41,073 bases of DNA, taken from Candidatus Hydrogenedentota bacterium. Lineage in GTDB: Bacteria; UBA8481; J006. Position numbers and translations under genes: made by a program. How positions within the stretch are numbered: position 1 is the first letter of the stretch; each line of letters starts with the position of its first letter. Shown here one piece after another: positions 1 through 41,073 of this stretch. The notes beneath the pieces are model-generated. The model made no database searches. It was not told where the DNA came from and saw only the letters and a program-made list of their open reading frames with translations. The stretch covers positions 1 through 41,073 of the forward strand of contig RFFU01000058.1 in the NCBI GenBank assembly GCA_003697085.1, given 5' to 3'.

Positions 1-465
1 CGTGGTGTCATTCCGAGCGAGGCGGCGCAAAGCGACGCCGACGAGGAATCCCCCACAAGTGCACGATTCGCCCCGCAGGTTCGAGAACCTGCGCTCCATT
101 TCTGCCGGCAGATTGCCGGCGCTCCCAGCGACTCCGCTCTTTGCAGATATCCTGCCGGCGAGAACCCGGCGGTCCCAGGGATCGCATCCCTTGCGGGTCT
201 TTGTGCATGCAGCGATGCCGGCGGTCCCAGGTTGGAAAACCCGCGATCCATTCTCTCCTCGCCCCCGCCTTTCCCCTAAAACACATATCTCCGTGACATA
301 TTTCACATTGAACCCCCTTCCAAAACCTGAAAGGATTTGTTTTGAAATCGCTACCAACGGTTCGGTGGTTGTGGCGGGGAACACCTTGGACGGAACGAAA
401 GGTTTCGGTGCAGAGCGTTCGCTGGATCGAATTTGCTCCGGAAAAAGGGAAAGGAGATTCACAAA
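1..465. repeat. Repeat island A (gene-free gap before the PqqD-like gene)
   Basis: No supportable gene lies here. At 4-55 there is a unit that opens GTGTCATTCCGAGCGA and closes GAGGAATCCCCCAC; related units occur near 7502-7546, 8671-8730 and 8738-8784. At 75-92 is a palindrome with 8-bp arms (GCAGGTTC and GAACCTGC), and at 104-120 another with 7-bp arms (GCCGGCA/TGCCGGC, 3-nt loop). The text from about 83 to 128 is nearly the same as 7442-7487. Decayed copies of the same motif, ending in GGCGGTCCCAGG, follow to about 232. From about 290 to 465 the sequence looks like an ordinary leader, but I cannot point to a convincing promoter. Open frames across this stretch are translations of repeats. 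Confidence 0.7.
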
Positions 466-708
466 ATGGGGAGGGAAAGACTTCAGCATCTGGCCGTCAG
501 CGAAACGGGATTCATCTTCGATCCACATAGCGGTCGCTCTTACACCGTGAATTCGACCGGTTATTCGATTCTGCAACATCTCAAGTCGGGTCTCGAGAAG
601 GACGAGATCGTCGAGAAATTGATTGATGAATACGAAGTGAGTCCGGCGGAAGCGGAACGAGACGTCATCGATTTTCTCGAAGCCCTGAAGGCTCTTCACC
701 TCACCTGA
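466..708 (+). CDS. PqqD-family small protein
   Basis: This encodes an 80-residue protein resembling PqqD/RRE-type proteins, which in RiPP pathways bind a precursor peptide and present it to a modifying enzyme. The visible family pattern is an early FIFDPHSGRSYTVNSTG segment followed by two helices with an acidic run (PAEAERDVIDFLEALKAL). I chose ATG 466 because AAGGAG at 451-456 sits nine bases upstream; an in-frame TTG at 433 would add 11 residues but has no such site. The stop overlaps the next gene by one base (TGATG), so it is translationally coupled to the ATP-grasp ligase. There is no radical SAM gene and no obvious precursor peptide nearby, so its substrate is unknown. The family call is by pattern and is fairly secure; the role is inference. 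Confidence 0.75.
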   Translation: MGRERLQHLAVSETGFIFDPHSGRSYTVNSTGYSILQHLKSGLEKDEIVEKLIDEYEVSPAEAERDVIDFLEALKALHLT

Positions 709-1748
709 TGCCTCTTACGGTCGCAGTTTCCGGCATCAATTCGATGGAGAATCCCGGTTCCGGGATCGGAGTCATCCGCAGCCTGCTTGAATCCGGATCG
801 GACTACCACTGCATCGGGCTCGCGTACGACGCGATGGAACCCGGTCTTTACCTCGACGAATTCGTCTCGCACGCGTACCTTCTTCCGTACCCTTCGTCCG
901 ACGCTCAGAAGTACCTCGACCGACTTTTGACGATCTGCCGCGATGCAACGGTGGATGCCTTGATTCCCGTTTTCGATTCCGAACTGCCGCACTACATCTC
1001 TTCGCGGTCACGAATCGAGGAGGAGGGATTGAGGATACTTCTTCCGTCGCGGGATCAGTATGATTCCGTCCGAAAGAGCGCGTTGCCGGAATTGGCGGAG
1101 CAAATCGGGGTTCCTGTCCCGCGCTCCATCGCCGTCACCTCGTACGAAGAACTCTCGACGGCCCTGGAATCGTTGGGATTTCCGGCTGTCGTCAAGGGGG
1201 TCTTCTACGAGGCCTATCCCGTTCATTCCCACCAGGAAGCGCGGGAGTATTTCGACAAGATCGTCGCCAAGTGGGGCTATCCTGTTATTCTTCAGCAATT
1301 CATACGTGGAGATGACTTCAATCTGATCGGATGCTGCGGGAAACACGGGCGTATTCTGGGATTGGTTGCCATCAAGAAACTTCTGACGACTCAGATGGGA
1401 AAGACCTGGTCGGCGGTCACCATCGCCAACGATGCGATTCTCGAGGCCGGGCGGCGTTTCGCTCGGGAACTCGAATGGGAAGGGGGATTCGAACTTGAGT
1501 TTCGAATCACACCGGAAGAAGAGATCTATCTCTTGGAGATCAATCCCCGTTTTCCGGCGTGGATTTATCTCGCAACGGCGGCGGGAATCAATCTTCCCGA
1601 CCGGTACATCAAACATCTCTTTGAGGGAAAGGAGGATTTCCCGGAGGAATACGAAGTCGGGAAGTTGCTGGTACGTTACACGGGCGAGCGGATTCGAAGT
1701 ATCGGCGACTTCGAGCGGATCGTAGTCCACGGGGAAAAGAAACCATGA
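708..1748 (+). CDS. ATP-grasp ligase (carbamoyl-phosphate-synthase-like fold)
   Basis: This 346-residue protein has the ATP-grasp layout: an N-terminal pre-ATP-grasp region with a glycine-rich PGSGIG near residues 16-21, an ATP-binding lysine in FPAVVKG (about K163), and the metal-binding LLEINPRF segment (E277, N279) with FELEF at 261-265. Such enzymes form an acyl phosphate from a carboxylate and ATP and couple it to an amine, thiol or another nucleophile. Length and motifs are complete for a single-domain ligase. It starts one base into the stop of the PqqD-like gene and its own stop overlaps the decarboxylase start (ATGA), so the three are probably made in fixed ratio. A peptide or amino-acid ligase role is likely from the family; the actual substrate cannot be read from sequence. 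Confidence 0.85.
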   Translation: MPLTVAVSGINSMENPGSGIGVIRSLLESGSDYHCIGLAYDAMEPGLYLDEFVSHAYLLPYPSSDAQKYLDRLLTICRDATVDALIPVFDSELPHYISSRSRIEEEGLRILLPSRDQYDSVRKSALPELAEQIGVPVPRSIAVTSYEELSTALESLGFPAVVKGVFYEAYPVHSHQEAREYFDKIVAKWGYPVILQQFIRGDDFNLIGCCGKHGRILGLVAIKKLLTTQMGKTWSAVTIANDAILEAGRRFARELEWEGGFELEFRITPEEEIYLLEINPRFPAWIYLATAAGINLPDRYIKHLFEGKEDFPEEYEVGKLLVRYTGERIRSIGDFERIVVHGEKKP

Positions 1749-3124
1749 GCGAAAAGGGTGAAAAAAAGATTTATGAAAAGCCGATGATACTGCCACAGAA
1801 GATCGGGATGGTGAACAAGTATCAGACCGAAATGGGCCGGAGCACGACCGAGATCGACGGAGTCGCCGTGACGACGTTGCTGGCGGAATACGGTTCGCCG
1901 CTCTTCGTTTTCAGCGAGCGCGCGATCCGTTCGCAGGTGAGCCGGTTCAAGAAGATCTTTCGAGCCTTCTATCCGAACACGCAGTTCGCCTGGTCCTACA
2001 AGACGAACTATCTCGATGCGATTTGCGCTCTGATGCATCACGAAGGTTCGATCGCGGAGGTGGTTTCGTATTTCGAATATGAAAAGGCGCGCCGCCTCGG
2101 CGTTCCCGGCTCGAAGATCATCTTCAACGGCCCCCACAAGCCGCCGGAGGCGCTGGAACGGGCGGTGCGGGAAGAAGCGCTGATCAATGTGGACAATTTC
2201 GATGAGATCTTCGCCCTGGAGGAATTGGCGGCGAAATACAACCGGCCCGTGCGGATCGGGATGCGCCTGAACCTTGACGCCGGCATCTACCCGCAGTGGT
2301 CGCGTTTCGGTTTCAACCTCGAAAGCGGACAAGCGCTCTCCGCCGCGCGCCGGATTCACCAGGGCGGCAAGTTGGAACTCGTCGGACTCCATTGCCATAT
2401 CGGAACCTTCATTCTCGATCCCAACGCCTACGCCCGCCAGTTGAACAAGATGGTCGATTTCGGAGACGCACTGGAGGACGATTACGGCCGGCCGATGGAA
2501 TACTACAACATCGGCGGCGGCCTCCCCTCCCGAAGCCAACTCAAGGGGATCTATCTTGCCCCCGATCACGCCATTCCACCGATCGATGATTACGCGCGCG
2601 CCATCGGCGAGGCGATGCTGGCCCGATGCAAACCCGATCACTCCCCTAAACTCTACCTCGAAAGCGGCCGTGCACTGATCGACGAGGCCGGATACCTCCT
2701 CACCAGCGTCGTCGGCTCCAAACGCCTTCAGGATGGAAAGAAGACTTACATCATCGACGCTGGAGTGAACCTCCTCTACACCTCCCACTGGTACAACATC
2801 GGGGTTAAGCCCGGATCGGCGATCGACGGTCCGGCTGAGGACTCGATCCTTTACGGTCCCCTCTGTATGAACATCGACGTCGTGCGCGATTCGATCCACC
2901 TCCCTCCCCTTCCCGTCGGCTCTCCGCTCGTTCTCCATCCGGTCGGCGCTTACAACGTGACGCAGTGGATGCAGTTCATCGAGTACCGGCCGGCGATCGT
3001 CCTTGTTTCCGAGGACGGAACCGTCGAACTCATCCGCCGCCGGGAAGCGCTCGAAGACGTCACGAGTTGCGAATCCCTTCCGGAACGCCTCCGCGTCTCC
3101 GCCGATCTCTTCGCGAACCTCTGA
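1745..3124 (+). CDS. PLP-dependent decarboxylase, DapDC/ornithine decarboxylase-like (fold III)
   Basis: This 459-residue enzyme resembles LysA-type diaminopimelate decarboxylases. The PLP lysine lies in WSYKTNYL (K86), followed by HCHIGT (216-221), the phosphate-binding GGGLP (257-261), YLESGR (304-309, matching the family EPGR) and GPLCMNID (371-378) with the active-site cysteine C374 and D378. All catalytic elements appear present, so decarboxylation of an amino acid, or of an amino acid held on a carrier, is expected. The N-terminal 30 residues are an extra extension. The gene overlaps the ATP-grasp gene by four bases. A ligase beside a LysA-like decarboxylase recalls pathways in which a conjugated amino acid is decarboxylated, as BtrJ/BtrK do in butirosin synthesis, but that parallel is inference. 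It is unlikely to be housekeeping LysA because no lysine genes are nearby. Confidence 0.85.
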   Translation: MSEKGEKKIYEKPMILPQKIGMVNKYQTEMGRSTTEIDGVAVTTLLAEYGSPLFVFSERAIRSQVSRFKKIFRAFYPNTQFAWSYKTNYLDAICALMHHEGSIAEVVSYFEYEKARRLGVPGSKIIFNGPHKPPEALERAVREEALINVDNFDEIFALEELAAKYNRPVRIGMRLNLDAGIYPQWSRFGFNLESGQALSAARRIHQGGKLELVGLHCHIGTFILDPNAYARQLNKMVDFGDALEDDYGRPMEYYNIGGGLPSRSQLKGIYLAPDHAIPPIDDYARAIGEAMLARCKPDHSPKLYLESGRALIDEAGYLLTSVVGSKRLQDGKKTYIIDAGVNLLYTSHWYNIGVKPGSAIDGPAEDSILYGPLCMNIDVVRDSIHLPPLPVGSPLVLHPVGAYNVTQWMQFIEYRPAIVLVSEDGTVELIRRREALEDVTSCESLPERLRVSADLFANL

Positions 3125-3138
3125 ACCCCCGCTCTCGA

Positions 3139-5265
3139 ATGAAGGGCTTCTCCGCCTTCCCCCTTCCCCGCGGCGTTCCTCTCGAACACATCACCGAGGG
3201 GTTACGGCGCTTCTTCACAATCTACGCCGATATCTTCTTCACGAACAATCTCGCCATCGGAGTCATCATCTTCTGCGTCACCTTCTTTCAACCCAATGTC
3301 GGAACGGCCGGATTCGCCGCCATCGCCTTCGCCTACCTCTTCCGAAGGTTGACGTTCCCCGCCGCCGAATCCTTCGAGCCGTTCTACTATTACAACGCTC
3401 TCCTTGTCGGCCTCTCGATCGGCGCCCTCTTCCGAATCTCTCCTCTGACGTTATTGATGATCGCCGCCGCCGCCGTCTTCACTTTCGCCCTTACCGTCAG
3501 CCTCAACAGCGTCTTTTCACGCTACCTCGGGATACCGATCCTGAGTTTTCCCTTCGCCATCGTCAGTTCCCTCTGCTATCTCTTCGCCATCCGAAGCACC
3601 AATCTCTTCGTGAACAACCTCCTTCCTCACACGTCCTCCACATGGAGCCTCGCTCCCACGTCTCCGGCCGTTACGGGATTCCTCAAAACGCTCGGGGCCA
3701 TCTTCTTCAACGACACGATCTTGGCCGGAGGACTGATTCTTCTGGCCGTTCTGCTCCATTCCCGCATCTTTTTTCTTCTCGCCGCGGCCGGCTACAGCCT
3801 CGGCGCCTTGATCATCGCGCATTTCTACGGCGCCTACACCTCGACCTTCGCGAATCTCAATTACTTCAATTTCATCCTCATCGCCGTGGCGCTCGGAGGC
3901 ATCTTCCTCATCCCCTCTCCACGTTCCTACCTCACCGCGCTCATCGCCGTGGCGGTCTCTTCCATCCTCCTCGGAGCCGTCGAAGTCTTTTGGGCCGGAT
4001 TTTCGATTCCGATCTTCACGCTCCCCTTCAACCTCATCGTCGGCCTCTTCCTTCATTACTTCAACATCACGGGAGGAGCACGCCGGACGATCACATTCCT
4101 CGAGAGCCCCGAGGCGATCCTCGATCACCATATCAACTACGCCGCCCGCTTCCTGCCGCCCCACCCCGCCATCGGCCTTCCTTTCTCCGGCGAATGGACC
4201 CTCTCCCAAGCCTTCGACGGTGAATACACGCACAAAGGCCCTTGGCGTTATGGAGCGGATTTCTTGATCCGCGATTCCTCCGGGCGCGAACATTCCGACA
4301 ACGGAACCACCCTCTCCGATTACTACGCCTTCGGCAAGCCCGTGTTGGCCCCCGTCGCCGGGCGAGTCGTAAAGATCGTTAGTGACGTCGAAGACAACGC
4401 GCCGGGAGAAGCCAACCGCGCCGAGAATTGGGGCAACACCGTCTTGATCTGGGACGAACGAGGTTTCTATGTCAAGGTGGCTCATCTGGCCAAAGGTTCC
4501 GTCTCCGTGACCGAAGGACAGTTCGTCGCTCACGGGCAAAAAATCGGACTCTGCGGGAACTCCGGTTATTCTCCGATGCCACACATTCACGTTCAACTCC
4601 AACTCTCTCCCGAAGCCAATTCCCCGACGATTCCCTTCTGCTTCTCCAATGTCGTGCGGGATGGAATCTCCTTTCACTCCTGGCTCGAACCGCGCCGCGA
4701 CATCGTCCTCGCTTCCCCGATCCCCTCCTCCTCCCTCCGTTCTTCTTTCTCCCCTCTTCTGGGGGAGACCTTTCTATTCGAGCGAACGTGTCGCGGCCGT
4801 TCCACGGTCGGTCGGTTCGAGGTCGTTCTCGCCCCGGACGGCCGCAATCTCCTCACCGACGGCGAGAACAAACTCTTCTTTCATACCGGCCCGCCCCTCT
4901 TTCGTTTCCTCGACTACTCCGGCGACCGACGGTCGATCCTGGCCGACCTCTTCCGCGCCCTCCCCTCGATCCCGCTTATTCAGAACCGTGTCGCGTGGTC
5001 CGACACGCTTCCGATCCGGCCCGTCATCTCCCGGGGAACGGCCGAGGCCGTCTTGCTCGTCCAATCCTTCCACCACGACTTCGCCCGAATTCACGTGCGC
5101 GGCACGGTCGAATCCGACACTCTTCGGCATACGAAACTCTACCGCCGTATCGGACGCCGGAAAAAATTGATCGAGGAATGGACCGTGACACTCGATCGCC
5201 GCAGGCTCCCCTCGACCCTTTACTCTCCGACAAGAGACGTTCTCATCCGGAGGCTCGAACCATGA
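3139..5265 (+). CDS. Urea-transporter-like membrane domain fused to M23 metallopeptidase
   Basis: This 708-residue fusion starts at ATG 3139, 14 bases after the decarboxylase stop; the reading frame is open further upstream but overlaps that gene. Residues about 25-315 are strongly hydrophobic, with around ten membrane spans and urea-transporter-like segments FYYYNALLVGLSIG (82-95) and LPFNLIVG (295-302). Residues about 340-500 form an M23 (LytM-type) peptidase with intact zinc ligands: H365 and D374 in THKGPWRYGAD, and PHIHVQ (H482, H484). About 200 further residues are beta-rich and unassigned. The peptidase should face the periplasm and act on peptidoglycan or a peptide, while the channel passes a small neutral solute such as urea or a related compound. 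Both halves are confidently recognised; how they cooperate is unknown. Confidence 0.85.
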   Translation: MKGFSAFPLPRGVPLEHITEGLRRFFTIYADIFFTNNLAIGVIIFCVTFFQPNVGTAGFAAIAFAYLFRRLTFPAAESFEPFYYYNALLVGLSIGALFRISPLTLLMIAAAAVFTFALTVSLNSVFSRYLGIPILSFPFAIVSSLCYLFAIRSTNLFVNNLLPHTSSTWSLAPTSPAVTGFLKTLGAIFFNDTILAGGLILLAVLLHSRIFFLLAAAGYSLGALIIAHFYGAYTSTFANLNYFNFILIAVALGGIFLIPSPRSYLTALIAVAVSSILLGAVEVFWAGFSIPIFTLPFNLIVGLFLHYFNITGGARRTITFLESPEAILDHHINYAARFLPPHPAIGLPFSGEWTLSQAFDGEYTHKGPWRYGADFLIRDSSGREHSDNGTTLSDYYAFGKPVLAPVAGRVVKIVSDVEDNAPGEANRAENWGNTVLIWDERGFYVKVAHLAKGSVSVTEGQFVAHGQKIGLCGNSGYSPMPHIHVQLQLSPEANSPTIPFCFSNVVRDGISFHSWLEPRRDIVLASPIPSSSLRSSFSPLLGETFLFERTCRGRSTVGRFEVVLAPDGRNLLTDGENKLFFHTGPPLFRFLDYSGDRRSILADLFRALPSIPLIQNRVAWSDTLPIRPVISRGTAEAVLLVQSFHHDFARIHVRGTVESDTLRHTKLYRRIGRRKKLIEEWTVTLDRRRLPSTLYSPTRDVLIRRLEP

Positions 5266-6590
5266 ACCGGCCCCTCTTCTCCCCGCAAAAATTCCTCTTG
5301 CTTCTCGTTCTCTCCTCGGCCGCGCTTCCGATCCTTCCCGGAAAAGGCCGCGCGGATCAGAATCCCCTTTCGCAATCTTCTTCCTACACCGTTCTGCTTC
5401 GCTCGGCTTTCTCCTACTATCGGGAGGGAAACACCGACACGGCGTTGAGTTATTACCGCCGGGCGGCGGCGACGGCCTCCAGTGCCGATGAATATCTCGA
5501 AGCCCGCATCGGAGAACAGAATTGTCTCGTCTCCCTCCGTCGCTATTCCGAATCTCTCTCCCTCGGAAAATCGCTTCTTGAAAAATTTCCTGAGAATTCG
5601 GCCGTTCTCTTCAACAACGCCTTCTCCCTCTTCTCCTTGAAGAATTACTCCGAAGCCGCCGAGTTCTATGAGAAGATCCGATCGATCTCCCCGGAATCCC
5701 TTCCCGCCTTGCAAGGGCTGGCCTGGTGCCGTTATTACCTCGGCGAACGCCGCCAAGCCCGCCGGCTCGTCGCCGAAGGCCTCGAACGGGATCCGCGCAA
5801 CGCATCCCTTCTTCAACTCTCTTCCCTCCTCCTGACCTCTCCGTGGTCCTTTTCGTTGACCGGTTACACTACCTATCTCGACTACCATTCCATCACGAAG
5901 GATCAGGGCTGGACCGGCACCTTCTTCTTGACGGCGACCCACAAGAAACGGCATTCCTTCGAGGCAATCGTCAGCCGCCTCGCGCTCGATTACCTCTCTC
6001 CCACCGAGCCGCCGCTCAAGGAAACATCCTATGGCGCGGGTTACCGCTTTTTCGGCCCCGTCGCCTTCGCCCTCTTGCTCCGCCGTTTCAATACCAACGA
6101 CCCCACGCTCGGTAAGGCCAACATTGCGACCGTCAGCCTCGAAAAAGCCAACTTCTTTCTTCGAACAACACTTTCGGATTATGCCTTCGTCGATGCCGTG
6201 CAACTCGGAATCGGTTACCGTTTCCACCGCGGCCGCTACTCCCTCGTCTCCGAGTTGAGCCACGTCTCGCACGATGCCATAGGTCTCCTCGCCCCTCCGG
6301 ACGACCACTGGTTTCTCGCCCAACGCCACTCCTTGACCTTCGGAAGATGGACTCCCTATCTCAAATATCTCCTCGGCCACGGCTCGATCTACACCGGAGA
6401 AGAAGGCTATGTCCCGTACAACACCCCGGATGAACTACGCGGCATCTATGGCCTCGGTCTCCATTGGTCCGGAGACTTCCTTACATTGGGGTGGGAAACG
6501 ACTTATTCCCGCGGCCGGCACTTCACCACCTCGGACCACCGGCCCTATGATCTCTTCACCCACACTCTCTCCGTCGGTCATCGGTGGTGA
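5262..6590 (+). CDS. Secreted TPR protein with C-terminal YaiO-like outer-membrane beta-barrel
   Basis: This 442-residue protein starts at an ATG overlapping the preceding stop by four bases. It opens with a signal peptide (MNRPLF, then a hydrophobic LLLLVLSSAALPILP stretch, cleavage probably near residue 30). Residues about 45-190 are TPR-like helix pairs (for example FSYYREGNTDTALSYYRRA and NAFSLFSLKNYSEAAEFYEK). The remaining roughly 250 residues alternate polar and hydrophobic residues with many aromatic girdle positions and end in HTLSVGHRW, a terminal aromatic typical of outer-membrane barrels. The architecture matches YaiO-type proteins. In this cluster it would be the outer-membrane partner of the inner-membrane channel/M23 fusion. 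Barrel and TPR assignments are from sequence pattern; its cargo or ligand is not known. Confidence 0.75.
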   Translation: MNRPLFSPQKFLLLLVLSSAALPILPGKGRADQNPLSQSSSYTVLLRSAFSYYREGNTDTALSYYRRAAATASSADEYLEARIGEQNCLVSLRRYSESLSLGKSLLEKFPENSAVLFNNAFSLFSLKNYSEAAEFYEKIRSISPESLPALQGLAWCRYYLGERRQARRLVAEGLERDPRNASLLQLSSLLLTSPWSFSLTGYTTYLDYHSITKDQGWTGTFFLTATHKKRHSFEAIVSRLALDYLSPTEPPLKETSYGAGYRFFGPVAFALLLRRFNTNDPTLGKANIATVSLEKANFFLRTTLSDYAFVDAVQLGIGYRFHRGRYSLVSELSHVSHDAIGLLAPPDDHWFLAQRHSLTFGRWTPYLKYLLGHGSIYTGEEGYVPYNTPDELRGIYGLGLHWSGDFLTLGWETTYSRGRHFTTSDHRPYDLFTHTLSVGHRW

Positions 6591-6616
6591 GAGTCATTTT
6601 GAAAGGAGAAGTATTT

Positions 6617-7246
6617 ATGTCTCGGATTTTCGTTGGTCTTCACGTCGGTTTTTTCCTCTTCGTTTCCGCGGCTCCCGTTCTGGCGAGGGAGGCGGACACG
6701 CAAGTTCGCCAGGCCTACGCCGCTTCCTATCGATACGAAACGGCGGGAAATTACAAGGATGCCTTCCGCGCCCTTTTCCCGGTTTACAAACAGTATCCCT
6801 CCTCCTACACCGTCAACCTTCGGTTCGGGTGGTTGAATTATCTGATGAAAAACCATGCCGACGCCGCAGCCTACTACCAAACGGCGGAAAAGGCTCTCCC
6901 GACCTCGCTCGAACCGAAGCTCGGTCTCGCCGCCGTTTACCTCGCTCAAGAGGAATGGGAAAAGGCCGAGGAGAAATGCAATGAGATTCTCAAGACGGAT
7001 TACTACAACTACTATGGAAATCTCCGGCTGGCACTGGCTCTCCAGGGACAGAAGAAATACGCCCAAGCGGAAAGTGTCGCCCGAAAAATGCTGGCGATTC
7101 TGCCGACCGATGTGACGTTTCTCAACACTTTAGCGGTCAACCTCTATCTCCAGGGAAAATACGAAGAGGCGTATTCTCTCTTCTACAACGTCACAATCCT
7201 GGATCCCGAAAATATCACCGCCAAAGGCTACCTCGGAATCCGCTGA
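6617..7246 (+). CDS. Secreted tetratricopeptide repeat protein
   Basis: This 209-residue protein starts at ATG 6617, eight bases after AAGGAG (6603-6608); an in-frame GTG at 6584 overlaps the preceding gene and has no such site. Residues 1-22 form a signal peptide (hydrophobic GLHVGFFLFVSAAPVLA). The rest is about five TPR units, for example AASYRYETAGNYKDAFRALF, YLAQEEWEKAEEKCNEIL and LYLQGKYEEAYSLFYN, which would give a periplasmic or lipid-free surface scaffold. It is the last gene of the plus-strand cluster, 26 bases after the YaiO-like gene, and shares its TPR style, so it probably binds the barrel or the M23 fusion. It converges with the epimerase across a repeat island. No enzymatic domain is visible. 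Confidence 0.8.
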   Translation: MSRIFVGLHVGFFLFVSAAPVLAREADTQVRQAYAASYRYETAGNYKDAFRALFPVYKQYPSSYTVNLRFGWLNYLMKNHADAAAYYQTAEKALPTSLEPKLGLAAVYLAQEEWEKAEEKCNEILKTDYYNYYGNLRLALALQGQKKYAQAESVARKMLAILPTDVTFLNTLAVNLYLQGKYEEAYSLFYNVTILDPENITAKGYLGIR

Positions 7247-7589
7247 ATCCTCGGTGAAACCACGGAAGACGCGGAACGGCAGGGAAGAATAGAAAACCAC
7301 GGAAGGCGCGGAATGACACGGAAGAAGAAAAGGGGCAAGGGCAAGGGCAGGAGTAACGGACGTAAACGGAGAAGGGAAAAAAGGAAGCAGCGTGGGAGCA
7401 CGGGCATCTTGCCCGCAGATAACCGCCTCTTCCGCAAATTAGAGAACCTGCACCCCATTTCTGCCGGCAAGATGCCGGCGGTCCCAGGAAGAACATACGC
7501 CCCACGTTCGCCGCGTTACGGAACGCTGCCTCGCTCAGAATGAGCCGGATGGGGCAGCGAGACAACGAAAAGAAGAACAGGAACGACAC
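7247..7589. repeat. Repeat island B between two convergent genes
   Basis: No gene is supported here. Two copies of an 18-bp unit, ACCACGGAAGACGCGGAA (7259-7276) and ACCACGGAAGGCGCGGAA (7296-7313), are followed by a purine-rich run with GGGCAA hexamers (7321-7388). Next come a palindrome at 7401-7415 (CGGGCA/TGCCCG) and one at 7463-7479 (GCCGGCA/TGCCGGC with 3-nt loop). Between and around the second palindrome the text repeats that of 83-128 almost exactly. Near 7502-7546 a unit in minus orientation contains TCATTCTGAGCGAGGCAGCG, related to the unit at 4-55. The hairpins could also terminate transcription of the two converging genes. Confidence 0.7.
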
Positions 7590-8567
7590 TCACAAGAGAC
7601 CGCGTTCTGCCACGTCTTCCCTAATCCAATCCCACTGTCTTCGAAGTCCCTCTTTCAACGTGGTCTTCGGAGCAAAGCCGAGATCCTCCCGCGCCCGGCT
7701 CGTATCCGCCAGCGTATGCCGCACATCACCCGGAGCCGTCTCCCGCTTCCGAACCTCAATCTTTCTTTCAGAAACTCTTCGGATTTCCTTGATTAAATCC
7801 GTCATCGTCGTGACGACTCCTCCCCCGATATTGTAAACCCCGCCGGGGCCGCCGGATTCCAGGCACAAAAGGTTCGCTTCGACAACATCGTCGACGAACG
7901 TGAAGTCCCGACTCTGGCTGCCGTCCCCGTATAATTCGACCGCCTCTCCCCTCAACGCCGCCTCGAAAAAGCGCTCGATCGCCATATCCGGGCGTTGTCG
8001 CGGTCCGTAAACCGTGAAGTAGCGAAGCGCGAATGCCGGCATTTCCAATCGGCGCGCATAGGAAAATACCAACCGCTCCGCCGCCAGTTTCGTCACTCCG
8101 TACGGCGAGATGGGATTCGGAACCATATCTTCCGATAAAGGGAGTCGGTTTTGATCACCGTAAACGGAAGAAGAAGAAGCGAAGACGAAACGCTCGATCC
8201 GCCCCCAACGGCCCACCGCTTCCAAAAGCCTTTGGGTCGCAAGGATATTGTCCTCCACATACCGCTGAAAGGATCCGCCCCAGGAAGCCCGTATTCCCGC
8301 CTGCGCCGCCTCGTGGAATACGATGTCCGGAACCGGAAGCCGGGAAAACTCGACTCGGTTCAAATCCTCCTCGAAGAACCGGAACGTCTTCTCCCCAAGC
8401 ACGCTTTCCAGATTGCGCCGCTTTCTCGCCGGATCGTAGTAATCGGTCAGAGCATCCACCCCGATCACTTCGCTTCCTCGATCCAGAAGCGCCCGCGCAA
8501 GGTGCGACCCGATGAACCCCGCAACTCCCGTTACAAGGATCCGCTTACCTGAAAATTCCAGCGCCAC
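7590..8567 (-). CDS. NAD-dependent nucleotide-sugar epimerase/dehydratase (GalE/UDP-glucuronate 4-epimerase-like)
   Basis: This 325-residue extended short-chain dehydrogenase has a complete Rossmann motif (GVAGFIG, residues 14-20), SSSSVYG (131-137) and the catalytic YGVTK (Y156, K160). RYFTVYGPRQRPDMAI and a YGDGSQSRDFTFVDDVV segment are typical of UDP-sugar 4-epimerases and related enzymes, which interconvert or dehydrate nucleotide sugars for lipopolysaccharide, capsule or glycan synthesis. Length is normal. It is a single gene between two repeat islands, with no sugar-pathway neighbours in the window, so the exact substrate cannot be set. UDP-glucose or UDP-glucuronate 4-epimerase is the best guess. 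Confidence 0.88.
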   Translation of the reverse strand: MALEFSGKRILVTGVAGFIGSHLARALLDRGSEVIGVDALTDYYDPARKRRNLESVLGEKTFRFFEEDLNRVEFSRLPVPDIVFHEAAQAGIRASWGGSFQRYVEDNILATQRLLEAVGRWGRIERFVFASSSSVYGDQNRLPLSEDMVPNPISPYGVTKLAAERLVFSYARRLEMPAFALRYFTVYGPRQRPDMAIERFFEAALRGEAVELYGDGSQSRDFTFVDDVVEANLLCLESGGPGGVYNIGGGVVTTMTDLIKEIRRVSERKIEVRKRETAPGDVRHTLADTSRAREDLGFAPKTTLKEGLRRQWDWIREDVAERGLL

Positions 8568-9123
8568 GGCGGGATTATACTACTGAAGAAGAAGACGCCG
8601 CATCTGAAAAAGGATGGTCCCCGGGCACACGAGAACCCTCGCCCCTCGATTTGCGTTGTATCCCGCGCCTGTGTTGTCATCCCGAGTCCCTCTCATTCGC
8701 TCGGGACAGCCTCCGCGAGGAATCCACCACAACCCCCGTGTCATTCCGAAAATCGCCGGAAGGCGATTGAGGAATCCCCTCCACGAGGTATCCCGAGGGA
8801 AGGGCAAGGGCAAAGGCAAGGACAAGAAAAAGGGAATGGGGAAGGGAAACGAAAAAGGGAACGGGAAGCGTGTCCTGGTAGCGCAGGCATCCTGCCTGCA
8901 GCAAGACCCGCAAGGAGCGCCATTCCTGGGATCGCGCCTCCTCCTTACGTTTCGGTCCATGACGAAGACATCTCTCCATGGCATCCGTGAACCGCACGGC
9001 GTGATAACGGGGCATCTTCTCGAGTCTTCTCCGGGCAGCCGGTTTGAAAACAATATCGAACCCAGCCCCATTATCCCATAACACTTCCTCCGATCGACGG
9101 ATCGGAATGCAAAAGACCCCCGG
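8568..9123. repeat. Repeat island C between the epimerase and actA
   Basis: Two further units of the CATTCCGAG...GAGGAATCC family lie at 8671-8730 and 8738-8784. The second has a clean hairpin at 8751-8768 with arms AATCGCC and GGCGATT. A purine tract with GGGCAA/GGGAA repeats runs from 8797 to 8868, and a palindrome with arms GCAGGCA/TGCCTGC lies at 8883-8899. The segment just after it (about 8900-8937, with AAGACCCGCAAGG) matches, in reverse, part of island A near 160-215. A broken toxin gene lies at the right side and is listed separately. Confidence 0.7.
8923..9084 (-). pseudogene. Truncated RelE/HigB-like toxin remnant
   Basis: Reading from GTG 9084, preceded by a GGAGGAA-like site, about 50 residues resemble the start of RelE/ParE-superfamily toxins: FDIVFKPAARRRLEKMP followed by a helix and a basic CLRHGPKRKEEARSQEW. 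These ribosome-dependent RNases are normally around 85-95 residues. Here the homology stops at about 8938, exactly where the dispersed repeat begins (CCCAGGAATGGCGCTCC on this strand). Downstream the frame only reads through repeat sequence. No antitoxin gene is adjacent. I read it as a toxin gene disrupted by, or decayed next to, a repeat insertion. The match is by eye and the remnant is short. Confidence 0.4.
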
Positions 9124-9690
9124 TCACTTATGGCAGGTGGCACACTCCAACGGCGCATTCTTTTTTCGATGACACTGAACGCAGAATCCCATCTCCAACG
9201 AACGCACCTGTTTCACCACCGGCATAGCCTTGATCTCTCCGTGACACGCGGCACAGTCGAGGCCGGCCTTGATGTGCGGTTTGTGCGAGAAGAGAACGTG
9301 ATCCGGAAGATTGTGCACCCGCTCCCACGGAATCGGTTCCTTCCTGTCCCAAAAGGCTCTTACCTTCTTGATCTCCGGTTTCCCCGCGGCTACGGATTTG
9401 TGGCAGGACATACAGGTCTCGATTGCCGGAATCCCCGCCGTGGAGGATTTCTCAAAGAGTTTGTGGCAGGTGCTACACGGAAGGCCGTTGTCGAAAACGT
9501 GAATCTTGTGGCTGAAGTTGATCGGCTGTTCGGGAACCGTCATATACCGATTCCAGTAGGCGTAGAGGGCGCCGACCGTAAGAAAGAGCAAAAGGAAATA
9601 GCCGGCGATCACAACGGGAATCGCCCGCCATATCCGATTGGTCAGTTTCTTTTCGTCCTCTTCCGTCCAGACACTCGTTTCTTCCGTCAT
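9124..9690 (-). CDS. actA: Alternative complex III subunit ActA, pentaheme cytochrome c
   Basis: This 188-residue protein has an N-terminal membrane anchor (residues about 23-45, IPVVIAGYFLLLFLTVGALY) followed by five CXXCH heme sites beginning at C72, C93, C146, C170 and C183. Additional FSHKIH and FSHKPH segments supply histidine ligands of the cytochrome c7 type. The anchor and exactly five hemes match ActA of ACIII, which carries electrons from the iron-sulfur/quinol part towards cytochrome c or the oxidase on the periplasmic side. It overlaps the preceding gene by four bases and is the last gene of the operon. ActA is normally the first gene of ACIII operons, so this position is unusual. 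The call rests on heme count, anchor and operon context. Confidence 0.85.
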   Translation of the reverse strand: MTEETSVWTEEDEKKLTNRIWRAIPVVIAGYFLLLFLTVGALYAYWNRYMTVPEQPINFSHKIHVFDNGLPCSTCHKLFEKSSTAGIPAIETCMSCHKSVAAGKPEIKKVRAFWDRKEPIPWERVHNLPDHVLFSHKPHIKAGLDCAACHGEIKAMPVVKQVRSLEMGFCVQCHRKKNAPLECATCHK

Positions 9691-11009
9691 TTTGCCAACG
9701 TCTCCAATAAGTATTCCGCGACCGCTTTCCGCTCATCCGGTGTCACAGCCGGTTTCGGCATCGGTGGATAGGCGGGATCCTTCTTCACGGGATTCGCGAG
9801 AAACTTCTCGAGTTCCTCCTGCTTTCCCTTGTACTTCGGGATTCTCTCCGCCAGTGGCGGACCGACGAGGCGCGCATCGAATTTGTGGCACGCACTACAG
9901 ACCCTCTGAAACACCTCTTTTCCGTCGATCTTCTTCCCTTCCTCCGCCTTCGCCTCTCGTACCGTCTCCCGCTCCTTCTCCGCCTCTCCCGCCTCGAGGC
10001 GCAGCAGGGACAAGCGATCGACATTTGCGCGCGACTCCGCCAGGGTCTGGTTCGTCACTCCCAATAGAAGCACCAGAAAGACGAGAATGAAACTTGCCAC
10101 GGGTCGTTTCGCGACACACCGTCTTCCCGTGGCGAACGAGTACATCACCAGGGGATGCAGAAGGAGAAGCGTGGCCACCAGAACCGTGAACATCTCCCGC
10201 CGAATCGAACCCGGGGGAAGATTTATGAGATAAAGGAGCAAAATCGCAGGATACGCGAGGTTGAAGACGAAGCCCCACCATCCGAGGACGAACCCCGCGA
10301 ACCGCCGTTCCTCCTCGGAAGCCTTCGCCATCTCTCCCTCGGGCCACGCAAAGTACCCGATCCTCAATGTGACGGCCGCGAAAAGAACGGCGAAGACGAC
10401 CAATTCCTTGAACCGAAAGATGGTGTTCCAGGAAAGGAACGTTTGATGCGGGCTTGTGGTGACGAACGGCCATTTTTCGGGAGTCAAAGCCAGAACGGCC
10501 CCTGCGGCGTAGATATGGTACATTCCGAGGTAAAGCATCAGCGCCGCGATTCCGTACGCAATGTGGCTGCGATACCGCACTCCTCTCAGAGGAACGGTCT
10601 TACAGAAGAGCCGCGCGAGAATGCCCGCAACGGCACAGAAGACGGCCGCCGCGAGGAAGAAGGCGGGAAGCAGCGCCGTTCCTCCGTAATACACTCTGCT
10701 GTAACAGAGCGCGATCGTCATAAGAGGCAGAAGGCCGAAGATGACGGGAAGAGCGATCGTTCCCCCCGCTACTCCCGCAAGCCGCTCCGCGAACCCGGCA
10801 TGATTGTCGTCTCGCTTGAAATGGTCCGAAAGATCGAAGAGAACCGAAAGGAGCAGACTCCCAAATTGCAACCCGGTGCCCGCAATGAAGAGAACTGTCA
10901 TCAGGAAGATAATGAAGCGAAAGAGCATTAAAGTATTCGCCGTGGGAGCCGACGCGATTCCCCCTACGAACGACTCGAAACTCTCTCCCCATCGAACGAG
11001 CAATTCCAT
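9687..11009 (-). CDS. Polytopic membrane protein with C-terminal mono-heme cytochrome c
   Basis: This 440-residue protein has about eight hydrophobic spans in residues 25-315, then a charged linker (about 330-360) and a class I cytochrome c domain with CSACH (C371, C374, H375) and a likely distal methionine in YPPMPKP (M417). The membrane part has several histidines (for example H149, H165, H188, H285) and resembles no family I can name with certainty. In ACIII operons the mono-heme cytochrome ActE is a separate small protein; none is present here, so this gene may supply that function as an anchored carrier to the caa3 oxidase. It lies 13 bases after coxB, preceded by GAGGAAGG, and overlaps actA by four bases. 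The cytochrome domain is certain; the function of the membrane region is unknown. Confidence 0.8.
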   Translation of the reverse strand: MELLVRWGESFESFVGGIASAPTANTLMLFRFIIFLMTVLFIAGTGLQFGSLLLSVLFDLSDHFKRDDNHAGFAERLAGVAGGTIALPVIFGLLPLMTIALCYSRVYYGGTALLPAFFLAAAVFCAVAGILARLFCKTVPLRGVRYRSHIAYGIAALMLYLGMYHIYAAGAVLALTPEKWPFVTTSPHQTFLSWNTIFRFKELVVFAVLFAAVTLRIGYFAWPEGEMAKASEEERRFAGFVLGWWGFVFNLAYPAILLLYLINLPPGSIRREMFTVLVATLLLLHPLVMYSFATGRRCVAKRPVASFILVFLVLLLGVTNQTLAESRANVDRLSLLRLEAGEAEKERETVREAKAEEGKKIDGKEVFQRVCSACHKFDARLVGPPLAERIPKYKGKQEELEKFLANPVKKDPAYPPMPKPAVTPDERKAVAEYLLETLAK

Positions 11010-11022
11010 CTCTATCCCTTCC

Positions 11023-12084
11023 TCACTTCAGACTCTTGATGAACGTATTGATCTTCTCAATCTCCGCGTCCGTCAAATTTTGCGGAGGCATAACGGGTTG
11101 GAATCCCTCCACCACATCGGCCGTCGGCGTTTTCATCGACTTCGTCAGATAGGCGTCATCCACGAGAACTTCGCGTGCCTTTCCGCCGGTCATAACGCGG
11201 ACCTTTTTCCCATAGATGCCCTTGAAGGAAGGACCCAGACGCGGGGAACCATCGACCGAATGACACGCGGCACACCCTTTGACGTTATACAGTTTCTCTC
11301 CCGCGGCCGCCATTTTCCGCTCTTTCTCCTCCGGAGAGAGTTCCTCCGCAACCGGTTCCTCCATCGCCTTCTTCTCCTCCGCCGCGCTCCGCAACCATTC
11401 CTCAAAAGCCTCCCGCGGAAGACTGACCACGTTTGTCATCATCTTGGCGTGACCGTCGCCGCAATATTCCGCGCACATCACCGTGTACGTATCGACCTCG
11501 TCCGCCTTGAACCACATATAGCCTTCCCGGCCCGGCACACAATCCTCCTTCACGCGAAAATGCGGGATGTAGAAGCTGTGAATGACATCCGCGGATGTAA
11601 GCGTCAAACGAACGGGAGTGCCCACGGGCACCTTCAGAACATTCGAATGCACGCCGTTTTCGTATTCAAACTCCCACGACCACATCCGCGCCAGAACCTT
11701 GACCTTCATCGCATTCTTCGGAACGGTCCTCATATTCCGAAAGCCCTCGTACCCCGCCCAAAACATCCCCAGAACAATGACGACCGGAATCACCGTCCAC
11801 CAGAACTCGAGCCACCAGTTTCCCTCGACCTGTACCGGAACCTCGACGCGGTCGTGCCTGTAAACCACGAGACAGTAAACCATAAAGACGACGATGCCGC
11901 CGAGAAGCAAGGCCGCGATCAATACAATCATCCAAAAGGTATGATCGACCTGCGCTCCGAAATCGGAATACCGGTTCACTCCGACAACCATCTCGACCAA
12001 AACTCCCGCCACCGCGAGAAGGATCACGACTCCCAACGCCTTCAACCAGGCCGCCGGATTCCGAGGATGCCCCGCCGCGGCCAT
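11023..12084 (-). CDS. coxB: Cytochrome c oxidase subunit II with fused cytochrome c (caa3 type)
   Basis: This 353-residue subunit carries the CuA site: H169 and CAEYCGDGHAKM (C204, C208, H212, M215), followed by a cytochrome c domain with CAACH (C271-H275) and a distal methionine in QPVMPP (M332). It therefore accepts electrons on its own heme and passes them through CuA to subunit I. Three hydrophobic segments are visible (about 16-34, 50-75, 95-112), one more than usual; the first may be a signal anchor. I start it at ATG 12084, which overlaps the coxD stop by one base (TGATG); the in-frame ATG at 12168 would lie inside coxD. It belongs to the caa3 oxidase encoded by the three preceding genes. 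Confidence 0.93.
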   Translation of the reverse strand: MAAAGHPRNPAAWLKALGVVILLAVAGVLVEMVVGVNRYSDFGAQVDHTFWMIVLIAALLLGGIVVFMVYCLVVYRHDRVEVPVQVEGNWWLEFWWTVIPVVIVLGMFWAGYEGFRNMRTVPKNAMKVKVLARMWSWEFEYENGVHSNVLKVPVGTPVRLTLTSADVIHSFYIPHFRVKEDCVPGREGYMWFKADEVDTYTVMCAEYCGDGHAKMMTNVVSLPREAFEEWLRSAAEEKKAMEEPVAEELSPEEKERKMAAAGEKLYNVKGCAACHSVDGSPRLGPSFKGIYGKKVRVMTGGKAREVLVDDAYLTKSMKTPTADVVEGFQPVMPPQNLTDAEIEKINTFIKSLK

Positions 12085-12395
12085 CAGAACGGCCCCCGTA
12101 CCGTGGAATCGATGAAGGTCAATCCCAGAATGATCCCCAGGGTGATGATCATCACCAGGACCATCCACCGGAAAATGCTCTTGTCGTATCGTAGATGCAT
12201 AAAGTACCAGATCACGACAGCCGCTTTGGTCGAAGCGATCGCAACGGCGCCCGCCGCGTTCCAGTTCCCCAGATGCACTCCGGAGACCGCCACCGTCAGA
12301 CCCGTCAGCCCCATCAAACAGAGCCAGACCAGAATATACGTTCCGTACGGCGAGGCGTGGGGTTTTTCGGCTGTCGTTTCCATTACGTCCTTCAT
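12084..12395 (-). CDS. coxD: Cytochrome c oxidase subunit IV (prokaryotic type)
   Basis: This small membrane protein of 103 residues has three hydrophobic spans, the usual form of the bacterial COX4 subunit that stabilises subunits I-III. It has the typical SPYGTYILVWLCLMGLT start and the YFMHLRYDKSIFRWMVLV middle segment. ATG 12395 is preceded by AAGGAGAGAGGA, partly inside the end of coxC, ten bases after that stop. Its own stop overlaps coxB by one base. Family and role are well supported by length, pattern and position between subunits III and II. Confidence 0.88.
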   Translation of the reverse strand: MKDVMETTAEKPHASPYGTYILVWLCLMGLTGLTVAVSGVHLGNWNAAGAVAIASTKAAVVIWYFMHLRYDKSIFRWMVLVMIITLGIILGLTFIDSTVRGPF

Positions 12396-12405
12396 TCCTC
12401 TCTCC

Positions 12406-13065
12406 TTACGTCAGCAGATAGTAGAGCGGGAAGAGATACACCCAGATGATGTCCACCAGGTGCCAGTAGAGTCCCGCATTCTCGATGATCGTCACCGTTC
12501 CGCTTTCCCCCGGGTCCTCTCCGCGAGGCAGTTTCGCTACGATCCGCTCGACACAAAGCAACACGATTCCCCCGATGATCACGTGCAACCCGTGCAGACC
12601 GGTCATCGAGAAATAGAGTCCGAAAAAGAGTCGCTCTCCCGGATTGAAGTTCGCCATCAGATGTTCGGAGCCGGGATAGATACCGTGATGAATCTTCGCA
12701 CCCCACTCGACATATTTGATTCCCAGGAAGATCACAGCGCATCCGATCGTGGCCCAGAGGTAGAAACGCGAGAGTCCCGGGCGGTTCTTTTGAAGGGCCG
12801 AGATCGCCAGCGCCATCGTAAGACTGCTGGTGAGAAGCACCAGCGTGTTGACACAGCCCAGAACCGCGTTGAGTTCATGCGCCGCCGAATGAAAATCTTG
12901 CGCGTACCGGTGTCGGTACACGGCATAGCAGAGAAAGAGCCCTCCGAAGAGCAGAACCTCGGTGAAGAGGAAGAGCCACATTCCGATCTTGGCGCCGATG
13001 TAATCGGAATGCTCGTGGCTTCCTTCCACGGGCTCCATCCTCGCCTCCAGTGTCGTTGTCATCAT
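12406..13065 (-). CDS. coxC: Cytochrome c oxidase subunit III
   Basis: This 219-residue protein has five membrane helices and the C-terminal subunit III signature YWHLVDIIWVYLFPLYYLL. It also carries the MTGLHGLHVIIGG segment typical of the family. It lacks the two extra N-terminal helices of the long mitochondrial type, as is common for bacterial caa3 and quinol oxidases. It binds and stabilises subunit I in the inner membrane and has no metal of its own. It overlaps the coxA stop by four bases and precedes coxD by ten. Confidence 0.93.
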   Translation of the reverse strand: MMTTTLEARMEPVEGSHEHSDYIGAKIGMWLFLFTEVLLFGGLFLCYAVYRHRYAQDFHSAAHELNAVLGCVNTLVLLTSSLTMALAISALQKNRPGLSRFYLWATIGCAVIFLGIKYVEWGAKIHHGIYPGSEHLMANFNPGERLFFGLYFSMTGLHGLHVIIGGIVLLCVERIVAKLPRGEDPGESGTVTIIENAGLYWHLVDIIWVYLFPLYYLLT

Positions 13066-14672
13066 CCCTTCACCAGCCCCTTCCCGACGAAGTCATAGGG
13101 TCCTTGCGTTACAACGGGCGGTTCGACGAAGTTTTCGAGCGGCGGCGGCGAAGAGGTCTCCCATTCGAGTGTCGCAGCCTTCCACGGATTGGCCGGCGCC
13201 TTCTCGCCGAAGCGGAGAGCCCGGATGAGATTCACCGCCAACACGATCAGCCCCGCAACGAGAATCCAGGAGCCGATGGTCGAGACGAGATTCGGAACGG
13301 CGAATTTCGGGAGGTAATCATAGTAACGCCGGGGCTGGCCCATAAACCCCGCGATGAAGAGCGGGAAATAGAGGAAGTTGAAGCCGAGGAACATAAGGAG
13401 CCATCCGAGCTTTGCCGGTTTTTCCTTGTACATTCTTCCGAACATCTTCGGGAACCAATAATGCAACGCGCCGAAGAAGGCGAATCCCGTTCCCCCGAAC
13501 ATCGTGTAATGAAAATGGGCCACGATAAAGGTGGTATCATGAAGATGAATATCCGTGGAAAGCGCTCCCTGGATCAAACCGGTGAATCCGCCGATCGAGA
13601 AGAGAAAGATGAACGAAAGAGCGAAGAGAAGAGGGGTCTGGAGAACGATCGAACCTTTGTAGAGCGTAGCGAGCCAGTTGAAGACCTTGACCGCCGTCGG
13701 TATTGCAACAAGGAAGGTCAGAAGCGAGAAGACCGCGCGGGCCGTGTTCGACATCCCGCTCGTGAACATATGGTGGCCCCAGACAAGATACCCCACGATC
13801 GCGATCGCCATACTCGAAAAGGCGATCATCTTGTACCCGAAGATCGTCCGGCGCGAAAAGGTCGGCACGATCTCCGAGATCGCGCCCATCGCCGGCAGAA
13901 TCATAATGTACACGGCGGGATGAGAATAAATCCAGAAGAGGTGTTGATAGAGGACCGGATCCCCACCGATCGTCGGATCAAACAATCCGATGTGGAAGAT
14001 GCGTTCCACGAGAATGAGAAGCAACGTGATACCCACGACCGGGGTCGCCAGAATCTGAATCCAGCCGGTGGCATACAGCCCCCACGCGAAAAGCGGCATC
14101 TTGAACCACCCCATCCCCTTCGCTCGAAGGCGGTGGATCGTGACGACGAAATTCAACCCTGTCAGGATGGAGGAGAACCCGAGAATGAAAGCCGCGAAAA
14201 CCGCAAGCGAAACGTTCTGGCCGGACCGAATACTGTAGGGAGCATAGAAGGTCCATCCGGTATCCGGAAGCCCGCCGAAGAAGATCGTCAAAAGCGCCAA
14301 GCCGGCACCGGTGACGAAGAGCCACCAGGAGAGGAGATTGATCCGCGGAAAAGCGACATCCTCGGCCCCCAACATCAACGGGAGCATAAAATTTCCGAAG
14401 ACGGCTGGAAGTCCGGGAATCACGAAGAGGAAGATCATTATGACCCCGTGGAGGGTATAGAGTGAATTGTACACGTGCGCGGGAACGATGGAATGCCCCG
14501 GAAACATCAATTGCAGGCGCATCGTCAAGCCGAGGCAGACGCCGACGGTAAAGAAGGTCAACATCGAGGTCAGATAGAGAAGGCCGATCCGCTTATGGTC
14601 CGTCGAGAAGATCCATCCGCGTATCCCCGGTCTCCCGGTCTCATAGAAACTCTTACCCGTTTCTTCCGTCAT
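13062..14672 (-). CDS. coxA: Cytochrome c oxidase subunit I, heme-copper type A2
   Basis: This 536-residue, roughly 12-helix subunit holds the oxygen-reduction site. Visible ligands are H75 (heme a, TLHGVIM), H251 with cross-linked Y255 in YSHPAVY (249-255), H300/H301 for CuB in WGHHMFTSG, and H386/H388 in VAHFHY for hemes a3 and a. The usual proton-channel glutamate (HPEVY) is alanine here and is preceded by YS. That YS motif marks the A2 class, known from Rhodothermus caa3 oxidase. The start overlaps the sco stop by four bases and the end overlaps coxC. It reduces oxygen to water and pumps protons. Assignment is secure. Confidence 0.96.
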   Translation of the reverse strand: MTEETGKSFYETGRPGIRGWIFSTDHKRIGLLYLTSMLTFFTVGVCLGLTMRLQLMFPGHSIVPAHVYNSLYTLHGVIMIFLFVIPGLPAVFGNFMLPLMLGAEDVAFPRINLLSWWLFVTGAGLALLTIFFGGLPDTGWTFYAPYSIRSGQNVSLAVFAAFILGFSSILTGLNFVVTIHRLRAKGMGWFKMPLFAWGLYATGWIQILATPVVGITLLLILVERIFHIGLFDPTIGGDPVLYQHLFWIYSHPAVYIMILPAMGAISEIVPTFSRRTIFGYKMIAFSSMAIAIVGYLVWGHHMFTSGMSNTARAVFSLLTFLVAIPTAVKVFNWLATLYKGSIVLQTPLLFALSFIFLFSIGGFTGLIQGALSTDIHLHDTTFIVAHFHYTMFGGTGFAFFGALHYWFPKMFGRMYKEKPAKLGWLLMFLGFNFLYFPLFIAGFMGQPRRYYDYLPKFAVPNLVSTIGSWILVAGLIVLAVNLIRALRFGEKAPANPWKAATLEWETSSPPPLENFVEPPVVTQGPYDFVGKGLVKG

Positions 14673-15547
14673 TTCTCTCGTCCTTCCTCATTCCCGTCGA
14701 TTTCCCCGTCCGCCCCGGATGTTTGTCTTCTTCGCGGTCTCTTCTCCTCCCGGCGCCCGGTCAAAAGGAGCGTCCCAAGCAGAAACAATCCGCCTAAAGA
14801 CACGGCGGCGCCGGCCACCTTTTTGACATCCAAAACATAGCGGTCCCCGGTCGGATCATAGTTGAAACAATATCGCAAGACACGCGCCACCGTCGGTCCG
14901 ACCCGACCCTCCGATGCTTCGACCAGCGCCAATTGAAGATCCGCGGCAAGAAAGTTCTTCCCGTAGATGTACCGCGTGATCTTCCCGCCGGGCGAAAGAA
15001 CGATCAACGCCGTCGTGTGAAGAAAACCCGATCCGTTTTCCCGGTAGCGGAACCCGACCGCCTCCGCCAGACGCCGGACCGGTTCCGTCTCCCCGGTAAG
15101 GAAACGCCATCCGTCCCGCGAGACGGCTCGCCGCATCCCACCGAAGATTTCCCGCTTCTTTCTCGCCGCCACAGCCGCGGTCTCGCTCGGCGAGATGCTC
15201 ACGGCCACCGCCGTGAAATCCTTGCCCGGCACAGCCGGAACCTCCTCGAGTAATTCCGCCGTACTCTGAAGAAACGGCGTGCATATCCCCGGACATTCGT
15301 AATAGACCAGTTCGAGAAGGACCGGTTTCCCGGCGAAGAGGGAAGAAAGCGATATCGGTTCTCCCTTCTCATCCCTCAATATCAGATCCATCGGAATTTT
15401 TTCTCCAAGCCTTTCCTCGATTCCGACAAACGCTTCCTTTCCGCCGTCGGCCGCCGCGACCGATCCGGAGCGGAAACCGACCAGAATCGAGAAGAAGGCG
15501 GCGAGAACGCCTAGACTCCGTCGAAGAATCTTCCTCCCGCTAAACAC
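14669..15547 (-). CDS. SCO1/SenC-type copper chaperone
   Basis: This 292-residue protein has an N-terminal signal or anchor (residues 8-33), a thioredoxin-like SCO domain with the copper-binding CPGIC (C85, C89) and H177 in FLHTTAL, and a second hydrophobic helix near residues 245-266 followed by a charged tail. SCO proteins deliver copper to, or reduce, the CuA site of oxidase subunit II on the periplasmic side. The C-terminal anchor is an addition to the simple SCO form and is seen in some bacterial homologues. It overlaps actF by eight bases and coxA by four, so it is produced with the oxidase it matures. Confidence 0.9.
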   Translation of the reverse strand: MFSGRKILRRSLGVLAAFFSILVGFRSGSVAAADGGKEAFVGIEERLGEKIPMDLILRDEKGEPISLSSLFAGKPVLLELVYYECPGICTPFLQSTAELLEEVPAVPGKDFTAVAVSISPSETAAVAARKKREIFGGMRRAVSRDGWRFLTGETEPVRRLAEAVGFRYRENGSGFLHTTALIVLSPGGKITRYIYGKNFLAADLQLALVEASEGRVGPTVARVLRYCFNYDPTGDRYVLDVKKVAGAAVSLGGLFLLGTLLLTGRREEKRPRRRQTSGADGEIDGNEEGREK

Positions 15548-16622
15548 CGGGAGCCTCCCTCAAATACCGCCGAACGATTCCCGCGTAGAGAAAGGCGAAA
15601 CCTGCCGAGAAAATCCACTCCACCGTCGGAAACCGGATCGAGGCGTTCGGAACGACGGCGGGAAGAACCAAGAGATAATCCACGAGGTGAATACCGACAA
15701 GGATCAACCCCACGACGTAGATCAGCACCCGAGGATGCCTCTTCACCTCACGGGAAATCAAAACGATGAACGGAATGACAAACGCTGTCAGCAACACAAC
15801 GATGCCCATTCCTCCCCAGTGGGATGTCGCCGTCCGTTTGAGCACATAGCCGACCTCTTCCGGTAAATTTCCGTAGTAGATGACGATGTATTGCGACCAG
15901 AGGAAATCCGCCGTGACACAGCAGAAACCGAAGATGAGTTTCCCGATGTCGTGGAAGGAATCGACGGAGATCTCCTTTGTGAATCCGTTTCGGCGATAAC
16001 GCAATGCGGCGACAAAGGCCAGAAAGGCCATTGCCGCGTAGAGATTGCTGATGAAAAAGTAGGCGCCGAAGAGGTTGCTGTACCATTCCGGTTCGAGCGA
16101 CATCAACATATCGAAGGCGATCAAGGAATAGAAGACGGCGTAAGCGAAGATGAGCCACGGGGCGAAGACGCCCATCTTGTTCCACCGCTCTTCCGATTCC
16201 GGCCGGAGATAAAGGCGGTAGTACCCGAAACTCAAAAGTGTCATCACGCCGAAATAGAAGAACTGTCTGGCGAAGAAGAAGGTGCTGCTGAGCCACCAGC
16301 GTTTGGCCTCCGGAAGCGGCTCGTGCGTCCAAGAATAAAGATGTTGGTGGCCGAGAAAGAGCACGGCAAGAAGGAGAAGCGAGATCGGAAGAAAACGGAT
16401 TCCGGAGAATCCGAGCCGTTCCAACCCTGGACTCCATCGCGATCGCGTCGTCCGATAGATCGCCGAGAAGACGATTCCGGCTTGAGCAATTCCCGTGAAG
16501 AAGAGCGTATTGACGAGCAAGGCCGACCACAGCCTCCCGATCAGTTCATTTCCCGCTCCCCCGACACCCTCCGTCGCAGCCGACAGCATCAAGGAGAAAA
16601 TGTGAGCGGGCGCCGTCGTCAT
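15540..16622 (-). CDS. actF: Alternative complex III subunit ActF (NrfD-like membrane protein)
   Basis: This 360-residue polytopic protein has about ten hydrophobic spans and the pattern of the shorter of the two NrfD-like membrane subunits of ACIII (quinol:cytochrome c oxidoreductase). In known structures ActC and ActF form the membrane core; ActC carries the quinol site and ActF is a related partner thought to take part in proton transfer. Visible hallmarks are NTLFFTGIAQAGIVFSA near the start and a conserved tryptophan- and histidine-rich WSQYIVIYYGNLPEE loop. It overlaps actD by four bases and sco by eight. Assignment rests on pattern and on its position after actD. Confidence 0.88.
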   Translation of the reverse strand: MTTAPAHIFSLMLSAATEGVGGAGNELIGRLWSALLVNTLFFTGIAQAGIVFSAIYRTTRSRWSPGLERLGFSGIRFLPISLLLLAVLFLGHQHLYSWTHEPLPEAKRWWLSSTFFFARQFFYFGVMTLLSFGYYRLYLRPESEERWNKMGVFAPWLIFAYAVFYSLIAFDMLMSLEPEWYSNLFGAYFFISNLYAAMAFLAFVAALRYRRNGFTKEISVDSFHDIGKLIFGFCCVTADFLWSQYIVIYYGNLPEEVGYVLKRTATSHWGGMGIVVLLTAFVIPFIVLISREVKRHPRVLIYVVGLILVGIHLVDYLLVLPAVVPNASIRFPTVEWIFSAGFAFLYAGIVRRYLREAPGV

Positions 16623-17125
16623 CGCTTCTCCTCCGCGATCTTCGTCTCGACCGCGCCTTCCTTCTCGAGCAAAGCCCGTACTTCGTCACGTTCCGCCTCC
16701 GTGCATTCCACAAAGACACCGAAGTGATCGTGCGTCAAACGCGGGTCGTGCCAGACCGGAAGACGGCAGCGATGGAAGAAGAGGTTGGGGAAGATCGCCA
16801 GAGCCATTACGGCGGCCATCGTGAAGATCGCCCCGAAGAGGATCGTGAACTCGAAAAGGATCACCAAGTACGGCGGAACAGTGACCAGCGGTTTTCCCGA
16901 GACGATCATTCCATACTTCAAGGCGGCAAAAGAAGCCAGGCAAAAACCCGTCGTTCCCCCGGTGAGGGCTCCCGCCAGCGTACACCATTGAACGGGCGTG
17001 CTTTCGTAACCGTGGGTCGGAAGCGGCGAGATCCGGATCACCGACCGCCACCCCTGGTTCTTCGCATATTCCGCCGCGCGATCCATCGAATGCGGTTCTT
17101 TGAAGAGCCCAAGGACGCCGCCCAT
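16619..17125 (-). CDS. actD: Alternative complex III subunit ActD (DUF3341)
   Basis: This 168-residue protein has two membrane helices (about 50-72 and 85-112) inside a small soluble domain. It carries the ActD pattern: an early GLFKEPHSMDRAAEY, a central TPVQW segment and a late LPVWHDPRLTHDHFGVFVE. ActD bridges the membrane subunits of ACIII and has no redox centre. Its start overlaps the actC stop by one base and its end overlaps actF by four, matching the usual C-D-F order with the expected small size. Confidence 0.9.
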   Translation of the reverse strand: MGGVLGLFKEPHSMDRAAEYAKNQGWRSVIRISPLPTHGYESTPVQWCTLAGALTGGTTGFCLASFAALKYGMIVSGKPLVTVPPYLVILFEFTILFGAIFTMAAVMALAIFPNLFFHRCRLPVWHDPRLTHDHFGVFVECTEAERDEVRALLEKEGAVETKIAEEKR

Positions 17126-18492
17126 CAGTGCGCTCCTCCCGCAAGCCCTAAATCTTCCCTCTCCAACTCGATCGCCTCCTTCATCTCCGTCGTCGCCACC
17201 GGCGGCAAGGTCTTGGAGAAGATCAGAAAGAGGGTGAGGAAGAGGCCGAAACTTCCAATCACGATCATCAAATCCGTCGGTGTCATCTTGATCGTTCCCC
17301 AGGAATAGGGAAGGAAGTCATGCGAAAGGGATGTCGTAATGATTACAAACCGCTCGCACCACATCCCGATGTTCACCAGGATGGAGATAACGAAGAGCCA
17401 GGGAATGCTCGTGCGGATCCTTTTGGACAAGAAGAAGAGAGGTACGATCGCGTTACAGGTGAACATCGTCCAGAAAAAGGCCTTGTAATCCCCCACCGCG
17501 CGATACAGAAAGACGGATTTCTCGAACCCGTTTCCGGAATACCACGCCACGAAAAACTCGGTGATGTAGGAATATCCGACGATCAGCCCGGTGAAAACAA
17601 GCGTCTTGGCGACGTTCTCCAAGTCGACAAGACGAATCAAGTTCTTGTACTTCATCCTCGACCGCAAGGGAATCAAAAGTGTCAGGACCATCGCCAATCC
17701 GGAGTGAATCGCTCCGGCGACGAAATACGGCGCGAAGATCGTCGAGTGCCACCCCGGGATGATCGAGACAGCGAAATCCCACGAGACGACACTGTGTACT
17801 GATATGACCAGCGGCGTCGCCAGCGCGGCGAAGAACATATACGCCTGCTTGTAATACCGCCACTGGTTCTCCGAACCGACCCAGTTCAGAGCAAGAAGGG
17901 CGTAGATGCGGTGCTTGAGCCCGTGGGTTCGATCTCGCAAGGAAGCGATATCGGGGATCAACCCGAGATAAAAGAACATCGTGCTGACGGTAAGATACGT
18001 GTTGACGGCGACGACGTCCCACATCAACGGAGACGTGAAATTCGGCCAGAGTTCCCTTTGGTTCGGAATGGGGAGGATGTAATACATCCGCCAGAGACGT
18101 CCGAGGTGGATGAGCGGAAAGAGGCCGGCGGTCATAATCGCAAAGACGGTCATCGCCTCGGCGGCCCGGTAGATCGAAGTCCGCCACTTCGCGCGGAAGA
18201 GATACAAAATCGCGGAGATCAATGTTCCGGAATGAGCAATACCGACCCAGAAGACGAAGGTCGTGATGTAGAGTGTCCAGCCGGCGGGATTCGTCTTGCT
18301 CGAAAGCCCGATCCCGCGGATGACCTGATCGATCCAGGCTCCCTTGAACATCAACAAAAGACCGACAGTGATCGCCAGCCCCGCAAAATAGAATTTCGTG
18401 GGCCGCCACAGCGACCCCTCCACAGTTCGATCGACCTCATCGAACTCCATCCGCGCCAGTTTTTCCGCGTCCGGATCCCGAATCACGCTCAT
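17125..18492 (-). CDS. actC: Alternative complex III subunit ActC (NrfD family, quinol-binding)
   Basis: This 455-residue membrane protein of the NrfD/PsrC family has about ten hydrophobic spans. It starts with a soluble N-terminal extension (MSVIRDPDAEKLARMEFDEV) typical of ActC. Segments such as FVFWVGIAHSGTLISAILYLF and the HSVVSWDFAVSIIPGWHSTIFAPYF region match the family's quinol-site helices, including conserved H and D. In ACIII this subunit oxidises menaquinol or ubiquinol at the periplasmic side and hands electrons to ActB. The start overlaps actB by four bases. Confidence 0.92.
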   Translation of the reverse strand: MSVIRDPDAEKLARMEFDEVDRTVEGSLWRPTKFYFAGLAITVGLLLMFKGAWIDQVIRGIGLSSKTNPAGWTLYITTFVFWVGIAHSGTLISAILYLFRAKWRTSIYRAAEAMTVFAIMTAGLFPLIHLGRLWRMYYILPIPNQRELWPNFTSPLMWDVVAVNTYLTVSTMFFYLGLIPDIASLRDRTHGLKHRIYALLALNWVGSENQWRYYKQAYMFFAALATPLVISVHSVVSWDFAVSIIPGWHSTIFAPYFVAGAIHSGLAMVLTLLIPLRSRMKYKNLIRLVDLENVAKTLVFTGLIVGYSYITEFFVAWYSGNGFEKSVFLYRAVGDYKAFFWTMFTCNAIVPLFFLSKRIRTSIPWLFVISILVNIGMWCERFVIITTSLSHDFLPYSWGTIKMTPTDLMIVIGSFGLFLTLFLIFSKTLPPVATTEMKEAIELEREDLGLAGGAH

Positions 18493-21227
18493 ACCTCTTC
18501 CTCGAAGTTCCGCCTGCGCTTCAGATAGGTCACGGCCGGCTCGATGCCGAGAAATTCCAGTATCTTGTACGCTCTCCCCTCTTCTTCCGCCTTCCTCTGG
18601 ACCTTTCTCACCCGGGAATTCTCATCCTTCAGATTTCCGAAGACGATCGCTTCCGTCGGACAGGTCTGGGCGCAGGCGGGAATTACTTCCCCGTCGTGGA
18701 TCGGCCTTCGCTCGATGTTCGCATCGATCTCCACCCGCCGGATCCTCTGGATGCAGAAGGTACACTTCTCCATCACACCGACTCCCCGGACGGTGACGTC
18801 CGGATTCAACATCTCCTTCACCGGCGAGGGCTTCGTATAGTCGAACCAGTTGAACCGCCGGACCTTATACGGACAGTTGTTCGCGCAATACCGCGTCCCG
18901 ATGCAACGATTGTAGGTTTGGACGTTGAGCCCCTCGGAACTGTGATGCGTCGCGTACACGGGACAGACCGGCTCGCACGGCGCCTTTGAACATTGCTGGC
19001 ACAACATCGGAAGCGACATCATCCCCCGCTCCGTCTCGTATCGTTGAATCGAAATCCACTGCATCTCGCGACCGTAATTCACCTGCTTTTCTCCCACGAT
19101 GGGAATGTTGTTCTCGATCATGCACGCGGCCACGCAGGCGCTGCATCCCGTGCACCTGTCCAGATCGATCGTCATCCCCCAGCGATAATGAGGATGTTTC
19201 GCCTCATCGTAGAGTTCCAGATTCGGGTCGATCTCGTGCTCGCCTTCTTCCCGCTCACCGACCTCGCGCGCGATCCGCCGCTCGTGCTGGTCCGTGTCTC
19301 CGGCCACCAACGGCAATCGGTCGTCCCTGACCTTCTTTACCGAAACCGGGATCAGCCCCGCCGGGAAGACGGCCGTAGGGACGAGACTCCACGGATTGCT
19401 CGCGCCGGAGCGACCGAGCGCAACTCCGATGACCCGCTCGGCACCGCGAGGCTGAATCTTCGCCTTCAGACGGATCGTCCCGTGATCCGAGGAAATCTCG
19501 AGCCAGTCCCCCTCCGTGACTCCCAGCTCGCCGGCCGCCTTGGGGTGAATCTCCGCCACCGTCCGCCACACGACGAGATTCAAGGGGTCCGGTATTTCCT
19601 GCAAATACGGATTTCCTTCCGCCCGCCCGTCATAGAGAAGCAACGAAGGATAGACGGAAAGATGCAGACCTTCCTTTGATCTTCCCGCCCCGCCTCCGCC
19701 CGAAAACGCATCCCAACGAGGCTTCACCTCGGGCCGCGTTACGCCGCGCGGCGAAGATTCTTTCACTCCAAGACGGAGGTCTCCGCGATCCATACGCGTT
19801 TTGACCCGACCCAGAGGATCGAATGTCTTCCCCGCCAAGCCGGCAAGGAGGACGGGCAACGGCCTCGTATCGAAAAGCGGTTCCCTCGTGGGTTGTACGA
19901 CCGAGAGAAGACCCGGTCGCGGTTCATAGAGCCCCCACGTCTCGAACGGTGTATCCGCGGGCAGAACGTACGTTGCTGCGGCGGTCGTCGCATTCGGATG
20001 GGAATCAAAAGAAACAATCGTTTTGATCTTCGAAAAGGCCTTCGCCAGCCGCGGCACGGAGAATGGATCGGCTCCGTGACACAAAAGCAAGCCGTATTCT
20101 CCGCGTTCGGCCCGCGCGGCAACATCCTCCAATTCCTCGGCCGAGGCCAACGCCGCCACGGCGTGCGGCCCGCGGTAGCGGCTCATCGATCCGAGATATT
20201 CGTTGATCAGAAACACGACAGCGGCCAGTTCCGCCGATCCGGAAAGAGCCGCGCCGGGGAAGACGAAGGGGGAAGAGGCTTTGAGAAGGGCACGAGCGAT
20301 CTGCCGAAGGATCGCGGCGGAGAGTCCGCTCTCCCGAGCGGCTTCCTCCAGCGAAAGGCCCCAGGAACCGGCAGAGCGCCCCTTGGCCTCGGCGACGAGG
20401 GAGAGCACAGCGCGAGCGGCCGCTAATTCTCCCCCCGGTTCCGCAACGAAAGCCTGGTCCGAAGTATCCGCGGTGAGCGAACTTCGGGATGCGATCGTCA
20501 CCGCCGATCCGCCTCGCTCCCGAAGCGCTCCAAAAACCCGACCGTACTCCACCGGCGATAAAAAGGTTTCGAAGATTTCGGCGCCGAAGTTCAGGATGAA
20601 ATCCACCCCTTCAAGATCAAAGGCGGGCACCTCCCGACGACCCGTAACTCGGAAGAAGCCTTCCTTGACCGTTTCATAGTTCACGGGTTCTCCCATCACG
20701 TGTCGGCCGGGGATCTCCTTGAAAAGACTCTCGGCTGCTTCCCGAACCAGGAGATCCTCCAGACCCGTAAAGAGCAACACGCGTTTCCCCTCTGAACTCA
20801 CGTCCGTCAGGGTCTCGTGAACCGAACGTAAGGCCTGTTGCCATCCGATCGGCGCCCCCCGTTTCAGCGGACCTCGAAATCGCTTATCGTCGTAGAGTCG
20901 GTAAAGTCCGGCCTGACCGCGGGCGCAAAGCGATCCTCGATTCACGGGATGGTCAGGGTTTCCCTCGATCTTCACGGGGCGGTTCTCCCGAACCCGCAAC
21001 AGTGTTCCGCACCCGGCGGGACATTCCCGACAGGTGGAGGAATAAAAGGTCGCGACTCCCGGCGTATCCTCCGGCTCGTTCACGTAAGAGAATATCTTTG
21101 GGCGGCTCCGCCCGCAGCCGCCCGCGGCGATACCGGAGAGAACGGCGGCAGCCTTGAGGAAATGGCGTCGCGATACCGCGCGACATCGCATAGCCTCTTC
21201 GTGCTGTCTTCTAAATTTCTTCTTCAC
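18489..21227 (-). CDS. actB: Alternative complex III subunit ActB (molybdopterin-oxidoreductase-like plus Fe-S domain)
   Basis: This 912-residue fusion has a Tat signal (SRRHFLK, residues 19-25) with a cysteine at 38 that could be lipid-modified. A MopB-like domain with CRECPAGC and a later C101 follows. The C-terminal domain from about 690 carries the iron-sulfur cysteine sets: near 692-702, 743-755, 775-785, 822-825 and 852-856, consistent with three [4Fe-4S] and one [3Fe-4S] cluster. In ACIII the MopB part carries no molybdenum cofactor and the Fe-S part relays electrons from ActC to ActA. GTG 21227 has AGGAG 12 bases upstream; ATG 21191 is an alternative that still keeps the Tat motif. 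ctaB ends 45 bases before it. Confidence 0.93.
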   Translation of the reverse strand: MKKKFRRQHEEAMRCRAVSRRHFLKAAAVLSGIAAGGCGRSRPKIFSYVNEPEDTPGVATFYSSTCRECPAGCGTLLRVRENRPVKIEGNPDHPVNRGSLCARGQAGLYRLYDDKRFRGPLKRGAPIGWQQALRSVHETLTDVSSEGKRVLLFTGLEDLLVREAAESLFKEIPGRHVMGEPVNYETVKEGFFRVTGRREVPAFDLEGVDFILNFGAEIFETFLSPVEYGRVFGALRERGGSAVTIASRSSLTADTSDQAFVAEPGGELAAARAVLSLVAEAKGRSAGSWGLSLEEAARESGLSAAILRQIARALLKASSPFVFPGAALSGSAELAAVVFLINEYLGSMSRYRGPHAVAALASAEELEDVAARAERGEYGLLLCHGADPFSVPRLAKAFSKIKTIVSFDSHPNATTAAATYVLPADTPFETWGLYEPRPGLLSVVQPTREPLFDTRPLPVLLAGLAGKTFDPLGRVKTRMDRGDLRLGVKESSPRGVTRPEVKPRWDAFSGGGGAGRSKEGLHLSVYPSLLLYDGRAEGNPYLQEIPDPLNLVVWRTVAEIHPKAAGELGVTEGDWLEISSDHGTIRLKAKIQPRGAERVIGVALGRSGASNPWSLVPTAVFPAGLIPVSVKKVRDDRLPLVAGDTDQHERRIAREVGEREEGEHEIDPNLELYDEAKHPHYRWGMTIDLDRCTGCSACVAACMIENNIPIVGEKQVNYGREMQWISIQRYETERGMMSLPMLCQQCSKAPCEPVCPVYATHHSSEGLNVQTYNRCIGTRYCANNCPYKVRRFNWFDYTKPSPVKEMLNPDVTVRGVGVMEKCTFCIQRIRRVEIDANIERRPIHDGEVIPACAQTCPTEAIVFGNLKDENSRVRKVQRKAEEEGRAYKILEFLGIEPAVTYLKRRRNFEEEV

Positions 21228-21272
21228 GATACGTAACAGCTCCTGTTTATGATGACCCGCGCCGGAAAGACG

Positions 21273-22181
21273 CTAGGCGGCGGTCCCATCCAGAAGCAAC
21301 AGCATCCAGAAGACCGCCATATGAAAAAGCGAATAGAGGAAGAGGTTTATAACACGCCCTCGCCGCAAGTAAAGGACGAAATACTCCATTAAAATCATTC
21401 CGCCTCCGACAAGAATCATCCCTGCGAAGAAGAGCTTCCCCGCGCCTCCGAGGAATGCCGGAAGGAGACCGGCGAAAAAGAGACAGGTAACAAAGACCGC
21501 GCGACGAACCCTGTGAGACCGTGGAGAATCGGTGAGCGGCCGGACGGGGAGACCGACGCGGACATAATCCTGGCGAAAATGCTGCGCCATGGCCCAAAAA
21601 TGCGGCCCCTGCCAGAAAAAGACGAATAGGAAAAGCGCCGAAGGAAAGGTCCAACCTTCCCCTCCTCCCACCAACCACCCCAGAACAGGAGGAAGAGCCC
21701 CCGCCAGGCTCCCGACCTCGTTCGCCCAAGGCACACGTCGCTTCAAAAAGGGCGTATAGATTCCGACATAGATGAGCACGGCGGCTGAATTCAAGAAGAC
21801 CGTCACGGGTTTTCCGAAACCCGCCACAAGGGCCGTGCCGAAGAGCGTCAGAACCCCGCCCCAGACCCACGCGGCTTCTCGATCCACGGCCCCCGTTACC
21901 AAGGGTCTTTTCTGAGTCCGCTTCATCCGACGATCGATATCGCAATCGAAACAGTTGTTCAGGGTCGTGCTTCCCATCACGGTCAGCCCGATACCGATAA
22001 GGACGATCACCTGCGAGACGGACAACTCACCGCCGGAGGCCAACAAGGCCGAGGCGAGAAGCACGGCCGCGCCCATCGCGCTGATCCTGGGCTTTGTTAA
22101 CATCAGCAGCGCTTTGATCCTTTCGGACACTCCCGAAAGCCGGGTGGACAATCCTTCCTCGGAACAACTCACGCCATCCAT
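21273..22181 (-). CDS. ctaB: Protoheme IX farnesyltransferase (heme O synthase)
   Basis: This 302-residue UbiA-family membrane enzyme attaches a farnesyl group to heme B, the first step towards heme A for the caa3 oxidase. It shows the first aspartate motif NNCFDCDIDRRMKRTQKRP (N75, D79, D83) and a second conserved loop, RQDYVRVGLPV, near the middle, with about nine membrane helices. The first about 20 residues are polar, as in other CtaB proteins. It precedes actB by 45 bases and is plausibly the first gene of the respiratory operon. No heme A synthase (CtaA) is in the window. A 143-base gap with no obvious gene separates it from the aconitase-like gene upstream. Confidence 0.93.
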   Translation of the reverse strand: MDGVSCSEEGLSTRLSGVSERIKALLMLTKPRISAMGAAVLLASALLASGGELSVSQVIVLIGIGLTVMGSTTLNNCFDCDIDRRMKRTQKRPLVTGAVDREAAWVWGGVLTLFGTALVAGFGKPVTVFLNSAAVLIYVGIYTPFLKRRVPWANEVGSLAGALPPVLGWLVGGGEGWTFPSALFLFVFFWQGPHFWAMAQHFRQDYVRVGLPVRPLTDSPRSHRVRRAVFVTCLFFAGLLPAFLGGAGKLFFAGMILVGGGMILMEYFVLYLRRGRVINLFLYSLFHMAVFWMLLLLDGTAA

Positions 22182-22324
22182 TTTTCAACACTCCTCCGCA
22201 CGTGAAGAATAATCCGTATTTCTCCGTATTTCGCCTTCGCATCTCTTCTCCATTTCTCCTTTACTCCTTCTCCGCTTTCTTCGTTTTCCAGAAATCAGAT
22301 TTTCATCGCGACTTGCTTTTTTTG

Positions 22325-24460
22325 TTATCGTTTCCTCGAACGTTTCTTCGTGACAATTATTGTCTTTTTCTTCCGCGGGTTCTTTTTTCCTTCCTTCGGT
22401 TTCTCCGCGGCTTTCGAAATTTTCGGCTTTCGGCTCTTCCCCATTGCTTTTTTCCCTTTGGCTTCCCTCTTTCGTGTTTTCCCCGTCTTCTCCTTGCCCG
22501 CGCTGAAGGCGCGGACGTAATTGAGATACCCTCCGGCCAGAAGAATCTCGATCTCCCTTCCTTTCACCTCGGGAATGGTCTCGATCCTTTTGCCCATGTT
22601 GCTGATCAGAACGATCCTCTCTCCCTCACGCAGGCGATCCCGAACGAAGATTCCCTCCAGCGTTTCCCCCCGGCGCAGAATTTCGTAGTCCTCGGGCCGG
22701 GCCAGCCGCAACGGAAGAACGCCCGAGTGAACGAGATTCTTCCTGTGGAAACGGCCGAAGGATTTCGCCACGACGGCGACGACTCCCAACATCCTCGTGG
22801 CTAACGCGGCATGCTCGCGCGGCGCTCCCAATCCGTAGTTCTCCCCCGCCAAAATAATCCCGCCTCCGCGTTCCTTCGCCCGCCGAACAAAGAAGGGATC
22901 CGCATCGGAAAGAACACGGTTTGCCAATTCCGGAAGATTGGATCGGAGGCGCAAGGTTTCGAAGCCTCCGGGAAGTATCTGATCCGTCGTGACACGATCA
23001 CCCAACCGCGTAAGAATCTCCCCCGCGATTCGATCCGGATACGCTTCGAAATCCGGAAGCCCTCGAATATTCGGTCCTTCCTGGACCGGCTCTTCTTCTC
23101 TCTTGCGGCCGTGGTGAACCGGCTCGCAGCGAAGCGGGTCGATCGCAGGAAAGCGGTTGGGAAGATGCGCGGAACCGATCCGAACCCGCATTCTTCCGGG
23201 ATCGACGAGTTCTCCGGCCAAAGCGGAGAGAGAGGCGGTCAACGGCGAGGCCAGATAGGTTCTCGAATCGGGATTCCCACTCCGGCGCTCGGTGTTACGC
23301 GAGAACGTCCTCAGCGAATGGCTTGCGGTGGCGGGGACAAGGCCGAGTCCGATGGAGGGACCGCAGCCGGGTTCGAGAAAACGCACGCCGGCGTTGAAGA
23401 GCGGAGCGCAGAGGCCGCTTTGGATCGCCGCAGCCAAAACCGCCCGGGATGCCGGAACGTACACAACCTCCACATGTTCCGGAACCTTTTTTCCACGCAG
23501 AAGAGCCGAAATCGATGCCAGATCTTGATAACCTCCACAAGCACCGCCTCCCAAACAGACCTGATCGACGCGTGTTCCCGCCACATCGCGCACGGGAACG
23601 ACGTGATCAGGCGAATGCGGACAGGCCACGAGCGGCTCGACCTTCGAGAGATCGATGCGGATGGTGTCGTCATAGGAGGCATTCTTATCCGGCTTGATCG
23701 ACCGAAAATCGCGGGAACGCCCCCAGCGCTTCAGGAAAGCGCTCACACGCTCGTCGGCCGGAAAAAGAACCGCCAAAACCTCCGATTCCGCCAGTATCTG
23801 ACCAACAGTGAACCGTTCCGTGACGGTCAGAGCAGCGGCTCCCTTTCCTCGAAATTCGAGGATTCTTCCTTCACCGCCTCGGACGGTCAACAGTCGCAGA
23901 AGGTGAAGGCCGAGGTCGAAGGCGGAGACGCCGGTCCGGAAGCGACCACTCAGCTCCACGGCGACGACCTGCGGTCGTTCGAGGAAATACGGCATTCCGG
24001 CGACCGCGGCAGCGACATCGATCGAGCCTCCACTGAGGGAAAGCGCGCCGACGGCACCGCAAGCCGCCGCATAACTGTCCGCTCCCACGATCACCGCCCC
24101 CGGGCGCGCGCACCGTTCGAGGTGAACGCGTGAAGCAATTCCGCTGCCGGCCTTATATACGGTGATCCCCCGTCCCCGGAGAAAGGTTCTTAAGTAACGA
24201 TGGTCGTCCGAGGTCTCGAAACTCGCCTGAACAATGTTGTGGTCGATGTAACAAACGGCGGTATCCAAGGCGGACCACGAGACACCCATACTCTCGATCT
24301 GGCGGCAGGCGACGGTTCCGGTCGCATCGTGAAGAAATGCTTGATCGACGCGGAGCCCGATCTCCCCCGCGTCCCCCTCCGAGGCTTCGCGCTTATGCAT
24401 CTCGAGAATCTTATCTGCAAGAGTCCTCCCGCCCTGTCTCCACCCCTCTTGTCTTGCCAT
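22325..24460 (-). CDS. Aconitase-family protein lacking Fe-S and catalytic residues, with Lys/Arg-rich tail
   Basis: This 711-residue protein has the full two-part aconitase layout, from TLADKILEMHK through YIDHN (71-75), YLASP (402-406) and a C-terminal swivel domain (about 490-650). Several hallmark residues are changed: the GTDSHT site reads GADSYA (126-131, H to Y), the SCTN cluster cysteine site reads GGAC (305-308), GCGPC reads GCGPS (365-369), and the GSSREHAAL serine pair reads GAPREHAAL (545-553). Only one of three cluster cysteines remains, so it probably cannot hold the catalytic [4Fe-4S] cluster; E. coli YbhJ is a known cluster-less relative. From about residue 655 the tail is a run of lysine and arginine. 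ATG 24460 follows a strong purine-rich GGAGGAAGAGG site. It lies 29 bases after the GAF gene. Confidence 0.85.
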   Translation of the reverse strand: MARQEGWRQGGRTLADKILEMHKREASEGDAGEIGLRVDQAFLHDATGTVACRQIESMGVSWSALDTAVCYIDHNIVQASFETSDDHRYLRTFLRGRGITVYKAGSGIASRVHLERCARPGAVIVGADSYAAACGAVGALSLSGGSIDVAAAVAGMPYFLERPQVVAVELSGRFRTGVSAFDLGLHLLRLLTVRGGEGRILEFRGKGAAALTVTERFTVGQILAESEVLAVLFPADERVSAFLKRWGRSRDFRSIKPDKNASYDDTIRIDLSKVEPLVACPHSPDHVVPVRDVAGTRVDQVCLGGGACGGYQDLASISALLRGKKVPEHVEVVYVPASRAVLAAAIQSGLCAPLFNAGVRFLEPGCGPSIGLGLVPATASHSLRTFSRNTERRSGNPDSRTYLASPLTASLSALAGELVDPGRMRVRIGSAHLPNRFPAIDPLRCEPVHHGRKREEEPVQEGPNIRGLPDFEAYPDRIAGEILTRLGDRVTTDQILPGGFETLRLRSNLPELANRVLSDADPFFVRRAKERGGGIILAGENYGLGAPREHAALATRMLGVVAVVAKSFGRFHRKNLVHSGVLPLRLARPEDYEILRRGETLEGIFVRDRLREGERIVLISNMGKRIETIPEVKGREIEILLAGGYLNYVRAFSAGKEKTGKTRKREAKGKKAMGKSRKPKISKAAEKPKEGKKNPRKKKTIIVTKKRSRKR

Positions 24461-24489
24461 ACCCTCTTCCTCCTCCTCCTCTTCCTCTC

Positions 24490-25830
24490 TCAGGCCCGTT
24501 GATTCGCCGCGGTGAGGTGATGGTAAATCGCCGCGGTTTCCATCGCGTTCGCCAGAATTCCGGAAAAGATGCGCAGGAGCATCTGGTCCTTCTTGATGAA
24601 CGGCCGCCCGGAAAGTTTGTTGCGAACGAGAATGACTCCGATCGTCCGGCCCTGGGTCACGAGCGCCGACACCAGAGCGGAACCGGGGCGCGGCGTATCG
24701 ATCGTTGCGGTGGTTCCAAACTCCGCCACCATTCCGATATCCCCCTTCCCGACCGGAACCCGAATCCGCGCCATCTCCTCCTGATCCATGAATCCGTTTT
24801 CGTCATGGCCGATTCTTCCCACAAGTTCATTCGTGGCGACATCGAGAATGAAGATGGAAGCATCCCGAACGTTCATCACCTGAAGACAGGAATGAATGGC
24901 GACCTCGAGAACTTCGTTGTAATCGAGCGTGGCGGTGACCTTGCGCGCGAAATCCAGAAGGCCGAGAAACTCCGTCGGCGTGATCGGATGATCCTCCTCC
25001 TTCCTGGCATAGACAGCCTCGAGTTTCTTCAACTGCTCCTGATGCTCGCGTTTCATCGAGGTCACCAGCGCATCGACCTCCTCCTGGAACCGCATATCGA
25101 TGGAACCGGTAATCAAGAGCGCGGCGACTCCGGAAGCGATCAAAAGAAGAACGGCGGCCGTGTAGGAAATGACGCGGATCCGTGTCAGCATAGCCGTCGT
25201 CCGATCCACGATTCCTACTCGGACCCCTCCGAAACTCACGCGGCGGCGCGCAATCGGCACGGCGACATCCAAGATGTCCTCGCGCTTCACCTTGAAACGA
25301 AGACGGGACTTTCTCGCAACCGCCGGCAGATACCCTGGAGGCAACGCCTCCGCCGCCGTAACCTCCGTCTTCCCTCCACCCAACGCCGCCGCCTCATGTT
25401 CCCCCAGTGTCGAAAGGTCCGCTATGGCATTGGCATCCGAGGTGTCGACGGTTATCTTCTGAGCGCTACGCAGTCTTTGCAACACGGTCTTCCAGGTCCC
25501 CTCTCCCCACGCCGCGGTGTGGCTCTGGACGAGCATCTTCCCGTCGGCGTCCTCGAAGATAACGTACCGGACCCCGCTCCCTTCCATCTCCAGGACGATC
25601 TGCTCCATCATCGAATTCAACGCCGCCAGATCGTTCGTGATGATCGCCTTCTGGTTGGAGACGGCCAAGAGCATCGGGAAGATGTCCAACCGTTCGCGCG
25701 ACTCCTCCTCGATCCTGGGAATCAGGTAGGTCTCCTCCATAACGATCATGGTCCCCAGCCCCAAGACAACCACGAGCGCGGTGAGGACGAGAACCTTGAG
25801 ACGGGACGATGACTTCAGGCGTTCCGGCAT
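24490..25830 (-). CDS. Membrane-anchored sensor with C-terminal GAF domain
   Basis: This 446-residue protein has two membrane helices (about 12-31 and 221-242) bracketing a periplasmic sensing region of about 190 residues. A short charged coiled coil (about 248-278) is followed by a GAF domain (about 300-440), with motifs such as DASIFILDVATNELVG and VSALVTQGRTIGVILVRNKL. There is no histidine kinase, GGDEF, EAL or DNA-binding output domain, so any signal would pass by protein contact. ATG 25830 is preceded by GAGAGG. It starts 48 bases after the secretin stop and ends 29 bases before the aconitase-like gene, so it probably belongs to the pilus operon. The ligand is unknown. Confidence 0.8.
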   Translation of the reverse strand: MPERLKSSSRLKVLVLTALVVVLGLGTMIVMEETYLIPRIEEESRERLDIFPMLLAVSNQKAIITNDLAALNSMMEQIVLEMEGSGVRYVIFEDADGKMLVQSHTAAWGEGTWKTVLQRLRSAQKITVDTSDANAIADLSTLGEHEAAALGGGKTEVTAAEALPPGYLPAVARKSRLRFKVKREDILDVAVPIARRRVSFGGVRVGIVDRTTAMLTRIRVISYTAAVLLLIASGVAALLITGSIDMRFQEEVDALVTSMKREHQEQLKKLEAVYARKEEDHPITPTEFLGLLDFARKVTATLDYNEVLEVAIHSCLQVMNVRDASIFILDVATNELVGRIGHDENGFMDQEEMARIRVPVGKGDIGMVAEFGTTATIDTPRPGSALVSALVTQGRTIGVILVRNKLSGRPFIKKDQMLLRIFSGILANAMETAAIYHHLTAANQRA

Positions 25831-25878
25831 ACGGCCCCTCTCATCCGCGTTCCCGCCTCCGCATCACCGTGGAGACGC

Positions 25879-26916
25879 CTACCGAACGATCAGACGATCG
25901 CGGATTTTCGCAAGCAGTTCCGGGGTGATCGAGGGAACGTCGAGAAGTTCATCCACACTTTCGAACGCTCCGTAGCTTGCCCGGTACGCCAGAATCAATT
26001 TGATGTTCTGCGTGGAGAGTTCCGGAAGAGCGGCCAAATCCTGCTCCGTGGCGGTATTGATATCGATCGGTTGCGCTTTGGTCGAGGGTGCCACGGTGGA
26101 GGGAGGCGCGGAAGGCGTCGGGGCCGGGCGGGCTGCGGAACCGCTCACGGTCAAGCGATCTCGAACGCGCGCCAGGAGTTCGGGCGTAATCGAAGGAACG
26201 TTGAGTAAATCATCGACGGAGGAAAACGCCCCATAGTTCTGCCGGTAAGCCAGAATCAATTTCACGTTCTGAATGTTGAACTCGGGAATCGTCTTCAGTT
26301 CCGCTTCCGTGGCGGTGTTGATGTTCACAGGTCCCGCGGGGGAAGGCGCCGCCGGAGGCGGTGCGGCCGAAACGGCTGGAGCCGCCGGGGCGGCGGGCGT
26401 CGAGGAAGAGATTCTCCCCGCCGTTCCGGAAACCGCTTCCCCTGTTCCCACTGTCAGATACGGCCGAATCTTTCCGAACATCGTTGGAGAAATTCCCGGA
26501 ACATCGATCAACGCGTCCACCGTCGTGAAAGAGCCATAGGTATTGCGATAAGCAATGATCATACGGGCATGATTCTCCTGAATTCCCGGCAACGTCATCA
26601 ACTCGCGTACATCCGCTGTGTTAATGTTAACCTTCGTCCTTGGAACCGCGGGCGCGGGGGAAGGCGTCGGAAGCGGATTTTTCGAAGGAACAGCGGGTGA
26701 CGGCGGCGTTCCGACGGGCGCCGTTACGGAGACGACACGGAGGTAAGGCGAGACCTTGTCGAGAAGGTCCGGTGTCATTCCGGGAACCTTGACCAATTCG
26801 TTGACGGAACGGAAGGGACCGTTTTCTCCGCGATACCTCACGATCAATTCCGCCACATATCCCGGCATATCCGGAATCCGTTTCAGTTCCTCGGCGGTGG
26901 CGGTGTTCACGTTGAG
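25879..26916 (-). repeat. Four ComEA-like helix-hairpin-helix repeats at the secretin C terminus (protein-level)
   Basis: Each unit of 61 residues begins N(V/I)NTA or DINTA and ends with a PYL or DRL strand, matching the ComEA HhH domain, and they are joined by 26-40-residue proline/alanine linkers. Units 1 and 2 keep hairpin glycines (VPGMTP, LPGIQE, VPGISP). Units 3 and 4 are nearly identical to each other and have lost them (IPEFN, LPELS, VPSITP). The last residue is the second after unit four, so the protein ends with this domain. Confidence 0.88.
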
Positions 26917-29900
26917 CGTTCGGATCGAACCGGTCAGTGGTGGGGCCTTGTGTTCGGGAGCCGGGGAGGGCGCGGGTTCCGGAGCCTCCACGCGAACAGG
27001 TGAGGTCTTCACCTCGACCGGAGCCGCTTCAGAAACCGCAACCGGAGGGGGGGAAACGGCGGGGGCGGCGGCGGCAGCGGGTGCAGCGGATGAGGGAGCC
27101 GGAACCGGCGCCGGCCCGGTGATCGCTCCTCCGGCCCCCAAAGTCTGCCCCGGCATCAGGATGTGATTGCCGCGGATCGGTCGATTCTTCCAGATATCCT
27201 TAAGCCTTCGCCTGTTGTTCACGAGCCATCGCCGACCCGACCAGTCAACGGGAAGGTTGACCAGATACTTGAACCGATTCAGCTCTTCCTCCATCTGAAG
27301 TTCATGGGTCTGGGGATAGAGGAAGCGCGGCGTAATCAGAATCAAGATTTCCGTGTTGACGTCGGTTTTACTCGTCGTGCGGAAGAGTTGCCCGATCCCA
27401 GGAATGTCTCCCAACAGCGGAACCTTCTTCACATCCTTCGTCTCGTTCTTCACCATCAAACCGCCGAGGATCAGGGTCTGCCCGTCGCGTAGATCCACGG
27501 TACTGGAAACGGTTCGGGAGACGAAGGGAAATTCTCCCGTCTGCGGATTGGCGGCCCCCGTCACCGCGCTGATCGCGGCATCCACGGTCAAACGAACCAA
27601 ATCCGAGTTCCAAGTCCCGGAAGGCGTCACGGTCAACTTGATCGGGATCGTCTGGGGCGTCCCCGCGGAGAAGGTCTGCTGGCCCGCATTGTCCCGGGTC
27701 TGAACGACTGTCGGAATCGTCTGCGACAAATCCACGGAACCGGCCACGTTGTTTCGCAAGACAATCTTCGGCGATGTAATCACCCTCCCGTCATTTTTGG
27801 AAAGCAACGCGGTCAAGACGGCCTGAAGGTTGTTTCGGGCGATCCCGATCTGGAAGGGCCCGCCGTTGACATCGAAATTGACCTGAGCGCCCCCCATCGT
27901 TCCCGGAGCGTCACTCAGCGGCAACTCCGGGCTGTTGGCCGGCGGCATCGGAACAGGCGGACTCAAGCCGAAATCCGTGAGGTCCGGCCGGAAAGACCAG
28001 GAGATACCGAGATTCTTTACATCCGTCAGGTTCACCTCCGCAACAGCCACCTCGATCAAAAACTGCGGTGGAGCGCGGTCGAGATCGTCGATCACCTTCA
28101 AGGCCCGTCGGACCTTGTCCAAGGAATCGGTGATGATGAACGAATTCGACTGCCGATCGTACTGAATCTGGCCGTTCCCGGACAAATAGCTCTGAACAGT
28201 CGTCTTCAAGGCATCGATATCATCCTGGTTGTCGGCCGTCGTCGGAGCATAATAGCGGATCGGGCGGATGGCCGTGTGAACGGATTTGTCCAACGCCTCG
28301 ATCATCTTCGCGATTTCCCCCATAGTACGCGAGTCGGCCGAAGCCACAATCCGGTTGGCGTAATCGACAGTCTGAATCACCGCGTTGGGAAAGAGCGTCG
28401 TCAACGCCGAAGCAACGGTCGCGAGATCCGCTTCGGTTACCGGAAAGAGCCGGAATTCGTTCCGATCCAGACGCGAGAGGAACTCCGTCACCTCGGCGAT
28501 CTGTTGAGGCGTGGCCAGAATCCCCACTCCATTACCCGCCGGAAGTTCTTGAATATTAATGGTGCCGAAGAGGCCCGTAACCGCCGTCACGGCTTCCGAA
28601 GCGGAGACCTTCGAGAGATGATAGACCTTCCAGCGCATCCCGGCCTCGACATCCGCAAGCAACTTCTCCGCACCGTCCAAGGCCTCCTCGCTTCCCTGAG
28701 CGAGAAGGATTCCGGCGTTGGCCGAGGTTGTAATAACAAGGCTGGGGTAAAAGGTCTGAAGAATCGTCTGTGCGTCCGTTGTGCTCAAACGACCAAACTT
28801 TAGAACCCGCACGCCCTGGAGCGCATCCATCTTTTTCAAAAGATCAACCGCATTGGCGACGGCCTCTTCCGAACCCGAGATCGTAATCCACGGTCCCACG
28901 GTCTGGATCGAAACGTCCGTCGCCGTCATCATCTGGGACAGCGCCGCGGTCAGGTCCGTCGTGGAGAGAACCTTCGGTTCATAGACACGGAAGGCGCTGT
29001 AGGTATCCATCACATCGATCAGCTTATCGAGTTGGTCGATGCGCTCGGGGGTGCCGCGGGCGACGAGCCAACCGGGAGGTGTCGTTTGAACGACCACAAA
29101 TTCGATGTCGGGAAAGAGCGTCGAAAGATTTCCTTGAATTCCCGACATATCGATAAAGACGCCGCGGCGGCGGTAATACCGCTCGTTCTTGTCGAGATTA
29201 TCGAATTTTTTTATCGATTCTTTTACTTCTTCGGCCAACCTCGCCGGCGCCGCAAAAGCGATGTGATGCAACGTCGGGAGCGCGGTGAATTGAAGATTCG
29301 GATACGCTGTTTGAAGCAGCGCCACCATTTCATCGGCAGTCACATTGTTGACCCGCGCCACATGAACACCCACGTTGTCCAGTTCCTCGACGACTGCGGC
29401 CACTTCCCGCAAAAGAGATTCGTTCGCCCTCACGGCAAGATTTTGCTGCGCGTCGGCCGCGATAACGAAGAGGTTCGGATAAAGCGACTGAAGATACGTC
29501 TGCATCTCCGTCGGGGTCACATTCTTCAAGGAAAAATATCGGATCGGGATGACGGTATCGAATTCTTCGATAAGCGAGGCAACCTTCTCGAGAATCTCCG
29601 GTGGACTGATCACAAGAAGTTCTCCGCGTTCGTCCTGCGGTATCATCTCGAGAAGATGCCCCGCCATAATCCTCGTCACGTCCGAAACGAATGCTGTCGG
29701 GGTACGATACCGGAGCGTAAAGAGGCGGAACTTCGCCCCCAACACCGCCTTGCCCCAAGCCTCATCCATCCTTGCAAGGAACTCTTTCGCCTGGGCGACG
29801 CCGTCGGGGGTTCCTCCCAAGAGGACAAATCCTCCCTGTCCCGAAATAGCCGAAACCGCAAGCCCACTGATCCGCGCGTTCCCCAAAATCGTCGAGACGT

Positions 29901-32900
29901 CAGACAGAAGATCATCCCCTGAAATTCCGGTGTTTTCGGCGGCACGAAGACCGTTCACCGGCGCGTTTTTGAAGATATAAAAATCAAAAACCGTATTGGG
30001 ATTCCCGACAACGCCTTTTTGGTCCAATTCCGGAAGAATCTCCGCAATCTTTTTTTGAGTATAGGGGCGGGCCCAAACGCGGATCGTGTTTCCCGAAACG
30101 CGATAAAACTCCTCGAGATTGTCTTCCGCCGTCACTCCCACATTCAAAAGTCCCCGCCACAACAATCCCCCCAACACCACTGGATCAGCGTTCTTCACCT
30201 CGTATTCGCGATATACGATCGGTAACGTATCGGCACCATCGACCCGGTTCAACGCCATCCGGATTCGTTCCGTCTTCTCCGGGCTGGCCGAAAACCCGAC
30301 GGCGTGCAGATCGGCCAACTCGGTGAAGGTTACGTCCGGAAAGGCCGCCCCCAGAAAACTCACAGCGTCCGCCGATGTGATCGCCTTGAGCCGAATGACG
30401 GTGACGTTCTGATTGTCGAGAACACGAATGGTGCGAATCGCCGCCTGAAGTTGCTCCGCGTCACGGCCGCGCAACAATAGATGTCCTTCGACTTCCGAAA
30501 CCCCCAGCCCCGGATAGGCCTCGTTCAAGGCCGTATGAACGGTCGCCAGATCGGCGTACTGCACCTCGACCAACGCTGTTCGTTGCTGATCAAGTTCCTC
30601 AACCAACCCCTCGATCTCCCGAAGAACCTCCCGATCCGCGAAAACGATGACCGCCTGCACATCGTCGAGAAGCGCGGTCTTCTGCGCCAGCGCCGGATAA
30701 AGCGTCGTGATCATCGTCTGCAGATTCGCCGGAGAAATGCGCGAGGAGGAAAATATCTGATACGGAGAAAACGAGAAATCCGCGCGGTCCATCGTCGGCC
30801 AGATCCTCTTCATCCGTTCCATCGTCGCTTCGAAAACCCACATCTTGATCGTCGAGTCCTCGGGATCAACCAAGAGCATCTCTCCCGTCACATCACCTTG
30901 GTTGAGCATATTGTCATTGAGCCACTTTCCGAGACGGACCGGATCGGCATGCTCCACCTTGTACTCCTTGAATTGCAATTCCACATGCTCGGCGAACTTC
31001 TCGTTGTCAAAATGCTTGATCAACTGCTCGATCTGCATATGGTCGTTCGTATTGGCATAAGCGATAAGAGTCTTGAGCGAATCCTCGGCTACGGAACGGA
31101 TCGTGGACGTCGTTCGTGTCACGGTCGTTGTCCGGCCCGTTTGAGGATCCTTCACCTCCTGCTCCTCGATCCGTACCTCGGCGATCGTTCGATTGATCAG
31201 GTCCATCAGTTGGCTCGGAAGGAGATGTTCGACGTGATAGACCTTGACATATTCCCCGGCGGTCGGATCACTGTAGGGTTCCGCTTCCTCGATCTTTTGG
31301 ATCAAACGCAACGCCTCGAGCGCAAGTTCCACAGGGGCTTGGATGACAAGAATATTCTTCGATGTGATCGGATTGACGCGAAAGATGTTCTGGCGCTGCT
31401 GCGCGCGGTCTTGTTCGCGAAGGAAATCGAGAACCGAATTGACCGCTTCGTTGCTCCGCACCTCGAATGAGGAGATGCGGCTCAAAACGTTCTCGTTCGA
31501 AAAGACATTCCGCAAAATGTTCGTGACCTCGGCGGCGTCTGAGTTCCGCAAGGGAATGATCAAGGTCGTGTCGTTGACCGTGGCTCCGCGGGGTTGATCG
31601 AGGTACTCGATTGCCCGTTTGATATCCGGCAACTCGTCACGGGAATTGACGACCACGAAGATGGAATTCGAGGAGCGCTCGTCAAAGAACTGCGCCGTGG
31701 GGAAGATCTTTCCGAGCGTCGGAGCGACGGTCACGGCGTCGGCGTTGGCCAACGGATAAACCTCCCACCGCCCCTCCGGCTCGTCCAGGGATTCCACCAG
31801 TTGAAGAACCGCCGGTATCACCTCCTCGGGACCGATCATGATCAGAGAATTCGTGGGAGCATACGGCACGATATTGACGTCTCCGATCCGCGTCGTCGCC
31901 AGCGCCGCCAAACTCCCCGCCGGAGACGGGGGCGCTCCCTTCTTTTGAGCCGTCTTTCCGGTTCCCGCCGCCTTCTCCTGCCCCGAGGCCGCGCGTTGCT
32001 GAATCTGCGTCTGTAAGGTCTGGAAAACCTGCGCCAGCGTCGCGGCATTGGCATATCGCAGCTTCCGTATCACGACGGTATCCGTCGACTCCGCCGCCTG
32101 CTGGATGGAACCGAGCAAGGAGCGAATCTGCTTCTTGTCGAAATCCTTCGGGACGAAGACGATCTCCCGGCGCGTCGCCGCGTCGGCAAAGGACCGCACC
32201 CCCGGATACATCTCCTGGATGATTCTGTCCAGAAGCGTGACGTCGATCCCTTCCGCCCTGAGGACCAACGGCTCACCAGATCCCACGGCCGTGTCCAATT
32301 CCGTTATCACGGCCTCGATGCTGGGGAACAACGGCTCCGGTGCCGTTACGATCAACTTGTTCGTCCGTGCGTCCGCCACGACGAGAATCTTCTGAACGAC
32401 GCGGGCCGTGGACTGGGCCGTTCCCTTCGCCGCAGCATTCGCTCCCTTCTTCTCCGTCCCCTGCCCCTTCGCTTCGGGCGCATTCGCTGCGGCGGTCCCC
32501 TCCTTCTTGACCCCCACTTGCAACTCCGCCTGCTGGAATATCTGCGTCAGAATCGGCTGAATCCGCTCCGCCGTCGTGTACCGCACCGGATAGATCTTCG
32601 TAATCGCCGCCTCGCCTTGGGTCGCTCCCGTGGCGAAAAGTCCTGCATTCTCCGGTACGTCGATCTCCTCGACGAACTCCTCGATCCTTTTCGCCGTGGC
32701 TTCGGCTCCCACAAGCAGAATCCACCCGTCTCCCGTCAGAGTCTTCTCCTGAGAAGAGATCATCGTTTGAAGATAGGCGTCAAGTCCGGGGGCATCGAGA
32801 TACTTGACGCGGATCAGATGCGGCTGGAATTCCCCGAGATTTCGAATGATCTCATAGACCCGGCGGATGTTCGCGACGAAATCGGTGATGATGATCTGGC

Positions 32901-34218
32901 CCGTCGCCGGACTGGAGATAATCTTTGCATTGGTCGTCAAGAGGTTCGGAATGGCCTGGCTGATCTGTTCCACATCCCGCGTCGGGACCGTCAAGACGAC
33001 CGTCTTGACGACATCCTGCGGCAGAGTCTCCAGAAGACTCGGATCCGTTACGATCTCCTGCCCCCGCGTCATCGCCTCGACAAAGGTCACGATTCTGATG
33101 GACCCGTCCGCCTCCTCGATCCTCGTTAAATTCTTCATTGAAAGGATCTTGTCCAGCGCCTCGTCGATCGGCATATTCTCGAGATGAACCGTGATCTCGG
33201 GCGTCGCCAGCCCGATGACGCCATCGGAAAGGACCAGATTCCAATTCGCGATTCGGCCCAAGAACCGCAAGATGTCCGGAACCGGAGTCTGGTAGAAATC
33301 CATCGAGACGAGTTGCGGAGCGACATTGATTTCGAACTGCGTGAACCGCGTGACTTCTCCCACGGTGAACGCCGCCTGGATACGATGAATTCCGGGGCGC
33401 GGCCCCGCTGTCCAACGCGCCAAACGGGCCTTCCCGTCCGGCCCCGTAACGCTGACGTCCTGGTTTCCTGGTTCTTTCGGATCGACGTCCAAACGCCCGT
33501 TCCCGTCAATGTACGTCCACTTCACCTCGACTCCCGGAACCGGATTCCCGAAGGCATCGAGCACGACCACCTCGAGCGGTTGCGTGGATTCCTTTCTCGT
33601 GATTCCTTTCGCGACCCCGTCCCCCACCGGTTTGATGACATCCGGTTTCCGCGCCACCGCGTAGAGTTCAAAGGAGGCCTCGGCGGCCGTCCCCTCCACG
33701 CGCGCCGTCACGACGACACGCCCGCCGGCGTAGGGAAGCGTCACCCGCGTCGTGGCGACGCCATCCGCGGAAGCCGTGGCCGAAGAAGGAGAGATCTTTA
33801 CGTCCGGATTTGTGCTCGTAAAGAGAACCCTCACTCCGGAAACCGGAGCCCCCTCGTTCGGATCGAACACTCTGACCGTCAACGGAATGGGGAGTTCCGT
33901 TCCGACCAAGCCACGCTGAAAATTCCCGCCGAGAATTTCGATTCTTCTCTTCGCCGCGCTGACGGTGGGTTGGTAAACCGCTTCTCCGACGCGCTCCTTC
34001 TCCAACTCCTTTCGATCCAGGATCACCAACGTGACGACCGCATCGGTCGAGGCGACGGAGAGATCGATATCCGTCGATCGAAGATCAAGCACCACGCGGC
34101 CTTCGGGAGGCTCCTCCGTGTGAAGACTATGCCGAATGCGCGCGACCGGCCCTGCGGGACACTCGATCCCCCCGGCGGGCAAGGCGTCGGCAAGCCCAGG
34201 GAAATCCAGAACCAGCAT
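25879..34218 (-). CDS. pilQ: Giant type IV pilus secretin (PilQ-like) with ~23 N1-type modules and four C-terminal ComEA-like HhH domains
   Basis: This 2,779-residue frame is the main part of the secretin. Order: second half of an AMIN domain (1-70), two Ig-like domains (about 90-190, 195-300), N0/STN (301-378, FYQTPVPDILRFLG), about 23 N1-like ring modules (403-2051), and the secretin barrel domain (2052-2301) with DGRVITSPKIVLRNN, QTLILGG and VPLLGDIPGIGQLF. A proline/alanine linker and four helix-hairpin-helix domains (2435-2495, 2530-2590, 2631-2691, 2718-2778) with the ComEA signature NINTA follow. It should form the outer-membrane gate of a type IV pilus with a very long periplasmic shaft and a candidate DNA-binding tail. 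The frame begins at ATG 34218 inside the AMIN domain; the missing signal peptide and AMIN half lie in the preceding frame. PilMNOP neighbours support pilus over type II secretion. Confidence 0.9.
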   Translation of the reverse strand: MLVLDFPGLADALPAGGIECPAGPVARIRHSLHTEEPPEGRVVLDLRSTDIDLSVASTDAVVTLVILDRKELEKERVGEAVYQPTVSAAKRRIEILGGNFQRGLVGTELPIPLTVRVFDPNEGAPVSGVRVLFTSTNPDVKISPSSATASADGVATTRVTLPYAGGRVVVTARVEGTAAEASFELYAVARKPDVIKPVGDGVAKGITRKESTQPLEVVVLDAFGNPVPGVEVKWTYIDGNGRLDVDPKEPGNQDVSVTGPDGKARLARWTAGPRPGIHRIQAAFTVGEVTRFTQFEINVAPQLVSMDFYQTPVPDILRFLGRIANWNLVLSDGVIGLATPEITVHLENMPIDEALDKILSMKNLTRIEEADGSIRIVTFVEAMTRGQEIVTDPSLLETLPQDVVKTVVLTVPTRDVEQISQAIPNLLTTNAKIISSPATGQIIITDFVANIRRVYEIIRNLGEFQPHLIRVKYLDAPGLDAYLQTMISSQEKTLTGDGWILLVGAEATAKRIEEFVEEIDVPENAGLFATGATQGEAAITKIYPVRYTTAERIQPILTQIFQQAELQVGVKKEGTAAANAPEAKGQGTEKKGANAAAKGTAQSTARVVQKILVVADARTNKLIVTAPEPLFPSIEAVITELDTAVGSGEPLVLRAEGIDVTLLDRIIQEMYPGVRSFADAATRREIVFVPKDFDKKQIRSLLGSIQQAAESTDTVVIRKLRYANAATLAQVFQTLQTQIQQRAASGQEKAAGTGKTAQKKGAPPSPAGSLAALATTRIGDVNIVPYAPTNSLIMIGPEEVIPAVLQLVESLDEPEGRWEVYPLANADAVTVAPTLGKIFPTAQFFDERSSNSIFVVVNSRDELPDIKRAIEYLDQPRGATVNDTTLIIPLRNSDAAEVTNILRNVFSNENVLSRISSFEVRSNEAVNSVLDFLREQDRAQQRQNIFRVNPITSKNILVIQAPVELALEALRLIQKIEEAEPYSDPTAGEYVKVYHVEHLLPSQLMDLINRTIAEVRIEEQEVKDPQTGRTTTVTRTTSTIRSVAEDSLKTLIAYANTNDHMQIEQLIKHFDNEKFAEHVELQFKEYKVEHADPVRLGKWLNDNMLNQGDVTGEMLLVDPEDSTIKMWVFEATMERMKRIWPTMDRADFSFSPYQIFSSSRISPANLQTMITTLYPALAQKTALLDDVQAVIVFADREVLREIEGLVEELDQQRTALVEVQYADLATVHTALNEAYPGLGVSEVEGHLLLRGRDAEQLQAAIRTIRVLDNQNVTVIRLKAITSADAVSFLGAAFPDVTFTELADLHAVGFSASPEKTERIRMALNRVDGADTLPIVYREYEVKNADPVVLGGLLWRGLLNVGVTAEDNLEEFYRVSGNTIRVWARPYTQKKIAEILPELDQKGVVGNPNTVFDFYIFKNAPVNGLRAAENTGISGDDLLSDVSTILGNARISGLAVSAISGQGGFVLLGGTPDGVAQAKEFLARMDEAWGKAVLGAKFRLFTLRYRTPTAFVSDVTRIMAGHLLEMIPQDERGELLVISPPEILEKVASLIEEFDTVIPIRYFSLKNVTPTEMQTYLQSLYPNLFVIAADAQQNLAVRANESLLREVAAVVEELDNVGVHVARVNNVTADEMVALLQTAYPNLQFTALPTLHHIAFAAPARLAEEVKESIKKFDNLDKNERYYRRRGVFIDMSGIQGNLSTLFPDIEFVVVQTTPPGWLVARGTPERIDQLDKLIDVMDTYSAFRVYEPKVLSTTDLTAALSQMMTATDVSIQTVGPWITISGSEEAVANAVDLLKKMDALQGVRVLKFGRLSTTDAQTILQTFYPSLVITTSANAGILLAQGSEEALDGAEKLLADVEAGMRWKVYHLSKVSASEAVTAVTGLFGTINIQELPAGNGVGILATPQQIAEVTEFLSRLDRNEFRLFPVTEADLATVASALTTLFPNAVIQTVDYANRIVASADSRTMGEIAKMIEALDKSVHTAIRPIRYYAPTTADNQDDIDALKTTVQSYLSGNGQIQYDRQSNSFIITDSLDKVRRALKVIDDLDRAPPQFLIEVAVAEVNLTDVKNLGISWSFRPDLTDFGLSPPVPMPPANSPELPLSDAPGTMGGAQVNFDVNGGPFQIGIARNNLQAVLTALLSKNDGRVITSPKIVLRNNVAGSVDLSQTIPTVVQTRDNAGQQTFSAGTPQTIPIKLTVTPSGTWNSDLVRLTVDAAISAVTGAANPQTGEFPFVSRTVSSTVDLRDGQTLILGGLMVKNETKDVKKVPLLGDIPGIGQLFRTTSKTDVNTEILILITPRFLYPQTHELQMEEELNRFKYLVNLPVDWSGRRWLVNNRRRLKDIWKNRPIRGNHILMPGQTLGAGGAITGPAPVPAPSSAAPAAAAAPAVSPPPVAVSEAAPVEVKTSPVRVEAPEPAPSPAPEHKAPPLTGSIRTLNVNTATAEELKRIPDMPGYVAELIVRYRGENGPFRSVNELVKVPGMTPDLLDKVSPYLRVVSVTAPVGTPPSPAVPSKNPLPTPSPAPAVPRTKVNINTADVRELMTLPGIQENHARMIIAYRNTYGSFTTVDALIDVPGISPTMFGKIRPYLTVGTGEAVSGTAGRISSSTPAAPAAPAVSAAPPPAAPSPAGPVNINTATEAELKTIPEFNIQNVKLILAYRQNYGAFSSVDDLLNVPSITPELLARVRDRLTVSGSAARPAPTPSAPPSTVAPSTKAQPIDINTATEQDLAALPELSTQNIKLILAYRASYGAFESVDELLDVPSITPELLAKIRDRLIVR
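28066..33012 (-). repeat. Array of ~23 N1/NolW-like secretin ring modules (protein-level repeat)
   Basis: Residues about 403-2051 of the secretin consist of units of 55-110 residues with the same plan: a beta strand with YPL/V-type hydrophobics, a helix beginning D/T-A-x-x-V/L, a strand ending in an I-x-V/G segment, and a closing helix ending LD or ID (for example VVEELDN, FLSRLDR, VIDDLDR). I count about 23. Some units carry alanine/lysine-rich or polar inserts (third, fifth and eighth). DNA identity between units is low, so the expansion is old. Confidence 0.75.
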
Positions 34219-34733
34219 CCGATTGATCCTTCGCTCTTGAAGGCACCATCTCCGCCGTCGCGAAAGATACGAATTGTTACACGCTCTTTTGACCCCCGGG
34301 CCGAGATCCCGTAGATACCGGGCTTCTTGTTCTTTTCAGGCTGGGGAGGAAGAGAACGCGTCCAGATCAGAGCGGAGCGATCCGAGGGTGTCTCCAATTC
34401 GGGATGGAACACCTCGACAGCGCCCGGCGGTTCCGGAGGCCGGCCGCCGGTCGCCTCGCTTCGCGCCGCCTCCGAACGCCGCTCCTCTTCCCGCGCGATG
34501 CGGATCTCGGCCAGAAGTTTTATGGCACGATCTTCCTCTTCCTTTCCCGGATTCGATTCCAGAAACTCCTGTAACTCCCGCTCGGCGGCGTCATACGACC
34601 CGAGTGCGTAAAGATATGCGGCCTCTTCCAACGAAGGCTGCGCCGCAAGCGATCGAGCGGGCGCAAGCGCCTGCACCGAGAGAAAAACCAGACACCCCAC
34701 CAGGGCAAAGGTAAAGCAAGGTTGCTTCTTCAT
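34023..34733 (-). CDS. pilQ: N-terminal fragment of the giant secretin: signal peptide, short TPR and half an AMIN domain
   Basis: This frame gives 236 residues from ATG 34733, which follows AGAGGA. An in-frame ATG at 34796 would add 21 polar residues before the signal peptide and is less likely. MKKQPCFTF and a hydrophobic core form a signal peptide ending near SLAAQ; a TPR-like helix pair (YLYALGSYDAAERELQEFLE) and a proline-rich stretch follow. IYGISARGSKERVTIRIFRDG is the first half of an AMIN domain. After about nucleotide 34230 the frame turns into unstructured cysteine-, serine- and proline-rich text, while the AMIN domain continues in the next frame (MLVLDFPG). The two are therefore one gene broken by a one-base shift; residues encoded by 34023-34229 in this frame are probably not real. 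Confidence 0.7.
   Translation of the reverse strand: MKKQPCFTFALVGCLVFLSVQALAPARSLAAQPSLEEAAYLYALGSYDAAERELQEFLESNPGKEEEDRAIKLLAEIRIAREEERRSEAARSEATGGRPPEPPGAVEVFHPELETPSDRSALIWTRSLPPQPEKNKKPGIYGISARGSKERVTIRIFRDGGDGAFKSEGSIGCWFWISLGLPTPCPPGGSSVPQGRSRAFGIVFTRRSLPKAAWCLIFDRRISISPSPRPMRSSRW
34225..34245 (-). other. Apparent single-base frameshift inside the secretin AMIN domain
   Basis: On the gene strand the first frame reads AFKSE to about 34230 and the second reads RINRMLVLDFPG from 34230 on. Adding one A after GAA at 34230 joins them as AFKSERINRMLVLDFPG, a natural AMIN sequence. No X-XXY-YYZ slippery heptamer is present at the junction and no long homopolymer explains it. GAAGGA at 34227-34232 lies eight bases before ATG 34218, so an internal start is also possible. 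A true mutation, an assembly error, or split translation would all fit. Confidence 0.75.
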
Positions 34734-34803
34734 TTTTCCTCTTCTCAAAAGCCTTCCGGCTTCGGTCTCCGTGGCATCGAAGAGTTGTAACCCCATCGAC
34801 CGA

Positions 34804-37800
34804 TCACCGTTCCTCCTCCGCCGGGGTCCGCAAAAAACGCAACATCGTCTCGATGCGCCCCCGCATCCGCTGGATCTCTTTGTCTTCTGGATGTGACGAC
34901 AAATACTGATCTATCAACGTCAAGGCCTCTCGGTACCGCCCGGCACGGATTTCCCCTTCGATCGCCGAGCGGGTTGCCGTATTTTTTACCGGTTCCGTCG
35001 CCGGTTGTAAAGCGGGAATCTTACCTTTTTCCTTCGAAACCGACTTCGGCGTCGAGCCGCCTCCGCCAACCACCGACTCGAGCACGCGCAGACGGGAACG
35101 AATTCCCTCGAGGACGGTGTTGCCTGGAGATTCGCGCAACGCCCTTTCGACAAGATCCCTCGCCTCGGAATACCGCCGCTCGGTCACGAGCCGCCGAATC
35201 TCCTTCAGTGTCTCCGCGGAGACCGGCTTGGAAGGAACGGATCTCTTCCCAACCGTCCCGGGCTTCTTCGCCGATTTTCCTTCTTCGAGAGGGACAATCC
35301 GGGGCCCGCGCGGAAGAATCACCGGTGCCGGCAACTCCACTCCGGAAACAACCGGTTCGACATCGATCAACAATGCATTGCCGTCCGTCCCGGTGCGAAG
35401 AGAGGCCGGAGCGGACGCGTGAATCAGGACGCGCACTCCGGTGGCATCCTGCACGAGGTTGACGAGGGAAACGAAGCCGATCCGGTCGATCTGAGAGATA
35501 GCTCGGTGAGCCAAGGTCGCTCCCTTCAGCCGCAACTCCAATAACGAGTCCGTAATTCTGCGGACGGAGGACGGAGACAGCGGTCCGTTCCCCAGAAGGG
35601 AAAGCCGTGTGCCCCCCGCTCGCTCCTCCGCCGTCACGAAGACGACTTCCGGGTTACCCAACACCCCCGGCGGCACCACCGCCGCCTCGAAATCGATCTC
35701 CTCCGCCTTGTCGTAAACGAGATACGCTCCGGCGGATCCATTGCTGAAGAGAGCGCCCTGAAGGTTGGAGGGAAGAAGCGTGCCGGAGGCGGCGGTCTTG
35801 CGTCCTTCCTTTATTTGGACAGCGCGAAGACGCAGCCCCGTGCCGTCGTTACCGAAATTCTTGACGATATTGGAGAAACTGTCCCTTGCCGTGATTCGGA
35901 ACTTGAGAAGTTCACCAGCGCGGAACTTTCCCGATTCCGCCGGCCGGATATCGAAGGCCACGGCTGGGCCCGGCTCGACCGTAAAGACCGACGACTTCCC
36001 CTCGATCCGAAGAACCTGATCCTCAACTGCCACCGAGAAACGCCCCGCTTTTCTCGCACGCAACACGATCTCGGCGACTCCTTCCCGAAAGACCATATTC
36101 GCGATCCCTTCGATCTCGAAGACATCCCCCGCGGAGCGCCCATCCTCGCCACGCACTTCAACGGAAAGGGAAGCGGAGGCCGGAGAATAATCGCGAATCT
36201 TGTTGCCCAACCGATCACGCATCTCGATCCGCACCGGCAAAAGGTCGCCCGCGGAAACGGATTCGGGAACGGAGACGACCAGTTGCGCGGGTCGCGAAGG
36301 AATCACGTGGACCTTTTCCGAGCGCCCGAGAATCTTCGAGCCGATCTCGCGGGCCACGAGGACCTGATCGCCGGTTTCCAGAAATGTCACCTCCACCTCG
36401 GCCACTCCGTTGTGGAAGACCTCCGACTCTAGAAGCGGCGGAGCGACTGGAGCCCCTTGTTCGGTGTAGAGCGCCACGCGGGCACCGCGTCGCGAATAAC
36501 CCGCCACGGCGTTCCCGAACTCATCAAGAGCGGTCACCGAGACCTTCACCGGCTCACCGGCGGCGGCGCGCGGCGGAATGACGAGGCGAAACCGCGCCGG
36601 CTCGGAAGAGGTCACCAGAACGGCGCCGCTCTTTCCCGTCGCCGTTCCCGCTTTTTCGAGAAGATCGAGATGGATCGACTCGGCCGTGTTGTACCGGACC
36701 TTGACCAGCGCCACGCCCTCCTCGAACGCTGCCGGCCCGACTTCCGACGGCTCGAGATCGCCGTTTCCATCCGAAACAAAGAGAACGGGCGAGCCGGTCC
36801 GATCATAATCCGTAACGACATTGCCGAAACGGTCCAAAGCCACGACGGCCACCTCGAAGGGATCGTTCGCGATCGCCGATTGCGGTGCCTCGACGCGGTA
36901 AGAAGCAACCGCCGCCGGAAGAACCGTCACCGCCGCCGATTGCCCCGCGATCCCCTTCCCCGCATCGACCACCTGGAGCGCAAGCGTTCCCGTCTTGAAA
37001 CATTTGACAGTGAAAAACGCCGTCCCCGAACGAAAATCACGCGCGGTCACCACGGGAGCCTCGATCTCGGACCCGTCCGTGGACCGGACCGTCAGGCGAA
37101 GGTTCTCATCGCGGGGGTCTGAAACGAGATTGCCGAAACGATCGTAAGCGACAACCTGAACCGCCAACGGCTCGCCCGCCCGTGCCTCGGAAGCGGCTAA
37201 AACCTCCAACCGCTCGATCCTTCCCCCCGTCACTTTAAGCCATTCACGGCTCTCACCCCTTTTGACCCCCGAAGCGTCGGAAACGATCACCCGCACCTTC
37301 TCCGCTCGATCGTACCGAACACTGATCATCGCCAACCCCTTTTCGAACTCCGAAGGACTCACGGCGGCCGGTGTCAGATGCCCCGATCCGGACGTCGAAA
37401 GCCTCAAGACGTTTCCGGTCTTGTTGAAATCCGTAATCGTGTTTCCCGCCGCGTCTCGGGCCTCAAGAGCCACAAGAAACGGTTCACCGGCGGGAACGGG
37501 CTTTCGCGGTACAGAAACGACCACCTCGGCCAAGGCTCCGGCGCGAAAATGGATCGGGTGAGACCTTCCGGCAATCCCCGCGAACTCTACCTCGATCGGC
37601 GTCTTCTCCGCCTGATTGTAACGAACCTTCACGCGAGCCCGTCCGTTCTCAAAATAACTCAACGGAATCTTCGCCGGATCAAAAGACCCCACGGCTCCGA
37701 CCGCGGCGGGTAGGATCTTTACCTCCCCGGCACGCTCTTCCAGACCCGAGACGGGATTCCCGTATCGGTCCTTCACCTCGACGGCGATCTCTATCGGTTC

Positions 37801-38286
37801 CCCAACCCGTGCCTCCGCCGGCGAGAAAACCTCGATCGAGGCCGGTGGGCCGGGTTCGATCGAGAAGCGTGAGGATCGACCGACCGCCGGGAATCTCCGG
37901 GCGCGCACGCGGAGATAATAAAGACCGACGGATTTGAATACGACCCGCGCCCGCAAAACTCCGCCCTCGAACGCCCCCGCGGAAAAACGCTCCGGCGAGA
38001 CCGGCTCCGTCTGCAAGTGCTGCACCTTCACCGGAACCATCTCCAGGAGAATTCCCTCCCCGATGCGATCGTAATCCTTCACGATGTTCCCCTGCGCGTC
38101 ACGGACCACGATTCGGATTTCCGAAGGATCCCCGGCGCGATTCGCTTCGGGGACCGATACTTCGAAACTCGCCGGTGTCCCCGCCTCCACCTCCAAGGCG
38201 CCGACCCCACTCGTCCCGCACAGAATCGCCAGCATCAACATCAGAATGACCCCGCCCAGTAATCCCGACTCTCTTCGAACTCTCAT
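34804..38286 (-). CDS. Secreted protein with eight Ig-like repeats, an AMIN domain and TPR-like C terminus
   Basis: This 1,160-residue protein starts at ATG 38286 after AGAGG; the open frame continues upstream into pilP but without a signal sequence. A signal peptide (GLLGGVILMLMLAILCG) is followed by eight repeats of about 105 residues, each opening with a P-A-S/R-F/V-x-V strand and containing A-G-E/D-P followed by a D-R-F/Y-G-N-x-V/I turn, typical of bacterial Ig-like/invasin-type domains. An AMIN domain sits at about 892-978 (VVNLVQDATGVRVLIHASAP-like) and TPR-like helices end the protein (about 1030-1160). AMIN domains often bind peptidoglycan and occur in secretin partners. The gene lies between pilP and the secretin, so it probably anchors or extends the pilus channel in the cell wall or at the surface. 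No exact homologue is known to me. Confidence 0.75.
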   Translation of the reverse strand: MRVRRESGLLGGVILMLMLAILCGTSGVGALEVEAGTPASFEVSVPEANRAGDPSEIRIVVRDAQGNIVKDYDRIGEGILLEMVPVKVQHLQTEPVSPERFSAGAFEGGVLRARVVFKSVGLYYLRVRARRFPAVGRSSRFSIEPGPPASIEVFSPAEARVGEPIEIAVEVKDRYGNPVSGLEERAGEVKILPAAVGAVGSFDPAKIPLSYFENGRARVKVRYNQAEKTPIEVEFAGIAGRSHPIHFRAGALAEVVVSVPRKPVPAGEPFLVALEARDAAGNTITDFNKTGNVLRLSTSGSGHLTPAAVSPSEFEKGLAMISVRYDRAEKVRVIVSDASGVKRGESREWLKVTGGRIERLEVLAASEARAGEPLAVQVVAYDRFGNLVSDPRDENLRLTVRSTDGSEIEAPVVTARDFRSGTAFFTVKCFKTGTLALQVVDAGKGIAGQSAAVTVLPAAVASYRVEAPQSAIANDPFEVAVVALDRFGNVVTDYDRTGSPVLFVSDGNGDLEPSEVGPAAFEEGVALVKVRYNTAESIHLDLLEKAGTATGKSGAVLVTSSEPARFRLVIPPRAAAGEPVKVSVTALDEFGNAVAGYSRRGARVALYTEQGAPVAPPLLESEVFHNGVAEVEVTFLETGDQVLVAREIGSKILGRSEKVHVIPSRPAQLVVSVPESVSAGDLLPVRIEMRDRLGNKIRDYSPASASLSVEVRGEDGRSAGDVFEIEGIANMVFREGVAEIVLRARKAGRFSVAVEDQVLRIEGKSSVFTVEPGPAVAFDIRPAESGKFRAGELLKFRITARDSFSNIVKNFGNDGTGLRLRAVQIKEGRKTAASGTLLPSNLQGALFSNGSAGAYLVYDKAEEIDFEAAVVPPGVLGNPEVVFVTAEERAGGTRLSLLGNGPLSPSSVRRITDSLLELRLKGATLAHRAISQIDRIGFVSLVNLVQDATGVRVLIHASAPASLRTGTDGNALLIDVEPVVSGVELPAPVILPRGPRIVPLEEGKSAKKPGTVGKRSVPSKPVSAETLKEIRRLVTERRYSEARDLVERALRESPGNTVLEGIRSRLRVLESVVGGGGSTPKSVSKEKGKIPALQPATEPVKNTATRSAIEGEIRAGRYREALTLIDQYLSSHPEDKEIQRMRGRIETMLRFLRTPAEEER

Positions 38287-38380
38287 CGCAACCTCTTCTC
38301 CCTGCTTCGATGCCTCGTCCACTTTTCTCCGCCCGACGATCTCATTCTCGATAACCCTCCGGTCCTTAAAGCCCTTTCTC

Positions 38381-39025
38381 CTATCGTATCCGAATATCGC
38401 CGCGGATCGAACCGGCATCCGGCCCCGAATACCATGGCTGCCCCTCGACCTCCGGCGATTCCAACGGAAGGAAGGTGTCCAAAGACCCTTCCTGGGAAAG
38501 CCAGATACCATCCCGCTTGATCGCGGTTACCTTCACGTCCGTGTTCGGTAGATTCATTCCAACCGTGATCTCCACCGCCGGTTCCCCGTTGATGCTGATC
38601 AGAGCAAGATAGCGGCCATCCAGCTTCAAAATACCGTACAAGAGAAAATCATCCGTCACAATCGGATAACGCTCCGCCTCCCCCTCTCCGCCGCCCCCAG
38701 CCGCCTCTTCCTTTCCCTTCTCGGGACGTTCCTCCTCCCCTCCTCTTCTCTGTTGCCGTACGATGGCCTTCTCATATTCCTTCGGCCTCTCGAAGGGTTC
38801 CCATTTCAATAACGCTTCCGGGATCCGACCATTGGTGCGAATCTCCGTGTCCGTCCCCGACTCGAATCCCAACGAAACTTGTCGGATCTTCGGAGGCGGC
38901 GGAGGCGGCAACTCGGCCATCGGATCCGTCGTTGCAACCTGCTGTAACGGGTACGCCATTCCCAAATTCCCCAACAGCGTCAGAACCACGGCGATCTGAG
39001 GTAAACGCGCCTTGAAATTCTCCAC
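38381..39025 (-). CDS. pilP: Type IV pilus assembly protein PilP-like
   Basis: This 214-residue protein has an N-terminal hydrophobic helix (about 10-25, IAVVLTLLGNLGMAYPL), a proline-rich stretch (PPPPPP), a charged linker and a C-terminal beta domain (about 120-200) with DDFLLYGILKLDGRYLALI and VGMNLPNTDVKVTAI, the pattern of PilP. PilP links the inner-membrane PilM-N-O complex to the secretin's N0 domain. It follows pilO by four bases and precedes the Ig-like gene by 94. A long acidic/glycine-rich insert (about 95-118) is unusual. The family call is by position and fold pattern; sequence signal is moderate. Confidence 0.7.
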   Translation of the reverse strand: MENFKARLPQIAVVLTLLGNLGMAYPLQQVATTDPMAELPPPPPPKIRQVSLGFESGTDTEIRTNGRIPEALLKWEPFERPKEYEKAIVRQQRRGGEEERPEKGKEEAAGGGGEGEAERYPIVTDDFLLYGILKLDGRYLALISINGEPAVEITVGMNLPNTDVKVTAIKRDGIWLSQEGSLDTFLPLESPEVEGQPWYSGPDAGSIRGDIRIR

Positions 39026-39029
39026 GCCC

Positions 39030-39575
39030 CTACTCCTCCGCTCCCGGCTCGATGTAGGAATAAGTCTCGAGGCTTAAGTCCATTTGATACTTGTCTTCTT
39101 TCTCCTCCCCTTCCCGCGCCAGATTGAAACCGGTCACATTTATGATCCGTTCGTAATTGCGTAGTTTGTGGAGAACCCGCATCGCAGTCTGAAAGGAAAT
39201 CCCGTGAATTCCCGTAATGCTGATTCTGTGGACGCGGTAAATATCGAGAACTTCCGGGGCGCTGACATTCTTCGCATCGATCTGGTCCGAAGTGATTCCA
39301 ACTTCCTCCAGAATGGGCAGAACCATCAAGAGAAGATCGTCCAACTGAGCACCCGAGGGCAACTTCGAAAGAGAGGCTTCCAGGAGGCGTTGAAGCTCTC
39401 GCTCCTCGGCGCTGACCTTCTCCAGTTTCGGAGCATTGGCTCGAGCATTCGAAAGATTCGTCTGAAGTTCGTTGATCTCCGTCTCCCAGCCTTCGTACTC
39501 CGGATAAAAGGTGTCGTACGCGTAATAGGCCCCCAATCCGATCAGGAGAATGGCATAGATGAGATTCTTCGTCAC
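39030..39575 (-). CDS. pilO: Type IV pilus assembly protein PilO
   Basis: This 181-residue inner-membrane protein has one N-terminal helix (about 4-21), a coiled coil (about 28-75, with ELQTNLSNARANAPKLEKV and ERELQRLLEASL) and a ferredoxin-like C-terminal domain. This is the PilO form. PilO pairs with PilN and with PilP to build the periplasmic alignment complex between the pilus motor and the secretin. The start overlaps the pilM-pilN stop by four bases and the end is four bases before pilP, as in standard pilMNOPQ operons. Confidence 0.85.
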   Translation of the reverse strand: MTKNLIYAILLIGLGAYYAYDTFYPEYEGWETEINELQTNLSNARANAPKLEKVSAEERELQRLLEASLSKLPSGAQLDDLLLMVLPILEEVGITSDQIDAKNVSAPEVLDIYRVHRISITGIHGISFQTAMRVLHKLRNYERIINVTGFNLAREGEEKEDKYQMDLSLETYSYIEPGAEE

Positions 39576-41073
39576 TCCCCCGCGCCTCCTTCCGCTTGGT
39601 TCTCTTCCATCGCTTCGCCTCCCCCTGACTCACCGCCGGAAACCTTCTTCTCCGCCGAGTCCGCTCTTGATGAGCCGGAAACGGCTGAGGATTCTTCCTT
39701 CGTTGCCGGTCCCGTGTCTTCGCCCGTCCCGGCGATACCCCCCGCCGTCTCCCCCGAATCGCTTTCCACCGGTTCGAGAGCAATCTCTTCTCCCTCCTCT
39801 CCCGCCGCCGCGGCTTCTTCCTCATCGTATTCATCCGCCGCGCCGGGGGTCGGGAACTTGAATTTCAACGTTGAACTCCATTGCCATACATCCAAATCGC
39901 CAACCTTCGTTTTGGAGGTTGAAAGCCCTTCCCCCGCATATTCCAGATACGGCGAATTCTTCACATTGTTATAGAAAGTTCGAACGTCATTCTCGTCCGT
40001 CGTCGATAACGAAAGGGTTACTCCCGTCGGAGCCATGCTGAAACTCGTCTGGGCAATCCACGTCTTCTCCGGTAGGACCTCGCGAATCGCGTTCATAATC
40101 GCAATCCAATCATATTTGCCGACCTCTAACTCGTGAATCGTGTTGAAACGGGTCTCTAACTCGTTTCGCCTCTTCTCCACTTCGTCAAGCCGTTGCAAAA
40201 CTTCCTTGTACTTCACCGGTTTTCCGTTCACGAGAAACGGCTTCCCATTGATCTTAACGACACCGTCGTACTCCTGATTCAACCGCTCTACGGCAGTCTT
40301 GCGATGAGAATACTTGAAATAACACCAACCCGCAATCTGTCCCAAAAGGACGATCGCCAGAACACTGGCGTACCTCAGTAACGTCGCCTTCTTGCCCTCC
40401 AGAATCTTTCGGACCATATCGCCCGGGAGAAGATTCATCGTCAGGACTTCGGGATTGAGCAAACGAAGCGCCAATCCGTACGCCGTCTGGTAAACCTGCG
40501 GTGACTCGGGCGGGGACGAAATCTTCGCGCCTCCTAATGCGTCCACGAACTCGACTTCCATATTCAGCCGAGTCGAGAGAAACTCCTGTAAGCCGGCTAT
40601 CGCGGATCCGCCGCCCGTGATGAATATCTTCGTGACGGGCTCTCCCCCCTCCTGCGACGTATAATACTCCAACGAACGGCGTATCTCTGCCAGCATCCGC
40701 TCGGCCAAGGGCTGCACAACACCCGAAACGTCGGCCGCAGTCCCTGATGCTGCGTTCGGGTCCTGCCCTCCACTCATCGGAGGCTTCGGGGGAAGAGGCG
40801 GCGGTCCCCCGGGTTTCGTTCCCGGCGGCGCTGGCGGCGCGGGCGGACCGCCGGGCCTTGCTCCCGGCGGCGGCGGTGGCGCAGGCGGACCGCCGGGCCT
40901 TGCTCCCGGCGGCGGCGGTGGCGCAGGCGGGCCTGTCAATCTTGCTCCCGCGCTCGAAGCACCGCCGCCCAATAATGAGGCGCCTCCGCCAGCAGGACCG
41001 CTTCCGGAGACACCTGGCGATGACGGAGCCCCCATCAGTTTTGGCCCGCTAGGAGGTTTTACTCCGAGCAAAC
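39572..41073 (-). CDS. PilM-PilN fusion with proline-rich insertion (partial; 5' end outside window)
   Basis: The gene runs off the right edge; about 500 residues are seen. They begin in a Pro/Gly/Ala-rich region of at least 100 residues (many PPAPPPPPGARPGG units) and continue into the C-terminal part of PilM (AEIRRSLEYY, IFITGGGSAIAGL). Directly in frame follows PilN, opening LTMNLLPGDMV, with one membrane helix (about 240-260), a coiled coil and a beta domain, ending in an acidic, low-complexity tail. PilM is a cytoplasmic ATPase-like protein that grips the N terminus of PilN; here the two are one chain. The fusion is read directly from an uninterrupted frame. Fe-S or other catalytic sites are not expected. 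Confidence 0.85.
   Translation of the reverse strand, partial: LLGVKPPSGPKLMGAPSSPGVSGSGPAGGGASLLGGGASSAGARLTGPPAPPPPPGARPGGPPAPPPPPGARPGGPPAPPAPPGTKPGGPPPLPPKPPMSGGQDPNAASGTAADVSGVVQPLAERMLAEIRRSLEYYTSQEGGEPVTKIFITGGGSAIAGLQEFLSTRLNMEVEFVDALGGAKISSPPESPQVYQTAYGLALRLLNPEVLTMNLLPGDMVRKILEGKKATLLRYASVLAIVLLGQIAGWCYFKYSHRKTAVERLNQEYDGVVKINGKPFLVNGKPVKYKEVLQRLDEVEKRRNELETRFNTIHELEVGKYDWIAIMNAIREVLPEKTWIAQTSFSMAPTGVTLSLSTTDENDVRTFYNNVKNSPYLEYAGEGLSTSKTKVGDLDVWQWSSTLKFKFPTPGAADEYDEEEAAAAGEEGEEIALEPVESDSGETAGGIAGTGEDTGPATKEESSAVSGSSRADSAEKKVSGGESGGGEAMEENQAEGGAGE
40800..40935 (-). repeat. 42-bp tandem repeat encoding the proline-rich region of PilM
   Basis: A 42-bp unit (14 codons) is repeated two times exactly and with one or more diverged copies, at period 42 (start points near 40845 and 40887). 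It encodes the PAPPPPPGARPGGP block. Being a multiple of three it can vary in copy number without breaking the frame. GC content here is higher than around it. Confidence 0.85.

Follow-up and report, generated by a model that had tools for sequence, protein, structure and literature searches.

A conserved PqqD/ATP-grasp/decarboxylase operon with envelope partners, in which the RiPP recognition element probably docks on the tail of its own decarboxylase

RiPP recognition elements (RREs) serve as beacons in the search for RiPP pathways, since a precursor peptide is assumed to be encoded nearby or at least to exist; the PqqD-family proteins usually serve such precursors, which can be unlinked. 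The discrete RREs that bind YxxP leaders include TfuB1, TbiB1 and PbaB1 of lasso systems and LppB of the linear polyphosphorylated peptides. Lasso-type leaders carry a recognition motif of the class [Y/W]xxPx[L/V/I/F/A], and N33, D70 and F74 of LppB are the RRE determinants for YxxP leaders (PMC13381572). Among alanine-racemase-fold enzymes, the group labeled clade 2 comprises those that decarboxylate conjugates, and in butirosin biosynthesis BtrK decarboxylates an amino acid carried on BtrI (PMC7857480).

The window analyzed here, a stretch of 41,073 nucleotides from a Candidatus Hydrogenedentota bacterium, shows elements of these systems in one operon of six co-directional genes on the + strand (466-7246). 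It starts with a PqqD-family discrete RRE of 80 aa (466..708), which overlaps by 1 nt (TGATG) an ATP-grasp ligase of 346 aa (708..1748), followed with a 4-nt overlap (ATGA) by a PLP-dependent alanine-racemase-fold decarboxylase of 459 aa (1745..3124). After a gap of 14 nt comes a protein combining a urea-transporter (UT) fold, an M23/LytM-like domain and a C-terminal beta-rich domain (UT-M23, 3139..5265), which overlaps by 4 nt (ATGA) a secreted TPR protein with a putative C-terminal outer-membrane beta-barrel (5262..6590), and a second secreted TPR protein of 209 aa (6617..7246) lies 26 nt further. All six ORFs are found and their PqqD, ATP-grasp, decarboxylase, UT, M23 and TPR domains are backed by Pfam, so that the six-gene unit of the original prediction is real.

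Concerning conservation, the core triad of PqqD, ATP-grasp ligase and LysA-like decarboxylase is adjacent and in the same order in all 22 loci examined, which come from at least 22 genomes of several phyla, an association far beyond chance. The UT protein, usually M23-fused, is present in every genome where one family search found the cluster decarboxylase. About 20 genomes have a UT-M23 match, and in the three that have no full decarboxylase (G001, G255 and G096) the decarboxylase locus meets contig ends or a masked stretch. The TPR and barrel genes are frequent, not universal. Hence the predicted single functional unit stands in so far as the ligase and the decarboxylase would work with a peptide-recognition protein and have envelope partners, but the constancy of all six genes, proposed as its check, does not hold. 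Neither the gene set nor UT-M23 fusions have a published description in the open-access literature searched.

The PqqD protein scores 59.8 bits with PF05402 (gathering threshold 23.4), sharing this fold with the YxxP-binding RREs, and its best PDB matches are the lasso RREs TfuB1, TbiB1 and PbaB1. When the LppB determinants are mapped onto it, the leader-gripping Asn, Asp and Phe are found again as N29 (22/22), D66 (22/22) and F70 (20/22). The NCBIfam lasso model gives 50.4, below its cut-off of 70, and unlike lasso systems the cluster has neither B2 protease nor lasso cyclase. The PqqD model of the HPr-rel-A system (TIGR04353) is just exceeded in the window (37.2, cut-off 35) and also in L033 and L038, whereas L034, L040, L082 and L089 score too low or give no match; this system was discarded, since none of 7 genomes has an HprK-related kinase A above the TIGR04352 cut-off. 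The peptide-carrier role originally proposed is better replaced by that of a recognition or docking domain, as a LysW- or ACP-like carrier should show a conserved C-terminus and attachment residue, and the PqqD has neither. In four genomes (G011, G080, G141 and G159) it is the only PF05402 protein and the lasso B2 protease (PF13471) is absent, which leaves the RRE without an obvious other client; the protease is also absent in G131, and in G000 it sits on another contig, outside the cluster.

A candidate ligand is found on the decarboxylase itself, which starts with a leader-like tail (residues 1-30, 1745..1834) predicted to be disordered, the AF2 pLDDT being 40-50 over these residues and 86-95 directly after. 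It contains Y10-E-K-P13-M-I15 (1772..1789), a match to the motif class of lasso-type leaders (PMC13381572). The pattern [YW]xxPx[LVIFA] occurs in the N-terminal extension of all 22 cluster decarboxylases, there with I, L, V or F as its last residue, against a background of 14 in 330 other N-termini (4.2%), and the extension is absent from FigC, DAPDC and LysA paralogues. Tyr10 and Pro13 are invariant except for one Trp. In lasso leader motifs, too, Trp occurs in place of Tyr. Thus the motif, which in lasso and LppB systems lies on the precursor peptide, here lies on an enzyme.

One alternative would be a standard RiPP pathway with a distant, unlinked precursor gene, the tail having a coincidental leader likeness or recruiting the RRE secondarily. 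Although the habits of the PqqD family speak for it, we regard it as improbable, because the motif holds without exception in the 22 decarboxylases (one comparison set of them being 40-58% identical to the window's) and no conserved small ORF carrying the motif exists within 3 kb in 18 loci, where the hidden-precursor candidates were only scattered, non-conserved shadow ORFs. A second RRE cluster of the same genome (L116) provides an internal positive control, with a 75-aa precursor-like ORF bearing YNKPLV. The original prediction was therefore right that no separate precursor gene is visible, but overlooked the recognition motif on the decarboxylase, and a recognition tag in this place would explain the missing gene. 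Taking together the tail motif, the retained grip residues of the RRE, the tail-less paralogues, the predicted disorder and the lack of a conserved standalone precursor nearby, we consider it probable that the locus is a conserved operon, so far undescribed, for a biosynthesis linked to the envelope, and that its PqqD-type RRE docks on the Y-x-x-P-x-I tail of its own decarboxylase and not on a separate precursor. We infer the docking from the conservation of motif and pocket between related operons, which share ancestry.

It should be noted that conservation of the tail extends past the motif, to G21 (17/18), N24 (16/18), K25 (15/18) and F/Y26, which RRE docking by itself leaves unexplained and which counts against a docking-only view. 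The tail could itself be modified, as in the enzyme-fused precursors of borosins: PqqD would present G-x-x-N-K-F-G to the ATP-grasp enzyme, and an amino acid would be loaded and then decarboxylated on this built-in carrier. The extended conservation agrees with this possibility, as does the BtrI/BtrJ/BtrK precedent for decarboxylation of a carrier-bound amino acid (PMC7857480). However, L089 (SPYEG) lacks N24 and K25, and L033 (REKK) and L087 (NVFG) have changes at these positions, against the invariance of Y/W and P, and the cluster has no protease or leader-cleavage enzyme, so that as a separate explanation it seems unlikely. More broadly, we lean towards a precursor-less RRE pathway for an exported, envelope-acting amine, in which either the RRE, a module that arose for the recognition of ribosomal peptides, has become a scaffold for a ligase–decarboxylase complex through the tail, or the tail is loaded as a built-in carrier.

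The decarboxylase (PF02784/PF00278) belongs to a discrete family, found in 14 of 290 genomes at E<=5.4e-189 with the next homologues at 1e-78 or weaker, that is closest to N-citrylornithine decarboxylase; FigC/FslC (7kh2) is its best PDB match by sequence as well as by fold. As far as pairwise scores and folds go, it would be placed in the conjugate-decarboxylating clade 2 (PMC7857480). With FigC/FslC and its clade (SbnH, AcsE, BtrK and MccE) it shares the PLP Lys, Glu and Arg, the catalytic Cys (K86, E306, R309 and C374, each 18/18) and the neighbouring Met. In contrast to FigC/FslC, it has the extra leader-like tail of 20-25 residues, and the citrate-binding His357 and Arg387 are replaced by Ile/Leu377 and an invariant Gln407; the NF041039 (FslC/FigC) score is 223.4 bits against a cut-off of 500. 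As the citrate residues are absent and the cluster has no NIS synthetase, a rhizoferrin-type siderophore was rejected. The LysA function read from its likeness does not hold either: the TIGR01048 score is 222.6 bits (cut-off 297.9), the genome carries a separate lysA (523.9 bits), and Thr/Ser346 occupies the position where LysA has its substrate-binding Arg on the specificity helix. Judged from these residues, the charges of the substrate pocket are lost, and recognition of DAP, Orn and citryl-Orn is excluded.

The ATP-grasp ligase (PRK12767/PylC-like, PF15632, closest PDB 2pn1) is 38-45% identical to its cluster relatives, with an invariant ExNPRFPAW. BtrI/BtrJ/BtrK of butirosin synthesis likewise comprise a small helper protein, an ATP-grasp enzyme and a LysA-fold decarboxylase, which work in succession, but BtrI is an acyl carrier protein, whereas the PqqD here is an RRE with no conserved attachment site.

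In UT-M23 (AF2 model, mean pLDDT 80.8) the inner-membrane UT domain spans about residues 29-305 and the periplasmic M23/LytM-like domain about 345-490. The UT domain scores 165.9 bits with PF03253 and matches dvUT (3k3g) in Foldseek at E 1.6e-13, sharing with it the fold and the pore phenylalanines and leucines, but differing in its fusion to M23 and beta-rich domains and in the loss of the polar pore ladder: the urea-selective Glu187 is absent in 23/23, Gln24 is mostly lost and Thr294 is variable. Hence the proposed urea-channel function is disfavored, and the urea transporter model TIGR03441 gives 87.5 bits (cut-off 274.6). The M23 part (PF01551; Foldseek matches ShyA/lysostaphin) has invariant D374, H449, H482 and H484. 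A degenerate site was considered, as HxxxD seemed to lack its His, but the equally invariant H365 lies 9, not 4, residues before the Asp, and an M23 active site with a longer loop is possible. These pore and pocket residues are unlike those of housekeeping proteins. Together with the separate lysA, the gene order conserved across phyla and the tie of UT-M23 to the triad, they largely refute mere adjacency of housekeeping functions (lysine/polyamine synthesis, urea uptake, wall hydrolysis), a very remote prospect even though every domain has housekeeping relatives.

Outer-membrane barrels end in an aromatic residue, and the 5262..6590 protein ends in Trp. Its C-terminal part resembles proteins of ~290 aa that occupy the equivalent position in other loci (barrel-like proteins are found there in L033, L038, L040 and L076), the majority with an aromatic C-terminal residue. 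The YaiO likeness first suggested is unsupported, as no YaiO model of NCBIfam matches the protein at E values up to 0.1. The 209-aa TPR protein is 35-54% identical to adjacent TPR proteins in L033, L038, L039 and L040.

Under the preferred reading of docking on the tail, the RRE would keep ligase and decarboxylase together in a single complex, where the ATP-grasp enzyme may couple an amino acid with another group, after which the decarboxylase may strip the alpha-carboxylate of the conjugate to give an amine, as its relatives FigC and BtrK act on conjugated amino acids. More speculatively, the amine, or a carrier of it, might cross the inner membrane through the modified UT-fold channel, and roles in the periplasm and at the outer membrane might fall to the TPR/barrel proteins and the M23 domain of the fusion.

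If true, an RRE module can be a protein–protein docking device whose ligand is the tail of an enzyme, and some 'orphan' PqqD genes would be explained. The cluster also exposes a discrete decarboxylase family and a urea-channel fold that is altered and joined to a wall-hydrolase domain, and it points to a product, apparently not yet described, of deep-branching bacteria that are mostly uncultured.

The operon in the window (466-7246, plus strand) combines a conserved gene set, a leader-like tail on its decarboxylase and a leader-binding site on the neighbouring PqqD. The six ORFs of the original prediction are present at the positions it gave, overlapping or abutting as claimed, and domain searches of their products yield PqqD, ATP-grasp, an alanine-racemase-fold decarboxylase, a urea transporter fold (UT) with M23, and two TPR proteins. 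The label YaiO-like, proposed for the fifth protein, found no support; the C-terminal part of this protein is similar to proteins of ~290 aa encoded at the equivalent position of related loci, and most of these have a terminal aromatic residue, a feature of outer-membrane barrels. A dispersed intergenic repeat (CTGCCGGCAAGATGCCGGCGGTCCCAGG-like) occurs in both orientations on either side of the operon (window 73-128, 152-179, 169-212, 7432-7488 and 8892-8935). Downstream and convergent lies a minus-strand respiratory cluster (window 9124-12168) harboring a QrcA-like multihaem cytochrome (score below cut-off), a membrane protein with a C-terminal cytochrome c domain, and CoxB with a C-terminal cytochrome c.

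Related loci were gathered with two queries, the UT-M23 protein and the decarboxylase family; named hosts include MAGs of Thermodesulfobacteriaceae, Melioribacteraceae and Ignavibacteriaceae, and the whole operon is probably carried by a cultured host (locus L038, genome G011). The expectation that all six genes stay together holds for PqqD, ATP-grasp and decarboxylase, adjacent and in identical order in 22/22 loci (which share common ancestry, and hence are not 22 independent events) and with start-stop overlaps in most, whereas TPR and barrel genes follow the core in only about half to two thirds. The UT gene usually comes directly after this triad, lies on a different contig in G008, G105 and G298, and its product is found in 14/14 genomes of the decarboxylase-family search. 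Genomes with a UT-M23 match and without a full decarboxylase are G096, where a decarboxylase fragment adjoins a masked stretch, and G001 and G255, both incomplete, with the UT gene at a contig end. For the four core proteins, pairwise distances are correlated with one another (Spearman 0.67-0.77), which fits the expectation for joint inheritance. A divergent cluster in G131 (L089, 4967-9935) has two ATP-grasp genes in tandem and a UT protein without M23. Immediately upstream of PqqD, ~135-aa secreted proteins with no Pfam match are encoded in L084 (4943-5347), L085 (4085-4486) and L087 (about 5455-5862), clusters that yielded neither a TPR nor a barrel gene; the same place is taken by a DUF4405 cytochrome-b-like membrane protein in L033 (6556-7359, Thermodesulfobacteriaceae MAG) and L038 (13181-14008).

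The UT-M23 protein is predicted to present a UT fold, then a LytM fold, then a beta-rich domain (AlphaFold2 pLDDT 80.8; Foldseek). Gln24, F27, L84, Glu187, F243, L247 and Thr294 are pore positions of the bacterial urea channel dvUT (3k3g). The hydrophobic ones are mostly retained in the cluster proteins, but 23/23 have no Glu187, most have no Gln24, and position 294 (Thr in dvUT) is variable, hence urea is an unlikely cargo. Residues D374, H449, H482 and H484 of M23 are invariant and the first His lies 9, not 4, residues upstream of the Asp, so the peptidase may be active.

At the sequence level the decarboxylase is a discrete family, found in 14/290 genomes at E 5.4e-189 or better, the next homologues being at 1e-78 or weaker. 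Its best match, both by sequence and by fold, is N-citrylornithine decarboxylase (FigC, 7kh2), in whose clade members other than diaminopimelate decarboxylase (DAPDC) have been proposed to act in specialised metabolism (PMC7857480). The host genome has a separate lysA. Catalytic residues are complete, whereas Thr/Ser346 stands in place of DAPDC's substrate Arg, ODC's acidic residue is missing, and the citrate residues His357 and Arg387 of FigC become Ile/Leu377 and an invariant Gln407, beside which Trp349 and Met375 are invariant. Such a pocket would suit a substrate whose distal group is uncharged and perhaps an amide.

The aligned decarboxylases (n=18) share an N-terminal extension, residues 1-30 of the protein encoded in the window, where Tyr10 and Pro13 are invariant, position 15 is I/L/V, G21, N24, K25 and F/Y26 are common, and intervening and later residues vary. 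FigC and DAPDC lack this tail, with clearly fewer residues ahead of the shared region, and it is missing from housekeeping and other paralogues of the cluster genomes, whose alignment begins at model position 30 at the earliest. The nearest paralogue outside the family (L114, G328:C10; 264 bits) adjoins another ATP-grasp-like gene and has an unrelated extension of its own, without YxxP. Lasso leaders carry the motif [Y/W]xxPx[L/V/I/F/A] (PMC13381572), and [YW]xxPx[LVIFA] is matched by the decarboxylase in 22/22 loci, against a background of 14/330 other neighbouring ORFs (4.2%) within their first 45 residues; the deviations, Trp for Tyr in L106 and Phe at position 15 in L107, are substitutions known in lasso leaders (PMC13381572). 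Modelled with AlphaFold2, the tail has a mean pLDDT of 40-50, rising to 86-95 immediately after, a profile like that of a linear docking motif. The main alternative, less likely, is that the ATP-grasp enzyme loads the tail itself, with which the conservation of N24-K25-F/Y26 in most loci is compatible; since this segment is changed in L033 and L087 and lost in L089 (NKFG gone, YEKPTI retained) while the YxxP part is kept, plain docking is the better reading.

The proposed docking also has a counterpart in PqqD, whose nearest solved structures are the lasso RiPP recognition elements (RREs) TfuB1, TbiB1 and PbaB1. The LppB residue Asp70 forms a hydrogen bond with Tyr of the leader, Asn33 keeps the Pro kink in place, and the same Pro is packed against by Phe74, the equivalent of PbaB1 Phe83, which splits the cleft in two (PMC13381572). 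Mapped through an ungapped alignment to PbaB1, these correspond to D66, N29 and F70 of the window PqqD, kept in 22/22, 22/22 and 20/22 cluster PqqDs, respectively. G011, G080, G141 and G159 encode no PF05402 protein other than the cluster PqqD, and a search for the lasso B2 protease found none in them. As originally predicted, no precursor gene is visible: within 3 kb of 18 loci there is no conserved small ORF with the leader motif. An internal positive control comes from the window's own genome (L116, G000:C62:62000-76000, with the cluster at about locus positions 5059-9099), where on the minus strand a second RRE adjoins a radical SAM protein and a precursor-like ORF of 75 aa that contains YNKPLV. 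Nearby, on the plus strand, are genes for a lasso B2-like protein and for a 321-aa product with weak similarity to HprK; L116 is possibly an undescribed RiPP cluster.

Taken from these sequence features, PqqD would dock on the decarboxylase tail and so organise a ligase-decarboxylase complex, which would act on a conjugated amino acid. More speculatively, an amine might be exported through the UT domain and the system might act in the periplasm and at the outer membrane.

Follow-up and report, generated by a model that had tools for sequence, protein, structure and literature searches.

The window is a stretch of 41,073 nucleotides from a Candidatus Hydrogenedentota bacterium, and it is one contig (C88) of a 3.2 Mb genome assembled in 145 contigs. 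Its minus strand contains a stop-free open frame of 2779 codons (25879–34218) that encodes a secretin with a helix-hairpin-helix (HhH) tail. Within this one frame, about 20 secretin N-type domains are followed by a secretin barrel and then by four HhH domains with the ComEA fold. The original prediction, that a secretin barrel continues into four ComEA-like HhH domains in a single unbroken protein, agrees with this frame and with its Pfam matches, and the protein extends far further upstream than was then described, through about 18–21 N-type domains.

As read, the 2779-residue frame begins without a signal peptide. Probably the secretin gene truly starts around 34733 and changes frame around 34218, and this change is either real or a sequencing error. 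The probable true N-terminus is in another frame of the minus strand (34218–34733) and combines a start that resembles a signal peptide by eye, MKKQPCFTFALVGCLVFLSVQALAPARSLAA, with a weak TPR-like stretch. An AMIN domain has no significant Pfam match across the frame change near 34218, though one had looked likely there by eye.

The genes upstream of the secretin are also on the minus strand. Directly upstream is a 1235-residue protein (34804–38511) in which Ig/filamin-like stretches, TPR, and a weak match to AMIN are recognized; it lies between pilP and the secretin gene and is a possible partner for the secretin. Beyond it are a probable PilP with a weak match (38381–39025; E 0.006, under the cut-off), PilO (39030–39575; E 1.1e-11), and a region holding the PilM C-terminus and PilN that is cut by the contig end (39572–41071). 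Elsewhere in the window, positions 22325–24460 encode a protein of the aconitase family whose C-terminal tail is long and rich in Lys/Arg.

From its N-terminus, the secretin frame contains Ig-like domains, an STN domain, the array of N domains, the barrel, and the four HhH units, all on the minus strand. The better of two Big_1 Ig-like stretches recognized by Pfam covers residues 112–179 (33682–33885), and the STN match is weak (residues 342–377; 33088–33195; Pfam E 1.6e-4, under the curated cut-off). The array of secretin N-type domains, each with a beta-alpha-beta-beta-alpha pattern, occupies 28075–33000 according to Pfam and an iterated profile. It is followed by the secretin barrel (PF00263; residues 2137–2298; 27325–27810; Pfam E 1.4e-35), which matches GspD and PilQ in structure comparison. 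A conserved segment directly after the barrel, ELQMEEELNRFKYLVNLPVDWSGRRWLVNN (27184–27324), is predicted to be helical by AlphaFold2 and serves as a marker of the family. A disordered, Pro/Ala-rich linker (26917–27186) leads to the HhH units, which lie at 26734–26916 (U1, hairpins DMP and GMT), 26449–26631 (U2, GIQ and GIS), 26146–26328 (U3, EFN and SIT), and 25885–26067 (U4, ELS and SIT).

The number of N-type domains depends on how they are counted. Secretin_N (PF03958) matches with an overall Pfam E of 5.5e-90 over 13 stretches and finds 17 places in the frame at E<=1, while the iterated profile marks 23 N-type stretches, part of which are halves of domains with insertions. From these sequence matches, the number is put at about 18–21. 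A model of part of the array repeats the beta-alpha-beta-beta-alpha pattern about 13 times in 976 residues; with a mean pLDDT of 53 from two sequences, this low-confidence model is good only for the repeat pattern.

The HhH tail belongs to the ComEA fold by several measures. Pfam assigns four stretches of HHH_3 (PF12836) to it at E 2.7e-69, and the NCBIfam models comEA TIGR01259 and TIGR00426 match it at 3e-57 and 1e-50. T2SSK models also match the tail, but overall the units are closer to ComEA than to GspK by score. AlphaFold2 predicts each unit as a compact two-HhH domain (pLDDT about 90–97), with linkers between the units that are predicted to be disordered (pLDDT <50). In structure comparison, U2 superposes on ComEA of G. 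stearothermophilus (8dss) with Z 13.1 and 1.0 Å over 65 residues at 46% identity, and U1 leads to Tex. PsbU and XcpX, a homologue of GspK, share the ComEA fold. The ComEA-type nature of the units originally proposed from their sequence is thus upheld by the family scores, the predicted folds, and the superposition of U2.

An orthologue with the same domain order is found in a member of a different family within the same order, Ca. Hydrogenedentes bacterium CG07_land_8_20_14_0_80_42_17 (PEWQ01000043.1), where the frame runs for 1547 residues to the contig end. The source genome and this CG07 genome make up the sampling of the phylum. Because this domain order recurs in a separately assembled genome, an assembly chimera or a sequence error at the boundary between secretin and HhH domains, including an error that joins two genes, is ruled out. 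From the barrel end through the four HhH units, the two proteins are 54% identical. Identity in HhH units 1–4 is 56, 63, 74, and 69%, compared with 62% in the post-barrel segment, 48% in the secretin core, 38% in the N array, and 30–48% in the linkers, and the PELSTQNIKL stretch of U4 is identical in CG07. Because the units are better kept than the secretin core, the N array, and the linkers, sequence conservation indicates that they are under selection, non-canonical hairpins included. The CG07 array lacks whole N domains, so the number of N domains varies.

The combination of a secretin with HhH domains is rare in the collections sampled. Among 386 sampled genomes, no match to the tail alignment outside the phylum extended across both the secretin end and the HhH region. 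A combined secretin and HhH query of 386 genomes, with two candidates scored per genome among the matches listed (E<=1e-30), gave no further HhH-bearing secretin among the candidates scored. An HMM check of the retrieved loci found both domains only in the source and CG07 copies. A scan of 84,980 species genomes with two motifs of this protein family gave the Hydrogenedentes (CG07) orthologue as its sole match, and no place in a plasmid collection spanned 80% of the tail. These rarity searches are samples and not proof of absence. Among the papers searched, none combines HhH with PilQ and 'secretin domain', and broader searches gave nothing relevant, in keeping with the initial impression that no secretin of this form had been described. 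The HhH-tailed secretin is a real and conserved domain architecture that is apparently undescribed.

Gene position marks this secretin as a PilQ that belongs to a type IVa-like pilus system. The assignment follows from pilM/N, pilO, and a probable pilP upstream, together with pilB, pilT, and pilC beside the orthologue. The CG07 cluster encodes two PilB-like ATPases, a PilT (score 442 against a cut-off of 319), a PilC/GspF protein, and pilin-like proteins, and the source genome encodes three T2SSE-family ATPases on contig C110. Family models divide differently: the PilQ model TIGR02515 does not reach its cut-off (205 versus 284), and the GspD model TIGR02517 exceeds its own (384 versus 351) with a score that is summed over many N-domain repeats. 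Although the GspD model is above its cut-off, Pfam finds no GspD-type N0 domain (PF21305) in the protein, and pil genes surround it instead of a T2SS gene context. The protein shares with type IV pilus (T4P) secretins, including Thermus PilQ, a barrel, stacked beta-alpha-beta-beta-alpha N domains, and a pilMNOP-type context. It differs from Thermus PilQ in its roughly 20 N-type domains, its Ig-like domains, and its tail of four HhH units.

The source genome encodes three further secretins on contigs C63, C14, and C106, of which the C63 protein is GspD-like and carries the GspD N0 domain. The C106 secretin (6832–11547) has a C-terminal extension of 842 residues with matches to the Ig-like Big_13 and HYR domains. 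Long C-terminal tails are therefore not unique to the HhH secretin.

The HhH units have the fold of competence proteins but differ in the hairpins. ComEA proteins (8dss, 8dfk, 2duy, and that of V. cholerae) share the HHH_3 fold and the NINTA motif with the secretin units. ComEA is a small stand-alone protein that is secreted or membrane-anchored, whereas the tail is the C-terminal part of a secretin, has four units, and lacks both the second hairpin glycine and the basic DNA-contact residues. The eight secretin units of the two proteins were aligned with HhH units from loci that match comE and GspK models; these ComEA- and GspK-type units were picked by profile search, which favours typical members, and the sequences are related, so the counts carry no p-value. 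The second Gly of the G-h-G hairpin is absent from all 16 secretin hairpins (0/8 in each of hairpins 1 and 2), present in 75 of the 78 ComEA-type hairpins (38/39 and 37/39), and found in only 3 of the 34 GspK-type hairpins (1/14 and 2/20). Lys or Arg within the three residues after this position is likewise absent from the secretin units (0/8 and 0/8) and occurs in 14/39 and 31/39 ComEA-type and 2/14 and 1/20 GspK-type hairpins. Asp or Glu occupies these positions of hairpin 2 in 6/8 secretin, 13/39 ComEA-type, and 14/20 GspK-type units.

The secretin and GspK hairpins have a (G)h[T/S]xxL pattern in common, and by sequence the secretin tail has GspK-like hairpins. The minor pseudopilin GspK/XcpX has non-GhG hairpins of the (G)h[T/S/D]xxL type, like the secretin tail, but it has an N-terminal pilin helix where the HhH protein has a secretin N-terminus. 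U1 and U2 retain parts of the hairpin, including the first Gly in some, and the NINTA stretch is kept in the secretin units. Net charge was dropped as a test of DNA binding since it fails to tell the secretin units apart from the canonical ComEA units that these two genomes also encode, and the two tails, with pI 6.9 and 8.0, are not acidic.

These positions matter in characterized ComEA proteins. In V. cholerae ComEA, K63A cuts transformation about 250-fold, while no transformation is left with K63E or K62/63A; uptake is blocked by G60V and G60E but tolerates G60A (PMC3879209). From its numbering, G60 would be the second glycine of the GIG motif. B. subtilis ComEA loses nearly all transformation activity with K164A or K199A (PMC9747964). 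Judged by these residues, the tail domains have lost the features by which competence proteins grip DNA.

ComEA-like domains are also encoded apart from the secretin. The source genome has a separate tetra-HhH ComEA-like protein with canonical hairpins on contig C110, and CG07 has a three-unit ComEA-like protein that adjoins a ComEC-like protein; both genomes have two ComEC-family matches and DprA. Given these separate ComEA-like proteins and ComEC, a secretin-borne receptor would be an addition and not a replacement. On C110 (7242–10412), the tetra-HhH protein is followed by a protein that by eye resembles the portion of ComEC with the metallo-beta-lactamase and by a second protein with two HhH, and pilB/pilT-type ATPases lie about 20 kb from the tetra-HhH protein on the same contig. 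In total, the source genome has 16 HhH places, several of them C-terminal on unrelated proteins. Single HhH with partly degenerate hairpins occur at the C-termini of coiled-coil/TPR envelope-like proteins (contigs C28, C1, and C46). Two unrelated genomes are also rich in HhH, with 28 and 13 matches, part of which lie in frames of 1000–2229 residues.

The position of the tail can be judged from other secretins. In GspD and InvG, the S domain that follows the barrel sits on its outer periphery (PMC12114550), and contacts of S domains with neighbours and with pilotins are expected to stabilize the pore (PMC12114550). PilQ proteins are said to lack a C-terminal helical segment (PMC5745081). On the S-domain precedent, the HhH tail would leave the outer barrel wall into the periplasm, outside the tube of N domains. 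The early description of the domains as lying at the channel mouth is thus imprecise, as this analogy would put them around the outside of the barrel.

The original prediction read the fusion as a one-protein DNA-uptake port. In such a port, the HhH array would hold incoming double-stranded DNA on the periplasmic side and ratchet it in beside the pore, doing the job of ComEA. The fusion itself and the ComEA fold stand, with family scores far over chance and the NINTA motifs kept, and the link to a retractable pilus is provided by PilT, in genomes that encode ComEC and DprA. The proposed DNA-binding role is weakened: hairpin Gly and basic residues are missing in all 16 hairpins, canonical ComEA-like proteins are encoded separately in both genomes, and the tail should exit on the barrel exterior, away from the lumen. 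A one-protein port is possible but disfavoured on these sequence features, and we regard it as unlikely. Somewhat less probable still is a bolder form, in which the T4P secretin is its own periplasmic DNA receptor and a ring of about fifty HhH domains captures pilus-pulled DNA through a hairpin chemistry other than that of ComEA.

Two further explanations dispense with DNA. The tail may be an assembly or stability element, an enlarged S domain that packs on neighbouring protomers or binds a pilotin-like factor and would let a very large secretin assemble and stay in the outer membrane. The helical, well-conserved post-barrel segment and the stabilizing contacts expected of S domains (PMC12114550) speak for this role, but it would need less than a tail of four HhH units held on lengthy disordered linkers, and it is about as doubtful as the uptake port. 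The tail may otherwise be a neutral appendage, with HhH domains spreading as passive C-terminal additions of no specific role in an HhH-rich lineage. The many HhH places in the source genome, several at the ends of unrelated proteins, fit such a spread; however, the units are the best-conserved part of the protein between the two families while the linkers diverge, and this is the least probable of the explanations considered.

We favour, at roughly even odds, a PilQ with a very long N stack whose HhH tail forms periplasmic docking or anchoring arms. The loss of the DNA-gripping hairpin residues makes docking or anchoring likelier than a DNA receptor within the secretin. With 12–15 subunits per ring, about 48–60 HhH domains would surround the channel on their flexible linkers, and these arms may dock proteins or serve as anchors and thereby brace a very long channel. 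Candidate partners include the HhH-tailed coiled-coil/TPR proteins, pilus-tip or accessory proteins, and the cell wall. DNA binding or uptake, if any, would fall to ComEC and to the canonical ComEA-like proteins that are encoded apart from the secretin. Against docking arms count the family scores, by which the tail is still closest to ComEA, as well as the kept NINTA stretch, the partial hairpins of U1 and U2, the non-acidic pI, and the non-discriminating net charge. Protein binding by units of the ComEA fold has a precedent in P. multocida ComE1, which binds fibronectin and DNA via the same region, with VNINTA and both HhH required for DNA as for fibronectin (PMC2601033). One activity therefore does not exclude the other, and the secretin units may yet bind DNA through a surface other than that of ComEA.

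The PilQ of Thermus thermophilus has 757 residues and six rings, which was termed an unusual number (PMC5745081); by comparison, secretin N-domain stacks may reach about three times that number. The architecture also bears on the end of the protein. The C-terminus of T4P secretins is usually short, and the HhH secretin indicates that it can bear an extensive array of conserved interaction domains. The anchoring of so long a channel becomes testable, as does the possible reuse of ComEA-fold modules for docking proteins in the envelope.
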